From a virus: a stretch of 62,113 nucleotides of DNA. Position numbers and translations under genes: made by a program. The stretch spans positions 1 through 62,113 of IMG/VR virus record IMGVR_UViG_3300005617_000198; one strand, written 5' to 3'. The notes under the pieces are model-generated. The model did not search any database, had not been told where the DNA came from, and saw nothing but the letters and a program-made list of their open reading frames with translations. Positions 1 through 62,113 of this stretch are shown piece by piece; the stretch's first letter is position 1, and each line of letters begins with the position of its first letter.

Positions 1-74
1 CCTGCCTTCGAAAATCCGCGCTTTTGGAGCGGAATTCGGGCTTTCTGTAATCCAGCGGTCGGCTTTCGGCGATT
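1..74. other. Left end, noncoding; probable packaging/junction region
   Basis: No open frame of note. The stretch lies between the HNH endonuclease at the right end of the window and the first small gene, which in HK97-like phages is where cos or pac usually lies next to terminase. No direct terminal repeat with the right end is visible. Circular closure is an inference from gene order. Confidence 0.4.
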
Positions 75-290
75 TTGGCCGAAGACGGCACGCGCTGCAA
101 ATGTGTGAACTGTATGTGGCTCATTGAGAAGGGAAAAAGGCCGAGAGCGGTGTGCCGTGAGTGTAAGGCGTTGCACTCTTCGAAGGATTGTCCGCGCATC
201 AGCGAAATTGCGAAAGTTCGGCAGGCGGCCGTCCGGTTCTATCAGTGGTACAAAGCTCACGAACTGGAGGCTGAACGGCGTGAAGCCTGA
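75..290 (+). CDS. Small Cys-rich protein (71 aa), TTG start
   Basis: The N-terminal third holds C-x-C-x2-C and a later C-x2-C, a possible Zn ribbon, followed by a basic and aromatic helix. The start is TTG; no ATG or GTG in frame gives a longer product. The stop at 288-290 is five bases before the ATG of the next gene. Position between the right-end HNH gene and terminase suggests a packaging or regulatory accessory. Function not recognised. Confidence 0.55.
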   Translation: MAEDGTRCKCVNCMWLIEKGKRPRAVCRECKALHSSKDCPRISEIAKVRQAAVRFYQWYKAHELEAERREA

Positions 291-294
291 TGTT

Positions 295-726
295 ATGTCT
301 TTACGTGGCACAGTACTGCGTGCCACTAGTGGCACAACAAGCCGTGCCACTTCTGAGCGGTTTGCAATGATTCCATGGGAAATCGGAACCGCAGAAGGGT
401 TGACTGATCGGGATGTCCGAGTTTATTTTGTGCTGGCGTCGTGTCGCCGCGGCGCAACCGTAAGCGTTGGAACTCGTTGGATCGGCGAGGTAATTCACGC
501 TGGCAGGAATCGCGTGGCTGCAAGTATTCGCCGGTTGGAAATCAGCGGATACGTGGTCCGCGAGAACGTAAGCCGTGGCAAACGACCCATTTACCAGTTG
601 ACGGCTCCGCTATTCGCCAAGGAAAAAGTGGCACGGGGAAAGAAGGAAAAGGATCGCAGCCGTCCAACCGTCCGTTCGGCCGCCCGCATGTGGGCCGAAG
701 ACAACGCCCATCGGGAGGTATCGTGA
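295..726 (+). CDS. Winged-helix/HTH DNA-binding protein (143 aa)
   Basis: From about residue 25 the protein reads as a small wHTH domain: a helix starting LTDRDVRVYFVLAS, a recognition-like segment (AGRNRVAASIRRLEISGYVV) and a wing, then a basic tail. ATG 295 gives the full form, while ATG 367 (MIPWEIG) would remove the first 24 residues and leave the GTGGCAC hairpin array at 305-350 just upstream as a possible operator. The stop overlaps the GTG start of the next gene (GTGA). Similar proteins often precede phage terminases; the exact role is not known. Confidence 0.7.
   Translation: MSLRGTVLRATSGTTSRATSERFAMIPWEIGTAEGLTDRDVRVYFVLASCRRGATVSVGTRWIGEVIHAGRNRVAASIRRLEISGYVVRENVSRGKRPIYQLTAPLFAKEKVARGKKEKDRSRPTVRSAARMWAEDNAHREVS
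305..350. repeat. Two consecutive 7-bp hairpins sharing a perfect palindrome
   Basis: GTGGCAC occurs at 305-311 and 329-335, and its complement GTGCCAC at 320-326 and 344-350. This gives two stems with identical 8-base loops. The central copies form a perfect 16-bp palindrome at 320-335. It may be an operator for the wHTH gene it overlaps, or a terminase-binding/packaging element. Confidence 0.6.
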
Positions 727-911
727 ACTGCGATCTGTGCGGCGCGGCGACCAAGCGCACCCGCCCGCCACTTTGCGATTCTTGCGACACCGTCTCGCTT
801 GCTGGGTTCGAACCGGTTGACGAAGGCGTGTCGCCCAAGGTTTACGCGCTGATCCTCGCTGCGAAGAGCGTCCGGCAGGTATGCGCCGCGTTTCGGGGAA
901 TGGCTGCCTGA
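723..911 (+). CDS. Small Zn-ribbon protein (62 aa), GTG start
   Basis: Begins MNCDLCGAATK and has a second CDSC pair, a classic two-knuckle Zn ribbon, then a helical C-terminus. GTG at 723 overlaps the previous stop (GTGA) and has GGGAGG about four bases upstream. The stop overlaps the ATG of terminase small subunit (TGATG). Function unknown; likely a DNA-binding accessory because it is translated with terminase. Confidence 0.7.
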   Translation: MNCDLCGAATKRTRPPLCDSCDTVSLAGFEPVDEGVSPKVYALILAAKSVRQVCAAFRGMAA

Positions 912-1435
912 TGGCCGGCCGGCCCAAGCCCACCGCGCGCCAGATCGCCGCCGGAGACCCGCGCAAGATCGGCAAGCGCAAGCTGCAGGAGCGGCTGGAG
1001 AACGAGCCGAACGCCACGCACGGGCTGCCGGAGTGCCCGCGCCATCTGAAGGGCCGGGCCCGCGCCGCGTGGGGCTTTTGGGCCGCCGAGCTAGCTGATA
1101 TGAACTTGGACCGCCGGCCCGACGCCATGATGCTGGAGGGCGCGTGCGTCGGGTATCAGCAGGCCGTACAGGCCGACGAGATTATTGCCGCAGAGGGACC
1201 AGTGACCGTACTCGATACGGTGGATCCGCTTACGAAGTCGCCTATGCAAAAGCTGAAGGCTCACCCGGCAGTGGCAATCAGTCGCAGCGCATGGTCCCAA
1301 GTCCGCGCGTTCTGCTCGGAGTTCGGGCTGTCGCCGGTCAGCAGAACCCGGCTGGCAGTTGAGCGGAAGGACAGGACCGAGGACCTGGCGGAGATCTTGT
1401 CGCGACCACGGGAGCCAAGGGCCATAGTCCAGTAA
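911..1435 (+). CDS. terS: Terminase small subunit, P27-like
   Basis: 174 aa starting MAGRPKPTARQIAAGDPRK. The GRPxP...GxxRK start and the conserved middle (AAWxFWAAEL; later RSAWSQVRAFCSEFGLSPVSR) are typical of the P27 family of small terminase subunits, which recognise packaging DNA. ATG 911 overlaps the preceding stop; a start 30 bases upstream is possible but breaks the coupling pattern. Followed one base later by the large subunit. Confidence 0.9.
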   Translation: MAGRPKPTARQIAAGDPRKIGKRKLQERLENEPNATHGLPECPRHLKGRARAAWGFWAAELADMNLDRRPDAMMLEGACVGYQQAVQADEIIAAEGPVTVLDTVDPLTKSPMQKLKAHPAVAISRSAWSQVRAFCSEFGLSPVSRTRLAVERKDRTEDLAEILSRPREPRAIVQ

Positions 1436-1436
1436 C

Positions 1437-3065
1437 GTGCCTTTCAGCGAACAGCATGCTTCAGCAGCCTGTAACTTTTTCGAACACCTATTGCGGCACA
1501 CTGCAGATGAATGGTGGGGCAAACCATTTATCCTTTGTCCATGGGAAGAGCACGCGCTCGTCAACATCTTCGGCTATGTCGATGACGACGGGAATCGGCT
1601 AATCGAACAGGCTTACCTCGAAGTGCCGAAGAAATCCGGAAAGACCGAATTCGCAGCCGGCATTGTGCTGCTGGTATCCGTTACGACCACAACGCCGGGA
1701 TGCCAGGTCTACGGCGCTGCCTCTGCAACGCGGCAAGCAATGAATGTGTATCGGGCGGCCTGCAAGATGGTCGAGCAGTCGGCGCTGCTCAAGCGAGAGT
1801 TGCGGATCATGCGCGGCACCAATCGCATCGTGAAGCGCAGCGATCCGGATTCTTTTTACGCCGCCGTTGCTGCAGATGGTGACTTTGGCGATGGGGTGAA
1901 CCCGGCTTTTACGGTTGCCGATGAAGTTCACAGATGGAAAACGCGCAAGCAGATGGAGAACTGGGACGTTCTCAGCAAGGGCGGCATCACGCGGAAGCAG
2001 ACGCTCACGCTGGCGATCACCACAGCAGGGGTGCAGGAGGAAAGCCCTCTCGCATGGAAACTCCACGAGAAGACCAGGAAGATCCAGGAAGGCATCGTCA
2101 TTGACCCGAGGTTCTACGGTCGCATCTACGGTGCCGACAAGACGGATGACCCGGCGTTGCCGGCGACGTGGATCAAGGCCAACCCGAGCCTGCTGGAAAA
2201 TGGTGGCTTCCTCGACAAGGACAAGATCCGGAAAGAGTACGAGTCGGCGTCTGCGGAAGGCGACCTTACCAGCTTCAAGCGGTACTTCCTGAACGTCTGG
2301 GACCAGAAAGAGGATCGCGCGATAGACATGGCGAAGTGGGACGCCAGCGCTGGGCCATGGGTAGCGCGCGGGCTTGGCGAGAAGTTCCCTGGCGATGAAG
2401 TTCGGCCGCTGGATCCGCGAATACTGGCACGATTCATCAACCGCACATGCTGGGCCGGTGTCGATCTTTCGATGACAACCGACACTAGTTGCGTCGCGCT
2501 CGTTTTTCCAGTGGAGGACCAAGACGTTTACGAAGTGCTGCCATTTTTCTGGCTACCCGGGGCGAAACTTCGGAAGTTGGAGTTGAAGTTGGGTGTCCCG
2601 CTAGCGCAGTGGGGACGCGACGGATTTATTGAGATCGTTGATGGCGACGTTATCGACTATCGCGACATCAGAGCGCGACTCGAATGGGCCGCGTCGATGT
2701 TCGACCTGCAGGAGATTTGCTGGGATCCGTGGAACTCGCGTCAGATTTCGACACCGATGATCGAGGACGGTTACAAGTGCGTGGAGGTCCGGCAGGGCTA
2801 TCAATCCCTGAATGAGCCCACGAAGAAAATTCTGGAGTCGGTCGTTCGCGGTGCGCTCCACCATGGCGGCCATCCGGTACTGCGCTGGCACGCCGGCTGC
2901 GCCTGCACGATCACCGACGGCAAGGACAACATCATGTTCTCCAAGCCAGATCGCGAGAAGAGCACAAGCCGGATTGACGGGCTGGCCGCAATCGCCGACG
3001 CGATGGCGCGCGTGATCGTGAATGAAAGCCAGACCGTCACCTACATGGGCGGCTTCGCGTCGTGA
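1437..3065 (+). CDS. terL: Terminase large subunit
   Basis: 542 aa, the ATPase-nuclease motor that packages DNA through the portal. Walker A PKKSGKT lies at residues 64-70 and Walker B AFTVADE at 157-163. The RNase H-like nuclease has candidate catalytic Asp residues at 343 (GVDLS), 430 (CWDPW) and 514 (SRIDG). Length and motif order fit the HK97/Terminase_1 family. GTG 1437 follows the small subunit stop by one base, and the 3' end overlaps the portal start (GTGA). No defect seen. Confidence 0.97.
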   Translation: MPFSEQHASAACNFFEHLLRHTADEWWGKPFILCPWEEHALVNIFGYVDDDGNRLIEQAYLEVPKKSGKTEFAAGIVLLVSVTTTTPGCQVYGAASATRQAMNVYRAACKMVEQSALLKRELRIMRGTNRIVKRSDPDSFYAAVAADGDFGDGVNPAFTVADEVHRWKTRKQMENWDVLSKGGITRKQTLTLAITTAGVQEESPLAWKLHEKTRKIQEGIVIDPRFYGRIYGADKTDDPALPATWIKANPSLLENGGFLDKDKIRKEYESASAEGDLTSFKRYFLNVWDQKEDRAIDMAKWDASAGPWVARGLGEKFPGDEVRPLDPRILARFINRTCWAGVDLSMTTDTSCVALVFPVEDQDVYEVLPFFWLPGAKLRKLELKLGVPLAQWGRDGFIEIVDGDVIDYRDIRARLEWAASMFDLQEICWDPWNSRQISTPMIEDGYKCVEVRQGYQSLNEPTKKILESVVRGALHHGGHPVLRWHAGCACTITDGKDNIMFSKPDREKSTSRIDGLAAIADAMARVIVNESQTVTYMGGFAS

Positions 3066-4378
3066 GTCCCATCCGCTGGCTGAAGAGCATCACGACGCCG
3101 CTTGTCCGGACAGGGGCGGAATGGCTTGCGCGGAACGGATTTTACCGGCTGGCGGAGAGGTGGGGGTATGGCGCTCGAAGCTACAGCGGAGAGAGCGTCA
3201 CGAACCAAGGGGCTCTCACACATTCAGTCGTGTGGGCCTGCGTGCGGATCATCAGCGAGTCGGTGGCGTTTTTGCCGTTGAGCTTGATGCGCGACAAGGA
3301 CGGCGAAAAGAACCCTGCAAAGGAGCATCCTACATATTTGGCACTGCACAACGCGCCGAACGCTGAGATGACCACCATGACCATGCGGGAAACGATGACC
3401 GCGCATATGGTCATGGGTGGCATGTGCTACGCGCAGATCATGCGGCGCAGCGGGACCGGCGAAGCTATGGAATTCTGGCCTCTCGCTCCGGAACAAGTGA
3501 CTCCGGATCGTGAAAAGAAAGGCTCCAAGCGTCTGATTTACGTGGTCAAGGAGGGGAATTCTCCAGATAAGACCTACACTGTGGAGCGCGGTAAGGCGCA
3601 GGACCTTTTAGTGATTCCGGGGCTGGGCTATGACGGCATCCGGGGTTATTCCGTGGTTAGCATGGCGAGTAACTCCATCGGCAACGCCCAAGCAGTCGAG
3701 AAGTACGCCGGCAGGTTCTTTGCCGCCGGCGGCAGACAGAGCGGGTTTATTGAGATGGCGCAGAAGTTTAAGACCACTGAGGACATGAAAAAATTTCGCG
3801 AGGATCTGAATAAGTTCGTGCAAAATCCAGAGACCTCCCATCAGTGGCCGGTGTTTGAGCCGGGGCAGAAGTTTATACCGGGCGGCTTCTCTCCGGAGCA
3901 GAGCCAGTTCCTGGAAACGCGCCAATGGACGCCGGCCGAAATTTGCAGGTGGTTTCTGATTTCGCCGCATATGGTCGGCGACCTCACCCACGCGACGTTC
4001 AGCAATATTGAGCACCTAGCGCTTGAGTTCGTCAAGAAGACGCTGACTGCTTGGATCAAGCGATGGGAAGAGAATCTTTGGCGCTGCGTCCTGACGCCAG
4101 AAGAGAAAGAGCAGGGATATTATTTTTGGCACAACGTGAACGGGCTGCTACGTGGGGATTTCCAAACTCGCATGGCCGGTTACTCAACCGCGTTGCAAAA
4201 CGGATTCATGAACCAGAACGAAGTCCGCGACCTTGAAGACATGAACGGCTTCGAAGGCGGAGACGATTACCACATCCAATTAAATCTACAAACCTTGCCG
4301 GGAGGGACGCCGACAACCGGGGAGCAGGTTGCTCTGGCAAAAATCGGCACGGCCAAAAAAGGAGCCTACATCCAATGA
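3062..4378 (+). CDS. Portal protein, HK97 family
   Basis: 438 aa, usual for HK97 portals. Recognised by the N-terminal segment around residue 57 (VVWACVRIISESVAFLPLSL), the LxxxPN step near residue 95, and the late block FSNIEHLALEFVKKTL. It forms the dodecameric ring at the head vertex through which terminase pumps DNA. The GTG start overlaps the terL stop; the 3' end overlaps the protease ATG. Confidence 0.95.
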   Translation: MSPIRWLKSITTPLVRTGAEWLARNGFYRLAERWGYGARSYSGESVTNQGALTHSVVWACVRIISESVAFLPLSLMRDKDGEKNPAKEHPTYLALHNAPNAEMTTMTMRETMTAHMVMGGMCYAQIMRRSGTGEAMEFWPLAPEQVTPDREKKGSKRLIYVVKEGNSPDKTYTVERGKAQDLLVIPGLGYDGIRGYSVVSMASNSIGNAQAVEKYAGRFFAAGGRQSGFIEMAQKFKTTEDMKKFREDLNKFVQNPETSHQWPVFEPGQKFIPGGFSPEQSQFLETRQWTPAEICRWFLISPHMVGDLTHATFSNIEHLALEFVKKTLTAWIKRWEENLWRCVLTPEEKEQGYYFWHNVNGLLRGDFQTRMAGYSTALQNGFMNQNEVRDLEDMNGFEGGDDYHIQLNLQTLPGGTPTTGEQVALAKIGTAKKGAYIQ

Positions 4379-5046
4379 AAGAGCAACTCTCTTATTTCGA
4401 ACTGAAAGAGGTCAACGAGGACGGTTCCTTTGTTGGCATTGCCAGCGTGTACGGGATCGAGGATCTCGGTGGCGACATCATCGACAAGGGCGCGTTCAAG
4501 AAGACCATCAGCGAGAATCCGACAGTTCCAATCCTCTGGCAGCACAAATCCGACGAGGTGATCGGGTCGGGCTCTGTCAAAGAATGGCAGGGAAAGATTC
4601 TTCTCGAAGGCCAGCTTGATCTCGAAGACCCCACGGCGATGAAAGCCTACCGAAAGATGAAGGGCAAGCTCATCAAGGGGCTGTCGATCGGCTTCAACAC
4701 CATCAAGAGCACTTGGGAAGACGTCGAGGGCCGACTGGTCCGGCATATCAGCGAACTAAAATTGTGGGAAGTATCCGTCGTTACCTTCCCGATGTTGACC
4801 GAAGCGCAGGTCACTCGCGTGAAGAGCGCCGAAGAAGCAGCGCGCATCAAGGAACTCGAAAAGCAAGTCGCCGATCGCGACGAACAAATCTTAGCACTCC
4901 AGGCCAAGCAAGTCGCCACTCCGGTCATTCCGGAGCCGGCGCAGGCCGCGGAGCCGCAACAGCAGCAAGGCATCGAGCCGGGCAACCACTCGGAGCTACT
5001 CCACAACCTGAAGGAAAGTCTCCTATGGAACTCACCGAGCAATTGA
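4375..5046 (+). CDS. HK97-like prohead maturation protease
   Basis: 223 aa, herpesvirus-assemblin-like serine protease fold. His57 (LWQHKSD) and Ser104 (KGLSIGF) are in the expected catalytic positions, with LWEVSVVTFP at about 130-139. The last 70 residues are a Glu/Lys coiled coil and a Gln/Pro-rich linker, probably the scaffold-interacting part. It cleaves the capsid N-terminal delta domain during head maturation. Its 3' end overlaps the capsid start by 22 bases. Confidence 0.95.
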   Translation: MKEQLSYFELKEVNEDGSFVGIASVYGIEDLGGDIIDKGAFKKTISENPTVPILWQHKSDEVIGSGSVKEWQGKILLEGQLDLEDPTAMKAYRKMKGKLIKGLSIGFNTIKSTWEDVEGRLVRHISELKLWEVSVVTFPMLTEAQVTRVKSAEEAARIKELEKQVADRDEQILALQAKQVATPVIPEPAQAAEPQQQQGIEPGNHSELLHNLKESLLWNSPSN

Positions 5047-6257
5047 CCGAGCTAGTAACCCTTGCCACCGACAACAAGACCCAATTCGCGAAGTTGAGCG
5101 AAGAGGTCAAGCATATCGGCGCGGCGCAACCCGAAACCAAAGAAGCCATCGAGAAGATTCAGTCTCGGATGGAAAAAATTCAGACGCAACTTGACGCTGC
5201 GGATCTGGCTGCCAACGCGGCTCGTATCAGCCATGGCGGCTCCGAAGAGAAGAGCGTCGGCGAACTCTTCGTCGAGAGCGAGGAATTCAAGGCATCGAAG
5301 TCCGCCGACTTCATGCCGCTCCGTAGCCGGGACGGGCGCATTCGCGTGGGAATCCCCTCGTTCTTCCGAAAATCCACCATCACCACCACAAGCGGCATCA
5401 CGGCAGCGACAACCGGCATCACCGTGCCGGCCCGTCTGCCCGGCATCAATGTCATCGCCCAGCAGGAACTCCGCATCTCGGACCTGATGCCTCACACCCC
5501 GATGACAACGGGGAACGCATTCGATTTCGTCAGGCAGACGACCCGCACGAACGCGGCATCGCCCCAGGTTGAAACCAGCCCGAAAGCGGAATCGACCTAC
5601 GCCTGGGACAGCGTGAGCGACACGGTGAAGACAATCGCGCATTTTGTTAACGTGAGTCGCCAAGCGATCGATGATGTACCTTGGCTCCAGGCCATGCTCA
5701 GTTCCGAGTTGACCTACGGCCTGAAGGTGAAAGAGGAGTCCGAGATCCTCGCAGGTGACGGACTCGGCCAGCACATCAACGGCATCATCAAGCAAGCGAC
5801 TGCCTACGCGACCGGCACCTACAACGTGTCCGGAGACACCAAGCTCGACAAACTGCGCCACATGAAGTTGCAGGCGCGGCTGGCCGGCCTCGGCACATTC
5901 GCTCCGGATGGAATCGTTCTCAATCCGCGCGACATGCACGACATCGAACTGCTCAAGACGGAAGAGGGCGGCGCGAACAAGGGCTTGTACATCATCGGCG
6001 ATCCCAAATCCGGACCGACCATCAAGTTGCTCTGGGGGCTGCCTGTTGTCGAGTCCGATTCGATGACCGCCGGCACTGCGCTCGTCGGGGCGTTTGGCAC
6101 CGCGGCACGCATCATCGACCGTATGGCGGCGATGATCGAACTGAGCTATGAGCATAGTTCAAACTTTACCGCCAATATCGTAACCGTATTGGCAGAAGAG
6201 AGAATTGGGCTCGCAGTAACGCGTCCCGGAGCTTTCGTGTACGCTTCCTCGATATAG
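5025..6257 (+). CDS. Major capsid protein, HK97 fold
   Basis: 410 aa from ATG 5025, preceded by GGAAAG. Residues 1 to about 100 form a charged coiled-coil delta domain (scaffold), probably removed by the protease. The mature part contains IPSFFRKSTITT, a long E-loop region, HFVNVSRQAIDDVPWL and the C-terminal GLAVTRPGAFVYAS typical of HK97 capsids. The gene is followed by a GIY-YIG homing endonuclease and a glycosyltransferase island, so this shell is a candidate for glycosylation. Confidence 0.95.
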   Translation: MELTEQLTELVTLATDNKTQFAKLSEEVKHIGAAQPETKEAIEKIQSRMEKIQTQLDAADLAANAARISHGGSEEKSVGELFVESEEFKASKSADFMPLRSRDGRIRVGIPSFFRKSTITTTSGITAATTGITVPARLPGINVIAQQELRISDLMPHTPMTTGNAFDFVRQTTRTNAASPQVETSPKAESTYAWDSVSDTVKTIAHFVNVSRQAIDDVPWLQAMLSSELTYGLKVKEESEILAGDGLGQHINGIIKQATAYATGTYNVSGDTKLDKLRHMKLQARLAGLGTFAPDGIVLNPRDMHDIELLKTEEGGANKGLYIIGDPKSGPTIKLLWGLPVVESDSMTAGTALVGAFGTAARIIDRMAAMIELSYEHSSNFTANIVTVLAEERIGLAVTRPGAFVYASSI

Positions 6258-6368
6258 AAAACGCGCAAAATCCCTAGTAATTAACCGCCAATGCCACTAC
6301 AATCAAATAGGGCCGCGATGTTACAAGCATCCGGCCCCGTGGCACGCCGAAAGAAACGGTCTTTCAAC

Positions 6369-7283
6369 ATGCAAAACAAGTTTAGCAAAACACCCGATCA
6401 CTTCTACGAAGAACGACTACGGGCTCCTGGAATCTACTCGATCACTTGCTTGCCGACTGGAAAAACCTACGTCGGCAGCGCCGTTAACATGTCCCTCAGA
6501 TGGCGAGGGCACTTTCGACATTTACAGGGCGGTACGCATCACTGTAGCTACCTCCAACGCGCATGGAATAAGTACGGCGCTTCTGCCTTTTTATTTTCGG
6601 TCCTTGAGTTAGCCCCGCTGGAGTCGTTGCGGACAAGGGAACAGCTTCACATCGACTCCGTATCGGAGGATCGACGGTTTAATTCATCGCCGACCGCTGG
6701 TTCCTTGCTCGGCTTCAAGATGAGTCCAGCGAGTTTGGAAACGATGCGCGTTGCGCACACTGGATTTCGCCACTCCGAAGAGACAAAAGCAAGGGCACGG
6801 ATTGCGCGCGCAGGCATCTGTCCGCGTCCCGCAGGGTGGAAGCAGTCAGAAGAAGCGAAACAAAAATTAAGCGCCGCCAAAAAGGGCAAGCCACTATCCC
6901 TAGAGCATCGCGCGAAGTCAGCGGCAACACTCATAAAGGCCAAGGCGCTTCGTTGGACTGGCCAGAAGAAACTAGAAAATGCGGATCGCAAGAGGGCGCT
7001 TGCCAATAACCAAGTAATCTTAGCGCGTACCCGTTATTTGGCTGGAGACTCAATGCCGACCATCGCGGCCGTTCTGAAGTTCGGAGACAGGAAAACAATA
7101 GGCCGCGCCATCCGTGGCGTTGGAATTTACGGAACGATCGGGACTCCAGTCAAAGGGCTCATCAGTCGCAGCCCATCGGAAGAAACAAGGCAGCGACAAA
7201 GCGCAGCCACGAAGGGACGTCCCAAGAGCATCGAGACGCGCGCCAGGATGAAGTCCGCTTGGGAAATTCGGAAGGCAAAATAG
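6369..7283 (+). CDS. GIY-YIG homing endonuclease with NUMOD-type repeats
   Basis: GIYSITCLPTGKTYVGS forms the GIY...YVG catalytic core near the N-terminus, followed by an Arg in SLRWRGH. From about residue 115 there are several NUMOD3-like basic DNA-binding repeats (HSEETKARAR, QSEEAKQKLS, LSLEHRAKSA, PSEETRQRQS). The start may be ATG 6369 (304 aa) or ATG 6291 (330 aa); neither has a strong ribosome site. It stands alone between capsid and downstream genes and has a more AT-rich composition, as expected for a mobile intruder. Confidence 0.9.
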   Translation: MQNKFSKTPDHFYEERLRAPGIYSITCLPTGKTYVGSAVNMSLRWRGHFRHLQGGTHHCSYLQRAWNKYGASAFLFSVLELAPLESLRTREQLHIDSVSEDRRFNSSPTAGSLLGFKMSPASLETMRVAHTGFRHSEETKARARIARAGICPRPAGWKQSEEAKQKLSAAKKGKPLSLEHRAKSAATLIKAKALRWTGQKKLENADRKRALANNQVILARTRYLAGDSMPTIAAVLKFGDRKTIGRAIRGVGIYGTIGTPVKGLISRSPSEETRQRQSAATKGRPKSIETRARMKSAWEIRKAK

Positions 7284-7288
7284 AACTT

Positions 7289-7621
7289 ATGCGACTCATA
7301 GCAAACTGCCAGCTTCACGGGGATTACGGAACTGTTGTCGCAGGACAAGAGTTTGTAATCTCCGACGAAGATGGCCGGAAACTGATCGAAGAGGGGGCCG
7401 CCAGACGTGCGGCATCCTACGTTTACCAAACCAAGGTGGTCGTGCCCGAAGCTCCCGGAGTGAGCGCGCGGCCTCCCTTTCGTTACGATCCTGCTTCTGA
7501 CGAAGGACCGCCCGCTTTGGCTGCCGTACGCGATTCAGTGCGCTCGGCATCAAAGCTACCCGAACAAGGAAATCCTGATCCTGGCGGACGGCCAGGACGT
7601 CGCGCACCTGATTCCAAATGA
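7289..7621 (+). CDS. Small protein (110 aa); 3' end overlaps glycosyltransferase frame
   Basis: Begins MRLIANCQLHGDYGTVVAGQ, a small domain resembling head/tail accessory proteins found after capsid genes. The first 65 residues look coding. The region after ARPPF has the biased composition of an out-of-frame reading, while the real signal switches by +1 to the glycosyltransferase frame. Either the gene overlaps its neighbour by about 140 bases, or a +1 shift or indel near 7475-7481 fuses the two. Start MGNSEGK at 7259 is less likely because it lies inside the endonuclease gene. Confidence 0.5.
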   Translation: MRLIANCQLHGDYGTVVAGQEFVISDEDGRKLIEEGAARRAASYVYQTKVVVPEAPGVSARPPFRYDPASDEGPPALAAVRDSVRSASKLPEQGNPDPGGRPGRRAPDSK

Positions 7622-8075
7622 CCCGGCGATCCGCTATGAGTATCGACCGCACTTCGGCAGTATCGGCACAAAGCGCAATGCTGGCTGCGAACTTGCGCGT
7701 GGAGAAATCATTGCGCATTTTGATGATGATGATTTCGCCGCCCCTGAGCGCCTTCGCGACCAAGTTGGCCGACTCGTTGATTCCGCTGTTCAAGTCACTG
7801 GCTACCATACCTGTAAACTCACCGATGGGCAGCGATGGTGGCGATACAATGGTGAGCCGCACTACGCGATTGGGGCCAGCCTCTGCTATTGGCGCTCGTA
7901 CTGGGAGCAAAACCGATTCCCGGACAAGCAAGTCGGCGAGGATGGCGACTTCGTGATGCGGGCTCGGCCCGTGCTGGCGTCCGCCGACGCCGGCGAACTG
8001 ATGTACTTCACGATTCACGAGGGCAACACGAGCCCGCGGCAGTTGGCGGCGACAAAACAGTACCAAGAGCTATGA
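7482..8075 (+). CDS. Family 2 glycosyltransferase, start unresolved
   Basis: A clear GT-A sequence: VTILLLTKDRPLW, then YPNKEILILADG, GTKRNAGCELARGEII and the metal-binding HFDDDD (Asp at 7722-7733), followed by TGYHTCKLT and GEDGDFVMRA. It would transfer a sugar from a nucleotide donor. The frame is open back to a stop at 7461-7463 but has no ATG, GTG or TTG before the conserved core, so translation needs a rare start, a +1 frameshift (CCC-TTT at 7475-7480) from the upstream frame, or there is an indel. The stop overlaps the next gene (ATGA). Confidence 0.75.
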   Translation, partial: VTILLLTKDRPLWLPYAIQCARHQSYPNKEILILADGQDVAHLIPNDPAIRYEYRPHFGSIGTKRNAGCELARGEIIAHFDDDDFAAPERLRDQVGRLVDSAVQVTGYHTCKLTDGQRWWRYNGEPHYAIGASLCYWRSYWEQNRFPDKQVGEDGDFVMRARPVLASADAGELMYFTIHEGNTSPRQLAATKQYQEL

Positions 8076-8341
8076 TGACGACGATTTTGGAGCAGTTGGC
8101 TGCGAATGATGCGCTGTGCGTCGCCTACATCGAACGCCACAAGTCGGATCCATGCGAACGATGCGGCTCAACGACCGACGTGGAGATCATCCCGACTGGA
8201 AGCATTGGAAAGTTGACGCCTCGATGCGCTTCCTGCATTGAAAGGGGACGCTGCGAAACGGCATTTTACTGGAACGGCTTCGAGGCCGGGCAAAAACACG
8301 AGCGATCGAAGTCATGGTGGAGACGGTTGCTGCTCAAATGA
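8072..8341 (+). CDS. Small Zn-binding protein (89 aa)
   Basis: Contains CERCGS and CASC, two Cys pairs about 40 residues apart, consistent with an HNH-like or ribbon Zn site, and a basic C-terminus. The start ATG 8072 overlaps the glycosyltransferase stop, and the stop overlaps the next start (ATGA twice). Function not recognised; it belongs to the same translation unit as the glycosyltransferases. Confidence 0.65.
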   Translation: MMTTILEQLAANDALCVAYIERHKSDPCERCGSTTDVEIIPTGSIGKLTPRCASCIERGRCETAFYWNGFEAGQKHERSKSWWRRLLLK

Positions 8342-9048
8342 GTTTCTCAGTCATCATCCCTTCGAAGAACGCCGACAACTTGGAGCCATGCGTTACAGCG
8401 ATCCGCCAGCGCGAGACTGACGCGCGGATCATCGTGGTTGATGATGGCGTTGAATTCACCGAAGACCGTGATATGTATGATTTCGGAGATGTGTGCTGGG
8501 TTCCTGGGATCAAGCCCTTTATCTTCTCGCGCAACGTGAACATAGGTATCCGCGCCGCAGGCTCGGACGACGTCGTGATTCTCGGCGACGACGGCCTATT
8601 GCAAACGCCCGGCGGCTTCTCGCTGCTGGCGCGCGAGGCTGAGGCGCATCCGGAGTTCGGCATTATCTCGGCCACGTGTAACAACACCGGGAATCCGAAC
8701 CAGCATCCGAAGGGGATCGGGTTGCGTGAAGATCCTCGGCAGGTGTGCTTCATCGCAGTCTACATTCCCAGGCGGACCATTGAAACAGTGGGCCTACTTG
8801 ACGAGGAATTTATACATTACGGCCTGGACGACGACTCATACTGTTTACGGATCCGGCGCGCTGGGCTCAAGATCGGAATTCACGATGGAGCATACGTCGA
8901 TCATGGCAGCCTGACGAGTACGTTTCGCGGCGCGGCCGGCGCTGGCGGAAACTTTCGGCCGAACCTAAAAATCTTCATCCAGAAGTACGGCGTTGACAAC
9001 TGGGGCCAGCCAAAGGAAACGTCGCAGTTCCCGGAACTGTTCTCGTGA
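8338..9048 (+). CDS. Family 2 glycosyltransferase (236 aa)
   Basis: Starts SFSVIIPSKNADNLEPCVTA, then RIIVVDDG, a DDVVILGDDG donor/metal site near residue 85, and LDEEFIHYGLDDDSYCLRIRR, the acceptor-side motif of GT2 enzymes. It likely glycosylates a phage or host surface component. Coupled to neighbours by ATGA overlaps. The protein is compact, with no membrane segment, so it acts in the cytoplasm. Confidence 0.85.
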   Translation: MSFSVIIPSKNADNLEPCVTAIRQRETDARIIVVDDGVEFTEDRDMYDFGDVCWVPGIKPFIFSRNVNIGIRAAGSDDVVILGDDGLLQTPGGFSLLAREAEAHPEFGIISATCNNTGNPNQHPKGIGLREDPRQVCFIAVYIPRRTIETVGLLDEEFIHYGLDDDSYCLRIRRAGLKIGIHDGAYVDHGSLTSTFRGAAGAGGNFRPNLKIFIQKYGVDNWGQPKETSQFPELFS

Positions 9049-9081
9049 TGGTCGGCAATCGAGCGCGAAAAAGAGTCGAAC

Positions 9082-9291
9082 ATGGAAATAACCGCAGTAC
9101 CTGTCAACGCCATCAAATTGGAGCCCGGTGGGATTTACGTGCTCGAACTGCAGTACAAATTTCGCACTAACGAACACCTTATGCAGTTTCGTGCGGAAAT
9201 CGACAAAGAAGCGGAGCGGCTTGGGGTTAAGTTTCTGATTCTCGAGTATGGAATCAAAATAGCCGTGGCGCGCGAGGCGACGTGCGTCTGA
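9082..9291 (+). CDS. Small conserved-looking protein (69 aa)
   Basis: ITAVPVNAIKLEPGGIYVLEL at the N-terminus is a beta-strand-rich pattern I associate with small phage proteins of unknown role; the rest is amphipathic helix. A short 33-base gap separates it from the preceding gene, and its end overlaps the next gene by ten bases. Confidence 0.6.
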   Translation: MEITAVPVNAIKLEPGGIYVLELQYKFRTNEHLMQFRAEIDKEAERLGVKFLILEYGIKIAVAREATCV

Positions 9292-9770
9292 ATTTGGGCG
9301 CATGCGATAGGGGGTTTCCGGGCTTTCTGTCCGTTGATGTGGTTCCGCCGGCGGATATCATCGCCGATTTGGCGCAACCTTGGCCGTGGCCGGATTCGAG
9401 CGTCGATGAGGTTCTGGCATTTGACGTATTCGAGCACTTGCCGAATAAAAAGCAAACGATGAATGAGCTTTGGCGGGTGTTGAAACCCGGAGGCATCGCC
9501 CAACTTCAGATCCCGCACGCCACGGATGGAGACGGTGGACATTGCGATCCAACTCACGTTTCGTACTGGACTACGAGCGATTTCGAATATTATCACGTCG
9601 GCATTTTCGCACGGGAACGGTTCCGGCGCGATGCCGAATATTACGGCGTAAAAGCTGATTTTGTCGTGGTCAATTTAACGCCTGAGGGGAAGATCCCAAT
9701 GAGGCGTCACGAACGGCAGTTCGGCGGATACGTGATGGAAATGTCCATAGTGCTGGAGGCCGTGAAGTAA
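9282..9770 (+). CDS. SAM-dependent methyltransferase, class I
   Basis: 162 aa. Motif I LNLGACDRGFPGF, acidic motif II VDVVPPADI, and the motif around FDVFEHLPNKKQTMNELWRVLKPGG identify a Rossmann methyltransferase of the small type found in glycan pathways. GTG start at 9282. Given glycosyltransferase neighbours, O-methylation of a sugar or of a surface protein is plausible; the substrate cannot be read from sequence. Confidence 0.85.
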   Translation: MRLNLGACDRGFPGFLSVDVVPPADIIADLAQPWPWPDSSVDEVLAFDVFEHLPNKKQTMNELWRVLKPGGIAQLQIPHATDGDGGHCDPTHVSYWTTSDFEYYHVGIFARERFRRDAEYYGVKADFVVVNLTPEGKIPMRRHERQFGGYVMEMSIVLEAVK

Positions 9771-9886
9771 CTTTACATCTTGTCGGTGACCGGGGTTGCA
9801 ACTCCGCGCGATTGGCTCTCCAGGGTCAGCAAGTCACCGACAGGGATCAAGGAACTGGAGAGAAATTCAAACTGGAGAGAAAAGCA

Positions 9887-10243
9887 ATGCAAACGAGACG
9901 CGATCTATTGAAGTATTTCGGTATCGGGACCGTAATCACCACCGCTTCCGGCGAAGGCCCCATCGCGAAGCTGATCGAGGTCCCGCGAGTCGAACTGCTG
10001 GAGCCGAAGATTGCAAGGGTTGTCGATCTGTCAAAAATAAAATCGGTGACGGTGAATATTGAGGCACTTGACGGCACTGTTCATTCATTCAGGGACACTC
10101 AGGGCGGATACAGCTACGGAGAAGGGAAAATCTGCTCTGCCGACAGGCTGTTATTCGACATTGAGTTCTCAAAAGTTGACAGCGGATACTCGCCGCAAAT
10201 TTCGCATCGGCAAGGTCGAATCAGGGGCGAGGGCGGACTGTGA
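9887..10243 (+). CDS. Protein with twin-arginine-like N-terminus (118 aa)
   Basis: Starts MQTRRDLLKYFGIGTVITTA. The RRDLLKYFG stretch resembles a Tat signal motif and is followed by a moderately hydrophobic segment, but there is no clear cleavage site. The rest is beta-rich with no known domain seen. A good GGAGAG lies upstream of ATG 9887. Exported or membrane-tethered location is an inference. The stop overlaps the next GTG. Confidence 0.6.
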   Translation: MQTRRDLLKYFGIGTVITTASGEGPIAKLIEVPRVELLEPKIARVVDLSKIKSVTVNIEALDGTVHSFRDTQGGYSYGEGKICSADRLLFDIEFSKVDSGYSPQISHRQGRIRGEGGL

Positions 10244-10473
10244 AGTGCCGAATCTGCGGCCAGAAAATGCAGGCCAGGGTTGCGGCGAACCACCCGGACG
10301 CAGATCATCATCTGCAGCCGGGGCTTATTGACGGCGGATTGTGCTTGGGGTGTGCTTTGTTTGCGCTACAGATGCAAGAGTTCCTGATTCGCGCCTGCGA
10401 CCGAACCGTGATGGGGAATTGGACCGAGGGCTGGCTCAAGGAGATTATCGCCGATCCAAAGAGGTACCTGTGA
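10240..10473 (+). CDS. Small Zn-binding protein (77 aa)
   Basis: CRICGQ near the N-terminus and CLGC about 30 residues later, with a His-rich stretch between, suggest a treble-clef or ribbon Zn site. GTG start overlaps the previous stop (GTGA) and the end overlaps the next GTG. Function unknown. Confidence 0.6.
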   Translation: MKCRICGQKMQARVAANHPDADHHLQPGLIDGGLCLGCALFALQMQEFLIRACDRTVMGNWTEGWLKEIIADPKRYL

Positions 10474-10628
10474 GGTTAGCCCTTGCAAAGATCCTCTTCA
10501 GGTTTTGCGTTGCGCTTTTAGGGCATCAGTATATGTCCGCACATATGCACCAATGGGCTCGTAAGAAATTCGGCGATAGAGCGCCAGAAGCGGTGCAAGC
10601 GTGGCGGAATTTGGGTATTCCATTATGA
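10470..10628 (+). CDS. Microprotein (52 aa) with hydrophobic N-terminus
   Basis: GTG start in a GTGA overlap. An N-terminal hydrophobic helix of about 18 residues is followed by an amphipathic basic part (HQWARKKFGDRAPEAVQAW). Possibly membrane-bound. Its stop overlaps the reductase-methyltransferase start (ATGA). Nothing recognisable in databases from memory. Confidence 0.5.
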   Translation: MRLALAKILFRFCVALLGHQYMSAHMHQWARKKFGDRAPEAVQAWRNLGIPL

Positions 10629-12274
10629 AAGCCGTCATCTTCGGCGCGTCCGGCATCCTGGGCCAGCACATGAGACTGTGCATCCCGCCCGGCGTCGAGG
10701 CCATCTTCGTGCGCCGACACGCCGACGCGCTACACCTTGGCCTGGATCTCTGCGACCGCGAGGCGCGGGAGTCATTCCTGGACCGCGAGCGGCCCGATGT
10801 GATCGTGAATCTGGCGGGGGAGAGCAACACGGATGCGGTGGAGCGGGATCCCGATAGATATTACGAAGTTAACGCCAAAATCCCCGGATACTTGGCCGAT
10901 TGGTGTACCCGCTGCGGATCACACTTAATCCAGGTTAGTTCGCAAGCTGTGTTTCGTGGCGGTGGGGACGGCGGGGAAGCCCTGCCGCCTTATGATCCAT
11001 ATTCATTGAAAGATCCCGTTAACTGTTACGGTGCTCAGAAGTGCGTCGCAGAGAAGGAAGCTTTCCTCCGTAAAAATCACAAGAGCCGAACCATCGTCCG
11101 CCCCACCTTCGTGCTCGGTGTCCGACCGCTGCCGCACGTCGGCCGTCAGAACCCGATGGAGCAGATGCTGGCTGGCGGCCCGCAGCGACAGGTGAATGAC
11201 CGCTGGTTCTCTGTTTCGTTCGCCCGCGACGTTGCCGCTGCCCTCTGGAAGGCGGCAATCGAGCGGCCGGGCGGGATTATCCACGTCGGACTGCCGGATC
11301 GGGTGAGCCGCTACGACATCGCCAGCAAGGTGGCGCGGGACGTTGAGCCGGTGTCGCATGACAGCTTTCCAGGGCTCGCGCCGCGGCCGATAGACACGAC
11401 ATATGCCGGGACGGTTGTCCCTGGCGAACTAGAGTCGGGGCTTGCGCGCTGTGGAATGGACTACATGGAGAGGAAATTCATGTCGATGCAAGAACGCGCC
11501 CGTGAACTGGCACTTTTTTTCGGGACACGCGAGGACGAATGCGCCGCTAGGCTCGGCGAGGGCTGGGAAGCCATCCACAATGCAGTCTCGGAGGATTGGA
11601 ACCGCACGAATCCTCAGACTGACGAGGAAATCCTGGAATGGTATCGCCAGACCGAGGCGTACATCTGGGAGTTGTCGTTCTACCATGCCGATCCCGGCTG
11701 GAACTACACCGGCATGTGCTCGGGCATTGCGGAGCGCCTGAAGGCCGCCGACGTCAAGCGGGTACTCTGCCTGGGCGATGGCATCGGCGACCTCACCATC
11801 AGCCTGATTCGCGCCGGATTCGATGCGCATTATCACGACTTGGCGGGCAGCAGAACGGCTGACTTTGCACAGTTCCGCTCCTGGATGCACCTAGGAAAAT
11901 ACATGCCCGCCGCCATGAGCGAAGGATGGGCGCCAGAAATTCCAGAGGACGAGTGGGACGCGATCGTGTCGCTGGACTTCCTCGAGCATGTTCCGAACGT
12001 CGAGGAGTACGTGTCGGCCATCAAGGCAGGGCTGAAGCCGGGCGGGTTGTTCTGCGCCCAAAATGCCTTTGCAATCGGATCGGGGCCCGCTGGCTCGATG
12101 CCGATGCACCTAGCGCGCAATGATCGGTTTGAGCGCGACTGGGATCCGACGCTGTTCGGGCTCGGGTTTGTCCAGGAATCTTCAAACTGGTATCGTGCGC
12201 CGGCTGACGAGGCGTTCATGGTGGCGGCGCCCTCCAAATCGGAGGCAGAGTGGCCCGTGTTGGGGTGGAAATGA
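10625..12274 (+). CDS. Fused RmlD-like sugar reductase and SAM methyltransferase (549 aa)
   Basis: Residues 1 to about 280 form an extended SDR/RmlD-like domain: nucleotide loop GASGILG at 7-13, VNLAGESN at 61-68, and the catalytic pair Tyr135/Lys139 (YGAQK). Such enzymes reduce nucleotide-linked keto sugars, as in dTDP-rhamnose synthesis. From about 340 a class I methyltransferase follows, with motif I LCLGDGIGDL at 381-390 and SLDFLEHVPNVEEYV. One polypeptide could therefore reduce and methylate a sugar or its carrier. ATG 10625 overlaps the preceding stop. The two halves are normally separate proteins. Confidence 0.85.
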   Translation: MKAVIFGASGILGQHMRLCIPPGVEAIFVRRHADALHLGLDLCDREARESFLDRERPDVIVNLAGESNTDAVERDPDRYYEVNAKIPGYLADWCTRCGSHLIQVSSQAVFRGGGDGGEALPPYDPYSLKDPVNCYGAQKCVAEKEAFLRKNHKSRTIVRPTFVLGVRPLPHVGRQNPMEQMLAGGPQRQVNDRWFSVSFARDVAAALWKAAIERPGGIIHVGLPDRVSRYDIASKVARDVEPVSHDSFPGLAPRPIDTTYAGTVVPGELESGLARCGMDYMERKFMSMQERARELALFFGTREDECAARLGEGWEAIHNAVSEDWNRTNPQTDEEILEWYRQTEAYIWELSFYHADPGWNYTGMCSGIAERLKAADVKRVLCLGDGIGDLTISLIRAGFDAHYHDLAGSRTADFAQFRSWMHLGKYMPAAMSEGWAPEIPEDEWDAIVSLDFLEHVPNVEEYVSAIKAGLKPGGLFCAQNAFAIGSGPAGSMPMHLARNDRFERDWDPTLFGLGFVQESSNWYRAPADEAFMVAAPSKSEAEWPVLGWK

Positions 12275-12414
12275 GCCCGGACACCGTCTGCAATTGCGGC
12301 CATCGGCGGCTTGACCATGCAACCGAAGCCGGAAATCAGGATCATCCGGATTGTCTGCGCGAAAAGGACGAATGCACGATGTGTATCTGCATGGAATTCG
12401 AAGCGGCGCGATGA
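12271..12414 (+). CDS. Cys-rich microprotein (47 aa)
   Basis: Begins MSPDTVCNCGHRRLDHA and ends near CTMCICMEF. The C-x-C-x-H and C-x2-C-x-C pattern suggests a compact Zn fold. Too short for usual gene cut-offs, but both ends are in ATGA overlaps with the flanking genes, which strongly supports translation. Confidence 0.6.
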   Translation: MSPDTVCNCGHRRLDHATEAGNQDHPDCLREKDECTMCICMEFEAAR

Positions 12415-13025
12415 TCGATTGGACAGGAGCGCCGCCATTCGGGCGCGAGATCAGCCTGAAGTACGCGCTGGAGCGGCTCGACGCACGGCGAACGGGCACG
12501 CCGCTGATCGTCGAAATCGGAACGTCGGAAAGTTACAACCCCAACGGACTCGGTAACGCCATGCTGGCCTTTGCATTCTATGCGGGCAGGACCAGCGCGC
12601 GCATCAAGAGCGTAGATGTCCAGTGTGTTGTCAACTCAAAGGAGATTCTGAAGCGGTTCATCCCGGAGTATGCCGAGATCCCGGAGTATTTTCTTGCGGA
12701 TGCGTTCGATTGGGCTCCGACGGTGGCGGAAAAGATCGACTTCATTTACATGGATGCGAGCCCGGAGTTGGCTTCTGATCCATCCTACGCGGCCTATGCG
12801 AAGCGGAACGAAAGCACGATTCCGCCGTGGTACGTGGCACTGTACGGGCAGTTTCAGCCGGCCTGCTTCCAAAGTGGCTGCTTGATGCTCTTTGATGACA
12901 CGGACCCGACAACATACTTCGGTAAGGGGATGCACCTGATTCCTAAATTGCTGCGCGAGGGCTGGCGGCAGATGGAATTACGCGGCGAGCCGGTATTTCC
13001 GATGGCGCTGTTGGAGAAGGTCTGA
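12411..13025 (+). CDS. Class I SAM methyltransferase-like protein (204 aa)
   Basis: PLIVEIGTSESYNPNGLGNAM is motif I with an unusual insert, followed by IKSVDVQ (motif II), DFIYMDASPEL (motif IV) and a late LMLFDDTDP. This resembles the Methyltransf_24 group of sugar O-methyltransferases. Coupled to both neighbours. The stop TGA at 13023-13025 overlaps a CTG that is the likely start of the next gene. Confidence 0.7.
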   Translation: MIDWTGAPPFGREISLKYALERLDARRTGTPLIVEIGTSESYNPNGLGNAMLAFAFYAGRTSARIKSVDVQCVVNSKEILKRFIPEYAEIPEYFLADAFDWAPTVAEKIDFIYMDASPELASDPSYAAYAKRNESTIPPWYVALYGQFQPACFQSGCLMLFDDTDPTTYFGKGMHLIPKLLREGWRQMELRGEPVFPMALLEKV

Positions 13026-13807
13026 GCCGCATCGTCTGCTGTACGGTGGGCACTCTGATGGGGGACGCCTGGATGTGCCTCCCGGCGCTTGTGGAGCAAT
13101 GCAAGCGCTTCAATGAGGTGCAACTGGTGTGCGGAAGTTACGCCTTGCCGGTATGGGAATGGGCAAAGAAGCACGTTCGCGGCGCGGATTACAACATCGT
13201 GCGAGTGATCGATGATCCCGACGACATTAGCGCGGAGTTCTGTCCTGGCTACGGTTTTATCTCGATGAGCAAGGCTCTGGCTTTTGTGCAGCGCGAGATG
13301 CCCGGTGAAACCGTGATCGGCCACGTTGAAATGGGAAGCTACTACGGCTACTCGGATCAAGCGCCGAACCCGCACGTAGACGGAGGCCCGAAATACTGGC
13401 GCGGGGACGGACTGCCGCCTCTGGAACTGATCGACATCGAAGTGAGCGACGGGGAAGCCGTCGTGGTTCACCCGTACACGCGGCACGACTGGAAAAACCT
13501 CAACCTGATCATCGGTCGGGTGGAATTCAAGCGGCCGGTGAAGGTCGTCGGGCTGCCGGGCGAGTTCTCCGGCCCCCCGGCATGGGATGCGATTCACGGA
13601 TTCGACGCGATGGTGGAGCAGACGGTACGGTCGGCGGGGATGGTGGGCATTCTGAGTTCCTTCACGAACCTTGCAGCGCTGTTTCACAAGAAGCAGATCA
13701 TCGTCTCGTTTACTCCCGACATCCCGATTCTGAATCCGCGCGCCAAGAAGTTGATCACGCCGAGCCTGGGGCATCTGCAGGCAGTTGTAACGGAGATGGG
13801 GTTTTAA
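13022..13807 (+). CDS. Family 9-like (heptosyltransferase-like) glycosyltransferase, probable CTG start
   Basis: The N-terminus RIVCCTVGTLMGDAWMCLPAL resembles the GD-x2-x2-PA motif of ADP-heptose:LPS transferases, and VVHPYTRHDWKNLNLI, GFDAMVEQTV and GILSSFTNLAALF fit the donor-binding half of a GT-B fold. The only canonical start is GTG 13046, which would cut into the first strand. CTG 13022 forms CTGA with the previous stop, as at other junctions here, and restores the whole strand. I prefer CTG; confidence is high in the gene and moderate in the start. Confidence 0.7.
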   Translation: MSRIVCCTVGTLMGDAWMCLPALVEQCKRFNEVQLVCGSYALPVWEWAKKHVRGADYNIVRVIDDPDDISAEFCPGYGFISMSKALAFVQREMPGETVIGHVEMGSYYGYSDQAPNPHVDGGPKYWRGDGLPPLELIDIEVSDGEAVVVHPYTRHDWKNLNLIIGRVEFKRPVKVVGLPGEFSGPPAWDAIHGFDAMVEQTVRSAGMVGILSSFTNLAALFHKKQIIVSFTPDIPILNPRAKKLITPSLGHLQAVVTEMGF

Positions 13808-13811
13808 AGGG

Positions 13812-13985
13812 ATGGGGTATTGTCCGGCGCAACTGGCACGGACCCGTATTGGGCCAGAAAAACTTAAACAGTTGCAAGTCTCGATTCGGCGTTGTGTGGA
13901 AAGTCCGATACAGCGTTGCAAGTATTGCTGGAGCAGGGAATCAATGGACAAAGAGCGCTGTCAGGGATGCGGAGCGCCGCGTTGA
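13812..13985 (+). CDS. Zn-finger microprotein (57 aa)
   Basis: Starts MGYCPAQLARTR. The C-terminal half has CKYC and CQGC 15 residues apart, a Zn ribbon. AAAGGG lies just upstream of ATG 13812. The stop overlaps the TTG start of the next glycosyltransferase (TTGA), which supports both calls. Confidence 0.6.
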   Translation: MGYCPAQLARTRIGPEKLKQLQVSIRRCVESPIQRCKYCWSRESMDKERCQGCGAPR

Positions 13986-14848
13986 GCCGGCGCCTTGACA
14001 TCGGAATAGCCAGTTATGGAACCGACCCAGCAAAACTCCAACGCGCTGTCGAGTCGCTTCAGAGCCGCAGCGTCACGGATTGGAGATGTTTTCTTGTACA
14101 CAACCCGAGTCCCGGCGACGAGCGCACGCGCGAGGCGATCTGCGGCATGCAGGCGAGGGATTCGCGCATCGTGCCGGTCTGGATGCCGGAGAACGTAGGC
14201 TATGCCGGAGCGGTCAATGAACTGTTCCGGCGAAGCGAGACGGAGTACACGGCCTACCTCGACAATGACGCGACGGTTAAGACTTCCCATTGGGATGAGG
14301 AGCTGTGCGGATACCTTGACCGGTTTCACGAGATCGGCATGGTATTTCCTAACGGCGGCTCTTACCCGATCAACCGTGGCAACTATCTCGAAGTGCTTTG
14401 GGGCGTCGGCTTCTGTTGGATGGTCACGCGGCTCTGCATGGCGGATGCGGGGCAATTTGACGAATCGCTGGGGCATCAAGAGGAAGCCGACTACTGCCAG
14501 CGCGTTCGCATGGCTGGCTACAAGTGCGCAGCGGTCCCCGGCATTCAGGTTGAACACGACGCGACCGCCACAAGTAACCCGGCCAGCATCGAGCGGATCA
14601 ACCGCGGCGTGGTCCGGTGGGTCGATCGCTGGAATAAATATTTCAATGGAAAGAACTTCAATTATCACTCGCCGAACGTGACGCGCTTCGAGGATTGGCC
14701 GCCGAATGCCCTTTACCTTGAGGAGTACTGGAAACTCCGGCTGCCCATGTTGAACGATGAACCGGAAGTTATCACAGTAGAGGATCGGGAGTACGACCTG
14801 ATCAGGGTTCCGCGCTTCAAAGGCTTTTACCGCTCTCGAATCATTTAG
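13982..14848 (+). CDS. Family 2 glycosyltransferase (288 aa), TTG start
   Basis: LDIGIASYGTDPAKLQRAVES at the start, PENVGYAGAVNELFRR and TAYLDNDATV (metal site) near residue 90, then GFCWMVTRLCMADAGQFDE and QEEADYCQRVRMAGYKC are standard rhamnosyl/GT2 features. TTG 13982 sits in a TTGA overlap with the preceding microprotein. An upstream ATG at 13967 is possible but would not follow the coupling rule. Confidence 0.85.
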   Translation: MSRRLDIGIASYGTDPAKLQRAVESLQSRSVTDWRCFLVHNPSPGDERTREAICGMQARDSRIVPVWMPENVGYAGAVNELFRRSETEYTAYLDNDATVKTSHWDEELCGYLDRFHEIGMVFPNGGSYPINRGNYLEVLWGVGFCWMVTRLCMADAGQFDESLGHQEEADYCQRVRMAGYKCAAVPGIQVEHDATATSNPASIERINRGVVRWVDRWNKYFNGKNFNYHSPNVTRFEDWPPNALYLEEYWKLRLPMLNDEPEVITVEDREYDLIRVPRFKGFYRSRII

Positions 14849-14850
14849 TC

Positions 14851-15051
14851 ATGTGGAAAATCAGTTGGGTCGATAGGTTCAGAGGCTTCTTGTGGCTTCC
14901 ACCATCAAAAGCAGAAATTCAGAGGCGGATGCAATACATTGAGGTTGGCGGTTCGTGGCCTCCAATGTCCTATCCGATCCACAAGGGTGGACAAGTGCCG
15001 CCATATCCCGCGCCACCGCCGCCAATTCCACCGCCACCACCAAAGAAATAA
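14851..15051 (+). CDS. Proline-rich small protein (66 aa)
   Basis: An aromatic/basic N-terminal part followed by a proline-rich tail, with a run of prolines near the C-terminus. It starts two bases after the previous stop and ends three bases before the next start. No family recognised. Could be a flexible adaptor; moderately sure it is coding. Confidence 0.5.
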   Translation: MWKISWVDRFRGFLWLPPSKAEIQRRMQYIEVGGSWPPMSYPIHKGGQVPPYPAPPPPIPPPPPKK

Positions 15052-15054
15052 GTC

Positions 15055-15840
15055 ATGCCCATCATTGGCCTGTTAAGGGTGCGCAACGAAGCGCGCTGGA
15101 TTGATTCCGTGGTTCGCGCGATCCTGCCCGTCTGCGAACGGATCCTAATCCTGGACGACAAGTCGGACGACGCTACGCCGCAAATTTGCGCCGCGATCCC
15201 GCGCGTCACGGTGTTCCGATCCGATGCGAGTTCGTGCAACGAATCTGACGACAAGGATTGGCTGCTGACGCAAGCCTTCGCCTATGTGCCAGAGATGTAC
15301 AGACGTGGCAACCCCGAGTCGCCATGGTGGGGGCTGCTGATCGACGGTGACGAAGAACTGATGCCGGATGATCTGCCGACGGTTGCCGCGATGGCCGAGA
15401 GTGACGCGCACGCCTTCAGGTTCCGCATCCCTTATCTCTGGAACGATGAGAACACAATCCGAGTTGACGGGGTCTACACGCACATGGCGCAGGTCGGGCG
15501 GCCGTCGATGTTCCGGCTCATGAACGAGCGCTTTCGGTTTCAACGCACTCGGTTCGGCAGCAGCGGTCAGAATTTCCACTGCAGTTCTGTCCCTCAGGAA
15601 ATGCTCCATCACGCCCGGTCGTCCACGGCGCGGCTCAAGCACTGGGGATACATGCACGCGGAGGATCGGATCCGGAAGTATCACTGGTACAACCAGCACG
15701 ATGCCAACAACGCGACAGAGGATTGCTATCGGCACATGGTAATCGGGGACCTGTTCCCTGCCGAGAGTCGCTTCGTTCACGCGGGCCCGCTGCAACTTGA
15801 GCCGCTCATCAGAGGAGATCAATGTCGTTCGGCAGCCTAA
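15055..15840 (+). CDS. Family 2-like glycosyltransferase (261 aa)
   Basis: PIIGLLRVRNEARWIDSVVR followed by ERILILDDKSDD and WGLLIDGDEEL (DGDE metal site, about residue 97) define the GT-A fold of the SunS/benzoyl-like GT2 group. The C-terminal part carries WGYMHAEDRIRKYHWY. It is the last gene of the glycosylation island and overlaps the first head-tail connector gene by 19 bases, so the island is cotranscribed with the virion genes. Confidence 0.8.
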   Translation: MPIIGLLRVRNEARWIDSVVRAILPVCERILILDDKSDDATPQICAAIPRVTVFRSDASSCNESDDKDWLLTQAFAYVPEMYRRGNPESPWWGLLIDGDEELMPDDLPTVAAMAESDAHAFRFRIPYLWNDENTIRVDGVYTHMAQVGRPSMFRLMNERFRFQRTRFGSSGQNFHCSSVPQEMLHHARSSTARLKHWGYMHAEDRIRKYHWYNQHDANNATEDCYRHMVIGDLFPAESRFVHAGPLQLEPLIRGDQCRSAA

Positions 15841-16496
15841 TCCTCACGGTCACGAGCCCGGTGCAGACGTTCGCAGAGCCGGTGACGCTTGCCGAGGCGC
15901 GAGCCTGGCTTGAGCTTCCAGAGTTCGAGTTTGAGACCTCGCCGCAAATTGCCCCCGACAGCGACCGAAACGCGATGATCGAATCCCTCATCTCTGCGGC
16001 GCGCCATCAGGCCGAGATCCAGGAGGACAAGGATCTCGTCAGAAAGCAGTGGGATCTGCATTTGGATTCTTTTTACGACTGCGACTCCTTCGTGGACTAT
16101 TGGTCCTACGCAGGAGCGGTCAGGCCCCGCGGCCCGCTGGTTTCCGTCGATCTGGTTCGCTATCGGGACAGCGATGGCAATTATACGACACTGACGGAGG
16201 ACACCGATTACATTGTTGACATTCCAAGAGCACTCATCCTGCCGACCTACGGGAACTCCTGGCCGTCGTTCACGGAATGGCCATCGAGCGCGGTTCTGAT
16301 TCGCTTCACCAGCGGATACGCTCCCGAGGATGCCTTCTGGAACGACGCCGGGAAATCGATTAAGCTCGGCATGCGCTACTTAATCTCTGCTTGGTTCAAT
16401 AATCGCTTGCCGTTCGAGAGCGGCAACAAAGAGGGCATCAGCGAGTATCCGTGGACGGTATCGGCCCTTCTTCGGAGCGTCCCGAGGGTTGGATGA
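15822..16496 (+). CDS. Head-tail connector, gp6-like
   Basis: 224 aa with the typical PVTLAEARAWLEL entry helix, ESLISAARHQAEI, a central beta part and FTSGYAPEDAF. This matches phage gp6-like/DNA packaging adaptors that sit beneath the portal. GAGGAGA precedes ATG 15822. Its stop overlaps the next start (ATGA). Confidence 0.85.
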   Translation: MSFGSLILTVTSPVQTFAEPVTLAEARAWLELPEFEFETSPQIAPDSDRNAMIESLISAARHQAEIQEDKDLVRKQWDLHLDSFYDCDSFVDYWSYAGAVRPRGPLVSVDLVRYRDSDGNYTTLTEDTDYIVDIPRALILPTYGNSWPSFTEWPSSAVLIRFTSGYAPEDAFWNDAGKSIKLGMRYLISAWFNNRLPFESGNKEGISEYPWTVSALLRSVPRVG

Positions 16497-16840
16497 GATT
16501 GGACGGCGCAAAGATCGTCAACCCTGGCTTGCTCCGACACATCATCATGTGGCAGCAGAAGGTGTATATCACTCAGGACAGCTTCGGACAGGACGTTTAC
16601 GAGTGGCAGAACTTCGTCACGACGCCGTGCCGGGTGACCGCGCTTCAGGGCCGGGAGTTGGAAGCGGCGATGCAGCGTTGGGCCGAAGCGCGATTCAAGA
16701 TCGAGAGCCAGTACGTGAAAGGGATAGTGCGGGCAATGCGCGGACTATGGGGTGACCGCTACCTGGACGTCATCGACGCTGAGGACCCATTCGGGACGCG
16801 GATGTCACTATTGATCTACGCGAAGGAGTGGGCGGCTTGA
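16493..16840 (+). CDS. Head-tail adaptor (stopper), SPP1 gp16-like
   Basis: 115 aa. LLRHIIMWQQKVYITQDSFG, a cysteine-containing strand and ALQGRELEAAMQRWAEARFK, plus a late R-Y-L-x-V strand, fit the phage head-tail joining protein family that closes the connector after packaging. ATGA overlap with the preceding gene. Confidence 0.85.
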   Translation: MRLDGAKIVNPGLLRHIIMWQQKVYITQDSFGQDVYEWQNFVTTPCRVTALQGRELEAAMQRWAEARFKIESQYVKGIVRAMRGLWGDRYLDVIDAEDPFGTRMSLLIYAKEWAA

Positions 16841-17106
16841 TTCAAGGAAAGGCATTCTGTCAGCGTGGAAACAAACGGGATCAACGTCGATAACTGTGGC
16901 GAATTAGCCAGTACAACGTAGTTCGAGAGTTCTCCGTTATCGTATTGAAACAAACAAATTCTAAACTCTCCGTCTTCCTCGCAGATGTCAAGTAGTAAGT
17001 TAGGTTCAAATCTACGCTCTGCTTCCCATCCACCAGTGCGAAGCAGTTGAAATCCAGAGAAGCCTAAGGCGCTCAGCTCAGAAGGAAGTTCACTGTAACT
17101 CGTCAT
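16816..17106 (-). CDS. Reverse-strand insert gene (96 aa), candidate moron
   Basis: Encoded against the late operon between the head-tail adaptor and the gp10-like gene. The protein is well balanced (acidic, aromatic; LLLDICEEDGEFRICLFQYD) and the region is clearly more AT-rich than its flanks. ATG 17106 (MTSYSEL) or 17115 is the start; the longer one lies one base from the divergent ATG of the next gene. No family recognised. Orientation and composition suggest later acquisition and independent expression, e.g. in the lysogen. Confidence 0.55.
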   Translation of the reverse strand: MTSYSELPSELSALGFSGFQLLRTGGWEAERRFEPNLLLDICEEDGEFRICLFQYDNGELSNYVVLANSPQLSTLIPFVSTLTECLSLNQAAHSFA

Positions 17107-17116
17107 TGTTGTCATT

Positions 17117-17581
17117 ATGGCACGCTCAGCGGTAACTCAAAGCCGCCTCCGCAAGATCGGAGCGGAGATCGGAATCGACGGCATCGAAGAGATCCAGGCC
17201 AACATAGCGCGGACGCTCACGCGCGCCAGCGGGGAACAGTTCAAAAAAGAAGTCTGCATGCCCGCGGCGATGATCATAGTGCGCTCGGCCAGAGAACGCG
17301 CGCCGGTTCGCACGGGCGCGTTGCGTTCGGCAATCTTTGCGGCGCTAGGTGATCGAAAAAAGCCGAACGTGATCGTGGGCGTCAATTACAAGCGGGCTCC
17401 GCACGCCCACCTCGTCGAGTACGGGTTCAGCGGAGCGCAGGGGCATCCCTACATGCGGCCGGCGATCACGGCCAATCGTTCGGCAGTGGCCGCGTCCTTA
17501 GCTAAGGACATGAGGAAGTTGATCGGAGCGCCGTTTACAGGTCCGGCGGCGCACTTCTCGATTGGCGGGGAGTTCCTGTGA
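17117..17581 (+). CDS. HK97 gp10-like tail completion protein
   Basis: 154 aa with VRSARERAPVRTGALRSAI, the hallmark of the gp10 family, and HAHLVEYGFSGAQGHPYMRPA near the C-terminus. It acts at the head-tail joining step. Its stop overlaps the next GTG. Confidence 0.9.
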   Translation: MARSAVTQSRLRKIGAEIGIDGIEEIQANIARTLTRASGEQFKKEVCMPAAMIIVRSARERAPVRTGALRSAIFAALGDRKKPNVIVGVNYKRAPHAHLVEYGFSGAQGHPYMRPAITANRSAVAASLAKDMRKLIGAPFTGPAAHFSIGGEFL

Positions 17582-17973
17582 CCGTCGAGGAAAAGATGTT
17601 CAGCATTTTCCAGGGGCTGGCGGCCGTCACCGCCATTGTGCCAATCGAGCGCATCAAGGGGCCTGGAGATTGGCAGAACCTCGCGCGGCCCTACATAGTG
17701 CATTTCCCTGTAGCGGTGGAGCCGATCCACACGCATACAGAAGGGCTGATGGGTCTCAAGATTTGGCGGTTCTATCAGGTCTCGATCATTGCCGCGAGCT
17801 ATGGTTTGGCGGCTACGATTCGTGACGTCCTGATTGACGCGCTCGATGGCTACCACGATTCCGACGTGAATCGAATCGCTTATCTCGGCGTCGGGATGAC
17901 CAACTTCGACACGGATAAGAAGATTGCCGAAATGGCTCTGAATTTCGAAGTATCTGAGGGGCTGGCAGCATAG
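17578..17973 (+). CDS. Tail terminator/completion-like protein (DUF3168-type)
   Basis: 131 aa, GTG start. VEEKMFSIFQGLAAVTAIV, then PYIVHFPVAVEPIHTH and a C-terminal strand pattern are consistent with the small tail completion proteins coded between gp10 and the tail tube gene. The identity rests mainly on position and size. Confidence 0.65.
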   Translation: MTVEEKMFSIFQGLAAVTAIVPIERIKGPGDWQNLARPYIVHFPVAVEPIHTHTEGLMGLKIWRFYQVSIIAASYGLAATIRDVLIDALDGYHDSDVNRIAYLGVGMTNFDTDKKIAEMALNFEVSEGLAA

Positions 17974-18089
17974 CTCCCGCAATATTCGGGGAATTCTCCC
18001 GGATGCTCACCACGCGGACTGTCGCGACGATAGACCGCCAATAGTGAGCCCACATTGTATCCACCGCCGAGAGGCAGAGGAGAAACACA

Positions 18090-18548
18090 ATGGCAGCAAA
18101 TGGTGTTCTTGGGAACGGCACAAGGGTAGGATACTCCGCCTCATCCCCCGTAAGTTGGACGCGCGTAGCCCAGCTTCTCAACGTAGTAATTCCCGGCCTT
18201 GAATTTGACGAGGTCGAAACCACAGTCCACAGCACAAGCGGACTTCGCCGGTTTATGCCGGGCCTGGGGGACGTTTCAGAAATGGAACTGGAGCTTTTGG
18301 CCGACCTGGAAAACGCGACGCACCTTGCGCTGCAAACCTACCAAGCTGCGCGTACCACGCTTTATTGGCGCATCGAGATCCCGGTGAATCGCGCGCAAAC
18401 AAGCTTCAAGCCGGTTGAGTTCGCAGGGTTCGTGAAAAAGTGGATTCCGCAACCGCCGATTGACGACAAGCAAACCATTATGTGTACGGTGCGCTTCGAC
18501 GATACGGCATTTTCGCTGTTGGCGGTCGGATCGGCCACGATCACGTAG
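18090..18548 (+). CDS. Major tail tube protein
   Basis: 152 aa. A beta-sandwich-like sequence beginning VLGNGTRVGYSASSPVSWTRV with GLGDVSEMELELL and a strand-rich C-terminus matches siphovirus tail tube proteins in size and order. AGAGGAGA lies upstream of the ATG. A 116-base gap before it holds no other gene and could carry an internal promoter, although I see no convincing one. Confidence 0.8.
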   Translation: MAANGVLGNGTRVGYSASSPVSWTRVAQLLNVVIPGLEFDEVETTVHSTSGLRRFMPGLGDVSEMELELLADLENATHLALQTYQAARTTLYWRIEIPVNRAQTSFKPVEFAGFVKKWIPQPPIDDKQTIMCTVRFDDTAFSLLAVGSATIT

Positions 18549-18551
18549 CGT

Positions 18552-19067
18552 ATGCCTCCGACCACGAATGCGGACGGCATCAAGCCCGTCTTTTACAAAA
18601 CTCCCGATGGGGTGGAGCGCGAACTGCGCTTCACCTTCGGGGCTCGGAAGCGGATTGTCGATCGATTTGGGATGCAGCTCAAGGATGCGCTAGACAAGTA
18701 CGACACGGGCGCGCTCCCAGAACTGCTCTATGCCTGCATGTATGACGAGCACGGGAAACCGCCTAGCAATCTGAGCCTGGAGTCGTGGCTTGAGAATCCG
18801 GACTCTGACCAAGCTCCCGTCATGATGGCGTCACTCATGTCCGCGGCTTCCCAGGGACGCGCGGAAAAAAACGAACTGGAGGCGCTGATTCGCGCGGGGA
18901 TGGAGAGGGAAATGGAGAAGTTGATTGGCTCTATCTCTGGTCTTTCTCCCGACAGTGCCTCAATCTCACAGACCGAGAATTCTGGTTTCTCACAGAACGG
19001 GAATTCGGAGCACTCTGCGACCGATACACCGAACTCCGAGAACTCGACAACTACCGCTTTGGGCTAG
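18552..19067 (+). CDS. Tail assembly chaperone, unshifted form (gpG-like)
   Basis: 171 aa. ELRFTFGARKRIVDRFGMQLKD and LLYACMYDEHGKPPSNLSL fit tail chaperone N-domains that hold the tape measure protein before tube assembly. The C-terminal 60 residues after the slip site are low in complexity (Ser/Asn/Thr) and look like a dispensable tail, as in lambda gpG. A shifted product is made from the site at 18866-18872. Confidence 0.8.
   Translation: MPPTTNADGIKPVFYKTPDGVERELRFTFGARKRIVDRFGMQLKDALDKYDTGALPELLYACMYDEHGKPPSNLSLESWLENPDSDQAPVMMASLMSAASQGRAEKNELEALIRAGMEREMEKLIGSISGLSPDSASISQTENSGFSQNGNSEHSATDTPNSENSTTTALG
18866..18872 (+). other. Programmed -1 frameshift site A-AAA-AAC
   Basis: In the chaperone frame the codons read GAA-AAA-AAC, giving a perfect X-XXY-YYZ heptamer. 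Slippage by -1 enters a frame that stays open to 19237 and codes a well-formed domain. The position, between tail tube and tape measure, is where such shifts are conserved in long-tailed phages. Confidence 0.8.
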
Positions 19068-19237
19068 CCGCGGCGGAAGTCCACAACTCAGTGCCGACAA
19101 AGCAAAAACGCAGAGCCAAACAGCCCCTGGATTATTTCGGCAAGAAGGCCGACAGGGCACCGCGTGAACCTCAAACTCCTGAACAAATGTTAGCCGTCTT
19201 CGAAAGCTTGGATGCAGCGTTGAAGGGACGTAGATGA
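18872..19237 (+). CDS. Frameshift extension of tail assembly chaperone (gpT-like domain)
   Basis: Not an independent gene: there is no suitable start. Read through the -1 shift, it gives a chaperone of about 228 aa in total. The coding signal is strong in its second half, e.g. LTDREFWFLTEREFGALCDRY, RFGLAAAEVHNSVPTKQK and QPLDYFGKKADR, ending LAVFESLDAALKGRR. The stop overlaps a 13-codon frame (19234-19275) just before the tape measure start. Confidence 0.75.
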   Translation, partial: RTGGADSRGDGEGNGEVDWLYLWSFSRQCLNLTDREFWFLTEREFGALCDRYTELRELDNYRFGLAAAEVHNSVPTKQKRRAKQPLDYFGKKADRAPREPQTPEQMLAVFESLDAALKGRR

Positions 19238-19276
19238 GTTCACCTGTGATCGTTTCCTATCAAAAAGACATTTAGA

Positions 19277-22078
19277 ATGAGTTCATTAGGGGACCTTTTT
19301 ATCACAGTTGGCGCGGACATCGCTAATTTCCGTACAGCGATGGGCGACGTTAACGACGCGCTCAAGCAATCCGCCCGTGAGGCCAAATCTGCGTCCGCCG
19401 GCTGGTCCGAGATGTTCGGCAATATGCAGCGAATAGGAGCGGGGCTGACGGCCGCGGTCACGGTTCCTATTGTCGGAATCGGTGTCGCTGCTGTCCAGAT
19501 GTCCGAGCAGATAAATATGGCGCGCATGGGATTCACGACCATGCTCGGGAGCGCCGAAAAGGCCGGTGACTTTCTCGAAAAGTTGAAAGCGTTTGCCGCC
19601 TCTACCCCGTTTGAATTCCCCGATCTGCTCATTGCGGCCAGACGCATGACGGCGATGGGCTTTTCTGCGGAGCAAGTAATTCCCATGCTCCGCACGATTG
19701 GGGATGCTGTGGCAGCAGTAGGAGGCAACGCACAGACAATCGACAGGGTTACGCTCGCCTTTGCGCAAATGCAAGCTAAGGGTAAGGTTTCAGCACAGGA
19801 GATGAATCAACTTGCAGAAAGTGGTATCAAGGCGTGGGAGTTTCTAGCGAAGTCTATTGGGAAAAGCGTGCCTGAAGCAATGAAGCTAGCCGAGAAAGGA
19901 GCTATCTCAGCGAGCATTGCGATCCCCGCCATTCTTGCCGGAATGCAGGAAAAATCAAAAGGGCAAATGGAGTTGATGAGCAAAACGCTGACGGGCGTCT
20001 GGTCCAACTTTGCCGAGAAGTCAAAATTTGCGCTCGCCGATATAGGAAATACTCTTACCCCGATCCTGACTAATCTTGTCAAAGACGTTGCGATGCCATT
20101 GCTCGAATGGGTGAAGGATCTGACGGGCGCTTTTGCAAAGCTCGATCCAGGCACGCAAAAAACAATCCTTGGATTCACTGCGTTGGCTGCCGCTGCGGGA
20201 CCTTTATTGTTGGTTGTGGGCACGCTTGGGCAAGCTTTTGTGTCGGTCACGAATGCGGCGCGAATTATGGGTATCACCATGTCCGGACTGATGTCCTCGA
20301 TCCCTTGGGTTGCCCTCGCAGCTTCTGTGCTCACGCTGGCAAAGGCCATGTATGACTTGCACGCCGCTGAGGATGCGCTGGCTAAGTCGGGGGACGATCA
20401 AGCGCGGTCCATCGCCAAACTCGAAGCGCATCTGAGAAGCCTTGGCATTGCGCTACCTGAAGTGTCCAAGTTCTATCGCGACGGAACGATGACCGGCGAG
20501 ATGTACACCAAGCACTTGATCGCCCTCGCAAAGGCTCACGGCGATACCGTCGAAGTTACCGAAAAGCACAAGGATGCTCAACTCAAACTCACCCAGTCCG
20601 CCGAGGAAGCGGCGAAGGCCCTGAAGCACGCTGAATCTGTCCTGGGCGTTTCCAAGATCAACACCGCGGAAGCGACCTCCGCCTACAACCTACTTCACGC
20701 CGCTTGGAATGCTGGGAAGATAACCTCAATCGAGCTTCAGAAGGCATACGATGCGCTCCAGCAGCGCTTGGTGGCCGCTGGCAAGGCCGTAATCGCAGAA
20801 GTTACTCCCGCATGGATCGCGCTCGGCCAGGCGCAGGAGAAGGCGAAGGCAGGCACGCAGGCCATGCTGACGGCTATCGCGGATTGGGTGAACGCAGGAG
20901 AAACCTGGGGAAAGAAAATTCAACTCGCGACCATCGCCCACAACGACCTCGGATACAGCATGAAGGGCTCGAAACTTGAAGCGGCGGACCTAGCGGAGGC
21001 GCTGATGGTGCTCTCCGGCAAGTACCCGAAGGTCGAGCAGGCGGCTGTAGACATGAACAAGGCCATCAAGGGCGGCATCGTCGAGACGGCCGCCATCATG
21101 CGCAGCGTTGGCGTCAAGAGCCAAGAAGAATACCGGACAGAGGTCACAAAGTTGGAGCGGGCACTAAAGGATGTGCAGGCGCTTCAGCAGCAAGGCAAGG
21201 CTACTTCGATGGACGTGGCGCGCGTAGAAATGGCGCTTCTGCGGGCTCGAATCGAGGCGCACGACGAACTGACGGAAGCGGAGAAGAAACACTACCAACA
21301 GTTGAAAATCATGCTCGATCCGGTGAAGGCGCTCGATTCGGCGTACCGGACGATGTTGAACTCGATCAAATCCGCCTTCAAGCAACTTGAAGACGATGTG
21401 GCCCGAGGCATCGCCCGGTCGATTGTGGAAGGCGAGAACCTCGGCAAGGCGTTCAAGAATATCCTGAAGAACATCGCCGAGGACATCATTACAATTCTCA
21501 TCAAGGGTGCGCTCGCAGAGCTTGTTCAGGCGATTACTGGCGTCAGCGGCGGGCTGGCGGGAATCTTCGGCGGGGGAGCCAGTGCGGCTGGGGGCGCAGC
21601 AACGGCGGCCGGTGGGGCTGCTACATCGGCGGCGGGCGGTGTTGCCTCGACGGCAGGCACTGCGACAGGCGCGGCCTCGACGGCTGTAGCGAGTAGCTTG
21701 TCTGGCTGGATCGGCGCAATCGGCAGCGCCGCGACTGCCGTTTCTTCAATCATCGGCAACTTCCAGTCGATGGCCATGAACAAGTCGCTCGATCTGATCG
21801 AGAAATCAACCCGCTTCTCCGAAATCTACCTGTATTCGATCTTCGAACAGTCCCTGAAACAATGGCCGAAGCTCGATCATCTGGTTGACATTTGGGGGGC
21901 TATCCTGGACCTGCCTGAGCGTTTGCAATGGCAGTTCTCTGGCGGCTTCGCTGGAGTCACGGCGGCCGGCGGCGGCGGCGTCACCTTTCAGATCAACGGT
22001 GGATACTTTCTCAGCAGCCGGGCACTCGACGAGTTCATGGATGAAGTAGTGCGACGGCTGAAGCAGCGCAACGCGTAA
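19277..22078 (+). CDS. Tape measure protein
   Basis: 933 aa. The N-terminal block (SLGDLFITVGADIANFRTAMG) and the tape-measure domain (MARMGFTTMLGSAEKAGDFL; TPFEFPDLLIAARRMTAMGF) are diagnostic. Two hydrophobic stretches around 300-350 and an Ala/Gly-rich segment near 770-810 follow. It sets tail length; at the usual 0.15 nm per residue the tail would be about 140 nm. Contains long helical coiled-coil parts and no obvious peptidase domain. Confidence 0.95.
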   Translation: MSSLGDLFITVGADIANFRTAMGDVNDALKQSAREAKSASAGWSEMFGNMQRIGAGLTAAVTVPIVGIGVAAVQMSEQINMARMGFTTMLGSAEKAGDFLEKLKAFAASTPFEFPDLLIAARRMTAMGFSAEQVIPMLRTIGDAVAAVGGNAQTIDRVTLAFAQMQAKGKVSAQEMNQLAESGIKAWEFLAKSIGKSVPEAMKLAEKGAISASIAIPAILAGMQEKSKGQMELMSKTLTGVWSNFAEKSKFALADIGNTLTPILTNLVKDVAMPLLEWVKDLTGAFAKLDPGTQKTILGFTALAAAAGPLLLVVGTLGQAFVSVTNAARIMGITMSGLMSSIPWVALAASVLTLAKAMYDLHAAEDALAKSGDDQARSIAKLEAHLRSLGIALPEVSKFYRDGTMTGEMYTKHLIALAKAHGDTVEVTEKHKDAQLKLTQSAEEAAKALKHAESVLGVSKINTAEATSAYNLLHAAWNAGKITSIELQKAYDALQQRLVAAGKAVIAEVTPAWIALGQAQEKAKAGTQAMLTAIADWVNAGETWGKKIQLATIAHNDLGYSMKGSKLEAADLAEALMVLSGKYPKVEQAAVDMNKAIKGGIVETAAIMRSVGVKSQEEYRTEVTKLERALKDVQALQQQGKATSMDVARVEMALLRARIEAHDELTEAEKKHYQQLKIMLDPVKALDSAYRTMLNSIKSAFKQLEDDVARGIARSIVEGENLGKAFKNILKNIAEDIITILIKGALAELVQAITGVSGGLAGIFGGGASAAGGAATAAGGAATSAAGGVASTAGTATGAASTAVASSLSGWIGAIGSAATAVSSIIGNFQSMAMNKSLDLIEKSTRFSEIYLYSIFEQSLKQWPKLDHLVDIWGAILDLPERLQWQFSGGFAGVTAAGGGGVTFQINGGYFLSSRALDEFMDEVVRRLKQRNA

Positions 22079-22173
22079 ATGGTTATTGTGCAATGGCTTG
22101 TATGGGGTGGACATCAAAGCGACTGTTTCTTTGTCCACCCCCGCGCTACCTTTCTCTGCTTGCGGTTCTCCTG

Positions 22174-23379
22174 ATGTCATTCTCACCAGCCTTCGCGGTC
22201 ACAATCGGAGGGACTTCTCCTGTTCAGGAAATCGGCATTTCTCCTGATTCTCTGAATGTCCATCAGGTCCTGAAGCAGCGCTCGACGTGTGAGTTTCGCG
22301 TTCCGGATACGGAAGCGAGCATCCTGATAGAAGAAGGACGCGAGGTTCTGGTCTATGACGACCTGGGGGCGCGGATCTTCGCTGGAACGATTGACGAGGT
22401 GGGGCTGCAAGTTCAGCCTGGCGCCGGTCGGATTGAGCGGTTTTTTGAAGTGCGCTGCATCGACTTCAATCAGTTGGCGGACAAGCGATCCGTTGGCGAG
22501 TATACCTGGACGGATACTGCGATTGGCCAGATCGTCCGGGACATCGTTTCCCAGTCGATGGACGGAGACGGAGTCAATATTGACGGCGTTCAGGATGGCC
22601 CTATTATTCCACTGTTCCAGACCCTTTATGGAACCTGTGCGGAGGCATTCACGGAACTCTGCAAGGTGGCGGCGGCGCTCATCAGTTCGCCGGCAAGCGG
22701 TCTCGACGGATTGGAGTGGCAGTGGTTCATTGACTACGACCGCAAACTGCACTTCTTCGCTCCGGGTTCTGTGACCCCTATTGTCGAAATGGTCGGGGAT
22801 GACCCGGACGACCTGTTCACAGCAGAGCCCACGCTCGCCACAATAGACCTGACGGCAGACGATTTCAAGGCTGGAACCCTGCGTGTGCGTGTAACGCGCG
22901 AGCGGTACGCCAACAAAGTCGTCGCACTGTTCAATGGTGAAGTTGCGGTCGCTTTTGACGAAGTCGAGATCGCGGCCAGGACCGTCATCGAGGGCACCAG
23001 CGGGATTTACGAGAAGGTTTTTAAGTTGGACGACAGGACGGTAATCACCACTCTCCAGGAGTATGCCGACGCACAACTGGCAAACCTCAAGGAAATGTCC
23101 AGGGTCCTGAATGGATCCACTCAGCGGAAAGACTTACGTGTGGGGCAAACGGTCTATATCGGTGCGGCAGGATACGGCGAGGCTCCGTCCCCTGACGTCT
23201 CATTCCCTTATCTAATTCGATCTATCACTATTCGCGACGAGCGGGCAACGGTCCTGTGGAGGGACATCGAAGCAATCGCCGGGCCACTGACGCTCGATTA
23301 TGTGGAGTGGATTCGGGAACTGCGCGGCTCATCTTCAAGCGTAGCTGTTGACGACCTGGGGGTGATCGCCTATGCCTGA
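22174..23379 (+). CDS. Tail hub / baseplate protein
   Basis: About 401 aa. GTSPVQEIGISPDSLNVHQ, then EGREVLVYDDLGARIFAGTIDE, LADKRSVGEYTWTDTAIGQI and the C-terminal DLRVGQTVYI resemble baseplate hub (gp27/gp44-like) proteins. ATG 22174 overlaps the stop of a 31-codon frame (22079-22174; TGATG). The alternative start at 22093 or 22102 would add a hydrophobic signal-like leader ending SPAFA, unexpected for a virion hub; I prefer 22174. Confidence 0.75.
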   Translation: MSFSPAFAVTIGGTSPVQEIGISPDSLNVHQVLKQRSTCEFRVPDTEASILIEEGREVLVYDDLGARIFAGTIDEVGLQVQPGAGRIERFFEVRCIDFNQLADKRSVGEYTWTDTAIGQIVRDIVSQSMDGDGVNIDGVQDGPIIPLFQTLYGTCAEAFTELCKVAAALISSPASGLDGLEWQWFIDYDRKLHFFAPGSVTPIVEMVGDDPDDLFTAEPTLATIDLTADDFKAGTLRVRVTRERYANKVVALFNGEVAVAFDEVEIAARTVIEGTSGIYEKVFKLDDRTVITTLQEYADAQLANLKEMSRVLNGSTQRKDLRVGQTVYIGAAGYGEAPSPDVSFPYLIRSITIRDERATVLWRDIEAIAGPLTLDYVEWIRELRGSSSSVAVDDLGVIAYA

Positions 23380-25864
23380 TTACGCCCAGGCGGTAACTCG
23401 CAGGAACTGGGAGAAGCATGGGGAGCGCGTCTCGGTTTTTGACTTCGGCGCGAAAGCCGACGCCGCTCTAGTCCTGGACGGCGCGATCAACAACGGCAGC
23501 ACTACATTCACATCCGCAATAGCCGATTTCACCGAAGCGGATGTCGGCAAAATTATCTGGATAGAGGGGGCAGGCGTTCCGAGTGGTTCTTATACGCAGA
23601 CTAAGACCCAAGCAACTACTTCGGCTCAAGACCTGTTGACGACCATCGTATCCGTCAACAGTCCAACCAGCGTGGAAGTGGCGGATGCGGCCAGCGCGGA
23701 TGTATCTAACATCGAAGCCCGCTGGGGGACGGACAGTACACTTTCCATACAAAAAGCCTTTGACGAGGCTATGAACAAAGGTATCCAGATTGCCTTCCCG
23801 CGAGGGAAGTATCTCACTACCGACTCCATAACGCTGCGCAGCGATCTATCCATCAGCGGAGAAGGGTATGTCTACACGTCCTGGAAAACAAATGCCGCTT
23901 CGATGGTGATGTGCTGCGCCAACGTGCCCGTGATGCAATCTTTGGGCACGACAGAGGAAACCGGCCTTTCAAACATTAACATCTCCGGCCTTACGTTTAG
24001 AGGAACTCCTCGCCCTGGCTCAAAAGGGGTCTACTCCGCGTTGACACTGGGCGCGTCGATTAAACACTGCGCATTCTCGATCTTTGGAGACCAGGCCCTT
24101 TTCCTCGACAGTCACGGCATATTTGGAATTCACGTTCATGACTGCTCGGCCACGGACTCCTGCCTTGTGGACGATAGAACGGACTATGTAGGGTGCTTTG
24201 AGTTTGGCCCCAGCGATCTGTTTATTGCGCGTCTTGAATCGGCTGGCCCCGGCCTTTTCTGGGGACCCGGTCTTTACGGCAGTGGCAAGATTGCGGGCAT
24301 AAAAGTAAGCGGCAACAACTCCTGGGTGTCGGACTGCATGGCGGCAGGGTCTCAGATTGGATTCCACATTGGAGCAGCCAGCCCTGTAGTTCAGCTAACA
24401 ACTACGCTAACGAATCTCCGGGCGGATCAGAATCAAGGCCACGGGTTTGTTGTTGATCAGAATAGCTGGTCGTGCCACTTTATCGGCTGTCGCTCCCACA
24501 ACAACGGTTTGGACGCCGACGCAACCTATGACGGCTTTCACGTGGAGACTGGAACGCACCAGTTCACGGGCTGCCAGGTAACCAAGACTCCCGTCCCACT
24601 CGATCATCCCACTCAAGGATTCAATTTCAAATACCGGGATTGCTTCCACCTGAATGCAGGGTCGGATATCTACGAGCCGAGCAAATTTAATCTGTGCTTT
24701 GTCGGAGACGCCTACGTCGGGGATCGATTGAGCGTAGGAGGAGGTCGTCCTGACCATCTCTACACCAGGGACATCTACCATTACGAGGGCCTCACCAGGA
24801 AGCCAGTCGTTCTCTCCACCACCAACCATCCCGCCACGGATAAAGACGACTTCACGGTCGGGATGCAATTCAACGCGAAGGAGGACGCAATTTTCTTCGA
24901 GGCGGCTGATGGCGATGCGGACACGCGAACTTGGGCGATCGGGGCAAATGTTCTTCCAGGACAGCCCAACACTTTCGGGCTCGTCGCGCTTAACGATGAT
25001 AGGGATTCGGCGATCGTTCCATTGGCGTTTTATAGAAATCTGACCACTGGCCTGATCGACTACATTATCTGGAAAGACAGCGGCGGGATTTATATCGAAG
25101 ATTCCGTCGCCTTTCTGGATCTCAACACCTATCTGTCATTGAAAAAGGGAGTGTTTTTTGTCAAAGAAGATGCGGCGGTCGATGAAAAACGGTGGACGTT
25201 CGGGCCTGGGGCCGATGACGGCACCACGGGATCAGGGCAATTTTTAGCGTCGTTGTTCAATGACGCCACCGATGCCGCGGCGCCTTGGTTGATTGTAAAT
25301 AGGTCTGGTATCAATCCGATCAGCATCAGGCTAACGGCGACCGACATCACGCTTGACGGGAACCTGCGGCTGGACAGCGCTGGGACAGGGACGGGGGGCG
25401 TGGCTGCTCTCAATCGAATAAAGTTCCTGCATAACAACCTGGATATCTGCACCGGCTCGGGAGATCCAAATGGAGAAATCACGGCCAATCCAGGGTCAAT
25501 GTTCTTGGCTGCAACCGGCGAGATATGGATCAAGAGAGCGGGCAGCGGCAATTCTGGATGGGAGAAAGAACTTTCCGCTCCCAGTTCGCTGCCTGGGAAC
25601 TCCATAGTCAGAACGGATGGAGGCGGCAACATTACTACCGGAGCCGTGGATTTGTCTTTGTCAACAGACGTTATCAACACCCTGGGGCTCACCCATGGAG
25701 GGCTCGGAGCGACTACGGCAGCGGGAGGTCGCATTACACTAGACGTGTACAGCAAGTCCGATGTGGACGGCATGATCGCTGCCATCTACACAGCTATTGC
25801 CGGCAAGGCTACTGCCGGAGCGGCTACAGGCACGTCAGCCGGCCACTCACATACTCAAACTTGA
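23372..25864 (+). CDS. Tailspike with right-handed beta-helix (830 aa)
   Basis: FDFGAKADA near residue 24, IQKAFDEAMNKGIQIAFPRGKY and repeated short strand rungs through about residue 430 (GLSNINISGLTFRG, IKHCAFSIFGDQALFL, FIGCRSHNNGLD) are typical of pectate-lyase-like helices in tailspikes that bind or cut capsule or LPS. The last 250 residues are a beta-rich trimerisation-like part ending in a collagen-like or S74-free tail (GHSHTQT). No signal peptide, unlike the downstream genes. Overlaps the hub gene by eight bases. Confidence 0.85.
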   Translation: MPDYAQAVTRRNWEKHGERVSVFDFGAKADAALVLDGAINNGSTTFTSAIADFTEADVGKIIWIEGAGVPSGSYTQTKTQATTSAQDLLTTIVSVNSPTSVEVADAASADVSNIEARWGTDSTLSIQKAFDEAMNKGIQIAFPRGKYLTTDSITLRSDLSISGEGYVYTSWKTNAASMVMCCANVPVMQSLGTTEETGLSNINISGLTFRGTPRPGSKGVYSALTLGASIKHCAFSIFGDQALFLDSHGIFGIHVHDCSATDSCLVDDRTDYVGCFEFGPSDLFIARLESAGPGLFWGPGLYGSGKIAGIKVSGNNSWVSDCMAAGSQIGFHIGAASPVVQLTTTLTNLRADQNQGHGFVVDQNSWSCHFIGCRSHNNGLDADATYDGFHVETGTHQFTGCQVTKTPVPLDHPTQGFNFKYRDCFHLNAGSDIYEPSKFNLCFVGDAYVGDRLSVGGGRPDHLYTRDIYHYEGLTRKPVVLSTTNHPATDKDDFTVGMQFNAKEDAIFFEAADGDADTRTWAIGANVLPGQPNTFGLVALNDDRDSAIVPLAFYRNLTTGLIDYIIWKDSGGIYIEDSVAFLDLNTYLSLKKGVFFVKEDAAVDEKRWTFGPGADDGTTGSGQFLASLFNDATDAAAPWLIVNRSGINPISIRLTATDITLDGNLRLDSAGTGTGGVAALNRIKFLHNNLDICTGSGDPNGEITANPGSMFLAATGEIWIKRAGSGNSGWEKELSAPSSLPGNSIVRTDGGGNITTGAVDLSLSTDVINTLGLTHGGLGATTAAGGRITLDVYSKSDVDGMIAAIYTAIAGKATAGAATGTSAGHSHTQT

Positions 25865-25917
25865 GTCAATCTCACTCAGATGTTTCCGGCGATTACCCAT
25901 CGCACCCATAAATTTCA

Positions 25918-26349
25918 ATGAAAACAGTAATCCTCCTTGCCGCCCTCTGCGCGGCCGCACTGCTCTCACAGACCAAGCAAGACCTGGGCAACAGGGCGCT
26001 CCGGGGCCCGTTGGTCTGGGTGCTCGACTCTTCAGGTGTGCCGGTTGCCGCGAATCTGGACAACGCCACGCTTGCGCTCGATCCGCCCGGTACGTCGGGC
26101 GGCCGGCCCACCTTGCGGGCGGTGATCCCGTCCATTGCGCCTGCAGTAATCAAGCAGCGGGTTCTCACTGTGACGTATACCGGCGTACCAATCGTGCTCC
26201 CGAGCGCCCCGGCAGCGAATATGCCCGTGACCGTTTTCTGGGGGCCCTTATACCAAAGGCCAACCGAGTATTCGGTTAGCGGACGAACGGTGACGATGGC
26301 TGCTGGATTCGTCGCCGGGGATGAGTTGACCTTTATATGGTTCGAATAG
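25918..26349 (+). CDS. Secreted protein of unknown function (143 aa)
   Basis: The N-terminus MKTVILLAALCAAALLSQ is a Sec-type signal peptide (Lys, then 14 hydrophobic residues). The mature part is beta-rich (GPLVWVLDSSGVPVAANL; VLTVTYTGVPIVLP; VAGDELTFIWFE). ATG 25918 overlaps the stop of a 13-codon frame (ATGA). First of the run of exported proteins behind the tailspike. Confidence 0.65.
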   Translation: MKTVILLAALCAAALLSQTKQDLGNRALRGPLVWVLDSSGVPVAANLDNATLALDPPGTSGGRPTLRAVIPSIAPAVIKQRVLTVTYTGVPIVLPSAPAANMPVTVFWGPLYQRPTEYSVSGRTVTMAAGFVAGDELTFIWFE

Positions 26350-26837
26350 TAGTTCTGCTTGTCTGTGCTGTGGCGTCGGGACAGACTTTCCTGGAGCCTA
26401 ACGCTCTCAATCGGGCAAGCGAGATCGGCATCCGTCCGGACTTCTTCAGTCACTGTGCAAATGGATCGAGCGCGTATCTCGGAACCGTGCGAGGGAACCA
26501 AGCCGAGATGCGGCAGGTACGCCATTACGGCTTGTGGATAGACGGCAAAATTCTCAATCTATGGCGTCCGTCTGAAGGGCCGTTGTCGATTACGATGCGA
26601 TCCGCGGTCTCCGGATCAATAGCGTTGCGGTACGCATTACAGACTCCAAATTTCAATCTGATCGGGATCGAACTGGCGGATGTAAGGATCAGCGGCGGCG
26701 GCTGGGCGATGAGTTCGGCGGGTCGATTCAGCGGCCCTGCGCTGGCCAAGGTCAAAGTGTTGAACGGAGAATTCGTCTCGATAGATGCGCATGCGCATGC
26801 GACGGCATGCGACAGTTACCGGGATATCCGGGAATAG
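26337..26837 (+). CDS. Secreted protein of unknown function (166 aa)
   Basis: Signal peptide MVRIVVLLVCAVASGQTF; cleavage probably after SGQ or nearby. The mature protein is beta-rich and contains two cysteines. It overlaps the preceding gene by 13 bases, so the two are translated together. No family recognised. Confidence 0.6.
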   Translation: MVRIVVLLVCAVASGQTFLEPNALNRASEIGIRPDFFSHCANGSSAYLGTVRGNQAEMRQVRHYGLWIDGKILNLWRPSEGPLSITMRSAVSGSIALRYALQTPNFNLIGIELADVRISGGGWAMSSAGRFSGPALAKVKVLNGEFVSIDAHAHATACDSYRDIRE

Positions 26838-26877
26838 CCTCTTCAAAGCCCTTCCAAAAACAAAAGGAAATACGTCC

Positions 26878-27375
26878 ATGACTAAACGCTTGGCATTCAT
26901 TGCCGCGATTATTTTGTTTTCTTTCGCCCAACCGGCGCGCGCCGATTCTTTTCTCTGCCGCATCTTCGGGATCGGCTGTCCGAACCCGAACGCACTACCG
27001 CCTTTCGTTCCGAAGTATGAGCAAAACGTATTGCTCATCAGCCCATTCAAGCCTCCGACTCCGCTGAACGAGTGGTACTTTGCCACCGCGGAGACTGCGG
27101 AAGAAGTCTGCAGGCGCCTCGAATGCCAAGCCGTCCGCACCCGGCCGGAGTGCAGCATGGGCGGTGCGCCGAATACGTGCACCTCGCCTGAGAGAGAAAT
27201 CGCGTTCGTGGATATCATCCGCAACGCCGGGATTTACGCGAGTTATTGGACCCGCAACCCGGAGAATGAATTTCCAGGGCTTGCCCTGAAGTTGGCGAAG
27301 ATGCAACTCGCCGCGGAACGGAACCAGCAGAAGAAGTCTATCAGGCTGGCTAAGGCGCGGGCCCGCATTCGATAA
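26878..27375 (+). CDS. Secreted Cys-rich protein (165 aa)
   Basis: MTKRLAFIAAIILFSFAQPARA is an excellent Sec signal with an ARA cleavage site; AAAGGAAA lies upstream of ATG 26878. The mature part has about seven cysteines (CRIFGIGC; CRRLEC; CSMGG; CTSPE), probably disulfide-bonded in the periplasm, and a basic C-terminal helix. Function unknown. A role in lysis or cell-envelope change cannot be excluded. Confidence 0.7.
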   Translation: MTKRLAFIAAIILFSFAQPARADSFLCRIFGIGCPNPNALPPFVPKYEQNVLLISPFKPPTPLNEWYFATAETAEEVCRRLECQAVRTRPECSMGGAPNTCTSPEREIAFVDIIRNAGIYASYWTRNPENEFPGLALKLAKMQLAAERNQQKKSIRLAKARARIR

Positions 27376-27388
27376 ATCGGAGCACACC

Positions 27389-27775
27389 ATGAAAACCATT
27401 CTGATTCCACTCATCGCCGCCGCGCTGGCCATAGCCGCTGAGAAAGCGCCGAAGACCCCGGATCCGACGCCGGCCGCGCCAGTACTCACCGCAGTGCAGA
27501 AACTGAAACTCCGGGACGCGCAGGTGCTTGCAATCAGCGCGGAAAAGAAATTCTCGGATTACATGCAGACCATCCAGCGACAACTTGACTCGCTGCCTGA
27601 ATATCAGAGCGCCAAGAAGAATCTGGAAACGACTACTAAGGCGTGGCAAGCCGCGATCATCGAAGCGCGTGAGGTCGTGAAGTGCCCTGACTGCGATCTG
27701 AATCCAGAGACGCTGGCCCTGACGCGACCTGTCCCGAAGCAAGCAAAAGTCGAAACGGAAAAGCCAAAGCAGTAG
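27389..27775 (+). CDS. Secreted helical protein (128 aa)
   Basis: Signal peptide MKTILIPLIAAALAIAA followed by a Pro-rich linker and a coiled-coil-like domain (KLRDAQVLAISAEKKFSDY), with a CPDC pair near the C-terminus. Size and layout recall a periplasmic spanin-type or adaptor protein, but no lipobox is present. Function not established. Confidence 0.6.
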   Translation: MKTILIPLIAAALAIAAEKAPKTPDPTPAAPVLTAVQKLKLRDAQVLAISAEKKFSDYMQTIQRQLDSLPEYQSAKKNLETTTKAWQAAIIEAREVVKCPDCDLNPETLALTRPVPKQAKVETEKPKQ

Positions 27776-27804
27776 CGCTTTAAGGCAATTGGAACTATCC
27801 CACA

Positions 27805-28512
27805 ATGTCAGCGCCCCACTACGCCGAACTCCCGACGGCAAGTCGCCACTACATCGACGAAGCCAGTTGGAACGCGATCAAAAGCCGGTTTGATAGCCTC
27901 GGGCAAACGGGCCTGCCGGCCTTCTCGGCGTTACCAAGCACGACAAAGCCTTACATCAACCAGCCTAGCTGGGATGCGCTAGTGGACGAAGTGGGCTTGT
28001 TGGGAGGGATTTCAGGCAGCGATGTGCTGACCTTTTCTGTAATCGCTGATGGCGCGAGTCAAGCTCTAACCTTTGCGCTCATTGGAGCGGTCATCGGTGA
28101 TCAGGTCATCCCGTCCTGGCCGTCCACGCTAGAGGCTGGGCTGTTCGGGACGATGCGGGTGAGCGCCGCTGACACGATTGAAGTGAGGCTCGCCAACCTG
28201 ACTGGCGCGAACGTGACACCGGCGGCCGGACAGACCTTTGGTGCCACCGTGGGTATCGGAAGCGGCCTGACAACAGCGCCGCTGACCTTCGCAGAAATCC
28301 CAGACGGTGGAATTGGAGTGGGCACGTTTACGCTTCCCGGCGCGACTGTCGGGCAGAAGGTAGCGCCCGTTTGGCCGTCCACACTTGAAGCCGGGCTGCT
28401 CGGCATGATGCGGGTGAGCGCCTCAAATACAATCGAAGTCCGACTGGCGAACTTAACGGGCGCGAACATGACGCCAGTAGCCGCGCAAGTTTTCGGCGCC
28501 ACTGTTTTCTAA
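27805..28512 (+). CDS. Fibre-like protein with two tandem domains (235 aa)
   Basis: Has no signal peptide. After a helical N-terminus (YIDEASWNAIKSRF and YINQPSWDALVDEV, an internal repeat), two copies of a roughly 70-residue beta domain follow, each with WPSTLEAGL, MRVSA, TIEVRLANLTGAN and FGATV. The duplication is about 80 percent identical by eye. Likely a virion appendage or secreted adhesin; the only non-secreted member of this block. Confidence 0.6.
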   Translation: MSAPHYAELPTASRHYIDEASWNAIKSRFDSLGQTGLPAFSALPSTTKPYINQPSWDALVDEVGLLGGISGSDVLTFSVIADGASQALTFALIGAVIGDQVIPSWPSTLEAGLFGTMRVSAADTIEVRLANLTGANVTPAAGQTFGATVGIGSGLTTAPLTFAEIPDGGIGVGTFTLPGATVGQKVAPVWPSTLEAGLLGMMRVSASNTIEVRLANLTGANMTPVAAQVFGATVF

Positions 28513-28525
28513 AAGGAAAATACCC

Positions 28526-30529
28526 ATGAAAATACTACTCTCCATCCTGTTGGTCGCTTCGACGGCGTTCGGGCAGGGTCGCATCGTTCGGGCGAATGGC
28601 GTCAATGCGCAGACCGGAACAACCTACACTTATCTCACCGGAGACTTCGGCAAGATAGTCACTCACAGCAACGGTAGCGCGATCGCCGCGACCCTTCCTC
28701 AAGCGAACAGCACAACGTTTCATTCCGGATGGATGGTGGACGTACAGGTCATCGGGGCCGGCACACTGACGATCACGCCCACCACCAGCACGATCAACGG
28801 CGCGGCGACTCTCGTGCTTACCTCGGGGCAGGGCGCTCATATCGTCAGTAATGGCACGAACTACACCGCCGTGCTTGGGAAAGGGGGCGGCGGTGCCGGG
28901 GACCTTTTGGCGGCCAACAATCTGTCCGACGTGTCGAATGCGGGAACGGCGCGGACCAACCTTGGCCTTGCCATCGGGACGAACGTGCAGGCGTATGACG
29001 CTACGCTGCTCAGTGTCGCCGCCCTCGGCACGGCCGCCGATAAGATCGCCTATACGACCGGCGTAGACACTTGGGCAGAGACCGCCATCACGTCATTCGG
29101 CAGGTCGCTTATTGACGACGCGGCGGCGTCGAACGCGCGGACAACGCTCGGGCTGGTGATCGGAACCGATGTGCTGGCTCCCACCGGAACCGGCGTCGGT
29201 CTGACAGCGCTTCCAAAGCAGGATATCACGGATGCGCCGGCCTTTTGTTCCGACGCTGGCTCGAACGATACCTACGCCTGCTCCCTTTCACCTGCGATTA
29301 CCGGGTATGTGACTGGCACCCATTACCGCTTCAAGGCCAATACGATCAACACTGGAGCCGCGACGATCAATCTGAACTCTCTAGGCGCAAAAACGATTGT
29401 GAAGGTGGCAGGCGGTATCACCACGGCCCTTGCTGACGCCGATATCCGCGCCGGCCAGTGGGTGGATGTGGTCTACGACGGCACCAACATGCAGATGCAG
29501 AGTCTACTGGGGAATGCGCCATCAGGGTCCGGCACCCCCGGCGGCTCGAACACGGAACTCCAGTACAACAATGCTGGAGCTTTTGGCAGCGTTACCAAGT
29601 TCACCACCAACGGTACAACGACCATCACCGGCATCGCGACCTCCGTTCTCGACATGAGCCTCGGGGCCATCACCCCGCCGGCAGCGTTCGCCGGAACCGG
29701 ACTGGTCACCTCAGGCAATTCCCTCGCCCTCGACACCAGCTACACCGGAACGAACTTCGCCCGCGTGAATGCTGCCTCTGCCTACGGGGCTTTCTTGCAG
29801 GACTTCTCTCTAGCGAGCGTGAGAATGCCTAGCGCTGTTGGATTCACCAGCACGACCGCCAATGATCTCTCATATCAGTCCGTGCTGAATGTCTACATGT
29901 ATGGCAACGGCAGCGCGACTCATACGCTGGCTCGGTCAGCAGGAGCGCTCACCGCAACCAGAATGATCTTCGCTGGCACGGCAGGCGTGCTTTCCGACGA
30001 TGCTGACTGTACATTTGCTACCGACACTCTAACTTGCACAAAGATTATCGGATCAACCTCAATCACCGACAGCGGTCTCACCGCTACCCGTATGGTGTTC
30101 GCGGGGACTGGCGGCCTATTGTCGGATGACGCCGACTGTACTTTCGCAACGGATACTTTGACTTGTACTAAGTTGGTCGGTTCTACCTATGTTTCAGGGC
30201 CGGTGGATCTCACGACTGGAACCTCGAAGACCTTCTCTTTGGCCTCTGGCTACTTTGAATGCACAGGTACCTGCACAATCACCATGCCCGTTCCGGCAGC
30301 GGGTAAGCAGTACTGCGTCCGCAACGCCAACAACGTCGCCACGGTTATCACGTTCGCCGCGATTGGTTCGAGTGCGATGTATGAGAATCAAGCTGGAACG
30401 GCTTACGGAACAGCGGGAACAGGAACCCTTGTTTCAGGCGGCGCGGCAAGGGATCAAGTGTGCTTGGTCGGGAAAGACTCAACCCACTATGACATCTTCA
30501 GTGTCAACGGAACCTGGACGGTGAACTAA
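28526..30529 (+). CDS. Tail-fibre-like protein with signal peptide (667 aa)
   Basis: MKILLSILLVASTAFGQ is a Sec signal. The body contains phage-fibre style repeats (LLAANNLSDVSNAGTARTNL; LSVAALGTAADKI) and a C-terminal tandem repeat of about 43 residues with TATRM, FAGT, LSDDADCTFATDTLTCTK. Fibre repeats normally occur in cytoplasmic virion parts, so the signal peptide is unexpected. AAAGGAAA precedes the ATG. Confidence 0.75.
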   Translation: MKILLSILLVASTAFGQGRIVRANGVNAQTGTTYTYLTGDFGKIVTHSNGSAIAATLPQANSTTFHSGWMVDVQVIGAGTLTITPTTSTINGAATLVLTSGQGAHIVSNGTNYTAVLGKGGGGAGDLLAANNLSDVSNAGTARTNLGLAIGTNVQAYDATLLSVAALGTAADKIAYTTGVDTWAETAITSFGRSLIDDAAASNARTTLGLVIGTDVLAPTGTGVGLTALPKQDITDAPAFCSDAGSNDTYACSLSPAITGYVTGTHYRFKANTINTGAATINLNSLGAKTIVKVAGGITTALADADIRAGQWVDVVYDGTNMQMQSLLGNAPSGSGTPGGSNTELQYNNAGAFGSVTKFTTNGTTTITGIATSVLDMSLGAITPPAAFAGTGLVTSGNSLALDTSYTGTNFARVNAASAYGAFLQDFSLASVRMPSAVGFTSTTANDLSYQSVLNVYMYGNGSATHTLARSAGALTATRMIFAGTAGVLSDDADCTFATDTLTCTKIIGSTSITDSGLTATRMVFAGTGGLLSDDADCTFATDTLTCTKLVGSTYVSGPVDLTTGTSKTFSLASGYFECTGTCTITMPVPAAGKQYCVRNANNVATVITFAAIGSSAMYENQAGTAYGTAGTGTLVSGGAARDQVCLVGKDSTHYDIFSVNGTWTVN

Positions 30530-30530
30530 C

Positions 30531-31073
30531 GTGCCACTAAAAGCATTTATCGTATTTTTGGCCTCTGTATGTTTGCCTGCGCAGATTCTAGCGCCTATTA
30601 CGGGCGGTCGTCTAGCCGCTGGCAGTTCAACGCCTTCACTAGTAGCGTCCGTATCCGGCGGTACGCCGCGAAATAACGCCGATCTGCTTGTAGGAGCGAA
30701 GGTCACCATCGGCGGATCTAATGTCGTCGTCACGAACATAGGACGGTGGTGTATTTCTGGTAACTCCGCAACGCACGCCCTGAAAATTCTGGCAGGATCA
30801 AATGCAGCGGAATTAGCCACGGTAAACGTAAACATGACTGGCTGCACGCCGGGAACATTCAAGTACGTCGCCTTATCTTACACAATGAATGCTTCGACCG
30901 CTTATTATCTCGCCTCCGAGGAAACTAACGGTGGAGACCAGTGGCTCGATGACGACAGCACGGTGACCCTTACTGCCGCTGCAACTCTGAATAGCTCTGA
31001 GTATGGGGCGGTTCTTTCTATGACCACGCACACAGCAGGGAAATTTTACGTTCCTGTGAGCGTTCAATACTGA
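30531..31073 (+). CDS. Secreted beta-rich protein (180 aa), GTG start
   Basis: Signal peptide MPLKAFIVFLASVCLPAQ. The mature region (SLVASVSGGTPRNNADLLVG; GRWCISGNSATHALKIL; STAYYLASEETNGGDQW) is strand-rich and resembles a carbohydrate-binding or jelly-roll module, which is only a resemblance. It starts two bases after the fibre gene stop. Confidence 0.65.
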   Translation: MPLKAFIVFLASVCLPAQILAPITGGRLAAGSSTPSLVASVSGGTPRNNADLLVGAKVTIGGSNVVVTNIGRWCISGNSATHALKILAGSNAAELATVNVNMTGCTPGTFKYVALSYTMNASTAYYLASEETNGGDQWLDDDSTVTLTAAATLNSSEYGAVLSMTTHTAGKFYVPVSVQY

Positions 31074-31075
31074 CC

Positions 31076-33853
31076 ATGAGAACACTATTGCTTTTCTTTG
31101 CAGCGACGGCTTTTGCCGCGCCAGTCCCAATCGTCAAGAACCAGTTCTACCGGCTTCCTGTCGGCAAGAACTATTTCACCGTTTACCAGTCCACCGACAC
31201 GTCCAGTTGTACCAGTTCTTCAAATCCCCAGCGCGTCAACCTTCCCTCTGGCTGGACTCGCGCAAAGGTTCAGTTCCAGCAGGATTACAACACCACGAAT
31301 ACGACCGTTGACAGCGCTGACCCCGCCGAGTTCTGCTTCCCGTTCACGCAGGCAAGCGGGGCGCAGTATGGCGGCATCCGATACGTGTACGGGCAACTTG
31401 ATGGCAGCAACAACCTCGTTGGGGTTCTGAGTGATCAGACCGTCATAGCGATTCCCCAAGCGCTACAGACCGGCACGATCACCTTCCCTCAGACGATGGT
31501 GGGCTTCCCTGGCCTAGAGAAGTCGATCTCCTACAATATTCCGAGCGGCACACTGACAGGCACAACGGCTGCGTACTTCCAGGTGAACAACTATTCTTAT
31601 TTTGGGAAAGGTTCCTGGAAGGTCAACAACAGCCCATGGCGCACGTTTGAATCGTGCCTAGATCAAACAACTCTGGCGACCGGCATAAACAGCACCACGC
31701 GCACCATCGTGGTTGCCGATGCGACGTGGATACCAGTCCCAAACTACATCTACATTACCGATGTCGATACCGGCCTGAGCGAGCAGATTCATATCGCCAG
31801 CAAAGTCGGGAACACGCTGACCGCTGATGCCGTGTGGAGAACTCAGCAAGGCACCGGGCGAGGTTATGGCAGCGTTCAGGACAATCTCGGCGTGGCTCAC
31901 TCATCGGGAGCCATCATCACCTTGGCAAACCTGCAAATGTTATACGGTGGCGTCGGCGGAGGGTTCAATACGCTAAAGTTCACCTGCGCCCTACCAGCCG
32001 GAACCCTCACACTCGGGGCCAATACTATCTCCATGCGGTTCGATAATTTGCTGGACGATTCTAGTGGCTTCCGGGTTATCAAGATTGACCTGTTGAGTGC
32101 AGCCGGGACCGTTCTACAGGATACGACCATCGCGCAGGAAGATCCTTCAACGTGGACTGCGCCGGCAGGTAGCGATGTAACCCGCGGATTGACGGCCTGG
32201 ACCACTGCGGCGCTCAAGAGGCCAAGCGTGCCTGGATACAGCAGCGCCGTCTTCTGTAAGGATTGTCACGCCGTCGATGGCAGGGATCTGAAGTACTTCG
32301 CCTACTCCCCTACTGCTATTCAAGCTCGCGCTCTCCTTCATGACCTGACTCAGCAACAGGCGGACGATATAAGCGCATATATCTTAAGCAACGCTTCGCC
32401 AGTGTGGGGCCGTCCCTGGAACCCTCCCTACCAACCCGGTCCTGGCCTAAGCGCTCTCAGCACGGCTAAATGGGCCGGCGGTGCACCTGATGGAATAAAC
32501 GCCGTGCTAGACCGCGACAGGGACATGTTCGGCTATCTAATGTCCCCCTACGACGGCACCGGCACAATCACCGATGCCCATGCCGTGAGTGCCTTCGATC
32601 CCACGGTTGCCATGAACCCCCACGATATTCCGTTAGCTCTCCAATTCCCGGACTGGAATCATTGGCTTCCGCGCATTCACCCGATCGACGCTTGGGGATC
32701 GGCCTGGACATCCAGCGCGAATCCGACCAATTACGCCGCTATCCGCTCTGCGATCACGCCGGGGTCATGCGCTTCTTATGCCAACTCAACCAACCAAGCT
32801 CTATGGGATGCCTTCGCAGCGGGTATGGATACGTGGCTTCAGATCACTTTACCGGCGACTGGAACGCAAGGCAATCCCAGACTGCAATCCAAAGTCTATA
32901 GCAACGGACTATGGGAACTGGTGAAGACTTGGGAAATTATGCAGGAGTACGGGCTGGAAGGCTGCTATCAGACGGTGTACGCCACTCCGCTCTCGACGCA
33001 AACACGCGGCTGGAGAATCCTGCGGGTGCCGTTCGATATGTCTCCCAATATCCAACACTCCGTTGTCAGCGCATCTTTGTGCGGAAACCCGTGCAATATG
33101 CGCGGGGCGTACTCGCCGAATCTGAAAATCCCTCAATACACTCTGCACAATTACATTTCCGCTATCTGGTACAACGTGCAGCTAATGATTGCTACCAACA
33201 ATAAACATGTCAGCGGGCAGTCTCCGCAAGATTGGAGCTACCTGCAAGACTTCCAGTGTGCCAACATGCAGTACCTATCCCCTGGCCAGGCCGGAAACTG
33301 CTTCTTGTTCTACGCTCAACTGTTGCGAACGATGTACGGGAACTCCAGCAACGTCACACCGACCAGCGCAGCGGCTGGCCCAGAGATAGGCCCGGGTGGT
33401 GGATACGTGGCGGCGGACATCGAAGTGCGCTTACTTCAACCCAGCTACAACCGCTACATCTTCCAGGACATGACAGACGGCGAAGTGGCCTCACTGTTCT
33501 ACGGTCTTCTCACAAACATCAATACCCAAAATGCCTCGTATACCAATACCCAATGGGGCGACGGAGCAACGGCCTCTCCCGGAAATATAGAGCCCAGGGC
33601 TACCAATGTCCATTGTGCGGGGAACGGAAATGGCGGGGCACAGTGGCCCTCCCGGTTCATGTGGTGGCTCACAGGGATTCAGTACTTTGGCACGGTCGCC
33701 TCTCACGCCTTGATGCCGACAGCCATTTCCAACGCGATTACCTGGGCGGCAGGAGTGTGGACTGGGACGGACTTTACCAAAATCAACACAACAGGTAACG
33801 GATATCTGAGCGGGTCCTACGATGTGCAGGTACAGAACTACTGCGTGCCTTGA
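31076..33853 (+). CDS. Secreted multidomain protein with c-type cytochrome motif (925 aa)
   Basis: Signal peptide MRTLLLFFAATAFA. Residues 20-380 are beta-rich modules without known family. CKDCH at 394-398 (32255-32269) is a C-x2-C-H haem attachment site, followed by LTQQQADDISAYIL, the C-terminal helix pattern of class I cytochrome c domains. The last 480 residues contain many Trp/Pro and several Cys, ending NYCVP. Haem c is attached in the periplasm, so the signal peptide and the motif agree. A phage copy of this kind is new to me. It starts two bases after the preceding gene. Confidence 0.75.
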   Translation: MRTLLLFFAATAFAAPVPIVKNQFYRLPVGKNYFTVYQSTDTSSCTSSSNPQRVNLPSGWTRAKVQFQQDYNTTNTTVDSADPAEFCFPFTQASGAQYGGIRYVYGQLDGSNNLVGVLSDQTVIAIPQALQTGTITFPQTMVGFPGLEKSISYNIPSGTLTGTTAAYFQVNNYSYFGKGSWKVNNSPWRTFESCLDQTTLATGINSTTRTIVVADATWIPVPNYIYITDVDTGLSEQIHIASKVGNTLTADAVWRTQQGTGRGYGSVQDNLGVAHSSGAIITLANLQMLYGGVGGGFNTLKFTCALPAGTLTLGANTISMRFDNLLDDSSGFRVIKIDLLSAAGTVLQDTTIAQEDPSTWTAPAGSDVTRGLTAWTTAALKRPSVPGYSSAVFCKDCHAVDGRDLKYFAYSPTAIQARALLHDLTQQQADDISAYILSNASPVWGRPWNPPYQPGPGLSALSTAKWAGGAPDGINAVLDRDRDMFGYLMSPYDGTGTITDAHAVSAFDPTVAMNPHDIPLALQFPDWNHWLPRIHPIDAWGSAWTSSANPTNYAAIRSAITPGSCASYANSTNQALWDAFAAGMDTWLQITLPATGTQGNPRLQSKVYSNGLWELVKTWEIMQEYGLEGCYQTVYATPLSTQTRGWRILRVPFDMSPNIQHSVVSASLCGNPCNMRGAYSPNLKIPQYTLHNYISAIWYNVQLMIATNNKHVSGQSPQDWSYLQDFQCANMQYLSPGQAGNCFLFYAQLLRTMYGNSSNVTPTSAAAGPEIGPGGGYVAADIEVRLLQPSYNRYIFQDMTDGEVASLFYGLLTNINTQNASYTNTQWGDGATASPGNIEPRATNVHCAGNGNGGAQWPSRFMWWLTGIQYFGTVASHALMPTAISNAITWAAGVWTGTDFTKINTTGNGYLSGSYDVQVQNYCVP

Positions 33854-33875
33854 ACATTTGCGGACTCTGTGCCGT

Positions 33876-34109
33876 CTACCGAAGGGTTCGCCACGCGCCG
33901 TCAGGTTCTTTGAATGGGCCACCGTAAAACGTTCCGTCGATACTTAGATACCATCCATCGTGCCGTTTTATTGCTTTCGCAATTCTTATGGTTCCCGAAC
34001 CGTCTACATATTGCTTACCGTTCTTATCCCAAGTTAAAACTTCCGCAGTTCTGTTGGCGCAAGAAGTGGAGACTATCGTCAGCGCCGCAGCGAGTAAAGT
34101 CCTGACCAT
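33876..34109 (-). CDS. Small lipoprotein (77 aa), candidate superinfection-exclusion factor
   Basis: MVRTLLAAALTIVSTSCANRT has a positively charged start, a hydrophobic core and a lipobox-like VSTSC with Cys17. The mature 60 residues are small and strand-rich (YVDGSGTIRIAKAIKR; GWYLSIDGTFYGGPF). GGAGGG lies nine bases before the ATG. It is transcribed against the late operon, directly behind the cytochrome gene, as expected for a lysogenic conversion gene. Function is inference. Confidence 0.6.
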   Translation of the reverse strand: MVRTLLAAALTIVSTSCANRTAEVLTWDKNGKQYVDGSGTIRIAKAIKRHDGWYLSIDGTFYGGPFKEPDGAWRTLR

Positions 34110-34181
34110 TGCGAGACGCCCTCCGAGCGTCGATTGCAGTCTATCAGGTAAAACCGAAACAAATATGAGCGGAAATGTTTT

Positions 34182-34388
34182 ATGACAGTACGCGGAAGTT
34201 GGGGGTACTCATCTGGAAAGGCCGAGAGAATCCCGCATCTGAAGGTCATCCCGGAAGCCGACGCCAATGAAGCCATGCGCCAAGTGCTCGACGCGATGAT
34301 TGAGCATTCCGGCGAGATCATTTGCGGCTGCGAACTGTGCGACGACTATCTGCTGGTGCGGGAGATTCTGCTGAAGAGGCTTCTGTGA
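34182..34388 (+). CDS. Small protein with CGCELC motif (68 aa)
   Basis: Helical, with IICGCELCDDYLLVREILLKR at the C-terminus; the Cys trio suggests metal binding. Its stop overlaps the GTG start of the next Zn-ribbon gene. Not recognised. Confidence 0.55.
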   Translation: MTVRGSWGYSSGKAERIPHLKVIPEADANEAMRQVLDAMIEHSGEIICGCELCDDYLLVREILLKRLL

Positions 34389-34522
34389 CGCTGACGGCCT
34401 GCGCGAAGTGCGGACGCGAACTCACGGTCGAGGAGTGGGCTGCGATGGCGAAGGTGTGCCGGGAGTGTAGGCGGTCAGAAAAGGCGGGCGGCGCGGGATC
34501 GTCCGAAGGTTCCGAACATTAA
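34385..34522 (+). CDS. Zn-ribbon microprotein (45 aa)
   Basis: TACAKCGRELTVEEW then CRECRR gives two Cys pairs 18 residues apart; the Ser/Gly tail is probably disordered. GTG 34385 lies in a GTGA overlap. Confidence 0.55.
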   Translation: MTLTACAKCGRELTVEEWAAMAKVCRECRRSEKAGGAGSSEGSEH

Positions 34523-34684
34523 CCGGAATCCCACCAAGCCTAGGCACAGATTGATTGGAGTGTGCCTGATGATATCCCACGGGATCGGAATGCGTTGCGT
34601 TAGGGCGACACTAAGAATTGACGTAGATAGGGCCACGTCTATCAGGCTGATTGCAACGAATATAGTCCAAAGAAAAGACTGCAT
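34475..34684 (-). CDS. Possible small membrane protein (69 aa)
   Basis: Reverse strand. Two hydrophobic segments (FLWTIFVAISLIDVALS and INLCLGLVGFRLMF) suggest a two-pass inner membrane protein. It overlaps the 3' end of the forward Zn-ribbon gene. No clear ribosome site, so it may be spurious. Confidence 0.4.
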   Translation of the reverse strand: MQSFLWTIFVAISLIDVALSTSILSVALTQRIPIPWDIIRHTPINLCLGLVGFRLMFGTFGRSRAARLF

Positions 34685-34698
34685 ACCGGCAGAATAAC

Positions 34699-35559
34699 AT
34701 GCTCCTGCCCATCCTGCTACTCCTCGCGCAAGACGCCCCGCTGCGCCGCCCGCCGATGCGCCGACCAGAACCTACCATAGTGTCCCCGCCCAGCCGACAG
34801 GCCGCCATCGCCAAGGCCCTGATCGCGCCGGATCCGCACGATTTGATGGTCCTGCTGGGACTGCCGGACTCATGGCCCGATCGCGATCCTGTGCTGATGG
34901 CGGCTCAGCCTCCGCAGCCGATCGTGCCGACCGCTCAGCCATCCAACAGGTCTCCTGCGAGCCTCGCGCAACCTCAGCCGGGCCCCGTGCTGGTGGCGAA
35001 TCCAGATGCAGTTTTGGTGACAGTTTCTCCAATGAGCAAGGGAGCCTCCGAGAGAATTCTTGGAAAACGATTGGGAAAGATCGCCGCAGTATGGTTGGTG
35101 ACCATGGAAAATACGGGCTTAGAACCTGTGATGATTGCCCCAAGCGCGATCTACCGGAGGATTAGCCAACTTGAGCCTTATGACCATGCCAGCATGGCCA
35201 TCCTGACTGACGAGGGCGTGAAGAATGGCCTTCTAGCGCGTACCGGACGGGTCGCTGACGATACTGGCAAACTCCTAGCCTTCGCGATCGCATCCAATGC
35301 CATCAAGATTGCTGAATCGTGGCCAGGGGCGCTCGTCACTGGGGCAGTCTGGGCGATCCCGCAATTCATCCAGCGGCTCAAGGGCGCGGAGACTCCAGTC
35401 AGCGCGAATGTCGAGCGCTTAGGATGGATCGCGCCTGTTCAGATTGGACCGGGGGAGAGCGCGACTGCGCACATTTGGACATCGCAGTGGGACTCCCCGT
35501 CTCCGGTCAGTTTCTCGCTCGACGTGAGCCGCGTGGCGCTCAGAAAGAGTATTCAGTAG
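34699..35559 (+). CDS. Protein with short signal-like N-terminus (286 aa)
   Basis: MLLPILLLLAQDAP is a short hydrophobic leader followed by a Pro-rich linker to about residue 100. The second half is a compact alpha/beta domain (VWLVTMENTGLEPVMIAPSA; WPGALVTGAVWAIP; ESATAHIWTS). Possibly periplasmic. No enzymatic motif seen and no lysozyme signature. Confidence 0.6.
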   Translation: MLLPILLLLAQDAPLRRPPMRRPEPTIVSPPSRQAAIAKALIAPDPHDLMVLLGLPDSWPDRDPVLMAAQPPQPIVPTAQPSNRSPASLAQPQPGPVLVANPDAVLVTVSPMSKGASERILGKRLGKIAAVWLVTMENTGLEPVMIAPSAIYRRISQLEPYDHASMAILTDEGVKNGLLARTGRVADDTGKLLAFAIASNAIKIAESWPGALVTGAVWAIPQFIQRLKGAETPVSANVERLGWIAPVQIGPGESATAHIWTSQWDSPSPVSFSLDVSRVALRKSIQ

Positions 35560-35589
35560 TGCGGGCGATCCCCGCGAAGGAGTAAAAAC

Positions 35590-35754
35590 GTGCCTCCAAT
35601 TCTCGTTTTACTGGCCATAATCTGGCTAGTCCTCTCGATCGTCTTTGGATATTTCTACGCGCAGGAAACGCGCAAGATGGTGATCGCCGGATTGATCGTC
35701 GTCATCATCCTGCTGCTTTGGTTCTTGGGGCCAGTGGTTCTAAGGGTGCCCTGA
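35590..35754 (+). CDS. Two-pass membrane microprotein (54 aa)
   Basis: Two hydrophobic helices, PILVLLAIIWLVLSIVF and MVIAGLIVVIILLLWFLG, joined by a charged turn. GTG 35590 has a near-perfect AAGGAG seven bases upstream. The stop overlaps the next ATG (TGATG). Class II holin-like in layout. Confidence 0.6.
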   Translation: MPPILVLLAIIWLVLSIVFGYFYAQETRKMVIAGLIVVIILLLWFLGPVVLRVP

Positions 35755-35918
35755 TGCTCCTAATCTTGCTAATCGTCGTCCTGATCTTGCTGTTTGGTGG
35801 CGGCTTCGGCTACTACTCGCACACAAACTGGGGGCCGAATTACGGAGCCCCGGTTGGCATTGGAACGATCCTGCTCATCATCCTCGTTCTCTACTTGTTG
35901 GGAGTGTTTCGCCGATGA
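35754..35918 (+). CDS. DUF3309-like small membrane protein (54 aa)
   Basis: LLILLIVVLILLFGGGFGYY, a Gly/Asn/Trp loop and IGTILLIILVLYLLG match the layout of the DUF3309 family, short proteins of unknown role with two hydrophobic helices. ATGA overlap with the next gene. Confidence 0.6.
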   Translation: MLLILLIVVLILLFGGGFGYYSHTNWGPNYGAPVGIGTILLIILVLYLLGVFRR

Positions 35919-36343
35919 GTTCCCTCCCGATTCCAATCCTCTACATCCTCGCCGCCCTCGCCCTCCTTGCCGCCGGCGGTCTGATCGGGCATGTGGTCAG
36001 CGGCATCCGCCGTATGCCGACGACGACCGCCTACGGGCTGACCGCGCCACAGACCGACGCCCCGGCCCCACCTCCGCCTGAGAGTTGGGCTATGAAGAAC
36101 ACCGACAAGTTGCTCATCGCGTGCCTCATGGTCTTCTCCGTCCTAGTCACCCTCTACTCGCAATCCTCCAAGGACGCCGCCCAAACGCAGTTCTACAACG
36201 GCCTGACGAACACGCTCTCCGGTTGCCTAATCACCCTCGTCACCGGCGCGGTATTGCGCAAGACGACGGAGACGACCGTTACAAAGGACCCGGAGACGGG
36301 CCGACAGATGGGGATCGTCTCCGTAAAGGACGAGGAAAAGTGA
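35915..36343 (+). CDS. Membrane protein (142 aa), holin candidate
   Basis: N-terminal helix LPIPILYILAALALLAAGGL, a Pro-rich linker, a second helix LLIACLMVFSVLVTLY and a third weaker one (LSGCLITLVTGAVL), then a charged tail. Position among several small membrane proteins after the tail genes fits a lysis cassette, but no lysin is seen. Confidence 0.55.
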   Translation: MSSLPIPILYILAALALLAAGGLIGHVVSGIRRMPTTTAYGLTAPQTDAPAPPPPESWAMKNTDKLLIACLMVFSVLVTLYSQSSKDAAQTQFYNGLTNTLSGCLITLVTGAVLRKTTETTVTKDPETGRQMGIVSVKDEEK

Positions 36344-36678
36344 GCCCTGCTCTCCAGGCTTCACTCGAAAAAGCGTGGACGGTCGTCACTGCCGCAGTCT
36401 GGGCGGCTGTTGGCGGAGGCGTGGGCGTCGTGGCGGACGCGCTGGACGACCTGAACACCTACCAAGGCCCGCTCGATTGGGCGCATCTGCGAAAGGTCTT
36501 TATCGCCGGGGCGATCATGGGATTTATCGGATGGATTCGCAAGGAGAAGGCCCTAGCAACGCCGGTGCCCCCTACGCCGCAGTCCGACGCGGCTGCGGTG
36601 AAGCGTGTGGCTGAGGCTGCGGCACCCACAGTGCCGGTCGTGATGGTCGTGCCGACTGAGACTTCGGCGGAGAAATAA
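36340..36678 (+). CDS. Membrane protein (112 aa), holin-like
   Basis: Hydrophobic segments around VTAAVWAAVGGGVGVVAD and VFIAGAIMGFIGWIRK, then an Ala/Pro-rich tail. The organisation resembles phage superfamily holins with one or two helices. GTG start in GTGA overlap. Confidence 0.5.
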   Translation: MSPALQASLEKAWTVVTAAVWAAVGGGVGVVADALDDLNTYQGPLDWAHLRKVFIAGAIMGFIGWIRKEKALATPVPPTPQSDAAAVKRVAEAAAPTVPVVMVVPTETSAEK

Positions 36679-36681
36679 ACG

Positions 36682-36999
36682 GTGCCAGACATTCCCGTTC
36701 ATGCTCCTGAGGTCCAGGTCGCGCCAACAACAACGACGCAGGAGAATATGACTCTTGCCGGGCAGCGACGAGTCAACCTGATTTGGGAATACACTCAAGC
36801 GATCATCGCGATCTGTGTCGTGTTCGCCAACATGCTCCCTCCGCTAATCGGAATGGTTAAGGGAAAAGAAGCGCCAACAACACCGGAATCGGTGACGAAT
36901 ACGCTGTTTCTCGTAATTGGTTTCTATTTTTCCCGCACTAACCACGCCGCGATTGGGGGGATTGGAAACAAGGCGGAAAGTAAGTATACAGGCCGATGA
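36682..36999 (+). CDS. Membrane protein (105 aa), holin-like
   Basis: RRVNLIWEYTQAIIAICVVFANMLPPLIG and NTLFLVIGFYFSRTNHA give two helices separated by a short loop, a layout I know from phage proteins encoded near lysis genes. GTG start three bases after the preceding stop. Confidence 0.5.
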   Translation: MPDIPVHAPEVQVAPTTTTQENMTLAGQRRVNLIWEYTQAIIAICVVFANMLPPLIGMVKGKEAPTTPESVTNTLFLVIGFYFSRTNHAAIGGIGNKAESKYTGR

Positions 37000-37190
37000 C
37001 CCTCGACCTCAGCATTGACGAGTCCCGCGCGGTCCACACGACGCTCTGCATGAACTACGGCGAACTGCCCCGGCAGACGCGGCGCATCCTCGACGTGGTG
37101 CTCCTGCAAATGCGCCGGAAAGAGCCGAGCCTGCTGAGGAGCGAACTGAATTATCGAGCGCGGGAGCCGGAAGAAGAGCACTCAGGGTAA
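36996..37190 (+). CDS. Small acidic/basic helical protein (64 aa)
   Basis: ATGA overlap with the preceding membrane gene. Helical and charged (RRILDVVLLQMRRKEPSLL). Function unknown. The 146 bases after it carry a GC-rich inverted repeat without a T-run and no gene. Confidence 0.5.
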   Translation: MTLDLSIDESRAVHTTLCMNYGELPRQTRRILDVVLLQMRRKEPSLLRSELNYRAREPEEEHSG

Positions 37191-37336
37191 AATTGAAGTA
37201 AACACAGCGGCAGCGCGCCCGCCGGACAAGCAGACGCGCCGCCTGAGACAGAACGACGGTGACGCCGTGCTGTCCTCCATAACTAGGGAGGGTAGCCGTT
37301 TGAACGCGCAATTACAACCGGGGGATTTCCCTAGCC

Positions 37337-37660
37337 ATGGACGCAGATCCGAAAGATCCGCTGAGCATCGTTACGAAACTCGGCGGCTTGGGTGTACTGG
37401 CCGCCCTGTTGCGAACGGTCATCAGCCGCATCTGGCCCACCAAGAAAGAATCGCTCGACGCGCAAGACGTGTTAGTTCAAAGGCTGCTCAAGCGGATAGA
37501 GACGCTCGAAGCCGATCTTGGCAATATGCGTGCTGATGACGAGAAGAGGCTTGAGGTGCTGCGCGTGGCGCTGGCAGAGTGTCGCGCTGAAGGCGCTCGA
37601 TTAAAGTTCGAGGCTTCGATGCTCGGTCGCTTTATCCCGCCCACGCCTCCAGGAGCGTAA
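37337..37660 (+). CDS. Membrane-anchored coiled-coil protein (107 aa), spanin-like
   Basis: A weak N-terminal hydrophobic segment (LGGLGVLAALLRTVISRIW) is followed by a long charged coiled coil (LLKRIETLEADLGNMRADD) and a short C-terminal tail. This is the layout of i-spanins (Rz) and of some phage accessory membrane proteins. No embedded o-spanin found. Confidence 0.5.
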   Translation: MDADPKDPLSIVTKLGGLGVLAALLRTVISRIWPTKKESLDAQDVLVQRLLKRIETLEADLGNMRADDEKRLEVLRVALAECRAEGARLKFEASMLGRFIPPTPPGA

Positions 37661-37661
37661 A

Positions 37662-37856
37662 ATGGATTCAGGTATTTTTTGCAACCTGGAAGTGCTGCTT
37701 TCTGCACTATCGGGTATCGCCCTCTGGGAACTCGGCCGCACGGTGCGACACGCGATAGAGCATCGCAGCCATGAGCGCCGAAGTATAGCCTCTCGCGCCA
37801 ATTTACTCGCCGCGCTCACGCGCCTGGAGCGAACCGTGCGGGGACAGGTCGACTAG
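37662..37856 (+). CDS. Small membrane protein (64 aa)
   Basis: Hydrophobic LEVLLSALSGIALWELG followed by a basic helix. One base after the spanin-like gene. Its TAG stop at 37854-37856 lies in a CTAG that is also the stop of the convergent early operon. Confidence 0.5.
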   Translation: MDSGIFCNLEVLLSALSGIALWELGRTVRHAIEHRSHERRSIASRANLLAALTRLERTVRGQVD

Positions 37857-38068
37857 CGCTCCTCCGGTTCCCGCACGGCATCCTCACGCTTCATGTGGTT
37901 GATTTCGGCCAACCTTAGCTGGCACGCAAAAAATTTCTCGGCATCAAGTCTCTGCCGGTTGGCTTCTTCGAGGGCTTTGGCGATGCGGACCAGTGCAAGG
38001 CAGATGTTTATCCAAGCCGCAGTTCCGGTTATGCCGATCATTACAGCGATAGCTGGAGCATCGCTCAC
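37853..38068 (-). CDS. Small membrane protein (71 aa), last gene of early operon
   Basis: IAVMIGITGTAAWINICLAL is a single membrane helix, then a charged coiled coil. GTG start overlaps the upstream stop. Ends in the CTAG shared with the opposite gene. Confidence 0.55.
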   Translation of the reverse strand: MSDAPAIAVMIGITGTAAWINICLALVRIAKALEEANRQRLDAEKFFACQLRLAEINHMKREDAVREPEER

Positions 38069-38193
38069 GGCTGCTTCTCCTTGGCGATGGCCTCACGGGC
38101 GGGTATCTTCGTCTTGCCAGTCGATTTCTTCGGCTTAGGTATAACAATTCTAGGCCACTGTGTGTCTTTCAGCCTGCAAACCCAAAGCTGCAT
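38065..38193 (-). CDS. Basic microprotein (42 aa)
   Basis: MQLWVCRLKDTQWPRIVI followed by a Lys-rich tail (PKPKKSTGKTKI). GGAG seven bases before the ATG, and GTGA overlap with the next gene. Possibly nucleic-acid binding. Confidence 0.5.
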   Translation of the reverse strand: MQLWVCRLKDTQWPRIVIPKPKKSTGKTKIPAREAIAKEKQP

Positions 38194-38460
38194 TTACTTC
38201 TCCACCGACTTTCCTCGAATCAGCCCACCGCTCACGGAGCTTTTATTGGGTGGTTCATACTGATGCGCCGTCATTGCGTTTTGTGATTTCATATCCGTTT
38301 CCGGCTTAGTTGTGATGGCCTCGCGGGCGGCGTCGATCATGCGCAAACTTCCGCACAGTATACAGTCTTCCCCGCTGCAAGGGTCGTCGCTACCGTCGTC
38401 TAGTGGATGGTGACAATCTAGATTCTCATACAGTTCCTGCCGAATCGCGCCTACTGTGAG
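38194..38460 (-). CDS. Cys-rich protein, start unresolved (up to about 88 aa)
   Basis: The frame reads well as LTVGAIRQELYENLDCHHPL then CSGEDCILCGS and a polar C-terminus, ending just before the next ATG. No ATG, GTG or TTG occurs before the Cys motif; the first canonical starts (TTG-CGC-ATG, ATG at 38340) would remove it. A frameshift from ATGs in the neighbouring frame at the GGGAAAAACC run or a non-standard start may apply. Confidence 0.45.
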   Translation of the reverse strand, partial: LTVGAIRQELYENLDCHHPLDDGSDDPCSGEDCILCGSLRMIDAAREAITTKPETDMKSQNAMTAHQYEPPNKSSVSGGLIRGKSVEK

Positions 38461-38474
38461 ACGGCGGTTTTTCC

Positions 38475-38669
38475 CTAAGCATGTGGCTTCTCATTTCGTG
38501 AGATCACATAAAACAGTTCCAGAAACATCACAAGCAACAATGCCCAGGAACAAACAAATCCTAAATCAGCAGCCGTAAAGCGCCCCGGCGACTGAGTCAT
38601 TGAGATCCAATAGAATTTAACGCACCACATCCCGTCAATCACTATGGCCACTATCAACGATTCACTCAT
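38475..38669 (-). CDS. Two-pass membrane protein (64 aa)
   Basis: SLIVAIVIDGMWCVKFYWI and GFVCSWALLLVMFLELFYVI form two helices. ATG 38669 overlaps the upstream gene by eight bases; upstream starts extend into that gene and are less likely. Confidence 0.55.
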   Translation of the reverse strand: MSESLIVAIVIDGMWCVKFYWISMTQSPGRFTAADLGFVCSWALLLVMFLELFYVISRNEKPHA

Positions 38670-39114
38670 GTGGCCCAGCTTTGGTGTTGGCGACTGCTGG
38701 CGAAGACAACACTTTACAACGAAGGCACTGGTAAAACGATTGTCCCTCACTAACAATTTCGGGACGACACGCACAGCCCATTCGTTCCAGCGCCTCTCTC
38801 AGCGCCCTTACGCTCTCGGAGAGGGAGGCGATCTGAGCTTTATCGAAGTTCAGACAAGAGCCTAAATTCTCGCCAATCTCCTTGAGTCGAATTACGAGCG
38901 CTTCCGCCTTCTCTGCCCGCTCTCGTTCGACGGTGCAAGTTTTAACGGCTGCTTCGTAAGCCTGCTGGACCGTTAGATTTACTCGCAGAAGGTCGGCCAC
39001 TTCAGCGGCGTGCGACTCCGCGATCCGCACGCGCTCGCCGCGCAGATAGCAGACTTCTTCCTCAAGTGCAGTGTTCGTGGTCGCTCGCGCTTCTTGTGTG
39101 GGTAGTTCGCTCAT
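38662..39114 (-). CDS. Coiled-coil protein with Zn-binding C-terminus (150 aa)
   Basis: A long heptad-rich region (EEEVCYLRGERVRIAES to about residue 115) is followed by CACRPEIVS and CLRC. Start ATG 39114 in an ATGA overlap. Confidence 0.55.
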   Translation of the reverse strand: MSELPTQEARATTNTALEEEVCYLRGERVRIAESHAAEVADLLRVNLTVQQAYEAAVKTCTVERERAEKAEALVIRLKEIGENLGSCLNFDKAQIASLSESVRALREALERMGCACRPEIVSEGQSFYQCLRCKVLSSPAVANTKAGPHE

Positions 39115-39308
39115 CCCTTCCTCCTCTTCGCCCTCTCCGCAGCCCGAAGCGCCTTCACCCGCTGGCACTCCCGCCCCTTGCAGTACTTCGTTTGCGGACA
39201 CTCACCGACGTACCATTGCAGACAGCCCACGCACCTGAACTCGTGCGATCGCATGAGAAAGTAGGTCGCTGGCCGGCGCTCGGGGTGCGGCTCGAAGGGC
39301 GGGTTCAT
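39111..39308 (-). CDS. Cys-rich Zn-finger protein (65 aa)
   Basis: CVGCLQWYVGECPQTKYC followed by CQR: five cysteines in 25 residues, then a basic helix. Both ends in ATGA overlaps. Confidence 0.55.
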   Translation of the reverse strand: MNPPFEPHPERRPATYFLMRSHEFRCVGCLQWYVGECPQTKYCKGRECQRVKALRAAERAKRRKG

Positions 39309-39517
39309 TTTACCTTGCGCCACTTTCGGCAATCCAAATCCCAGCAACCCTCACCATCTCTAGAGGGTGCCCCATTTTCTGAGATGGTCACGGCCAGGAC
39401 TAACGCTATCCCAATCGCGGTGATCTCAATCACGTCAGGACCGTGCCCCTCATCGCCAACTAAACGAGTCCCAGGCACCCAGCCATTTTTCCTACATTTG
39501 TCTGCCGCTGTCATCAC
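39305..39517 (-). CDS. Small protein with hydrophobic segment (70 aa)
   Basis: DVIEITAIGIALVLAVTI is a likely membrane helix; cysteines near the end (CWDLDCR). ATG 39517 in an ATGA overlap. Confidence 0.5.
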   Translation of the reverse strand: MMTAADKCRKNGWVPGTRLVGDEGHGPDVIEITAIGIALVLAVTISENGAPSRDGEGCWDLDCRKWRKVK

Positions 39518-39717
39518 TCTCCGCCCTCCATCGCGTCGGCAACCGGGGAGCGCGCGGGCCGCCCGGTGTCGAAGTACCAGCGCGGCCATTCGAGCCGCGC
39601 GTTGAGGCGCTCGTTGCGCAGCCGGGTCACATCGGCTGGCTCCCGCACGCGCTGCCCGTCCACCAGGATCGTGCGCGGCGGCAGCGGGCGGGCGGGGCGC
39701 TCGGTGGGTTTCTTCAT
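39514..39717 (-). CDS. Small basic protein (67 aa)
   Basis: Arg/Pro-rich, with RTILVDGQRVREPADVTRLR. ATG 39717 forms ATGA with the TGT-like gene stop. ATG 39723 is an alternative. Function unknown. Confidence 0.5.
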   Translation of the reverse strand: MKKPTERPARPLPPRTILVDGQRVREPADVTRLRNERLNARLEWPRWYFDTGRPARSPVADAMEGGE

Positions 39718-40463
39718 CCCCATAGCGCGAGCCCTCTCTGAATGCCGCCTGTATTGATCCACCGCGTGGCCGATGCGTGAAACTCGATATTCTCTTTGAT
39801 CGAGAATGCCCGACCAGCGGATGTCTTGCAGGAACCGGAGCCGGTATGCTTTGTGTCCATGCCGACGTTCTGCGCGACATTTGTTGAGTCGGCGTACTTC
39901 AACGGCAATCGGCTGAAGATCGTTGGGTTAAGCATTCTAAGGCCCCACAGTTTTGCAAGCGGGAATCCGTCATCATCGCAGGCAACGTCCATCGCTTCCG
40001 CCATCCGACCCCACCAGCCATCCGTGCCTGGGTTGGGCCAGTCGCCACTGCTACCAATTGCAACAGTGTGAAACGTAGTCACAAGCCGTCGCAGTCGCCC
40101 AAGGTCTTCGTGCATGTGCCAGACAGGCGTGCCGAACTTGGCGACATCGAGACTCATCCACCATTCAACGAGTTCGTCGTTTTGCTTCTCCGTACCGTCG
40201 ATCACATCTGGTATCAGAGCTTGGTCGAAACTGGGATACCTGGAAATATCCGCAACCCATGCGGCGTAGTCTTCCCACTTCGGCTGTCCCTGTCCCTGCT
40301 TCCATTTCGTGAATGCGGAATTATCAGCCGCAAACGATTTCGCGTTGTTAATCGCTTCCTCAAGGCACTGCTGGTATCCCCAGGAAACGAGGGCGTGACC
40401 GCGCTTCCAAGCGTAGTACGCGGCTTCAACCGGCGTGATCGGCCCTCCGTGGTAGTGGATCAT
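39714..40463 (-). CDS. TGT/DpdA-like TIM-barrel protein (249 aa)
   Basis: Begins MIHYHGGPITPVEAAYYA. Conserved acidic motifs: AADNSAF at 45-51, IPDVIDG at 84-90, VWHMHEDLGRL, and YADSTNV near 190-196. This is a widespread phage family whose motifs recall tRNA-guanine transglycosylases and the DNA enzyme DpdA, which swap guanine for 7-deazaguanines. The Zn-ligand Cys set of bacterial TGT is not obvious. If the assignment is right, it may modify phage DNA to resist host nucleases; no preQ0 biosynthesis gene is present, so base supply would come from the host. GGGGGAG precedes the ATG. Confidence 0.5.
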   Translation of the reverse strand: MIHYHGGPITPVEAAYYAWKRGHALVSWGYQQCLEEAINNAKSFAADNSAFTKWKQGQGQPKWEDYAAWVADISRYPSFDQALIPDVIDGTEKQNDELVEWWMSLDVAKFGTPVWHMHEDLGRLRRLVTTFHTVAIGSSGDWPNPGTDGWWGRMAEAMDVACDDDGFPLAKLWGLRMLNPTIFSRLPLKYADSTNVAQNVGMDTKHTGSGSCKTSAGRAFSIKENIEFHASATRWINTGGIQRGLALWG

Positions 40464-40497
40464 CGCTCCCCCTTCGGGCGCTCGGATGCGCGGCGCG

Positions 40498-40674
40498 TCA
40501 TGGCTTGGGCCTCGCTGCTCGCTCGGTGGCGTCCCACTGGCGGACCAGCTCGCCTAAGCGCTTCTTCTCCTCGTCAGTTAGGGTTGCTCCGCGCTGCGAC
40601 AGGTTGTAGCACACATTCGACATAAGCGAACCGGCGCGGCAAAGTGAATCGAACTTTTCCTTTGAAATGGTCAC
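40498..40674 (-). CDS. Small helical protein (58 aa)
   Basis: MTISKEKFDSLCRAGSLMSN then DEEKKRLGELVRQWDATE. GTG 40674 makes GTGA with the upstream stop; GTG 40692 is a longer option. Unknown. Confidence 0.5.
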   Translation of the reverse strand: MTISKEKFDSLCRAGSLMSNVCYNLSQRGATLTDEEKKRLGELVRQWDATERAARPKP

Positions 40675-41045
40675 ACTTTTGGCTCCTGCCACCCGATCAG
40701 CGCAGCCACTTGGCGCAGCACGGCTGGCTCGACACGCTCCAACGCCAGAATGATTTTGTGGCGGTAGTCTTTTGCCCAGCAGGCGTCATCGATTTCCTGC
40801 TCAGCAAACGCGAAGCCGGGATGCGGGCCGCGTTTGGGAGCTTTCCAAATTGAACGCCCACCAATTTCAACGCCTACCAGCCAACTGCGCAGGCTCTCGC
40901 CGACGATAACCGCCGGCCGCCAGTGCTCACGGTAGATTGGGCCACTCGACGGCCAGAGTTTTCCAGATGCCTTCTGCTCAGGCGTCAGTTTTTGGTACAC
41001 GCGCCAGTTCTGGTCGAATCGCCAAATTGTGTCCCCGACCTTCAT
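40671..41045 (-). CDS. Hypothetical protein (124 aa)
   Basis: VGDTIWRFDQNWRVYQKLT, then a beta-rich middle (WRPAVIVGESLRSWLVGVEI) and KDYRHKIILALERVE near the end. It resembles small SH3/PUA-like barrels in pattern only. ATG 41045 in ATGA overlap. Confidence 0.55.
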   Translation of the reverse strand: MKVGDTIWRFDQNWRVYQKLTPEQKASGKLWPSSGPIYREHWRPAVIVGESLRSWLVGVEIGGRSIWKAPKRGPHPGFAFAEQEIDDACWAKDYRHKIILALERVEPAVLRQVAALIGWQEPKV

Positions 41046-41296
41046 ACCGCTCCTTCCCGCCGGTGCAACTCGATGGCGGCGATCCACTTCCCATCTACCC
41101 ACCGGCCGTACTTATTCGCCCTCACCCACGACCCTCTCCCTGCCTCGTTCCTGGCGCGCATTGCCGCCGCGTTACGTTCAAAGCGCCCCTTCCGGTCCAA
41201 CGGCCTACCTGAACCAATTGGACGCCCCGGTCCCCTGTCGCCCTTTGCTTCCGCTATCAGGCGGTCGAGTTCCTCAAATCTGACATCGCGGCTCAT
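41042..41296 (-). CDS. Basic protein with GRP motif (84 aa)
   Basis: DRGPGRPIGSGRPLDRKGRF is an AT-hook-like or DNA-binding basic stretch. ATGA overlaps at both ends. Unknown role. Confidence 0.55.
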   Translation of the reverse strand: MSRDVRFEELDRLIAEAKGDRGPGRPIGSGRPLDRKGRFERNAAAMRARNEAGRGSWVRANKYGRWVDGKWIAAIELHRREGAV

Positions 41297-41832
41297 CTGG
41301 CCCCTCGACGGCGTTCCAGTTCGGCTGTACGGGCCGATTCTACCTCTTCGCGGCTGATATGTTGCGTCGGGGGCGGCGCGGGCTCCACGGGTAGCGCTAC
41401 TGCCGCTGCGGCCTCCCTGACGAGTTCCCGCAATGGCTCATCTGATTTGATCGGCGGCGGCTGTGCAAACTTGCGCGGCTTCCCGAAGCAGCGGCACTTA
41501 GTCACTCCGTCACCGACCGGCACATAGCCGCTACCATCGCACTCGCCCAGCGGACAGATCGGGTATCCTTCCCATGCGGGCGGCCATGAAGCCTTTACTG
41601 GCGGCGGTGGTTGGAGTGCCGTTGCGACCTTGAAAATCGTGGCGTCGCTCGGGCAGAACTCGCACGTCCTACGCAGCTCTTCGATGACCCGACCGGCCAA
41701 CTCCGCATCGGGCGCAGCCTGCATGAGCGTCCGCGCCAGATCGCGCAACCCCTCTCCATCGTCCGGGAATCGCGCCGTTCGTGACAATCGCCCAAGTAAT
41801 TTCACCGCTGCCTGCTCCGTCAGTTTCGCCAT
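41293..41832 (-). CDS. Zn-binding accessory protein, possibly replication (179 aa)
   Basis: N-terminal helices (VKLLGRLSRTARFPDDGEGL; GRVIEELRRTCEFCPS) and a CPLGECDGSGYV...KCRC Zn motif like those in DnaJ-type fingers. GGAGAGAG precedes ATG 41832. It overlaps the DUF1376 gene by 164 bases. Its position beside the replication protein suggests a loader or primosome part, without proof. Confidence 0.6.
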   Translation of the reverse strand: MAKLTEQAAVKLLGRLSRTARFPDDGEGLRDLARTLMQAAPDAELAGRVIEELRRTCEFCPSDATIFKVATALQPPPPVKASWPPAWEGYPICPLGECDGSGYVPVGDGVTKCRCFGKPRKFAQPPPIKSDEPLRELVREAAAAVALPVEPAPPPTQHISREEVESARTAELERRRGAR

Positions 41833-42601
41833 TTTTCTCTCTCCGCTCCGCGTCCGCTATCGCTTCCACCAGCGCCCGTTTTATGCGGGATTGCTGCCCA
41901 TTTCCATTCGGCGGTGGCGTCGGATCGCGCGGCTGCCACTCGCCCGTAAAGCCATCGCGGGCCTGCTCATAAATCCAATTGTCGGGATTCTTTACAATAC
42001 CCCGGCGCACTTCGTCCGATACCCCATAGCGCTCAAGGCACGCCATTGCATCAACTTGCGTCTCAAACTCCACGACGCTGACCCATGCTTGGCAGGCGAA
42101 TGACTCCCGCTGCTTGCGCTTGGTGAGTTCGCACCAGCGCGCCCAAAACGCCGCGAACGATTGCGCGACTGCGCCCGTGCGTATTGGCTTTTCTTCTCTG
42201 CTTTTAGAATTCAAAAAAGAATCAAAGTCAGAGTCACAGTCAGCGCGTGTCAGCGCGCGTGGCACTACGTTCGTACTACGTTCGTAACGCGTTCGTACTG
42301 CGTCCGTAGCACGTTCGCTCTTCAGAATTGCCTTGGAGCGCTCCTCTTCTTGGCGACCATTTGTCAAAACGCCGCCAGCCTCTTGGAATTTTCTTCCAAT
42401 CCTAGGCCAGTGCTTTTCGATGTATTTCTTTGGCCGCGCCAGTACCCTTGAGCGTTCATCTAGATCAACCGGCAGCCCGCGATTTATCCACGAGACGTTC
42501 AGCGCATGGTGATACAGCCCACGCTCAACGTCGCTCATCGCGGCGTACTCTGCATCCGTCTCGGCGTCTGCCGGGTACCACTTAAAGTATGGAAGTTTCA
42601 A
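41669..42601 (-). CDS. DUF1376 replication-initiation-like protein (310 aa), TTG start
   Basis: KLPYFKWYPADAETDAEYAA, then SDVERGLYHHALNVSWINRG, is the DUF1376 domain found in phage replication proteins that resemble primosomal DnaT/DnaD partners. The central part is basic and disordered, and a helical region follows (FAAFWARWCELTKRKQRESF). TTG 42601 forms TTGA with the previous gene. The last 55 residues overlap the next gene and look out of character, so the functional end may be earlier. Confidence 0.75.
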   Translation of the reverse strand: MKLPYFKWYPADAETDAEYAAMSDVERGLYHHALNVSWINRGLPVDLDERSRVLARPKKYIEKHWPRIGRKFQEAGGVLTNGRQEEERSKAILKSERATDAVRTRYERSTNVVPRALTRADCDSDFDSFLNSKSREEKPIRTGAVAQSFAAFWARWCELTKRKQRESFACQAWVSVVEFETQVDAMACLERYGVSDEVRRGIVKNPDNWIYEQARDGFTGEWQPRDPTPPPNGNGQQSRIKRALVEAIADAERREKNGETDGAGSGEITWAIVTNGAIPGRWRGVARSGADAHAGCARCGVGRSGHRRAA

Positions 42602-42768
42602 TCGCCCCCCTTATGGGCTACCGGGGCGGCGAGGATAAGGGCCTCGCCGCTGGACCGGAGATCCGTCGCGATTCCGGGAGCTACCCGGACAGCAATCGCT
42701 ACAGATAGTATAAAGCATTGCACACCCGAAAGCCACGAAAATCGGCAGAAATGTTCTGGCAGTTTCAC
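42598..42768 (-). CDS. Microprotein with membrane helix (56 aa)
   Basis: MKLPEHFCRFSWLSGVQC followed by FILSVAIAVRVAPGIA. GTG 42768 in a GTGA overlap, and the stop in a TTGA overlap with the DUF1376 start. Unknown. Confidence 0.5.
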   Translation of the reverse strand: MKLPEHFCRFSWLSGVQCFILSVAIAVRVAPGIATDLRSSGEALILAAPVAHKGGD

Positions 42769-43037
42769 GCCTCAGTCGCCCCTTTCGGCGCACCCTTCTC
42801 ATTAGCTACATCTAGGCATTCTTTGCAGGGATAGTGGCCGGAACGATGTCTCGTAATTAGGATTCTATGTCCACATTCAAGATCAACTTCTTCGTGTCCA
42901 GTCTCTAAAATTTTTCGCCGAATCACTTCCCGTGGGGGTGCGATCTCTGGTGCGGCACGCCAACGCCCACATGCGAAGCCAGCAAAAAAAGCAAATATAC
43001 CTACGACGGGAACGACGATGGATACAGGGTCAACCAC
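42765..43037 (-). CDS. Membrane-anchored Zn-ribbon-like protein (90 aa)
   Basis: An N-terminal helix (VSIVVPVVGIFAFFAGFAC) then CGHRILITRHRSGHYPCKEC, a Cys/His set for Zn. GTG 43037 overlaps the upstream gene by eight bases. Confidence 0.55.
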   Translation of the reverse strand: MVDPVSIVVPVVGIFAFFAGFACGRWRAAPEIAPPREVIRRKILETGHEEVDLECGHRILITRHRSGHYPCKECLDVANEKGAPKGATEA

Positions 43038-43371
43038 GCCCCACCCCCGGCTTAATCGGCGCGAATTTCTTCCGGCATTTACGGAGGCGCGCTTCCGCAT
43101 TTTTCAGCCGAGCATTTGCGCTTTTCACCCCGCTTTGCGCACGAGCAATAATGAAAGCGGCGGCTTCTTCCGAATTGGAAAAGACATGCTCAGATCGAGG
43201 CGGCGGGTTTTTAGTCCACATAGCATTGGACCGGGCCACACTGCGTTCGTATGCTTTTAGTTCCCTCACTTTGATCTGATCGAGATAATCGACAATGAAC
43301 ACCTGAACGCGCTCTGGCGTCAGAGCCGCGACGGTGGGCTGTATGCCAAGATCCAGCGCCTCCTGCGTCAT
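43030..43371 (-). CDS. Helical protein (113 aa)
   Basis: Starts MTQEALDLGIQPTVAAL; mostly helical with a basic C-terminus (ARLKNAEARLRKCRKKF). ATG 43371 in an ATGA overlap. Not recognised. Confidence 0.5.
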   Translation of the reverse strand: MTQEALDLGIQPTVAALTPERVQVFIVDYLDQIKVRELKAYERSVARSNAMWTKNPPPRSEHVFSNSEEAAAFIIARAQSGVKSANARLKNAEARLRKCRKKFAPIKPGVGRG

Positions 43372-43559
43372 TCCACACCCCAGCTCGATTCCCCGTGCTG
43401 TCGCGTGCGTTCGGCCAGCATCGCGTCGGCGACTTGGTAGGCGTATTTGGCGAGCACTTCGGGCGCGAGGGCCGGGGTGGCGTTCGCGCACAGGCCGATC
43501 ATGGCCTTCTCGGCCAACATGTCGCGAGTGTCGCCCCAGGGCAGTCTATTGGGCTCCAT
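43368..43559 (-). CDS. Small phage protein (63 aa)
   Basis: MEPNRLPWGDTRDMLAEKAM, then YAYQVADAMLAERTRQHGE. The pattern LPWGDTRD...ADAMLAER is common in small phage early proteins of unknown role. GGAGGA precedes the ATG. Confidence 0.65.
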   Translation of the reverse strand: MEPNRLPWGDTRDMLAEKAMIGLCANATPALAPEVLAKYAYQVADAMLAERTRQHGESSWGVE

Positions 43560-43577
43560 CTGTTTTGTCCTCCGGTG

Positions 43578-44069
43578 TCATGACGCCTCCAGTAGCAGTT
43601 GCGACCCGAGTGCCATCACAGCTGCGGGCATCGCTTCCGGGAGCATCTGTAGCGCCACCAGCCCGCCCTTTGTCTCGCCGCAAACCTTCCAGCCGGCCCG
43701 CCGATAGCAGCGTCCCGGATCGCGCTTACGGCGCGTCTTGTCGCGGTCCACAAACGAAATCATCCCGAGGGCCGGGGGATCTCCCCAGAACGCCTTGGTG
43801 CAAGCCACTGCCTCAGTAATCAACTCGCTGGAGAGTACCGGCCCCTCGTTGCGAAAACAGGAGCATACCCACGCGCCGGCCCAAGCGTGCTTCACATACT
43901 CAGTGAATGGCCACGAAGTCACCCAAAGCGCATCGGCGTTCTCCGTCAGGAGTACGAGGCAGCGACCGGGCGGCACAAACTGCGGACTGCCAATCTTCTG
44001 ACGGTTGTAGTGCCGGTCAGCGATCTGGGCCGCCCGAGGGTCGGCGCGATAGGATAGATGCCAGTTCAA
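43578..44069 (-). CDS. Conserved phage protein, GNAT-like (163 aa), TTG start
   Basis: ADPRAAQIADRHYNRQKIGS, PQFVPPGRCLVLLTENADAL, VKHAWAGAWVCSCFRNEGP and RDPGRCYRRAGWKVCG are conserved blocks of a widespread phage family with an acetyltransferase-like layout; the activity is not known. TTG 44069 forms TTGA with the upstream stop. Confidence 0.7.
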   Translation of the reverse strand: MNWHLSYRADPRAAQIADRHYNRQKIGSPQFVPPGRCLVLLTENADALWVTSWPFTEYVKHAWAGAWVCSCFRNEGPVLSSELITEAVACTKAFWGDPPALGMISFVDRDKTRRKRDPGRCYRRAGWKVCGETKGGLVALQMLPEAMPAAVMALGSQLLLEAS

Positions 44070-44293
44070 AAAGACCACGCCTCCGCTCCAATTTTGATGG
44101 CCAACCAACCAGCCATGACGATGTACTTTTCGCCGGATTCCGTTTCAACGCGATGATTGCCGGATCGGCGAACGGATAATCGTGCAGCGTTTAGGATTGT
44201 CACCTGTCCGGTCGGATAGATGTAGGTCCGATACTGCTCTTTATTGGTAATTTCCTGAAACGATTCGTCTAGTTCTTTTTGTGTGTTATTCAT
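44066..44293 (-). CDS. Hypothetical protein (75 aa)
   Basis: An acidic N-terminus, then a beta-rich part (YRTYIYPTGQVTILNAARL; EKYIVMAGWLAIKIGAEAW). Three bases after the DUF551 gene. Unknown. Confidence 0.55.
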   Translation of the reverse strand: MNNTQKELDESFQEITNKEQYRTYIYPTGQVTILNAARLSVRRSGNHRVETESGEKYIVMAGWLAIKIGAEAWSF

Positions 44294-44296
44294 TGC

Positions 44297-44497
44297 TCAC
44301 TTTCCCTCCGGCGGCGCGGGCAGCGGCTGCCAGTGCTCGATGCTATGAAGCCTTTGCCCGTTAACAACAAAAGTTCCCTTTGAGAAAAGGTACATAGCCA
44401 GATAGATGTGTTTTGTAATCTTGCCGACAACGAGCACTTCGGCTCCGTCCTCCGGCAGACGGTCCTCCACGCGAATCCAGCCGAGCGCGTCAGGCAT
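44297..44497 (-). CDS. DUF551 protein (66 aa)
   Basis: GWIRVEDRLPEDGAEVLVVG and EHWQPLPAPPEGK are the two ends of the DUF551 domain, common in phage early regions. ATG 44497 overlaps the upstream gene by eight bases. Confidence 0.8.
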   Translation of the reverse strand: MPDALGWIRVEDRLPEDGAEVLVVGKITKHIYLAMYLFSKGTFVVNGQRLHSIEHWQPLPAPPEGK

Positions 44498-44720
44498 TCT
44501 CCCCCTCCAGCATCTCCAGCGCCCGCACTGCGTCGAGTAAGCGCTCCCCATCGTGATCCGTGCCATCAAAGCGCGCCCACAGCTTCGCCGCCTCGATCAC
44601 CGCGCGCTCTGCCGATGCGATGGCGTCCCCGTGCTTGCGCTCAGCGTCGCGTTGGGGCTTCCCCTTGGACCAAGCGTCCGCGAGGCGCTGCCCCTCTGCC
44701 ATAATGTCCCGCTTAGCCAT
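44490..44720 (-). CDS. Helical protein (76 aa)
   Basis: MAKRDIMAEGQRLADAWSKG, RAVIEAAKLWARFDGTDHDG, then RLLDAVRALEML. No family recognised. Overlaps the next gene upstream by eight bases. Confidence 0.55.
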   Translation of the reverse strand: MAKRDIMAEGQRLADAWSKGKPQRDAERKHGDAIASAERAVIEAAKLWARFDGTDHDGERLLDAVRALEMLEGENA

Positions 44721-45057
44721 TGGTGGCCTCCGCAGCCTTCAGCAGCATCAGGCAGACGGCCCGAGCGGGCGTGTCGGCCACTTCGCCAAAGTGGACCCCC
44801 TCGTCCACCTCCATTTGCGAATGCCAGCCCACTTGCGTCTCGCTAAGCATCAGCAGCGCCCCCGGCCAGCGCTTGTCGCGAAGCTCGCGGTAGGCGAGCA
44901 GTGCGGCGTCGAGCGATTCGGATGGGGCAGCGTAGAGATCTCCCACCGATACGGGAATCAGACTCCTTACGGGCATCTCCGGCTTCGGCTCCAGCATTTC
45001 GCACACAGCCGCGTCGAGCGCCCGGCCCGTCAGCGCGTCAGGGGTAGCATCCATCAT
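44713..45057 (-). CDS. Phage protein of the DUF2591-like type (114 aa)
   Basis: LTGRALDAAVCEMLEPKPEM, the central VGDLYAAPSESLDAAL, and TPARAVCLMLLKAAEA at the end resemble small phage proteins (DUF2591-like) with an Asx-x-Ser pattern. ATGA overlap at the start. Confidence 0.55.
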   Translation of the reverse strand: MMDATPDALTGRALDAAVCEMLEPKPEMPVRSLIPVSVGDLYAAPSESLDAALLAYRELRDKRWPGALLMLSETQVGWHSQMEVDEGVHFGEVADTPARAVCLMLLKAAEATNG

Positions 45058-45335
45058 CGCCCTTCCCTCCGCACGATCAGCCGCAAATCCGCAGTCCGGT
45101 CGCGATCCATGCAGTATCCGAACTGCCCGCACACGGCGCAGCGATGTCGCGCCCAAAAGCGCGCCAGGATGTCGCCGACCATATCCTCCTCGCGGATCGT
45201 GTCGCGCACTTGCGAAGCTAGCAATTCCCTGAATGAACCAATCGGCTCCTCATCGGGCAGCGTCCACGGCTTGTTACGGTGTGGTTTCAACATGGCGGGC
45301 ATGAATGTGCGCAGATCGACAAAACCATAGGTCAT
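45054..45335 (-). CDS. Zn-binding protein (93 aa)
   Basis: Helical middle (FRELLASQVRDTIREEDMVG) then HRCAVCGQFGYCMDRDR, three Cys and one His near each other. Unknown. Confidence 0.55.
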   Translation of the reverse strand: MTYGFVDLRTFMPAMLKPHRNKPWTLPDEEPIGSFRELLASQVRDTIREEDMVGDILARFWARHRCAVCGQFGYCMDRDRTADLRLIVRREGR

Positions 45336-45344
45336 CAGTACTCC

Positions 45345-45623
45345 TTACTTCGCCTCCAGTTCCAGCATCGCCCTGCGCAGCGCGTCGGCTGCGTGTACCG
45401 ACCTGAGCGCGGGCACCCACAGCAGCCCCGGCGAGCAAGGGAAATTGTCCGTGTGCGACCAAGCCGCCAGCGTGCAGCCCTTCGTCGGGCACTGGTTCGC
45501 CACCGGCAGCCCTTGCGCTATTCGGGCGCGCAGCGCGGCCTTGGCAGCGTCTACCCGCCGGCGATCGCGCGCTTCGGCTGCGAATGCCGACTTGCTCGAA
45601 GTGTCACCGAATACGAGTTTCAT
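45345..45623 (-). CDS. Hypothetical protein (92 aa)
   Basis: Helix DRRRVDAAKAALRARIAQG then CPTKGCTLAAWSHTD and FPCSPGL; a Zn site is possible. ATGA overlap with the upstream methyltransferase. Confidence 0.5.
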   Translation of the reverse strand: MKLVFGDTSSKSAFAAEARDRRRVDAAKAALRARIAQGLPVANQCPTKGCTLAAWSHTDNFPCSPGLLWVPALRSVHAADALRRAMLELEAK

Positions 45624-46312
45624 GCGGGCCGCTCCTGTAGATCCAGCATGTTCTGAGTAAGCCGTTGAGTCGCGATCTCACAGAATGATTCCACCCGCTC
45701 AACGCCAACAAAAGGAATGCCGAGTTCTTTGCAAGCAGCAGCCGTCGTTCCTGACCCCATAAATGGGTCATAGACGCTAGCGCCTCCAAAATAGTTGACG
45801 AGCCAACGCACATGCTGAGGCTTACGCGGCGTCGGGTGCGGTAGGGTTGCGATAGCAGCCTCAGTCGCCACTTTGTTCCGCCCATTCCCCCTAGCAAAGC
45901 CCCGGTCGTTCTTTGTTGCCACGATGCGACCAGGAATCACATGAGCGCCGGGACGACTCGGCGGGGGTTCGCCAAAAGCGTAGGCTACATCAGCAGTGTA
46001 GAGCAATCGGCCGATATAGTTCGGACACGCCAGTTCAAGCCAGCAGGCTCGGAAAAATTTGTAACTCGCGGGAACCGCACACAGAAAACGTGGGTCCGAA
46101 TTGCAGCCCAAATGAATAACGATGCGCTTAGTGCGCCCCGTATCCGCCCATTGCAGAACGCTGGAAAGCAACCGCTGCGGATCTTCAACGTCAGGAAACG
46201 CCGAATTTGGCCATACCGGATCGGTGATTACGGACTCGCCGGGAAGTTCGTAAAAATCACGCGCATCGCCGTGGTAGATGGTGATGCCGGGTTCTTGGTA
46301 GTAGGGCGTCAT
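45620..46312 (-). CDS. DNA methyltransferase, beta-class (N4-C or N6-A)
   Basis: 230 aa. Catalytic motif IV DPVWPN at 31-36 precedes SAM motif I YDPFMGSGTT at 181-190, the beta order. DPVW differs from the usual DPPW/DPPY at one position, which should be tested for activity. GITIYHGDARDF at the start is typical of this family. Probably protects phage DNA from restriction. An 18-codon frame with an ATGA overlap precedes it. Confidence 0.85.
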   Translation of the reverse strand: MTPYYQEPGITIYHGDARDFYELPGESVITDPVWPNSAFPDVEDPQRLLSSVLQWADTGRTKRIVIHLGCNSDPRFLCAVPASYKFFRACWLELACPNYIGRLLYTADVAYAFGEPPPSRPGAHVIPGRIVATKNDRGFARGNGRNKVATEAAIATLPHPTPRKPQHVRWLVNYFGGASVYDPFMGSGTTAAACKELGIPFVGVERVESFCEIATQRLTQNMLDLQERPA

Positions 46313-46365
46313 GCCGGTCTCCGTGCTGCGGATTTCGAGGTTAGGTCGCCAAATTTAAGAGGCAT
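46309..46365 (-). CDS. Possible 18-aa leader peptide
   Basis: MPLKFGDLTSKSAARRPA, fitted exactly between two methyltransferase genes and ending in ATGA with the downstream start. It may serve only to carry ribosomes to the next gene. Confidence 0.35.
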   Translation of the reverse strand: MPLKFGDLTSKSAARRPA

Positions 46366-46367
46366 AT

Positions 46368-46766
46368 TTAGGCCATCTGTTTGAACACCACGATCATGCT
46401 CGGAAAGGGCGCTCCGTTCGCGGCATCCCCAAACTTCAACCTTCCCTTGATAAACCGTATTTCCTTCGCATTCGGTAGCACGATGTCATGAAACCAGCGC
46501 GTGTCTGTTCGAGCGGGAATCAGGAACACCGCCAGATTCGCTTCTAGTCCACGCTCTAGCCACTTACCGAGTTTTGGACCATAGGGAGGGTTGCAGAACA
46601 CCCGGCGCCCGTCCCACCGCGCGTAGAGTGGCGCAAGCCCGTCCGAGGTACCGTCCAACGGGCAGGGATCGAAGTCAAAACAGAACTCATCATCGAGTGC
46701 TTGGTAAACATCCCGAGGGGTTGCCCAGCGATCCGACGCGGAACTGAAGTGAACCTGTAAGCTCAT
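46368..46766 (-). CDS. Phage DNA N6-adenine methyltransferase (Dam-like)
   Basis: 132 aa, PF05869-type: RWATPRDVYQALDDEFCFDF then CNPPYGPKLGKWLE with the NPPY catalytic tetrad at 59-62, and FLIPARTDTRWFH. A short form typical of phages. Start overlaps the upstream TAA by one base. Confidence 0.9.
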   Translation of the reverse strand: MSLQVHFSSASDRWATPRDVYQALDDEFCFDFDPCPLDGTSDGLAPLYARWDGRRVFCNPPYGPKLGKWLERGLEANLAVFLIPARTDTRWFHDIVLPNAKEIRFIKGRLKFGDAANGAPFPSMIVVFKQMA

Positions 46767-47176
46767 TAGAATTCCTTACTCCCCCACTCCCCATTCGGCG
46801 TCGGCCAGACCGCTTTCACGGTGATATCGAACTGCTCAGCCGCCGTCCGCAGTTTAACCAGCGCGTCGTCTTCGATATGCGGACCATTTTTGCCCCGGTG
46901 AATTACCTTCGTGTCGTGGAGTTCCAGCGTCCCATCCGCGAACATCACCACGAAGTCGGCAGTAAAGCGGCAATCGTCGGCCAACTTTAGCGTCATCCCC
47001 TCGAAGCGCCACCAACGAATAACCCCCAAGCGCTTCTCAACGTCAAGGTGCGCCGAGTATGCCCGCTCGGTCTTGTTTAAGCCGCGTGGCACGCGAATCT
47101 TTCCGCGTGCCTTAACGGTGCGCTCAGCAGGCGTCGGCTGAGTGAGGCGGTCTATATCGCCTTGGGTCCAATTCAT
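46766..47176 (-). CDS. PD-(D/E)XK nuclease-like protein (DUF1064-type, 136 aa)
   Basis: LNKTERAYSAHLDVEKRLGV, then LKLADDCRFTADFVVM and GTLELHDTK give the D...(E)xK core. The family is related to phage resolvase or endonuclease I-like enzymes. ATG 47176 in an ATGA overlap with the HNH gene. A role in DNA branch resolution during packaging or replication is inferred. Confidence 0.75.
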   Translation of the reverse strand: MNWTQGDIDRLTQPTPAERTVKARGKIRVPRGLNKTERAYSAHLDVEKRLGVIRWWRFEGMTLKLADDCRFTADFVVMFADGTLELHDTKVIHRGKNGPHIEDDALVKLRTAAEQFDITVKAVWPTPNGEWGSKEF

Positions 47177-47832
47177 CTGACCGCCTTGGGTGGAGCAAGC
47201 AATGCCGATCCAGTAATGCCACGAGCAATGCGACTGTAAAGAGTCTGAGGGTAAAGGCCGACTGCTCGCGCAGCCACAATCGCACAAACAAGCGATCCGT
47301 TCAGCTCTACGCGGACTGTGTTTTGCTTGTTATGGCATTGCTTTGACTTAGGTATCCATTCGCAATTGTCTGGAGAATAGTGGCCATTTACGTCCTTGCG
47401 CTCCAATGTATAACCTTCGGGACGCGGCCCCATATCCTCATAGAATTGCCGAAAACTGAGCGACCAACTCTCGCACATCGTAATGCCGCGTTGCCCATAC
47501 CACTCGTACCATTCGTTGGATGGGTCAGTGCAGCGAAGTTTGGCGTGCCGCCATGATTCATGCTCTCTCGCAAATTGTCTGTAAACGAGACCTTCAGGGA
47601 GTGGAGTTGAGGCGCTTGCCCGTCGAACCTCCAGCGTTAAACATCCACAACTTTGCGTGCGCCCACTCCTGAGTGAGTCCCATAGGATATCTTTGACGGA
47701 ACCGCACTGGCATTGACATTGCCACACGCGCTTCAACTTTCCGCTGACACGTTTTCCGTCAGCAAGTCCAACAATCACGAGCCTGCCAAATTGCCGTCCT
47801 ACTCGATCAATCCTTGGTCCTCTACTCATCAT
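47173..47832 (-). CDS. HNH homing endonuclease-like protein (219 aa)
   Basis: The N-terminal half has CQCQCGSVK and QSCGCL Zn pairs. The block SWRHAKLRCTDPSNEWYEWYGQ, then GITMCESW, FEDMGPRP-type and YTLERKDVNGHYSPDNCEW is typical of free-standing HNH/AP2 phage endonucleases. It sits in the early operon and ends with a C-terminal helix-turn region. Likely a mobile intron-like invader now coupled to its neighbours by overlaps. Confidence 0.85.
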   Translation of the reverse strand: MMSRGPRIDRVGRQFGRLVIVGLADGKRVSGKLKRVWQCQCQCGSVKDILWDSLRSGRTQSCGCLTLEVRRASASTPLPEGLVYRQFAREHESWRHAKLRCTDPSNEWYEWYGQRGITMCESWSLSFRQFYEDMGPRPEGYTLERKDVNGHYSPDNCEWIPKSKQCHNKQNTVRVELNGSLVCAIVAARAVGLYPQTLYSRIARGITGSALLAPPKAVR

Positions 47833-47980
47833 CCACTGGCTCCTTTGGCTTCTTGTTCATCCCCTTCGGCTCGCGGATGCGGCCACGGGCCTTTGGCTGC
47901 GGCGCTTGAGGCATCGGTAAGCCCGTTCGCGATTGTTCGCGCTTTAGGGCCTCGACCATCTCCATAGTCCAGCCGCTCAC
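47822..47980 (-). CDS. Basic microprotein (52 aa)
   Basis: MSGWTMEMVEALKREQSRTG then a Pro/Lys-rich tail. GTG 47980 forms GTGA with the upstream stop, and its 3' end overlaps the HNH start by 11 bases. The overlap pattern is the main support. Confidence 0.5.
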   Translation of the reverse strand: MSGWTMEMVEALKREQSRTGLPMPQAPQPKARGRIREPKGMNKKPKEPVDDE

Positions 47981-48282
47981 GCCGGCCCTCCGTGCTGCGA
48001 GCCCCGGCTTGCTTTGAAGCCGGGAAAGTCAGCCCGAGTCAGCGCCGCAGGCACAGCGCAACGATCCTTATACCCAACAGCGGCCATCGGATCGCTGCCG
48101 GTTTCCCCGATACCGGCACAAACGCAAGCAGCGAACCTGCTTTCCGGCGCTTTTCCTTCGCTAGCGGCCCAAGTGCGAGCCGCGTCGCTACTGCCGGGAG
48201 AATTTATGGAATTTAAGTGGACAAAATCGGCGATATCAAAGAATCGGGATGGGGGGTTCAGTTGTCCGCTGGAATCGGACAC
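47977..48282 (-). CDS. Hypothetical Cys-containing protein (about 101 aa)
   Basis: GTG 48282 (MSDSSGQLNPPSRFFD) avoids the tRNA-like region, which an upstream start at 48447 would translate. The body has CVCAGIGETGSD and DRCAVPAALTRADFPGF. Probably the first gene downstream of attP in the lysogen; confidence in the start is low. Confidence 0.45.
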   Translation of the reverse strand: MSDSSGQLNPPSRFFDIADFVHLNSINSPGSSDAARTWAASEGKAPESRFAACVCAGIGETGSDPMAAVGYKDRCAVPAALTRADFPGFKASRGSQHGGPA

Positions 48283-48306
48283 CCCATTACTTTCAACGGA
48301 TACTGG

Positions 48307-48352
48307 TGAGCCGGGCGGGACTCGAACCCGCGACCCTTTGATTAAAAGCCAA
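48307..48352 (-). other. attP core: 3' part of a tRNA-Lys(TTT) gene
   Basis: Read on the minus strand it gives the tRNA anticodon loop CTTTTAA, the variable region, T-arm GCGGG-TTCGAGT-CCCGC and acceptor end CCGGCTCA, in correct order and spacing. The stem TTTGG/TCAAA pairs with one G-U. There is no 5' half, so it is not a gene. Integration would rebuild the host tRNA-Lys. It lies about 0.9 kb from the integrase, with only one copy in the window. Confidence 0.75.
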
Positions 48353-48371
48353 ATTATCGCCTTTTTTGAAT

Positions 48372-48389
48372 GTACTAATTGAGTACTAA
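48372..48389. repeat. Direct repeat GTACTAA x2, possible arm-type sites
   Basis: GTACTAA at 48372-48378 and 48383-48389, start to start 11 bp, in AT-rich DNA between the tRNA fragment and the integrase side. The spacing of one helical turn would suit integrase or excisionase arm sites. Function inferred. Confidence 0.35.
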
Positions 48390-48422
48390 ATGTGGAATTA
48401 GAACGGACATATCCAGCGGTCA

Positions 48423-49268
48423 TCATACTCCGCATACCCCCATACACTCCGCGCTGAAGTTGATAGCCAGTTGCATCTTTCGTGGATCAGGTCGCGTGTC
48501 CAGTTGAACCAGATCGAGCGGGACGCAACTCCGATGAAGGAACAGTTGCTGGTCAAGGTTCCGGTTCACGACGTTACCGGCAACCCGCAACGCATGGTCA
48601 AGCGCGACGGATTCAGCCCACGCTTTCGGGTCTTCTCGCTTCTGACGGTCCCATTCAAAGTCGTTATGAAACGGGCAGAACTTGCAAGCGGATCGCGGCG
48701 TTTCGTGTGGCACCTTGTCCGCGAGATACGCCCGGCAGTTGGTCCGCGTCATGAAACTGTCAATCAGCGGGAAGTTTACCTTCAGATACTTCGGGCGCTT
48801 GGCCTTGCGAATCCTAGCGGCGCGGCCCGCTTCATCAAGCGAGATGCCGATGTACTGCTGGACGATGACGCCTGTTGGAGCACGCCCCGGCTTGGCTTTG
48901 CAGATGTCGCGCCGGATCGTGCGCTGAATGACTTCTATCTTGTACTCCATCGAGCATTGGCGGCGCACCTTGCCCTCCGTGCCGTCCGGTCGAAGGGTAT
49001 AGGCCGGGATGGAGGCGAAACGCTGCCCGGTGCTGTTCTGCCCCTTCATCAGATGCTCAGACAATCGGCCCTTGCTACGAACGAGGATAGGCGGACCCTT
49101 GAGCGATTTCAGCCACTCCAGATGGCGGTACACCGCGTCCGGTTCATCCATTGTGTCCGCGAAAATCGCGTAGTCGATTTGGGGTTTCAGGTCGCCACGC
49201 ATGAACATCAGGTACAGGGCGGTAGATTGGACCCCGGCGCCGAGATTCAGGATGTGCAATTCCGTCAA
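48423..49268 (-). CDS. PP-loop ATPase (PAPS-reductase-like), 281 aa, TTG start
   Basis: LHILNLGAGVQSTALYLMFM has the SGGxxS-like PP-loop variant (GAGVQST), followed by YAIFADTMDEPDAVY. Late SACKFCPFHNDFEW and a final CMGVCGV add Cys that could hold metal. The family is common in phages, where its substrate is unknown; some relatives are in DNA sulfur modification or deazaguanine pathways. TTG 49268 forms TTGA with the integrase stop, so it is co-translated with integrase, between int and attP. Confidence 0.75.
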   Translation of the reverse strand: MTELHILNLGAGVQSTALYLMFMRGDLKPQIDYAIFADTMDEPDAVYRHLEWLKSLKGPPILVRSKGRLSEHLMKGQNSTGQRFASIPAYTLRPDGTEGKVRRQCSMEYKIEVIQRTIRRDICKAKPGRAPTGVIVQQYIGISLDEAGRAARIRKAKRPKYLKVNFPLIDSFMTRTNCRAYLADKVPHETPRSACKFCPFHNDFEWDRQKREDPKAWAESVALDHALRVAGNVVNRNLDQQLFLHRSCVPLDLVQLDTRPDPRKMQLAINFSAECMGVCGV

Positions 49269-50482
49269 TTCACCCTCCCGCCAGCCTTCTCCAACTGCGC
49301 CCGCATCGTCTCGCGCGCCGGATGCGTGTACGTGCCGCTGATCTCCGGGGCGTGCCCCAGGATGCGCGCCTTCTCCACCAGCGTCATATGCTGGTCCATC
49401 CTGGTGGCGGCCGTGTGCCGCAGGTTGTACCACGTCAGCCACGGCATTCCGCAAGCTTTCGCCGCCGGGGTCAGATACCGCTTCGCCAGATTCCCGATTC
49501 GCAGCGGCTTGCCCACCGACGAGATAAACACGGGCGCATCCTGCGCTGGCTTGGCTGCTTCATAGAGTTCCGACAGAAGCATCCACACTTCCACGGTCAT
49601 CGGAATCTCACGGCGATGGCCCTTACGTTTGGGAGTCGCCTTCCAGTGTCCGTTGGTGAAGGTCTCCTCCACCCGGATGGTGAACGATGGCCCTGTGAGG
49701 TCAACATTCCGCCAGCGAAGCCCGCACGCCTCGCCCGGCCGCATCCCAGTCAGCGCGAGTAACCGTACGAAGCCGCTGTATCGCACGTCAATGCCAACAA
49801 TGAGCATCTCAACTTGATCCCATGTAAGCGCCGTCTTCTCTGGACGTGAGTACTCCGGCAGCCTGCACCGTCGCGCCGGATTGCCAGTCGTGAGCCACTC
49901 GGCATCTTCGGCCAGGTGAAAAACCCCGCTCACGATAGCCTTCGCCAGGTGTGCGGTTCTCAGGCCCGCCTTCGTTATGACGGCCTCCAGTACCCGTTGC
50001 ACGTCATCGCGGCGGATCTCCGAAAGTCGCCTGTCTCCGAGCGCAGGAATGATGTGCAGTCGCAGAACCGACTCGTAAGAGTCGCGCGTGTTCCGCTCCT
50101 TCCGGTTCAGGTGCTCTGGCCTGTACTTCCGCTCAACGAACTCGCCGAACGTCACCGCGCTCATCGGAGTTCGTGTGTTCTGATCCAGCCGCGAGAGGTA
50201 GTCCTCCCACGCCTTGCGCCTCGCCTCGCGCACTCCAAATCCATCCATCTGCTGGTTGGACTTGGATGGACACACGGTCACCGTGCTGGACCAGCCCCGC
50301 TTAACCGTTCCATCCGCCTGAATCTGATCCACCCGCCAACGCAGTTTCCAATAGCCTCCCTGCTCGTACAGGCTTCCCTTCTGCTGTAACCTTCGCCTTG
50401 CCATGTCGTCGTTTCCTCCAAACATGGAAAGCCTAGCGGAATTTACGCCGACATTGTTCCGTGGATTTGTTTCGAGCCTCAT
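49265..50482 (-). CDS. int: Tyrosine recombinase (integrase)
   Basis: 405 aa from ATG 50482. SAM-like N-terminal domain (FVERKYRPEHLNRKERNTRD), then the catalytic Arg in LTGMRPGEACGLRW, a basic strand (TPKRKGHRREIPM), the LRHTAATRM box and the nucleophile Tyr in GTYTHPA. It catalyses insertion into the host tRNA-Lys site. ATG 50404 with GGAGG upstream is a shorter option (379 aa); 50482 is preferred because of an ATGA overlap. Confidence 0.9.
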   Translation of the reverse strand: MRLETNPRNNVGVNSARLSMFGGNDDMARRRLQQKGSLYEQGGYWKLRWRVDQIQADGTVKRGWSSTVTVCPSKSNQQMDGFGVREARRKAWEDYLSRLDQNTRTPMSAVTFGEFVERKYRPEHLNRKERNTRDSYESVLRLHIIPALGDRRLSEIRRDDVQRVLEAVITKAGLRTAHLAKAIVSGVFHLAEDAEWLTTGNPARRCRLPEYSRPEKTALTWDQVEMLIVGIDVRYSGFVRLLALTGMRPGEACGLRWRNVDLTGPSFTIRVEETFTNGHWKATPKRKGHRREIPMTVEVWMLLSELYEAAKPAQDAPVFISSVGKPLRIGNLAKRYLTPAAKACGMPWLTWYNLRHTAATRMDQHMTLVEKARILGHAPEISGTYTHPARETMRAQLEKAGGRVN

Positions 50483-50529
50483 GTCCGCCGCTCCCCCGCC
50501 AGCCGGGCCGCCAGTTCGTTGCCGGTCAT
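50479..50529 (-). CDS. Possible 16-aa leader before integrase
   Basis: MTGNELAARLAGERRT has ATGA overlaps with both the methylase stop and the integrase start. Its likely use is translational coupling; it may also be a remnant. Confidence 0.35.
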   Translation of the reverse strand: MTGNELAARLAGERRT

Positions 50530-51662
50530 GGAGTGGTCTCCATGCCGGCGAATAGCCCGCCAACCGTCAGGCAATGCGGGCTAAACCACAGCCTCTCGCG
50601 GCCCGCGTTGTCATTTTTGCCATCCGCCCGCTGCGACCCATATCCACCGCGAGCCTTCCACCGGACACACTCCCACGTGTTCGGCATCTGGTGCTCTCCC
50701 TCATAGCCACAGAGCGCGATTCTGAGCAGCGGATTATCCCCATTTGCCAGCGCCCACTCGCGTACGGTGTGCGCCACGTCGCCGCTATCGCTGGCATACA
50801 GGTCGCTCTGGCGTTCGGCTTCGTCTGCATAAGGCGGATCGAGGAAAACAGCCGTGATGCCATGCTTGAAGGTTGGCGAAGGGCCGCAGATGCGGGACCA
50901 GTCGCCGCAGCACACGCGAACGTGACGCAGCCGTTCGGCCAACTCCTGCATGTATCCAAGAAGGAAAGCCCGTTCCCGCGTTCCCGAGGTGAGGTCGCTT
51001 AGACATTCGACCACGCCCGTTCCCGCGTTCCCGAGGTGAGGTCGCTTACGATTCACCCCTTTTCCCGCGTTCCCGAGGTGAGGTAGCTGGCGGTGTACGC
51101 CCGTTCCCGCGTCCCCGAGGTGAGGTAGCTGGCGAGAGCACCAGCCGCTTCCAATCCAAATGCACTGTCCCCATACCCACCACCCTGCGATCTTCGCGTC
51201 ATAAAATTCCGGGTCTACCTTCATCCGCTCCCGAAAGTCTTCCTGAGAACACAGCCACAGATGCCGTGCGTGCTGGTCCGCTTCGTTGACCGGGTTGTCA
51301 GCGTGCTCTGCGACGGCTTCCGGTTCGTGCTGTAGTGCCCGCCAGAAGTTGGCGACCATACAGTCCAGATCGTTCACCGTCTCCGTGTGGGGCTTGTGTG
51401 GGCGAGCAAGGAGCACCGCGCCACTCCCAAAGAACGGCTCAATGTAATTCGGCACGTTACCGAAGCGATCCCACACCAAATCCGCTACCTTTGACTTGCC
51501 GCCGAACCAAGGAAAGGGAGACCTTAGGGATTCCCGTATCAGCGATTCCTCCTTCACCCAATCCGCCGCCCCAAGCATGGCTCCCTTGTGGGTAGGATCG
51601 CCGCGCAGGTAATCCCCGCACGCTGCCTGCTCAAGTTCACATTGACGAAGGTCGCTATTCAT
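50526..51662 (-). CDS. DNA adenine methylase, D12 class (378 aa)
   Basis: PFPWFGGKSKVADLVWDRFG (SAM motif I), YIEPFFGSGAVLL, and the catalytic LDPPYADEAERQSD. The middle has four copies of a 30-bp repeat, three read as PHLGNAG-type units and one in another frame as SDLTSGTRERA. Similar HLGNAG repeats occur in other phage D12 methylases. Start ATG 51662 overlaps the upstream stop (TGATG). Confidence 0.9.
   Translation of the reverse strand: MNSDLRQCELEQAACGDYLRGDPTHKGAMLGAADWVKEESLIRESLRSPFPWFGGKSKVADLVWDRFGNVPNYIEPFFGSGAVLLARPHKPHTETVNDLDCMVANFWRALQHEPEAVAEHADNPVNEADQHARHLWLCSQEDFRERMKVDPEFYDAKIAGWWVWGQCIWIGSGWCSRQLPHLGDAGTGVHRQLPHLGNAGKGVNRKRPHLGNAGTGVVECLSDLTSGTRERAFLLGYMQELAERLRHVRVCCGDWSRICGPSPTFKHGITAVFLDPPYADEAERQSDLYASDSGDVAHTVREWALANGDNPLLRIALCGYEGEHQMPNTWECVRWKARGGYGSQRADGKNDNAGRERLWFSPHCLTVGGLFAGMETTP
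50969..51130. repeat. Four imperfect tandem copies of a ~30-bp GC-rich repeat
   Basis: Copies begin at about 50969, 51016, 51062 and 51100 (unit core CGCGTTCCCGAGGTGAGGT). Three code PHLG(N/D)AG and the one nearest the C-terminus is read in a shifted frame because the first spacing is 47 bases, not a multiple of three. Confidence 0.85.
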
Positions 51663-52075
51663 CACCACAGCCTCACCTGTGTAAACTCGCACGACTGAAC
51701 CGGCGCAGCCTGCCGCAGCCGCAGGATGGCCGCCGCGCAGCCCGTGCGGGTCGGTCGCTTCTGCCCGGTGCGCTCTACCAGCCCATCCCGCAGCAGTTCG
51801 CTGCACCTCGCGCTGGTTGTCTGGTGCGACATTCCAAGCGCCACCTCCAGCTCGTCGCAGGTCGCACTGCCGTGCTCGGCCAGATAGTGCAGGATCAGGC
51901 CCCGGTCGCGGCTCTTGTCGGTACGCTCGTTGGCCGCTGCCGACTCCGGGTTGCCGCCATGGTTATTCAGGCAGATGTCGGGTTCAGCCACCGATCCCGG
52001 CAAGATTCCACCGTTTTCACTCGGCGCAGGAGCCAATCTCCCAGAATCCGAAATCGATGGCTGAAGGTTGAGCAC
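51662..52075 (-). CDS. Winged-helix regulator-like protein (137 aa)
   Basis: An acidic/Gly-rich N-terminal half and a wHTH domain: SRDRGLILHYLAEHGSATCD, ELEVALGMSHQTTSARCSEL and LVERTGQKRPT (wing). Similar MarR/phage wHTH domains bind early operators. Starts four bases after the DUF2303 gene stop. Confidence 0.7.
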   Translation of the reverse strand: MLNLQPSISDSGRLAPAPSENGGILPGSVAEPDICLNNHGGNPESAAANERTDKSRDRGLILHYLAEHGSATCDELEVALGMSHQTTSARCSELLRDGLVERTGQKRPTRTGCAAAILRLRQAAPVQSCEFTQVRLW

Positions 52076-52079
52076 AGGG

Positions 52080-52904
52080 CTAGACGCTCCCCTGTAGAAT
52101 GGCGATAGAGCACTTGTCGGCGATCACTTCCACGGTGTCCTGAAAGGCCGCTTCCAAGACCTTCTGCGGGCGCAACAGGTCATACCAGAGCGTCAGCGCA
52201 CCCTCTTTGATCCGGTAGCGCAGGCGGGCTTCCAAGCGGTACGCCGTGCCTCCCTGAAATGGAGCGATACCAAGAGCGAACTTCTCTGGGATTTGGAGAG
52301 TCCCCTTCGCCGCCGTGCCCTTGATGTCTTCCTCGTAGGTTAGTTGTTGCTGCCCGTTGTCGAGTCGGATGCTGGAGGCAAACCGGACATCCTTCCGCGC
52401 CTCAAGTGTGCGGACCACTTCGAGCACCTGCCCACCGGGAGGGTCCACGATGTCGGGCTGGTTGTTCTCCACCCACTCTGCGAACTGCTGCTGCGTTTTG
52501 CCCTTCCCGCTGTTTTCGGTCCAAACAACCCACTCGGGCGTCAGGCGGCAAGCGTAGCTGGCTATATGTTCGCAGTGACGCGCCTCGCCATCTGCGCCGG
52601 TCCCGTGATAATCGAGAACCGCCTTGAAGGAAGTCTTGAGCACGTCCGCAAAAATCTGGCTGTCGCCCTTGCTGCCAAAATCGTTCACGTATTGGCAGAA
52701 GCTGGCCGCATCGTGCAGGGCAACAACAATCTTCTTTCGCGGCGGCTTGATGTAGTCGGGCTCGAACACATCGTGCTGGTAGCCGTCAGGTGTGACAAGA
52801 ACTTGTCGCCCGTCCGAAAGCGTCTTCACGTTGCCGAGCGCTGCGCCGACTTTCAACGCGGCCACGACCGATTTCTCGTCTTTCAAAAGTAACTGTTCAT
52901 CCAT
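52080..52904 (-). CDS. DUF2303 (YfdQ-like) protein
   Basis: 274 aa. VVALHDAASFCQYVNDFGSK, FKAVLDYHGTGADGEARHCE, CRLTPEWVVWTENSGKGKTQ and FAEWVENNQPDI are the blocks of the YfdQ family, which usually lies beside phage recombination genes. Biochemical role unknown; a DNA-related function is likely from context. Confidence 0.85.
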   Translation of the reverse strand: MDEQLLLKDEKSVVAALKVGAALGNVKTLSDGRQVLVTPDGYQHDVFEPDYIKPPRKKIVVALHDAASFCQYVNDFGSKGDSQIFADVLKTSFKAVLDYHGTGADGEARHCEHIASYACRLTPEWVVWTENSGKGKTQQQFAEWVENNQPDIVDPPGGQVLEVVRTLEARKDVRFASSIRLDNGQQQLTYEEDIKGTAAKGTLQIPEKFALGIAPFQGGTAYRLEARLRYRIKEGALTLWYDLLRPQKVLEAAFQDTVEVIADKCSIAILQGSV

Positions 52905-53239
52905 TACTTGGCCTCTTTCAGTGGCGGTTTGTCAGTCGGGAGTTCCCGCAGTTCCAGCGACTGCTGGCGCGGATCGTTCAGGTGCAATTCGTTGTCGTCG
53001 GTAGCAAAGAAGACGCTGCCGCCTTTGTTCAGTTCCGGGATCTTCGTTTTTATCTCGTCTTCGATGAGAACCGTTTCGATTTTGTTTTTCGAGTACGGCT
53101 TCACCTTGAGGGTCAGCGTGATTGTGCCCTCTTTGCCTGTATCGCGGACGGCTCGTAATACCTCCGTCAGCTTCTCATCGAGTTCTGGCATGATATCGCC
53201 CGAACGATGACTCGCAATCACTTCCAAGAAATTCGCCAT
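52904..53239 (-). CDS. Phage protein partnered with DUF2303 (111 aa)
   Basis: MANFLEVIASHRSGDIMPEL, LRAVRDTGKEGTITLTLKVK and FFATDDNELHLNDPRQQSLE; this layout is frequently found next to YfdQ in phages. AAGGAGAAG precedes the ATG. Function unknown. Confidence 0.7.
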   Translation of the reverse strand: MANFLEVIASHRSGDIMPELDEKLTEVLRAVRDTGKEGTITLTLKVKPYSKNKIETVLIEDEIKTKIPELNKGGSVFFATDDNELHLNDPRQQSLELRELPTDKPPLKEAK

Positions 53240-53249
53240 TCTTCTCCTT

Positions 53250-53414
53250 TTACGAACATCCCCGCATCCAACTACTCCAGCCGCCAGCCAGCGCGGCAAT
53301 CGCCAACACCAACGGCACGCCAAGCGCCCACTTCCATCGCCCGTCCCGCGCTTCGAGGTCCGAGCAGCGAATCCGCAGCCGGGAGTTTTCGATTAGCAGG
53401 TCGCTGTGGCTCAC
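53250..53414 (-). CDS. Small membrane protein (54 aa)
   Basis: SDLLIENSRLRIRCSDLEAR coiled coil then ALGVPLVLAIAALAGGW helix. GTG 53414 in a GTGA overlap. Confidence 0.5.
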   Translation of the reverse strand: MSHSDLLIENSRLRIRCSDLEARDGRWKWALGVPLVLAIAALAGGWSSWMRGCS

Positions 53415-53578
53415 GCCTCCCGCCTCCACACACCATCTGGAATTTCTCGGCTCGGACACCACGGCGTGGCGTACCGCCGTCCGCACTCCGCGCACTCGTA
53501 GGCGACGTGGCCCAGCAGAATGCCCCGATGGGTCCACCGGCACCACATGACGCCGATCAGTGCGAGCGCTTCAGTCAT
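53411..53578 (-). CDS. Zn-ribbon microprotein (55 aa)
   Basis: MTEALALIGVMWCRWTHRG, then HVAYECAECGRRYATPWCP. CAEC plus flanking Cys make a Zn site. Supported by ATGA at the start and GTGA at the end; unnoticed by length filters. Confidence 0.55.
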   Translation of the reverse strand: MTEALALIGVMWCRWTHRGILLGHVAYECAECGRRYATPWCPSREIPDGVWRREA

Positions 53579-53835
53579 TCCGTTCGTTCTCCTCTCAACT
53601 CTTCCAACCCCAAGCGGCCCGCTTTGCGCACCCCCCGGTACTTTGTCGAACCGCCCAGGGCCAGAACTTTCGCCGCCGCATTGGGGCTACGGCGGATACT
53701 CCTCGCTATGTGGCGCTCCCAGTCCGGTTCCAGTCTTATATGCGAGCAACGCAACAACCGGAGCCCCTCGGTTAACGTTGCGCCTCTAGGCCGCCACCAA
53801 CTGGATTCGTGCGGCTTAAACCTCCCGGAAAGCAC
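53575..53835 (-). CDS. Basic protein, possible DNA-binding (86 aa)
   Basis: The second half (SPNAAAKVLALGGSTKYRGV) looks more natural than the first, so a shorter start is possible. ATGA with the next gene supports the frame. AP2-like or HTH-like helix not certain. Confidence 0.4.
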   Translation of the reverse strand: MLSGRFKPHESSWWRPRGATLTEGLRLLRCSHIRLEPDWERHIARSIRRSPNAAAKVLALGGSTKYRGVRKAGRLGLEELRGERTE

Positions 53836-53942
53836 TGGGAACTATTCGGTATCCCTTTACGCTGTCATCTGCGCTGGAACGACTCTGCGTGCGGTACACA
53901 GAGCGCCTAAGGAGCATCAACCGCTCCAGCGCAGGTGACAGC

Positions 53943-53968
53943 GCCGGGGCCATGTCGGCGGCCCCGGC
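53943..53968 (-). terminator. Perfect 9-bp GC stem-loop after the Ig-like gene
   Basis: GCCGGGGCC at 53943-53951 and GGCCCCGGC at 53960-53968, loop of eight. It follows the stop of the gene at 53979-54551. There is no T-run, so it may be an attenuator or RNA-stability element. Confidence 0.35.
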
Positions 53969-53978
53969 TGGTGCTTGA

Positions 53979-54551
53979 TTACTGCTCGGTTGCTTCGCCG
54001 AGTACGACCTTGAAGCCAACGGCCTGTCCCTGCGTGATGGTCACGTCAAGGCTGCCGAAGATCGGCTTTACTTCCGTGCCCAGATCCGCATCGCCGGTCA
54101 CTGACACCTTCGCGGACCCGAGCGGACCTACGGCCTTAACGACGGCGCTGAGTCCGTCGCCGGCAGCTTCCACTGTGATGATTGTTTCGTCGGACGACGC
54201 CCAAACGGGCACGCCATCGACGGCTGCGGGATTACCTTTCGCATCCACCGGAGTGATGGTTGCGGTTGCTTGCTGTGAGTTCGTCATTTCGATATTTGTT
54301 GCTCCCTCTGTGATTTCCCCGGCTAGTTCAACGGTGAATGCGAATCCCACAGCCGGGGCCGGGACAACGGCTGCGAGAATCTTGGCGAGCACTTCATCGA
54401 AGGTGGCGATCTTCAGGCCGACCGCCTCCAATCCGCGTTCGATCTTCGCCTGACTGGATTTCAGTTCCTCGACGGATTTCTCAAGCCGCTTCAGAATCGT
54501 CAGGCAGTTCATGGCGGTGCTCAGTATTTTCAATAGATTTCCGAATAACAT
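53979..54551 (-). CDS. Coiled-coil protein with Ig-like (BIG2-type) domain (190 aa)
   Basis: An N-terminal coiled coil (LEKSVEELKSSQAKIERG) is followed by an Ig-like fold: ATATITPVDAKGNPAAVDGV, WASSDETIITVEAAGDG, a domain type common in phage surface proteins. No signal peptide. An early-operon location is odd for a surface module; it may decorate virions or act inside the cell. Overlaps the upstream gene by 22 bases. Confidence 0.65.
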   Translation of the reverse strand: MLFGNLLKILSTAMNCLTILKRLEKSVEELKSSQAKIERGLEAVGLKIATFDEVLAKILAAVVPAPAVGFAFTVELAGEITEGATNIEMTNSQQATATITPVDAKGNPAAVDGVPVWASSDETIITVEAAGDGLSAVVKAVGPLGSAKVSVTGDADLGTEVKPIFGSLDVTITQGQAVGFKVVLGEATEQ

Positions 54552-54814
54552 TTACGTGCTCCTGCGCTGTGTCTTCTTGCGCTTCCGTCCCGCGCCCTTC
54601 GCGTGGCCCACATCTGGTCCAAGTCCGCCTGCGCACTCTCGTATGCAGGCTGAGATATCACCAGCGGATGGGCTGCATGGAACGCCGCCAGCGTGTTCTT
54701 CAGCGTCAGAATCTCGGCGGATGCTTCAAGGTTCCGCACTCCGGGCGCGGTGACGTGTGCCATAGCCGAAGCTCGCAGTTTCGTGGCGGCGCGTGAAGTG
54801 CGGGAGATTGTCAT
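54530..54814 (-). CDS. Helical protein (94 aa)
   Basis: LRASAMAHVTAPGVRNLEAS, ILTLKNTLAAFHAAHPLVI. Unrecognised. ATG 54814 in an ATGA overlap. Confidence 0.5.
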   Translation of the reverse strand: MTISRTSRAATKLRASAMAHVTAPGVRNLEASAEILTLKNTLAAFHAAHPLVISQPAYESAQADLDQMWATRRARDGSARRHSAGARKCYSEIY

Positions 54815-55056
54815 ACAGTGCTCGCAAGGCCGACGCCGGCCGCTTCCTTCTGAGCGCCATTCAGTTTTCTGCCTGGGCCGCGAGTGCGCTTGGCTGCCGC
54901 ATTTGTCGCCGCCGCTGCCGCATTCGTCGCCGCCACGCCGAACCGCTGCCTCACGATATAGCCCGCTTGGAATAGCATCATGCGGGCATCTACTTCCTGT
55001 GCCGCGCCGAACAGCGCGTCTATCTTCTCTTCGTTGCTTTGTGCTCTACGTGCCAT
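54811..55056 (-). CDS. Ala/Asn-repeat protein (81 aa)
   Basis: Has AATNAAAAATNAAAKR repeats next to a basic GPGRKLN stretch, after a helical N-terminus (SNEEKIDALFGAAQEVDARM). Possibly DNA-binding and flexible. ATGA at the 3' end. Confidence 0.5.
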   Translation of the reverse strand: MARRAQSNEEKIDALFGAAQEVDARMMLFQAGYIVRQRFGVAATNAAAAATNAAAKRTRGPGRKLNGAQKEAAGVGLASTV

Positions 55057-55804
55057 GCAATACGCCTCTCTCTTTCAAATCGTTCACGAGCCGCTCAACG
55101 TCCTCTGGCCCAACCTCGAACGCCGAGAAGTCCGGTTGCTGCCTTTCCTTGCGCTCCTCGATATAGCCGAGGGCTTTCAATTTGGCAAGGCGCGAATCAA
55201 ACATCTCCAAAAACTTGCCGAGTTCGACCTTCAGTGCCGCGATGAATTTCTCGTCACGCGGGACGCGAGTAATCACCTCGGGAAGTTGCGGGTAGTAGCT
55301 GATGATGTCAGCCCACTCTCGCTCAGCCACGTAGAGTTCTCCCATCAACTGGCAGCGGTAGGCGTCCTGCACGCTTCCGATCACCGCCGACCCCAACAGC
55401 GTGTCGATATAGGCGCTCAGATAGACTGAGTGAGTAGTCTCGGTCGGCGACTTCACTTCGAGTACGCCATCGGTAGAAATCAACCTGTCCGGTGACGAAC
55501 CCACGCGCAAATCATCGGTAGTCAGAAAACCGACAACTTCCGTGGTAACGTCTTTGACCAACTCGTAATAGCGCACCGCTTCTGCCTCGCGCTCTTTTCC
55601 TTCGGCCATCCACGGCATCTCGACGCCACCAAGCGGGCGATCCAGCATCGTCTCGACCAACAGCGCATTGCAATAACCACTGGCTGAAGATGATGGCTTA
55701 CCGCTCGGCGTAATAATCTTCGAGAACTCCGAAGAACACGGCCGGCCAACTCTCAGGGCGGCCCATTGGGCGGAACCCTGGGTGCATGGGTGATGAATAC
55801 TCAC
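55046..55804 (-). CDS. YqaJ/lambda-type exonuclease
   Basis: 252 aa, PD-(D/E)XK: QGSAQWAALRVGRPCSSEFS entry motif, PSGKPSSSASGYCNALL, then SSPDRLISTDGVLEVKSP with the Asp and ExK triad. Processes dsDNA 5' to 3' to give 3' tails for annealing by the ERF protein next to it. GTG 55804 in a GTGA overlap. Confidence 0.9.
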   Translation of the reverse strand: MSIHHPCTQGSAQWAALRVGRPCSSEFSKIITPSGKPSSSASGYCNALLVETMLDRPLGGVEMPWMAEGKEREAEAVRYYELVKDVTTEVVGFLTTDDLRVGSSPDRLISTDGVLEVKSPTETTHSVYLSAYIDTLLGSAVIGSVQDAYRCQLMGELYVAEREWADIISYYPQLPEVITRVPRDEKFIAALKVELGKFLEMFDSRLAKLKALGYIEERKERQQPDFSAFEVGPEDVERLVNDLKERGVLHGT

Positions 55805-56550
55805 TTCGCCGCCTTCTGATGTGCCCGTAAGGCCGCTTGGAGAGCCTTCAGGGCATCGGGGTAATCTCCCTCTTGGATATCCTCCAACTTGTTCACGCGA
55901 GCCCAAGCAAGGAACTTCTTTCTGTCCGCCTTGGAATCCTGAAGAAGCGTCTCCAGGGTCATTACTTGTTCCGCGCCGATGGGTTGTGGATCCCCTTGGC
56001 CATCGTTATCCACACCCTCACAGACGATGTTTAGCATGTTCAAAATCACATAGCGCCGACCATACTTGTCCGTAGAGCCGACGCCCTGCGTCGCTGTCGC
56101 ACGTGGTGGTGCGGTAATCGGCAGAGTAATGCTTGAATCTTTGCTGTGTCCCATCCGATGGGACAAAGTACCGATCACGCGCAAATGACCGGGCGTGGGA
56201 TCTTCGGTCCTAAAGGAAATGGAAAATCCCTCGTCGGCTAGTAACGGGCGCGTGACTCGATCAATCTCTTCGTAGGTAGCAAACCGGCTTCTGGGCCGGC
56301 CTTCATTGTCAGGGATCGTGCCATCCTTGCGAACACGCGGCATCTTGGGCATCAATCGCGCAAGCGCGGCGTTGAACTCGATCTCAGCTTGCCGCGCCTC
56401 AATGCGGAACTGCATCTCGACCAGGGCGGACATCTTCGCGATGTCGATATTCGGGTCTGACGCGGCGCGGACGATGGCGTCCATCACGCTAACGGGCTCG
56501 TGCTGTCGCTCTACTTCAGCGGGCCTTTGCTTCACGATCTCAGCGTTCAC
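55801..56550 (-). CDS. ERF-type single-strand annealing protein
   Basis: 249 aa. FNAALARLMPKMPRVRKDGT, FATYEEIDRVTRPLLADEGF and SSITLPITAPPRATATQGVG with STDKYGRRYVILNML are the ERF signature. It anneals complementary single strands and works with the adjacent exonuclease in Red-like recombination. The C-terminal tail is helical and charged. GTG 56550 in GTGA overlap. Confidence 0.9.
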   Translation of the reverse strand: MNAEIVKQRPAEVERQHEPVSVMDAIVRAASDPNIDIAKMSALVEMQFRIEARQAEIEFNAALARLMPKMPRVRKDGTIPDNEGRPRSRFATYEEIDRVTRPLLADEGFSISFRTEDPTPGHLRVIGTLSHRMGHSKDSSITLPITAPPRATATQGVGSTDKYGRRYVILNMLNIVCEGVDNDGQGDPQPIGAEQVMTLETLLQDSKADRKKFLAWARVNKLEDIQEGDYPDALKALQAALRAHQKAAK

Positions 56551-56783
56551 AGTCCACTCTCCAGAATTCTCAAAACCAACGCCGTAGTCGTCGGGCTCGG
56601 CGGATTGACTTCGGCAAGGCGCGCAAGTTCGGTCCACTCTTCGGATGTCAGCGACTTTGCGGCCAATAGCGCACTATGACGGATAACGGCAGCGAGCGCC
56701 ACGGCTTTGTTCAGCCGTGCGCTTGCTATTCGCTCGGCCACGGAGTCAACGGTTACGGAAGCGCCACCTGCCCGGTCGCTCAT
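56547..56783 (-). CDS. Helical protein (78 aa)
   Basis: SVTVDSVAERIASARLNKAV, LTSEEWTELARLAEVNPPS; Ala-rich helices. ATGA overlaps at both ends. Unknown. Confidence 0.55.
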   Translation of the reverse strand: MSDRAGGASVTVDSVAERIASARLNKAVALAAVIRHSALLAAKSLTSEEWTELARLAEVNPPSPTTTALVLRILESGL

Positions 56784-56965
56784 CGCTTCACAAACCTCTG
56801 GCAGCCGTCACCGCCACCGTTCAGGAAATACTCACACTGCCCGCCGCCGGGAGCGTGGATCATCTTGGGGTGTCCGCACGTCCCGCAGATGGTGCTCGGG
56901 TTCGGCGGGTGAATGCCAGCCCAAAGGGTCGCGGCGAGAACCGCTATTCCGATAATCGTTTTCAT
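56780..56965 (-). CDS. Secreted or membrane Cys-rich protein (61 aa)
   Basis: MKTIIGIAVLAATLWAGIHP is a signal or anchor; the rest has CGTCGHPKMIH, C and C, a possible Zn or disulfide site. Confidence 0.5.
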   Translation of the reverse strand: MKTIIGIAVLAATLWAGIHPPNPSTICGTCGHPKMIHAPGGGQCEYFLNGGGDGCQRFVKR

Positions 56966-56966
56966 G

Positions 56967-57263
56967 CTAGGCCACCAACCTCGTTTCGCCGTTCGCTTCC
57001 CGTACCTGCTCCATCAGCGCATGGTGGACGCACAGCCAAATCTGGCGCGATCCCGAGCGATCCCACCCGCCACCCGGAAGCGGTACGGCGTCCGGGTACG
57101 TGTCCACGATGCAGCGCGGGCAGAAGAGCGCAACCAACCCACAGTCGTCGCAACGTGCGGCGCAAGGCTTCCGCTCACAGATCGGCTCACCACACCCCTC
57201 GCACTCGCGCCGGTCGTTCGTCGGCTCGTGGCAAGCGGAACAGATCAGGTCGCTGTCAAGCAT
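56967..57263 (-). CDS. Zn-finger protein (98 aa)
   Basis: CSACHEP, CEGCGEPIC, CAARCDDCG and CPRC make two or more Zn sites in a RING/B-box-like spacing. Overlaps the upstream microprotein by eight bases. A nucleic-acid or protein-interaction role is inferred. Confidence 0.6.
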   Translation of the reverse strand: MLDSDLICSACHEPTNDRRECEGCGEPICERKPCAARCDDCGLVALFCPRCIVDTYPDAVPLPGGGWDRSGSRQIWLCVHHALMEQVREANGETRLVA

Positions 57264-57384
57264 CTTTGCCCTCCCCCCTCGCGCCCTGAGCCAGCGCCAA
57301 GCCGTCCTGCAAAATCGAGGCCCAGATGAACAGGCCGACGCCGGCGGCCAGCAGGAAGATGCCCGCAATCAGCACGTAGATCAT
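57256..57384 (-). CDS. Membrane microprotein (42 aa)
   Basis: MIYVLIAGIFLLAAGVGLFI is a single membrane helix, then a short tail. ATG 57384 in an ATGA overlap. Not reported by length cut-offs. Confidence 0.5.
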   Translation of the reverse strand: MIYVLIAGIFLLAAGVGLFIWASILQDGLALAQGARGEGKDA

Positions 57385-57743
57385 CGGATTGCCCCCTTTT
57401 CCATCTGGCGCAGCGAGTCGAACACGGAAGCCACGACAGCGGCGTCAGCCATCACGGAGCGAGCATCATAAGCCCCAAGGCGCTCCATCCATCGCATCAT
57501 CTGCGTGGCGTTGCGTTGCTTCTCAGCAAATATCAGAGCGCCCGCGCAATGCTGCTGCTTGTCGCGATTGATCTCCGTCTCGCAATCTTCAGCCCACTCC
57601 ACGGTCTTGTGGCACGCGAAGGTGTGTCCGTTGGAACTCAACATCCCGCCGGCGATCTCACGCACCCGGCCACGGGTCAGGCGAATACCGCCCACCTTCA
57701 AGAATGGGCAGTTGTCGCAAGGCTTAGTCATTGAGAAATTCAC
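57381..57743 (-). CDS. Conserved phage protein with CDNCPF motif (120 aa)
   Basis: PCDNCPFLKVGGIRLTRGRV, then FACHKTVEWAEDC and the helical RNATQMMRWMERLGAYDAR. The Cys/His set recalls a family of small phage Zn proteins (DUF6283-like). GTG 57743 forms GTGA with the upstream stop. Confidence 0.65.
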   Translation of the reverse strand: MNFSMTKPCDNCPFLKVGGIRLTRGRVREIAGGMLSSNGHTFACHKTVEWAEDCETEINRDKQQHCAGALIFAEKQRNATQMMRWMERLGAYDARSVMADAAVVASVFDSLRQMEKGAIR

Positions 57744-57952
57744 GCCCGCACCGTCCTTTCCCGAAACAGCCCGAAGCTAACCAAGTCGGCCAAATCAGCC
57801 GTGGGGCACGCCGTCTCGCTCAATGCTTCGAGGGTCTCGACATCCGCCCGCTGCATTTTGAACGCGCCAGCCAAAGCGAGGATAGCTGCCTCGCGCGCCA
57901 AGCGACCCGCGTGCTCGAAGGCGGCTTCATCGGCTTGGGTTGGCATCGGCAT
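57740..57952 (-). CDS. Helical protein (70 aa)
   Basis: EHAGRLAREAAILALAGAFK, METLEALSETACPTADL-type helices. ATG 57952 overlaps the stop of a membrane microprotein (TGATG). Unknown. Confidence 0.5.
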   Translation of the reverse strand: MPMPTQADEAAFEHAGRLAREAAILALAGAFKMQRADVETLEALSETACPTADLADLVSFGLFRERTVRA

Positions 57953-58038
57953 CAGACCAGCCCCCTCTTGCACGCCAGCAGCGCGAGCGCGACTACGGCT
58001 CCAAGCGCCAGCCAGAATGTGACGGTCGGGTCAGGCAT
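57952..58038 (-). CDS. Membrane microprotein (28 aa)
   Basis: TFWLALGAVVALALLACK forms one membrane helix. Its ends overlap both neighbours. Likely real by context; function unknown. Confidence 0.45.
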   Translation of the reverse strand: MPDPTVTFWLALGAVVALALLACKRGLV

Positions 58039-58384
58039 CGCGGCCCTCGGCTTTACGGATGGCTGCGTGACCCATCTCGATAGCGTCACCGATGCGCCGC
58101 ATGTTTGGATCTTTGGCTTCTTCGGAAGGGTCGTACCCGTAGCCAGCCGCCACTAGGCACGCTTTCAGCGCCGCCAGCAGGTCAGGGGCCGCCGCTATGA
58201 GTCTGGCGTTGGCCAACATTTCCTGAGCCGTCGCATCGGTGTCCTCATCCGTCAGGCACGGGAAATCTTCGCTCCCGTAAACATTGGCAATCAGAGAACC
58301 AGCCGCACGTATCTCGGTACTTTCTCGCCCATTGTCATCGGAATGGGCGAGCCACGGCCCCGGCGTCGCTTTCGCTTCAGGCAT
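58031..58384 (-). CDS. Conserved phage protein (117 aa)
   Basis: TPGPWLAHSDDNGRESTEI and NARLIAAAPDLLAALKACL are the usual ends of a very widespread early phage family. Unknown function. Overlaps the HTH gene by eight bases. Confidence 0.75.
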   Translation of the reverse strand: MPEAKATPGPWLAHSDDNGRESTEIRAAGSLIANVYGSEDFPCLTDEDTDATAQEMLANARLIAAAPDLLAALKACLVAAGYGYDPSEEAKDPNMRRIGDAIEMGHAAIRKAEGRDA

Positions 58385-58586
58385 CGCACCCCCTCAACTT
58401 CCGCATCAACTCAACACTGTTGCGCGATCCTGTGGCCCCGTAGGCTTTGCTGAGTTGCACCTTCACAGTGTTCGGGCTCTTGCGGAGCAGCGCGGCAATT
58501 TCGGCCACGTTCAGGCCCGTGGCGCGGAGTTTCGCGACAACCAATACCGCTGGCGATAATTCGAGCGCGAGGAGAGAGGCGGTCAT
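58377..58586 (-). CDS. LuxR-type HTH protein (69 aa)
   Basis: VAKLRATGLNVAEIAALLRK followed by SPNTVKVQLSKAYGATGSRN is a GerE/LuxR HTH, standing alone without a sensor domain. Likely a transcription regulator. ATGA at the start. Confidence 0.8.
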   Translation of the reverse strand: MTASLLALELSPAVLVVAKLRATGLNVAEIAALLRKSPNTVKVQLSKAYGATGSRNSVELMRKLRGCDA

Positions 58587-58834
58587 ATCGTCTCGTCGTA
58601 TGCCCGGATGGCATGGCTTAGCATCGAGAAAGTCCTGTCAGGCTCCGAAGCAAGCCCCTCTCCCCGCCGAACTCTGACCACAAAATTGAAACTCCAACCC
58701 GAGTCGCTATCCACCGAAAAGACGCCTGCCAATCGCTTGCTGCCGACCCCGGCAACGCCTAGCGACGCAAGCGGGATTTCATAATCACCGGTAAGGGCCA
58801 CCACGGGCTCAGTTCGCAGATCCTTCCTGTTCAC
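58583..58834 (-). CDS. Beta-rich protein (83 aa)
   Basis: VVALTGDYEIPLASLGVAGV, then GVFSVDSDSGWSFNFVVRVR. GTG 58834 in a GTGA overlap. Not recognised. Confidence 0.5.
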   Translation of the reverse strand: MNRKDLRTEPVVALTGDYEIPLASLGVAGVGSKRLAGVFSVDSDSGWSFNFVVRVRRGEGLASEPDRTFSMLSHAIRAYDETI

Positions 58835-58998
58835 CCGCCCCACCTTTCAGCCTTCGCCAGCACGTCGGCCACGAGCTGCTTGATGCGGCCCAGTCGCGCC
58901 CCAGGCCCTTCAGTCCACTCCATGCAGATGTTTCGCACATCGCGAAGTGTGGAAATCAGGCTCTCCACGCGCGCCTCGGCTGTCGTGGGCGGCGTCAT
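58831..58998 (-). CDS. Small helical protein (55 aa)
   Basis: ARVESLISTLRDVRNICMEW and RIKQLVADVLAKAERW form a helical hairpin. ATG 58998 in an ATGA overlap. Confidence 0.5.
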   Translation of the reverse strand: MTPPTTAEARVESLISTLRDVRNICMEWTEGPGARLGRIKQLVADVLAKAERWGG

Positions 58999-59192
58999 GC
59001 TAGCCTCTCTGCTGCCGCTCTCCACTGCTGATGTCGGACAATGCCGCGAAGTTTCTCAAGGCACCGCGCGCAAAGATCATAGTCGATGAAATTTCGGCAT
59101 TCAGCCCCATCTGAAACCTTCAGCGCACCCATCAGCGTGGGGGAATGGATGGTCCCCGGCTCACGGCACGCATCGCAATAGTTGACCGTCAT
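58995..59192 (-). CDS. Zn-binding protein (65 aa)
   Basis: YCDACREPG, C and CARCLEKLR Cys pairs give a Zn ribbon, like small proteins in phage early operons. ATGA overlaps. Confidence 0.55.
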   Translation of the reverse strand: MTVNYCDACREPGTIHSPTLMGALKVSDGAECRNFIDYDLCARCLEKLRGIVRHQQWRAAAERLA

Positions 59193-59527
59193 GCCGACCT
59201 CTTCGGGTTTGCAACCACTTCAAGCCCGTGCTCGCGCTGAATCGGGCGCTTGGCAATCGAGCAGCCGCGATTAAAAAGCTCTTCCCACATACGGCGTTGA
59301 TCGCGAACCACTTTATGAAGTCGCGCCGAGATGACGGTGATCCGCTGTACGTCGCAATCGCGGGCTATGAACTCGTCGGAGTCGGGGCCGCGAAGGTCAT
59401 ACTCGTCGGAGATGTGCTTACGCAGGATGGCCGGCAACTCTGCGTAGGTCCGCCGCCGTCCGCGTCTGCGCGGTTTTTCAGCGGCTTTTTTTTCTACGAG
59501 TTCGGCTGGCCTGTATTGCGCGTCCAT
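59189..59527 (-). CDS. Basic helical protein (112 aa)
   Basis: KKAAEKPRRRGRRRTYAEL, ISDEYDLRGPDSDEFIARDC, LHKVVRDQRRMWEELFN. A nucleic-acid-binding role is plausible. ATG 59527 with GGAGATC upstream is preferred to an upstream ATG. Confidence 0.55.
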   Translation of the reverse strand: MDAQYRPAELVEKKAAEKPRRRGRRRTYAELPAILRKHISDEYDLRGPDSDEFIARDCDVQRITVISARLHKVVRDQRRMWEELFNRGCSIAKRPIQREHGLEVVANPKRSA

Positions 59528-59549
59528 TTGATCTCCGTCAGAATGCCAC

Positions 59550-59735
59550 TTACGCTGATTTCCGTTTGGGCTTGGCGTCGGACGGTTCAATGAATGCCTT
59601 CACAGCATCGACGACGAGTTCACGGCTCGTCTGGTCGCGTTCGGCGGCGGCAAGCTTAATCTGCTTTCTAAGGCCAGCGGGTAGCGGGACGTTGATCCAA
59701 ACAACTTTTTCCGACTGTGTTAAGGTAGTGTTCAT
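59550..59735 (-). CDS. Ribbon-helix-helix regulator (61 aa)
   Basis: KVVWINVPLPAGLRKQIKLA is an RHH strand and first helix, followed by SRELVVDAVKAFIEP. It is the first gene of the early operon, transcribed from the promoter at 59760-59788. A CopG-like autoregulator is plausible. Confidence 0.7.
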   Translation of the reverse strand: MNTTLTQSEKVVWINVPLPAGLRKQIKLAAAERDQTSRELVVDAVKAFIEPSDAKPKRKSA

Positions 59736-59759
59736 TATTTACGTTGCCTTACATACGAG

Positions 59760-59788
59760 AGGATACATGGTTCCATGCAAACACGCAA
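59760..59788 (-). promoter_or_regulatory. Putative leftward early promoter
   Basis: On the minus strand TTGCGT, a 17-base spacer and TATCCT. It faces the RHH gene, leaving a leader of about 20 bases with AAGG near the ATG. The -35 lies inside one copy of the direct repeat, so a repressor bound there would block it. Confidence 0.5.
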
Positions 59789-59817
59789 GAGATATTTGCA
59801 TGCAAGCACGCAAATGA
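59767..59817 (+). CDS. Possible 16-aa leader peptide
   Basis: MVPCKHARDICMQARK with AGAGGA upstream; its stop overlaps the ATG of the next gene (ATGA). It spans the operator repeats, so its translation may be an incidental by-product of the coupling pattern. Confidence 0.3.
   Translation: MVPCKHARDICMQARK
59774..59813. promoter_or_regulatory. Direct repeats, putative operator
   Basis: CATGCAAACACGCAA at 59774-59788 and CATGCAAGCACGCAA at 59799-59813, one mismatch, 25 bp apart. They lie between divergent RHH-like genes and overlap the leftward promoter. An inverted CATGG/CCATG at 59766-59777 adjoins. Confidence 0.55.
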
Positions 59818-60302
59818 TTGAAGAGACTACAAAAAAAGCAAAGAACGTCGCCGTCAGGGTCGAGTGGGATTTGTACCGAGCCGTAAAGAGGAGGCTGGCA
59901 GATTCAGACGACAAGCTTCAATCGCTGATCGTGAAACTGCTGAATGATTATGCCAGCCACGGGCTAGTCAGTACTGGAACTCCTACTGTCAGAACTATTA
60001 CTGAAGATATACCTTTGCAGGAGAGCAATCTTGGGGTAACATTTATGAGTCTTTTAGAGAACTCGCCGTTGAATACCAAATTGGAACAAATCCTAGAAGT
60101 TGTGAACAGACTAGCGCATGGGCAGCGAGAAGAAAATCGTACCGATCAACATAAACAAAATAAGCAGTTGGCACAGTTGGCGCGCCTTATCGCTGCGCAG
60201 GAGAAAGCTGGATCGCTCGTGGGACCTCCTGCAAAGCCTGGAAAGGCAGTACGAGGCCGATCTGCGCGACCTATACCACCAACTCGAACAGGTAGCGATT
60301 GA
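59814..60302 (+). CDS. RHH-like regulator with C-terminal helices (162 aa)
   Basis: KNVAVRVEWDLYRAVKRRLA then KLQSLIVKLLNDYASHG resembles an RHH domain; helices follow to about residue 140. The last 30 residues (Pro/Arg/Ser) overlap a better-looking frame at 60118-60321. Divergent from the early operon, it is a candidate lysogeny regulator. ATG 59775 would add 13 residues. Confidence 0.6.
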   Translation: MIEETTKKAKNVAVRVEWDLYRAVKRRLADSDDKLQSLIVKLLNDYASHGLVSTGTPTVRTITEDIPLQESNLGVTFMSLLENSPLNTKLEQILEVVNRLAHGQREENRTDQHKQNKQLAQLARLIAAQEKAGSLVGPPAKPGKAVRGRSARPIPPTRTGSD

Positions 60303-60321
60303 CAGCGGCGCGGGCGACTAA
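60118..60321 (+). CDS. Overlapping helical frame (67 aa)
   Basis: The second half reads as a natural helix (SWDLLQSLERQYEADLRDLY then HQLEQVAIDSG). No ribosome site near ATG 60118. It may be a gene, or the true C-terminus of the previous protein after a frame change. Confidence 0.35.
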   Translation: MGSEKKIVPININKISSWHSWRALSLRRRKLDRSWDLLQSLERQYEADLRDLYHQLEQVAIDSGAGD

Positions 60322-60352
60322 ATTGGGTAATTATATAGTGGTATAAATATAC

Positions 60353-60380
60353 TTGACAAAATGGGCAGTTCCCGCATAAT
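60353..60380 (+). promoter_or_regulatory. Putative rightward promoter 1
   Basis: TTGACA at 60353-60358, a 16-base spacer and CATAAT at 60375-60380, in an AT-rich stretch free of genes. Directs transcription toward the HNH and terminase genes. Confidence 0.6.
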
Positions 60381-60474
60381 ACTCAAGATCGCGCCACACA
60401 TGGCCATTCTAACCTGAAGGTCCCTGCCAAACCATAAACCGCGCTCCGTGTTCTATGAGCGGAACTCATACCTC

Positions 60475-60503
60475 TTGACAGTAACATAAGTTTCGTTTAT
60501 TCT
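60475..60503 (+). promoter_or_regulatory. Putative rightward promoter 2
   Basis: TTGACA at 60475-60480, a 17-base spacer and TATTCT at 60498-60503. Followed by the parS-like palindrome at 60539-60554 and the gene at 60599. Confidence 0.6.
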
Positions 60504-60538
60504 TGGGCTTCAGGCGTAGCGTTTTGACCACATAGCGT

Positions 60539-60554
60539 GGTTCCACGTGAAACA
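60539..60554. promoter_or_regulatory. parS-like palindrome
   Basis: GGTTCCACGTGAAACA differs at two of 16 positions from the bacterial parS consensus TGTTTCACGTGAAACA that ParB binds. It lies in the noncoding control region. No phage ParA or ParB gene is seen, so any use would rely on host ParB. It could instead be a chance palindrome or operator. Confidence 0.45.
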
Positions 60555-60598
60555 ATCCGGCTCGACCGGATCACCTCGCACGGTTCCCTTTCCTTCCT

Positions 60599-60886
60599 GT
60601 GCCCAAATCCATTCGTATTATCAACCCGGCTTCGGGTCATCGTGGCTGGATCTCACCCAAAAACGCGATCAAGATGGTGAAGCGCGGCATTGCGCGCCTC
60701 GAAGGGTCGGCCATTCGCCTGATCGAGACGGATTACCGCTTCAACAGCGAGGCGTTGCCGCGAAAGGTTGTCATCCACGCGCCGCGACTGCCGGAGCCCT
60801 CGACATTCCAACCCTGTTGGTTAAACTCTGAGGCGGCGACCAGTTGGCGCTATCAGGACAGCCCCCCGTCAGGAATCCCCGCATGA
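60599..60886 (+). CDS. Small phage protein (95 aa), GTG start
   Basis: PKSIRIINPASGHRGWISPK, then AIKMVKRGIARLEGSAIRLI. A short domain seen in phages, role unknown. The stop overlaps the next ATG (ATGA). First gene behind the two rightward promoters. Confidence 0.6.
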   Translation: MPKSIRIINPASGHRGWISPKNAIKMVKRGIARLEGSAIRLIETDYRFNSEALPRKVVIHAPRLPEPSTFQPCWLNSEAATSWRYQDSPPSGIPA

Positions 60887-61284
60887 ACCGCGCACGCTTT
60901 CTCGCGCTCTTTGGCCTGCTGCCGTTCGCAGCGAAGGGGCAGTACGGCGTGGTGGCAGTGCAAGGCACTAAGGATGGGCCGGGTTGGACGCTGCCAACTG
61001 CCACGAAGTGGCAACCGGCCTATCGGTCGATACCCCTTAGCGATCTGCCAAGTTCACCGTTGAACGGCGAATGCCCAGTGTGCGGAACTTTGGCCCCGGC
61101 GTACAGCCGCGCGATACGGAAAGATCAGAAAGCTATTCGTCCAGCCTACCCCGATGCGCCTGAAGGCGATATCAGACGGTCCATCGTCATCATTGAAACC
61201 GAAGATGTGCCGGTCGGCCCGATGGAGTGCATGACCCGCTGTGTCCACTGTTCCGCAGCCTTTTGGCAGGACGCGGGGAAATGA
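60883..61284 (+). CDS. Zn-binding protein with hydrophobic N-terminus (133 aa)
   Basis: MNRARFLALFGLLPFAAKG is a short signal or anchor. The rest has CPVCGTLAPAYSRAI and CMTRCVHC, two Cys pairs for Zn. The gene is coupled by ATGA at both ends. Unknown. Confidence 0.55.
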   Translation: MNRARFLALFGLLPFAAKGQYGVVAVQGTKDGPGWTLPTATKWQPAYRSIPLSDLPSSPLNGECPVCGTLAPAYSRAIRKDQKAIRPAYPDAPEGDIRRSIVIIETEDVPVGPMECMTRCVHCSAAFWQDAGK

Positions 61285-61443
61285 CCGACCCCACCGACAC
61301 GACCAAAGTTCACTATCTGATTCTGCTGCGCGACCTCCAATGCGTGGATGCGCGGGCTGATGGCAAAGAACGACGCCCCTGGGCTGCTGGAGTGCGGCGC
61401 GGAACTTAAATGGCTCTCGGCCAAGGCGGGGCTGCCCGCGTGA
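61281..61443 (+). pseudogene. Small gene with a frame change at about 61352-61355
   Basis: The start (MTDPTDTTKVHYLILLRDLQ) is in the ATGA frame; the end (NDAPGLLECGAELKWLSAKA) is in the frame whose stop overlaps the next GTG. Removing one G from the GGG run joins both parts into one 53-aa protein. It is a natural frameshift, a programmed shift or a sequencing error. Confidence 0.55.
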
Positions 61444-61610
61444 AGCAGCCCGCCCCCTCCGTCCACTGCCGCATCCTGAAGGCCGCCGGCCGCTGGCGGG
61501 TCCCGCGCGACAAGCGCCCCAAGCTGGCCCCGCCGCCACGGGAATTGACCGCCGTGGAGCGCGTGGTGGATCGCTGGATCAGCCCGCTGGAAGGGTTGCA
61601 CAAGGCATGA
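61440..61610 (+). CDS. Small basic protein (56 aa)
   Basis: Starts KQPAPSVHCRILKAAGRWRV; Arg/Pro-rich middle, helical end (ERVVDRWISPLEGLHK). GTG 61440 in a GTGA overlap. Unknown. Confidence 0.5.
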   Translation: MKQPAPSVHCRILKAAGRWRVPRDKRPKLAPPPRELTAVERVVDRWISPLEGLHKA

Positions 61611-61617
61611 AGTCGCT

Positions 61618-61722
61618 ATGCGGCTCGGTCAAACGATCATCGCCATCCTGATCTGCGTGATGCTGTTCGCGCTGGTGACGATGCTGGTCGGGAAGTTGGG
61701 AGCTTATGGCATATGCAGCTAA
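61618..61722 (+). CDS. Membrane microprotein (34 aa)
   Basis: MRLGQTIIAILICVMLFALV with a short tail forms one membrane helix. Overlaps the HNH gene by 17 bases. A short ATGA-linked frame (61607-61651) precedes it. Confidence 0.4.
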   Translation: MRLGQTIIAILICVMLFALVTMLVGKLGAYGICS

Positions 61723-62050
61723 ACGGACATGTACACAGCCTGGATGCGGCAACATCTGCGCAAGCGGACGCTGCGATACACACCGACGACAGGTTGAGCT
61801 GCGACGTGGATCTGCGTCAAGTCGCGGGTATGACAGGCAATGGCAAGCTTTTCGACGTGCATACATCGCCGTTGTGGCAGCAGAAGATCCTTTCTGCTGC
61901 GATTGCCGCCAGCCATTTGGCACAGCTTCTGATATCGAACTCCATCACGTTGCTAAGGTAGCTACGCATCCTCACATGATGTTCGAACGCGCTAACATCA
62001 AGCACCTCTGCCATGCGTGCCACTCAATGAGGACTAAGCGCGGTGAGTAG
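61706..62050 (+). CDS. HNH endonuclease
   Basis: 114 aa. CTQPGCGNICASGRC N-terminal Zn pairs, CCDCRQPFGTASDIELHHVAK with the HH core, and ANIKHLCHACHSMRTKRGE. This HNH type lies beside terminase in HK97-like phages and is needed for DNA packaging with TerL. Position at the right end supports circular joining to terS. Confidence 0.9.
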   Translation: MAYAAKRTCTQPGCGNICASGRCDTHRRQVELRRGSASSRGYDRQWQAFRRAYIAVVAAEDPFCCDCRQPFGTASDIELHHVAKVATHPHMMFERANIKHLCHACHSMRTKRGE

Positions 62051-62113
62051 CTAAGCGGTTCAGATGCAATGGGGTAGGGTGGGTCGGATCTCTGGTGGGC
62101 TTTTGGCGTAGAC
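62051..62113. other. Right-end noncoding segment
   Basis: 63 bases after the HNH stop, G-rich, with no frame. Joined to bases 1-74 it would form a 137-base noncoding gap before the first small gene, the expected place of cos or pac. Confidence 0.4.

Follow-up and report, generated by a model that had tools for sequence, protein, structure and literature searches.

Signal-bearing fibre-like proteins behind the tailspike of a probable acidobacterial phage

The tail module and its eight-gene block

The window (the whole 62,113-base stretch of virus record IMGVR_UViG_3300005617_000198) encodes a terminase, a portal, an HK97 capsid protein, a tape measure and an integrase. Judged by this gene content the phage is siphovirus-like, and it is read as temperate because an integrase is present; it is probably a soil phage with an acidobacterial host. 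The tail genes all lie on the + strand. The tail length tape measure protein (19277..22078, 933 aa; PHROG 12798, E=2e-54) has no signal peptide. It is followed by a 401-aa tail protein (22174..23379), distantly related to proteins at two of the loci described below (L020 and L041), which is signal-less if translation starts at MSFSPAFAV, the start position being uncertain. Next comes an 830-aa pectate-lyase-like tailspike (23372..25864; PHROG 32881, E=2e-15; Pfam PF12708, E=5e-6, just under the cut-off), which was scored as signal-less by our rule-based detector and is a conventional virion spike.

Eight co-directional ORFs (25918-33853) lie directly 3' of the tailspike, separated by gaps of 2-54 bases or slightly overlapping. 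The order tape measure, tail protein, tailspike and eight-gene block runs in one direction, which places the gene of the 667-aa protein discussed below inside the tail module. Promoter and terminator signals around the block showed no excess over shuffled sequences.

Signal peptides were called with a Sec/SPase I heuristic based on n-region charge, an uncharged h-region and small residues at -3/-1. As controls, N-termini were positive in 6.7% of cases after shuffling, and internal Met in 5 of 184 (2.7%). Seven of the eight genes were positive (25918, 26337, 26878, 27389, 28526, 30531 and 31076), in agreement with an earlier note, made from the letters of the window, that had claimed Sec-type signals for seven of them; 27805 was the sole negative. 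The first gene (25918..26349, 143 aa) starts with MKTVILLAALCAAALLSQ and its mature part is cysteine-free. It is overlapped by the second (26337..26837, 166 aa), which reads MVRIVVLLVCAVASG|Q and has 2 Cys. The third (26878..27375, 165 aa; MTKRLAFIAAIILFSFAQPARA|D, 6 Cys) also exists as a longer, signal-less ORF from 26785 and needs the start at 26878 for its signal; AAAGGAAA stands upstream of this start. The fourth (27389..27775, 128 aa; MKTILIPLIAAALAIA|A) contains 2 Cys in a CPDC motif. The non-exported member (27805..28512, 235 aa) is cysteine-free and contains a tailspike-type beta domain in duplicate. Behind it are the 667-aa tail fibre (28526..30529; MKILLSILLVASTAFG|Q, 10 Cys), a 180-aa protein with a GTG start (30531..31073; MPLKAFIVFLASVCLPA|Q, 2 Cys in the mature part) and a 925-aa protein (31076..33853; MRTLLLFFAATAFA|A, 14 Cys). 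The Cys counts of the seven signal-bearing proteins are thus all even (0, 2, 6, 2, 10, 2 and 14).

The best Foldseek match of the domain found in 27805 was KP32gp38 (PDB 6tku), a capsule depolymerase tailspike of a Klebsiella phage (probability 1.0, E 2e-3), with a modest TM-score of 0.43; 27805 may serve as a virion-side adaptor. The 180-aa protein had no relatives in viral contigs by pattern search, and two signal-bearing homologues were found in the L081 and L088 blocks. For the 925-aa protein, sequence searches gave no relatives in viral contigs, 12 locus-linked genomes, 396 Acidobacteriota genomes or PDB, an empty result that says little. This protein had been described as cytochrome-containing; it does hold one CxxCH, a single CKDCH at residues 394-398, but no family, of cytochromes or otherwise, was matched in Pfam, NCBIfam or PDB, which leaves the description weak.

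Fibre-domain relatives and their phage setting

The 667-aa protein matched PHROG tail-fibre families with E-values down to 1e-12. Its residues 238-336, which include Cys241 and Cys252, correspond to a virion tail-fibre domain; a profile of this domain (A1) matched gp47 of PDB 9b45, a solved virion tail fibre, with E=5e-8. The fibre-like character ascribed to the protein is therefore supported. This domain of about 99 aa is shared with the tail fibre of PB1-like Pseudomonas phages, where it was also found by tblastn. The PB1-like fibre was solved within the virion, the phage matches listed for it are less than 60% identical, and those homologues of its domain that are signal-less have no Cys pair.

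Profile scans of viral and genome contigs yielded more than 120 copies of the fibre domain. Thirty-odd of these have a signal peptide at their start, usually in blocks of 2-7 signal-bearing genes, a proportion to be read in the light of A1 having been built from signal-bearing copies, so that the contig scans are biased towards them. When the block was sought in related phages, as had been suggested, signal-bearing homologues of the 667-aa fibre and their blocks recurred in about 30 other phage contigs. Genes neighbouring signal-bearing fibres carried signals in 59 of 175 cases (34%), whereas next to signal-less fibres 27 of 486 did (6%; Fisher, 9e-19). All seven Acidobacteriota genomes with the domain hold a signal-bearing copy; none was recorded in 16 Pseudomonadota genomes taken from a phylum-wide sample.

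The related blocks have terminase, portal, capsid and tail genes around them. One example is a prophage in an Acidobacteriota chromosome (L167), where terminase, portal and major head protein are followed by a signal-bearing fibre and then by a tape measure. Elsewhere, the block is flanked by terminase and major head protein (L015), or accompanied by a major head protein (L004), a distal tail protein (L168) or a tape measure (L020), and in L076 a T7-type tail-fibre N-terminal protein lies directly upstream. Matches in Bacteroidota chromosomes (L047, L048, L051 and L052) were left out as likely host adhesins. These matches do resemble chromosomal adhesins and the signal detector is heuristic, so that the pattern might have come from N-termini that are hydrophobic by chance, or from adhesin genes of the host that faulty assembly had placed in phage contigs. 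Such an artefact appears very improbable, given that the pattern recurs in many contigs, in cultured phage genomes and in prophage L167 with its terminase, portal, capsid and tape measure.

Cysteine pairs and glutamine at the cleavage site

A Cys pair in the fibre domain (FCSDAGSNDTYACSL) was found in 21 copies, all 21 signal-bearing, whereas signal-less copies read FASDAG..YAATL. This count includes L067, whose signal is present and had been scored negative by the start-distance rule. A seeming signal-less exception, L044, was rejected since its start was misplaced and the ORF opens with a signal. The raw association overstates independence, because all Cys-pair copies fall in one clade (33 rows, starred: 21 with signal and Cys pair, five with signal and no pair, seven without signal) and about 15 signal-bearing copies have no Cys pair. 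Likewise, trait correlation on the fibre-domain tree forced few switches and offered too few supported independent pairs.

The second domain, that of 27805, is unrelated to the fibre domain and displays a similar pattern. Two Cys per repeat occur in nearly all of its signal-bearing copies (proteins in L076, L027, L046, L101, L020, L015 and L071), while signal-less copies have no Cys there (both 27805 repeats, L015 gene 13, L018 and L201). The signal-less gene of the block is thus the Cys-free version of a domain that is paired in exported copies. The L202 copy is signal-bearing yet has no Cys pair. In an AF2 model of a Cys-bearing copy (pLDDT 89) one of the two Cys opens a strand and the other closes a different strand, a predicted placement that fits a disulphide. 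Among the block members at large, that of L020 at 11001-12317 is Cys-rich and signal-less. A third Cys-pair motif (DDADCTFATDTLTC) had no homologues for comparison.

Even Cys counts were found in 54 of 71 mature exported proteins versus 67 of 157 signal-less neighbours at these loci (p=3e-6), and, with one protein per family, in 21 of 32 versus 61 of 143 (p=0.02). The same contrast exists among Acidobacteriota host proteins (22 of 32 exported, 76 of 175 cytosolic). Together with the Cys pairs, this suggests the mark of an oxidising compartment. Gln occurred at or near +1 in 45 of 89 exported block proteins, as it did in 30 of 51 Acidobacteriota host signals. Signal peptides, Gln+1, cysteine pairs and recurrence in other phages, as independent lines of evidence, strongly support the export of fibre-like proteins, which the earlier note had proposed; this reading is drawn from sequence features.

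Signal-bearing virion proteins and the proposed route

The nearest equivalents in cultured phages were encountered in marine phages of Cellulophaga baltica. Phages phi18:3, phi19:1, phi10:1 and phi39:1 resemble the window phage in having consecutive signal-bearing proteins, here 2-5 in a run, which are fibre, pectate-lyase or structural proteins with SPase I sites, located in the fibre/spike locus at the tail operon end. Eleven of these proteins (phi18:3 gp085-087, phi19:1 gp101-102, phi10:1 gp091-094 and phi39:1 gp25-26) are annotated from MS/MS as virion proteins, under the names virion structural, tail fibre or pectate lyase, and their signals went unremarked in the records. MS/MS of purified particles may also catch sticky lysate proteins. 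Gln stands at +1 in all 12 sites inspected (the 11 proteins and phi10:1 gp095); phi39:1 gp25 falls under the block threshold of the detector, yet reads MRKLILFFGLIFCLEMAA|Q. The signal and the N-terminal 63-118 residues are conserved across phages while the C-termini differ, as expected for a putative attachment module with exchanged tips. Unlike the window proteins, those of Cellulophaga have few cysteines, their host belongs to the Bacteroidota instead of the likely Acidobacteriota, and no sequence similarity to the blocks described here was detectable. The same detector found no signal among 17 proteins of the crAss-like phi14:2 with this kind of annotation, among 10 structural proteins of phi18:1 or in those of phi38:1, which indicates that the feature is not general among Bacteroidota phages. 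Virion membership is documented in the Cellulophaga records, and by analogy the window proteins would be virion components too.

One could argue that the hydrophobic N-termini have no part in export but act as uncleaved assembly or membrane-contact peptides, the proteins reaching the virion from the cytoplasm. They would then be ordinary virion proteins, matching the Cellulophaga annotation, and large fibre trimers could fold ahead of export. This explanation is improbable: Gln+1 matters only after cleavage, yet it is present at every Cellulophaga site and at about half of the others, and the Cys pairs and even Cys counts indicate an oxidising compartment.

Export without virion membership deserves more weight, although we still regard it as unlikely. 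The proteins would then serve as adhesins at the surface of the lysogen or of the infected cell, as plugs or decoys for receptors that prevent superinfection or renewed adsorption to debris, or they would target neighbouring cells once lysis has occurred. Block proteins elsewhere contain adhesive modules (fn3, kelch, collagen, beta-helix, CBM), and such functions become more plausible because the window phage, temperate by its integrase, already owns an ordinary, signal-less spike. A parallel is provided by Nixviridae phages of Porphyromonas gingivalis, in which five signal-peptide genes of unassigned function follow the Gln+1 rule of their host and were suggested by the authors to be modifiers of the cell surface (PMC10367356). 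This Q-rule was described as Bacteroidetes-specific (PMC5837995). The P. gingivalis genes resemble those of the window in their host-adapted Sec signals but differ in having no link to fibres or virions (PMC10367356). Against an off-virion function, the window block lies within the late structural cluster, packed with the tail genes, and not in what looks like a separate moron unit, and the Cellulophaga equivalents are annotated as virion components. Among the three options listed in the earlier note (coating the lysogen, acting on neighbours after lysis, joining the virion outside the cell), the last one is favoured because of these MS/MS annotations, and the two off-virion options less so. 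The claim that no such phage system had been described stands in part: a limited literature search found no system of exported tail fibres, the P. gingivalis study being the only near one (PMC10367356), but the composition itself is not unique: environmental phages often show it, and cultured ones already carry it without remark.

Tailed phage assembly is classically regarded as wholly cytoplasmic. Nevertheless, the reading that we favour, and hold to be reasonably probable, is that export takes the fibre proteins to the periplasm, where they are cleaved and acquire disulphide bonds, and that their docking to the particles happens at lysis. The block genes would be expressed together with the late tail genes, and their products, provided with host-type Sec signal peptides, would pass the inner membrane. 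Signal peptidase I would cleave them, often leaving Gln exposed, and the fibres would fold in the periplasm with formation of disulphide bonds, while heads and tails would be assembled in the cytoplasm as usual. After holin and endolysin have opened the cell, the pre-folded fibres would come into contact with the particles and dock at the tail tip, where signal-less partners such as 27805 or the tailspike might mediate the contact. In T4 and P22, fibres or spikes are able to attach last, outside the cell, as in vitro complementation demonstrated. For the window phage we infer the place and time of docking, the adaptor, the cleavage, the disulphides and the presence of these proteins in the virion. 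As it also has a conventional signal-less tailspike, it may not strictly depend on the exported fibres.

Whether this extends to many phages of Acidobacteriota and Bacteroidota, whose virions would be finished in two compartments with Sec-secreted, cleaved and disulphide-bonded fibres stored in the periplasm and joined at or after lysis, is in our estimation evenly balanced. If true, such compartment-split assembly would be a route not described for tailed phages. With receptor-binding fibres passing through the secretion pathway in the phages of entire host phyla, completion of the virion would hang on Sec, signal peptidase, thiol oxidation and the timing of lysis. Fibre annotation would change as well, since a signal peptide now counts as a ground for the label of moron, and consequences would follow for the laboratory expression of receptor-binding proteins and for views of adsorption and superinfection among soil and marine phages.

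Exported blocks in comparison contigs

The longest among the exported blocks found lies in contig L101 (7784-20270), where seven signal-bearing genes follow in succession, one of them encoding a collagen-repeat protein. In a second contig, the product of block member L020:11001-12317 carries 13 Cys residues and displays no signal itself, but is homologous to an L101 protein that has one. It is an exception to the rule linking Cys residues to a signal.

Signal-like and putative modification genes outside the block

Elsewhere in the window, a 118-aa gene (9887-10243) displayed a twin-arginine-like signal at its N-terminus (MQTRRDLLKYFGIGTVITTASG); a member of the exported block in L002 (11494-12258) also has an RRKFI start, located upstream. 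A 133-aa gene distant from the block (60883-61284) has a signal-like N-terminus (MNRARFLALFGLLPFAAKG) followed by Q at the predicted site, and a small reverse-strand ORF immediately behind the block (33876-34109) shows a lipoprotein-like start (MVRTLLAAALTIVSTSC).

Several glycosyltransferase-2 genes, one methyltransferase gene and one RmlD-like epimerase gene are clustered between capsid and tail genes (8314-15840), possibly for virion or host surface glycosylation. Queuine tRNA-ribosyltransferase-like (39714-40463; PHROG 887, E=2.5e-50) and DNA methyltransferase-like (50526-51662) genes were also recorded.

Gln at or near +1 in host signal peptides

In a small sample of heuristically called host signal peptides from two Acidobacteriota genomes (L159-L166 and L182-L198), 30 of the 51 displayed Gln at or near +1, although the Q-rule was described as Bacteroidetes-specific (PMC5837995).
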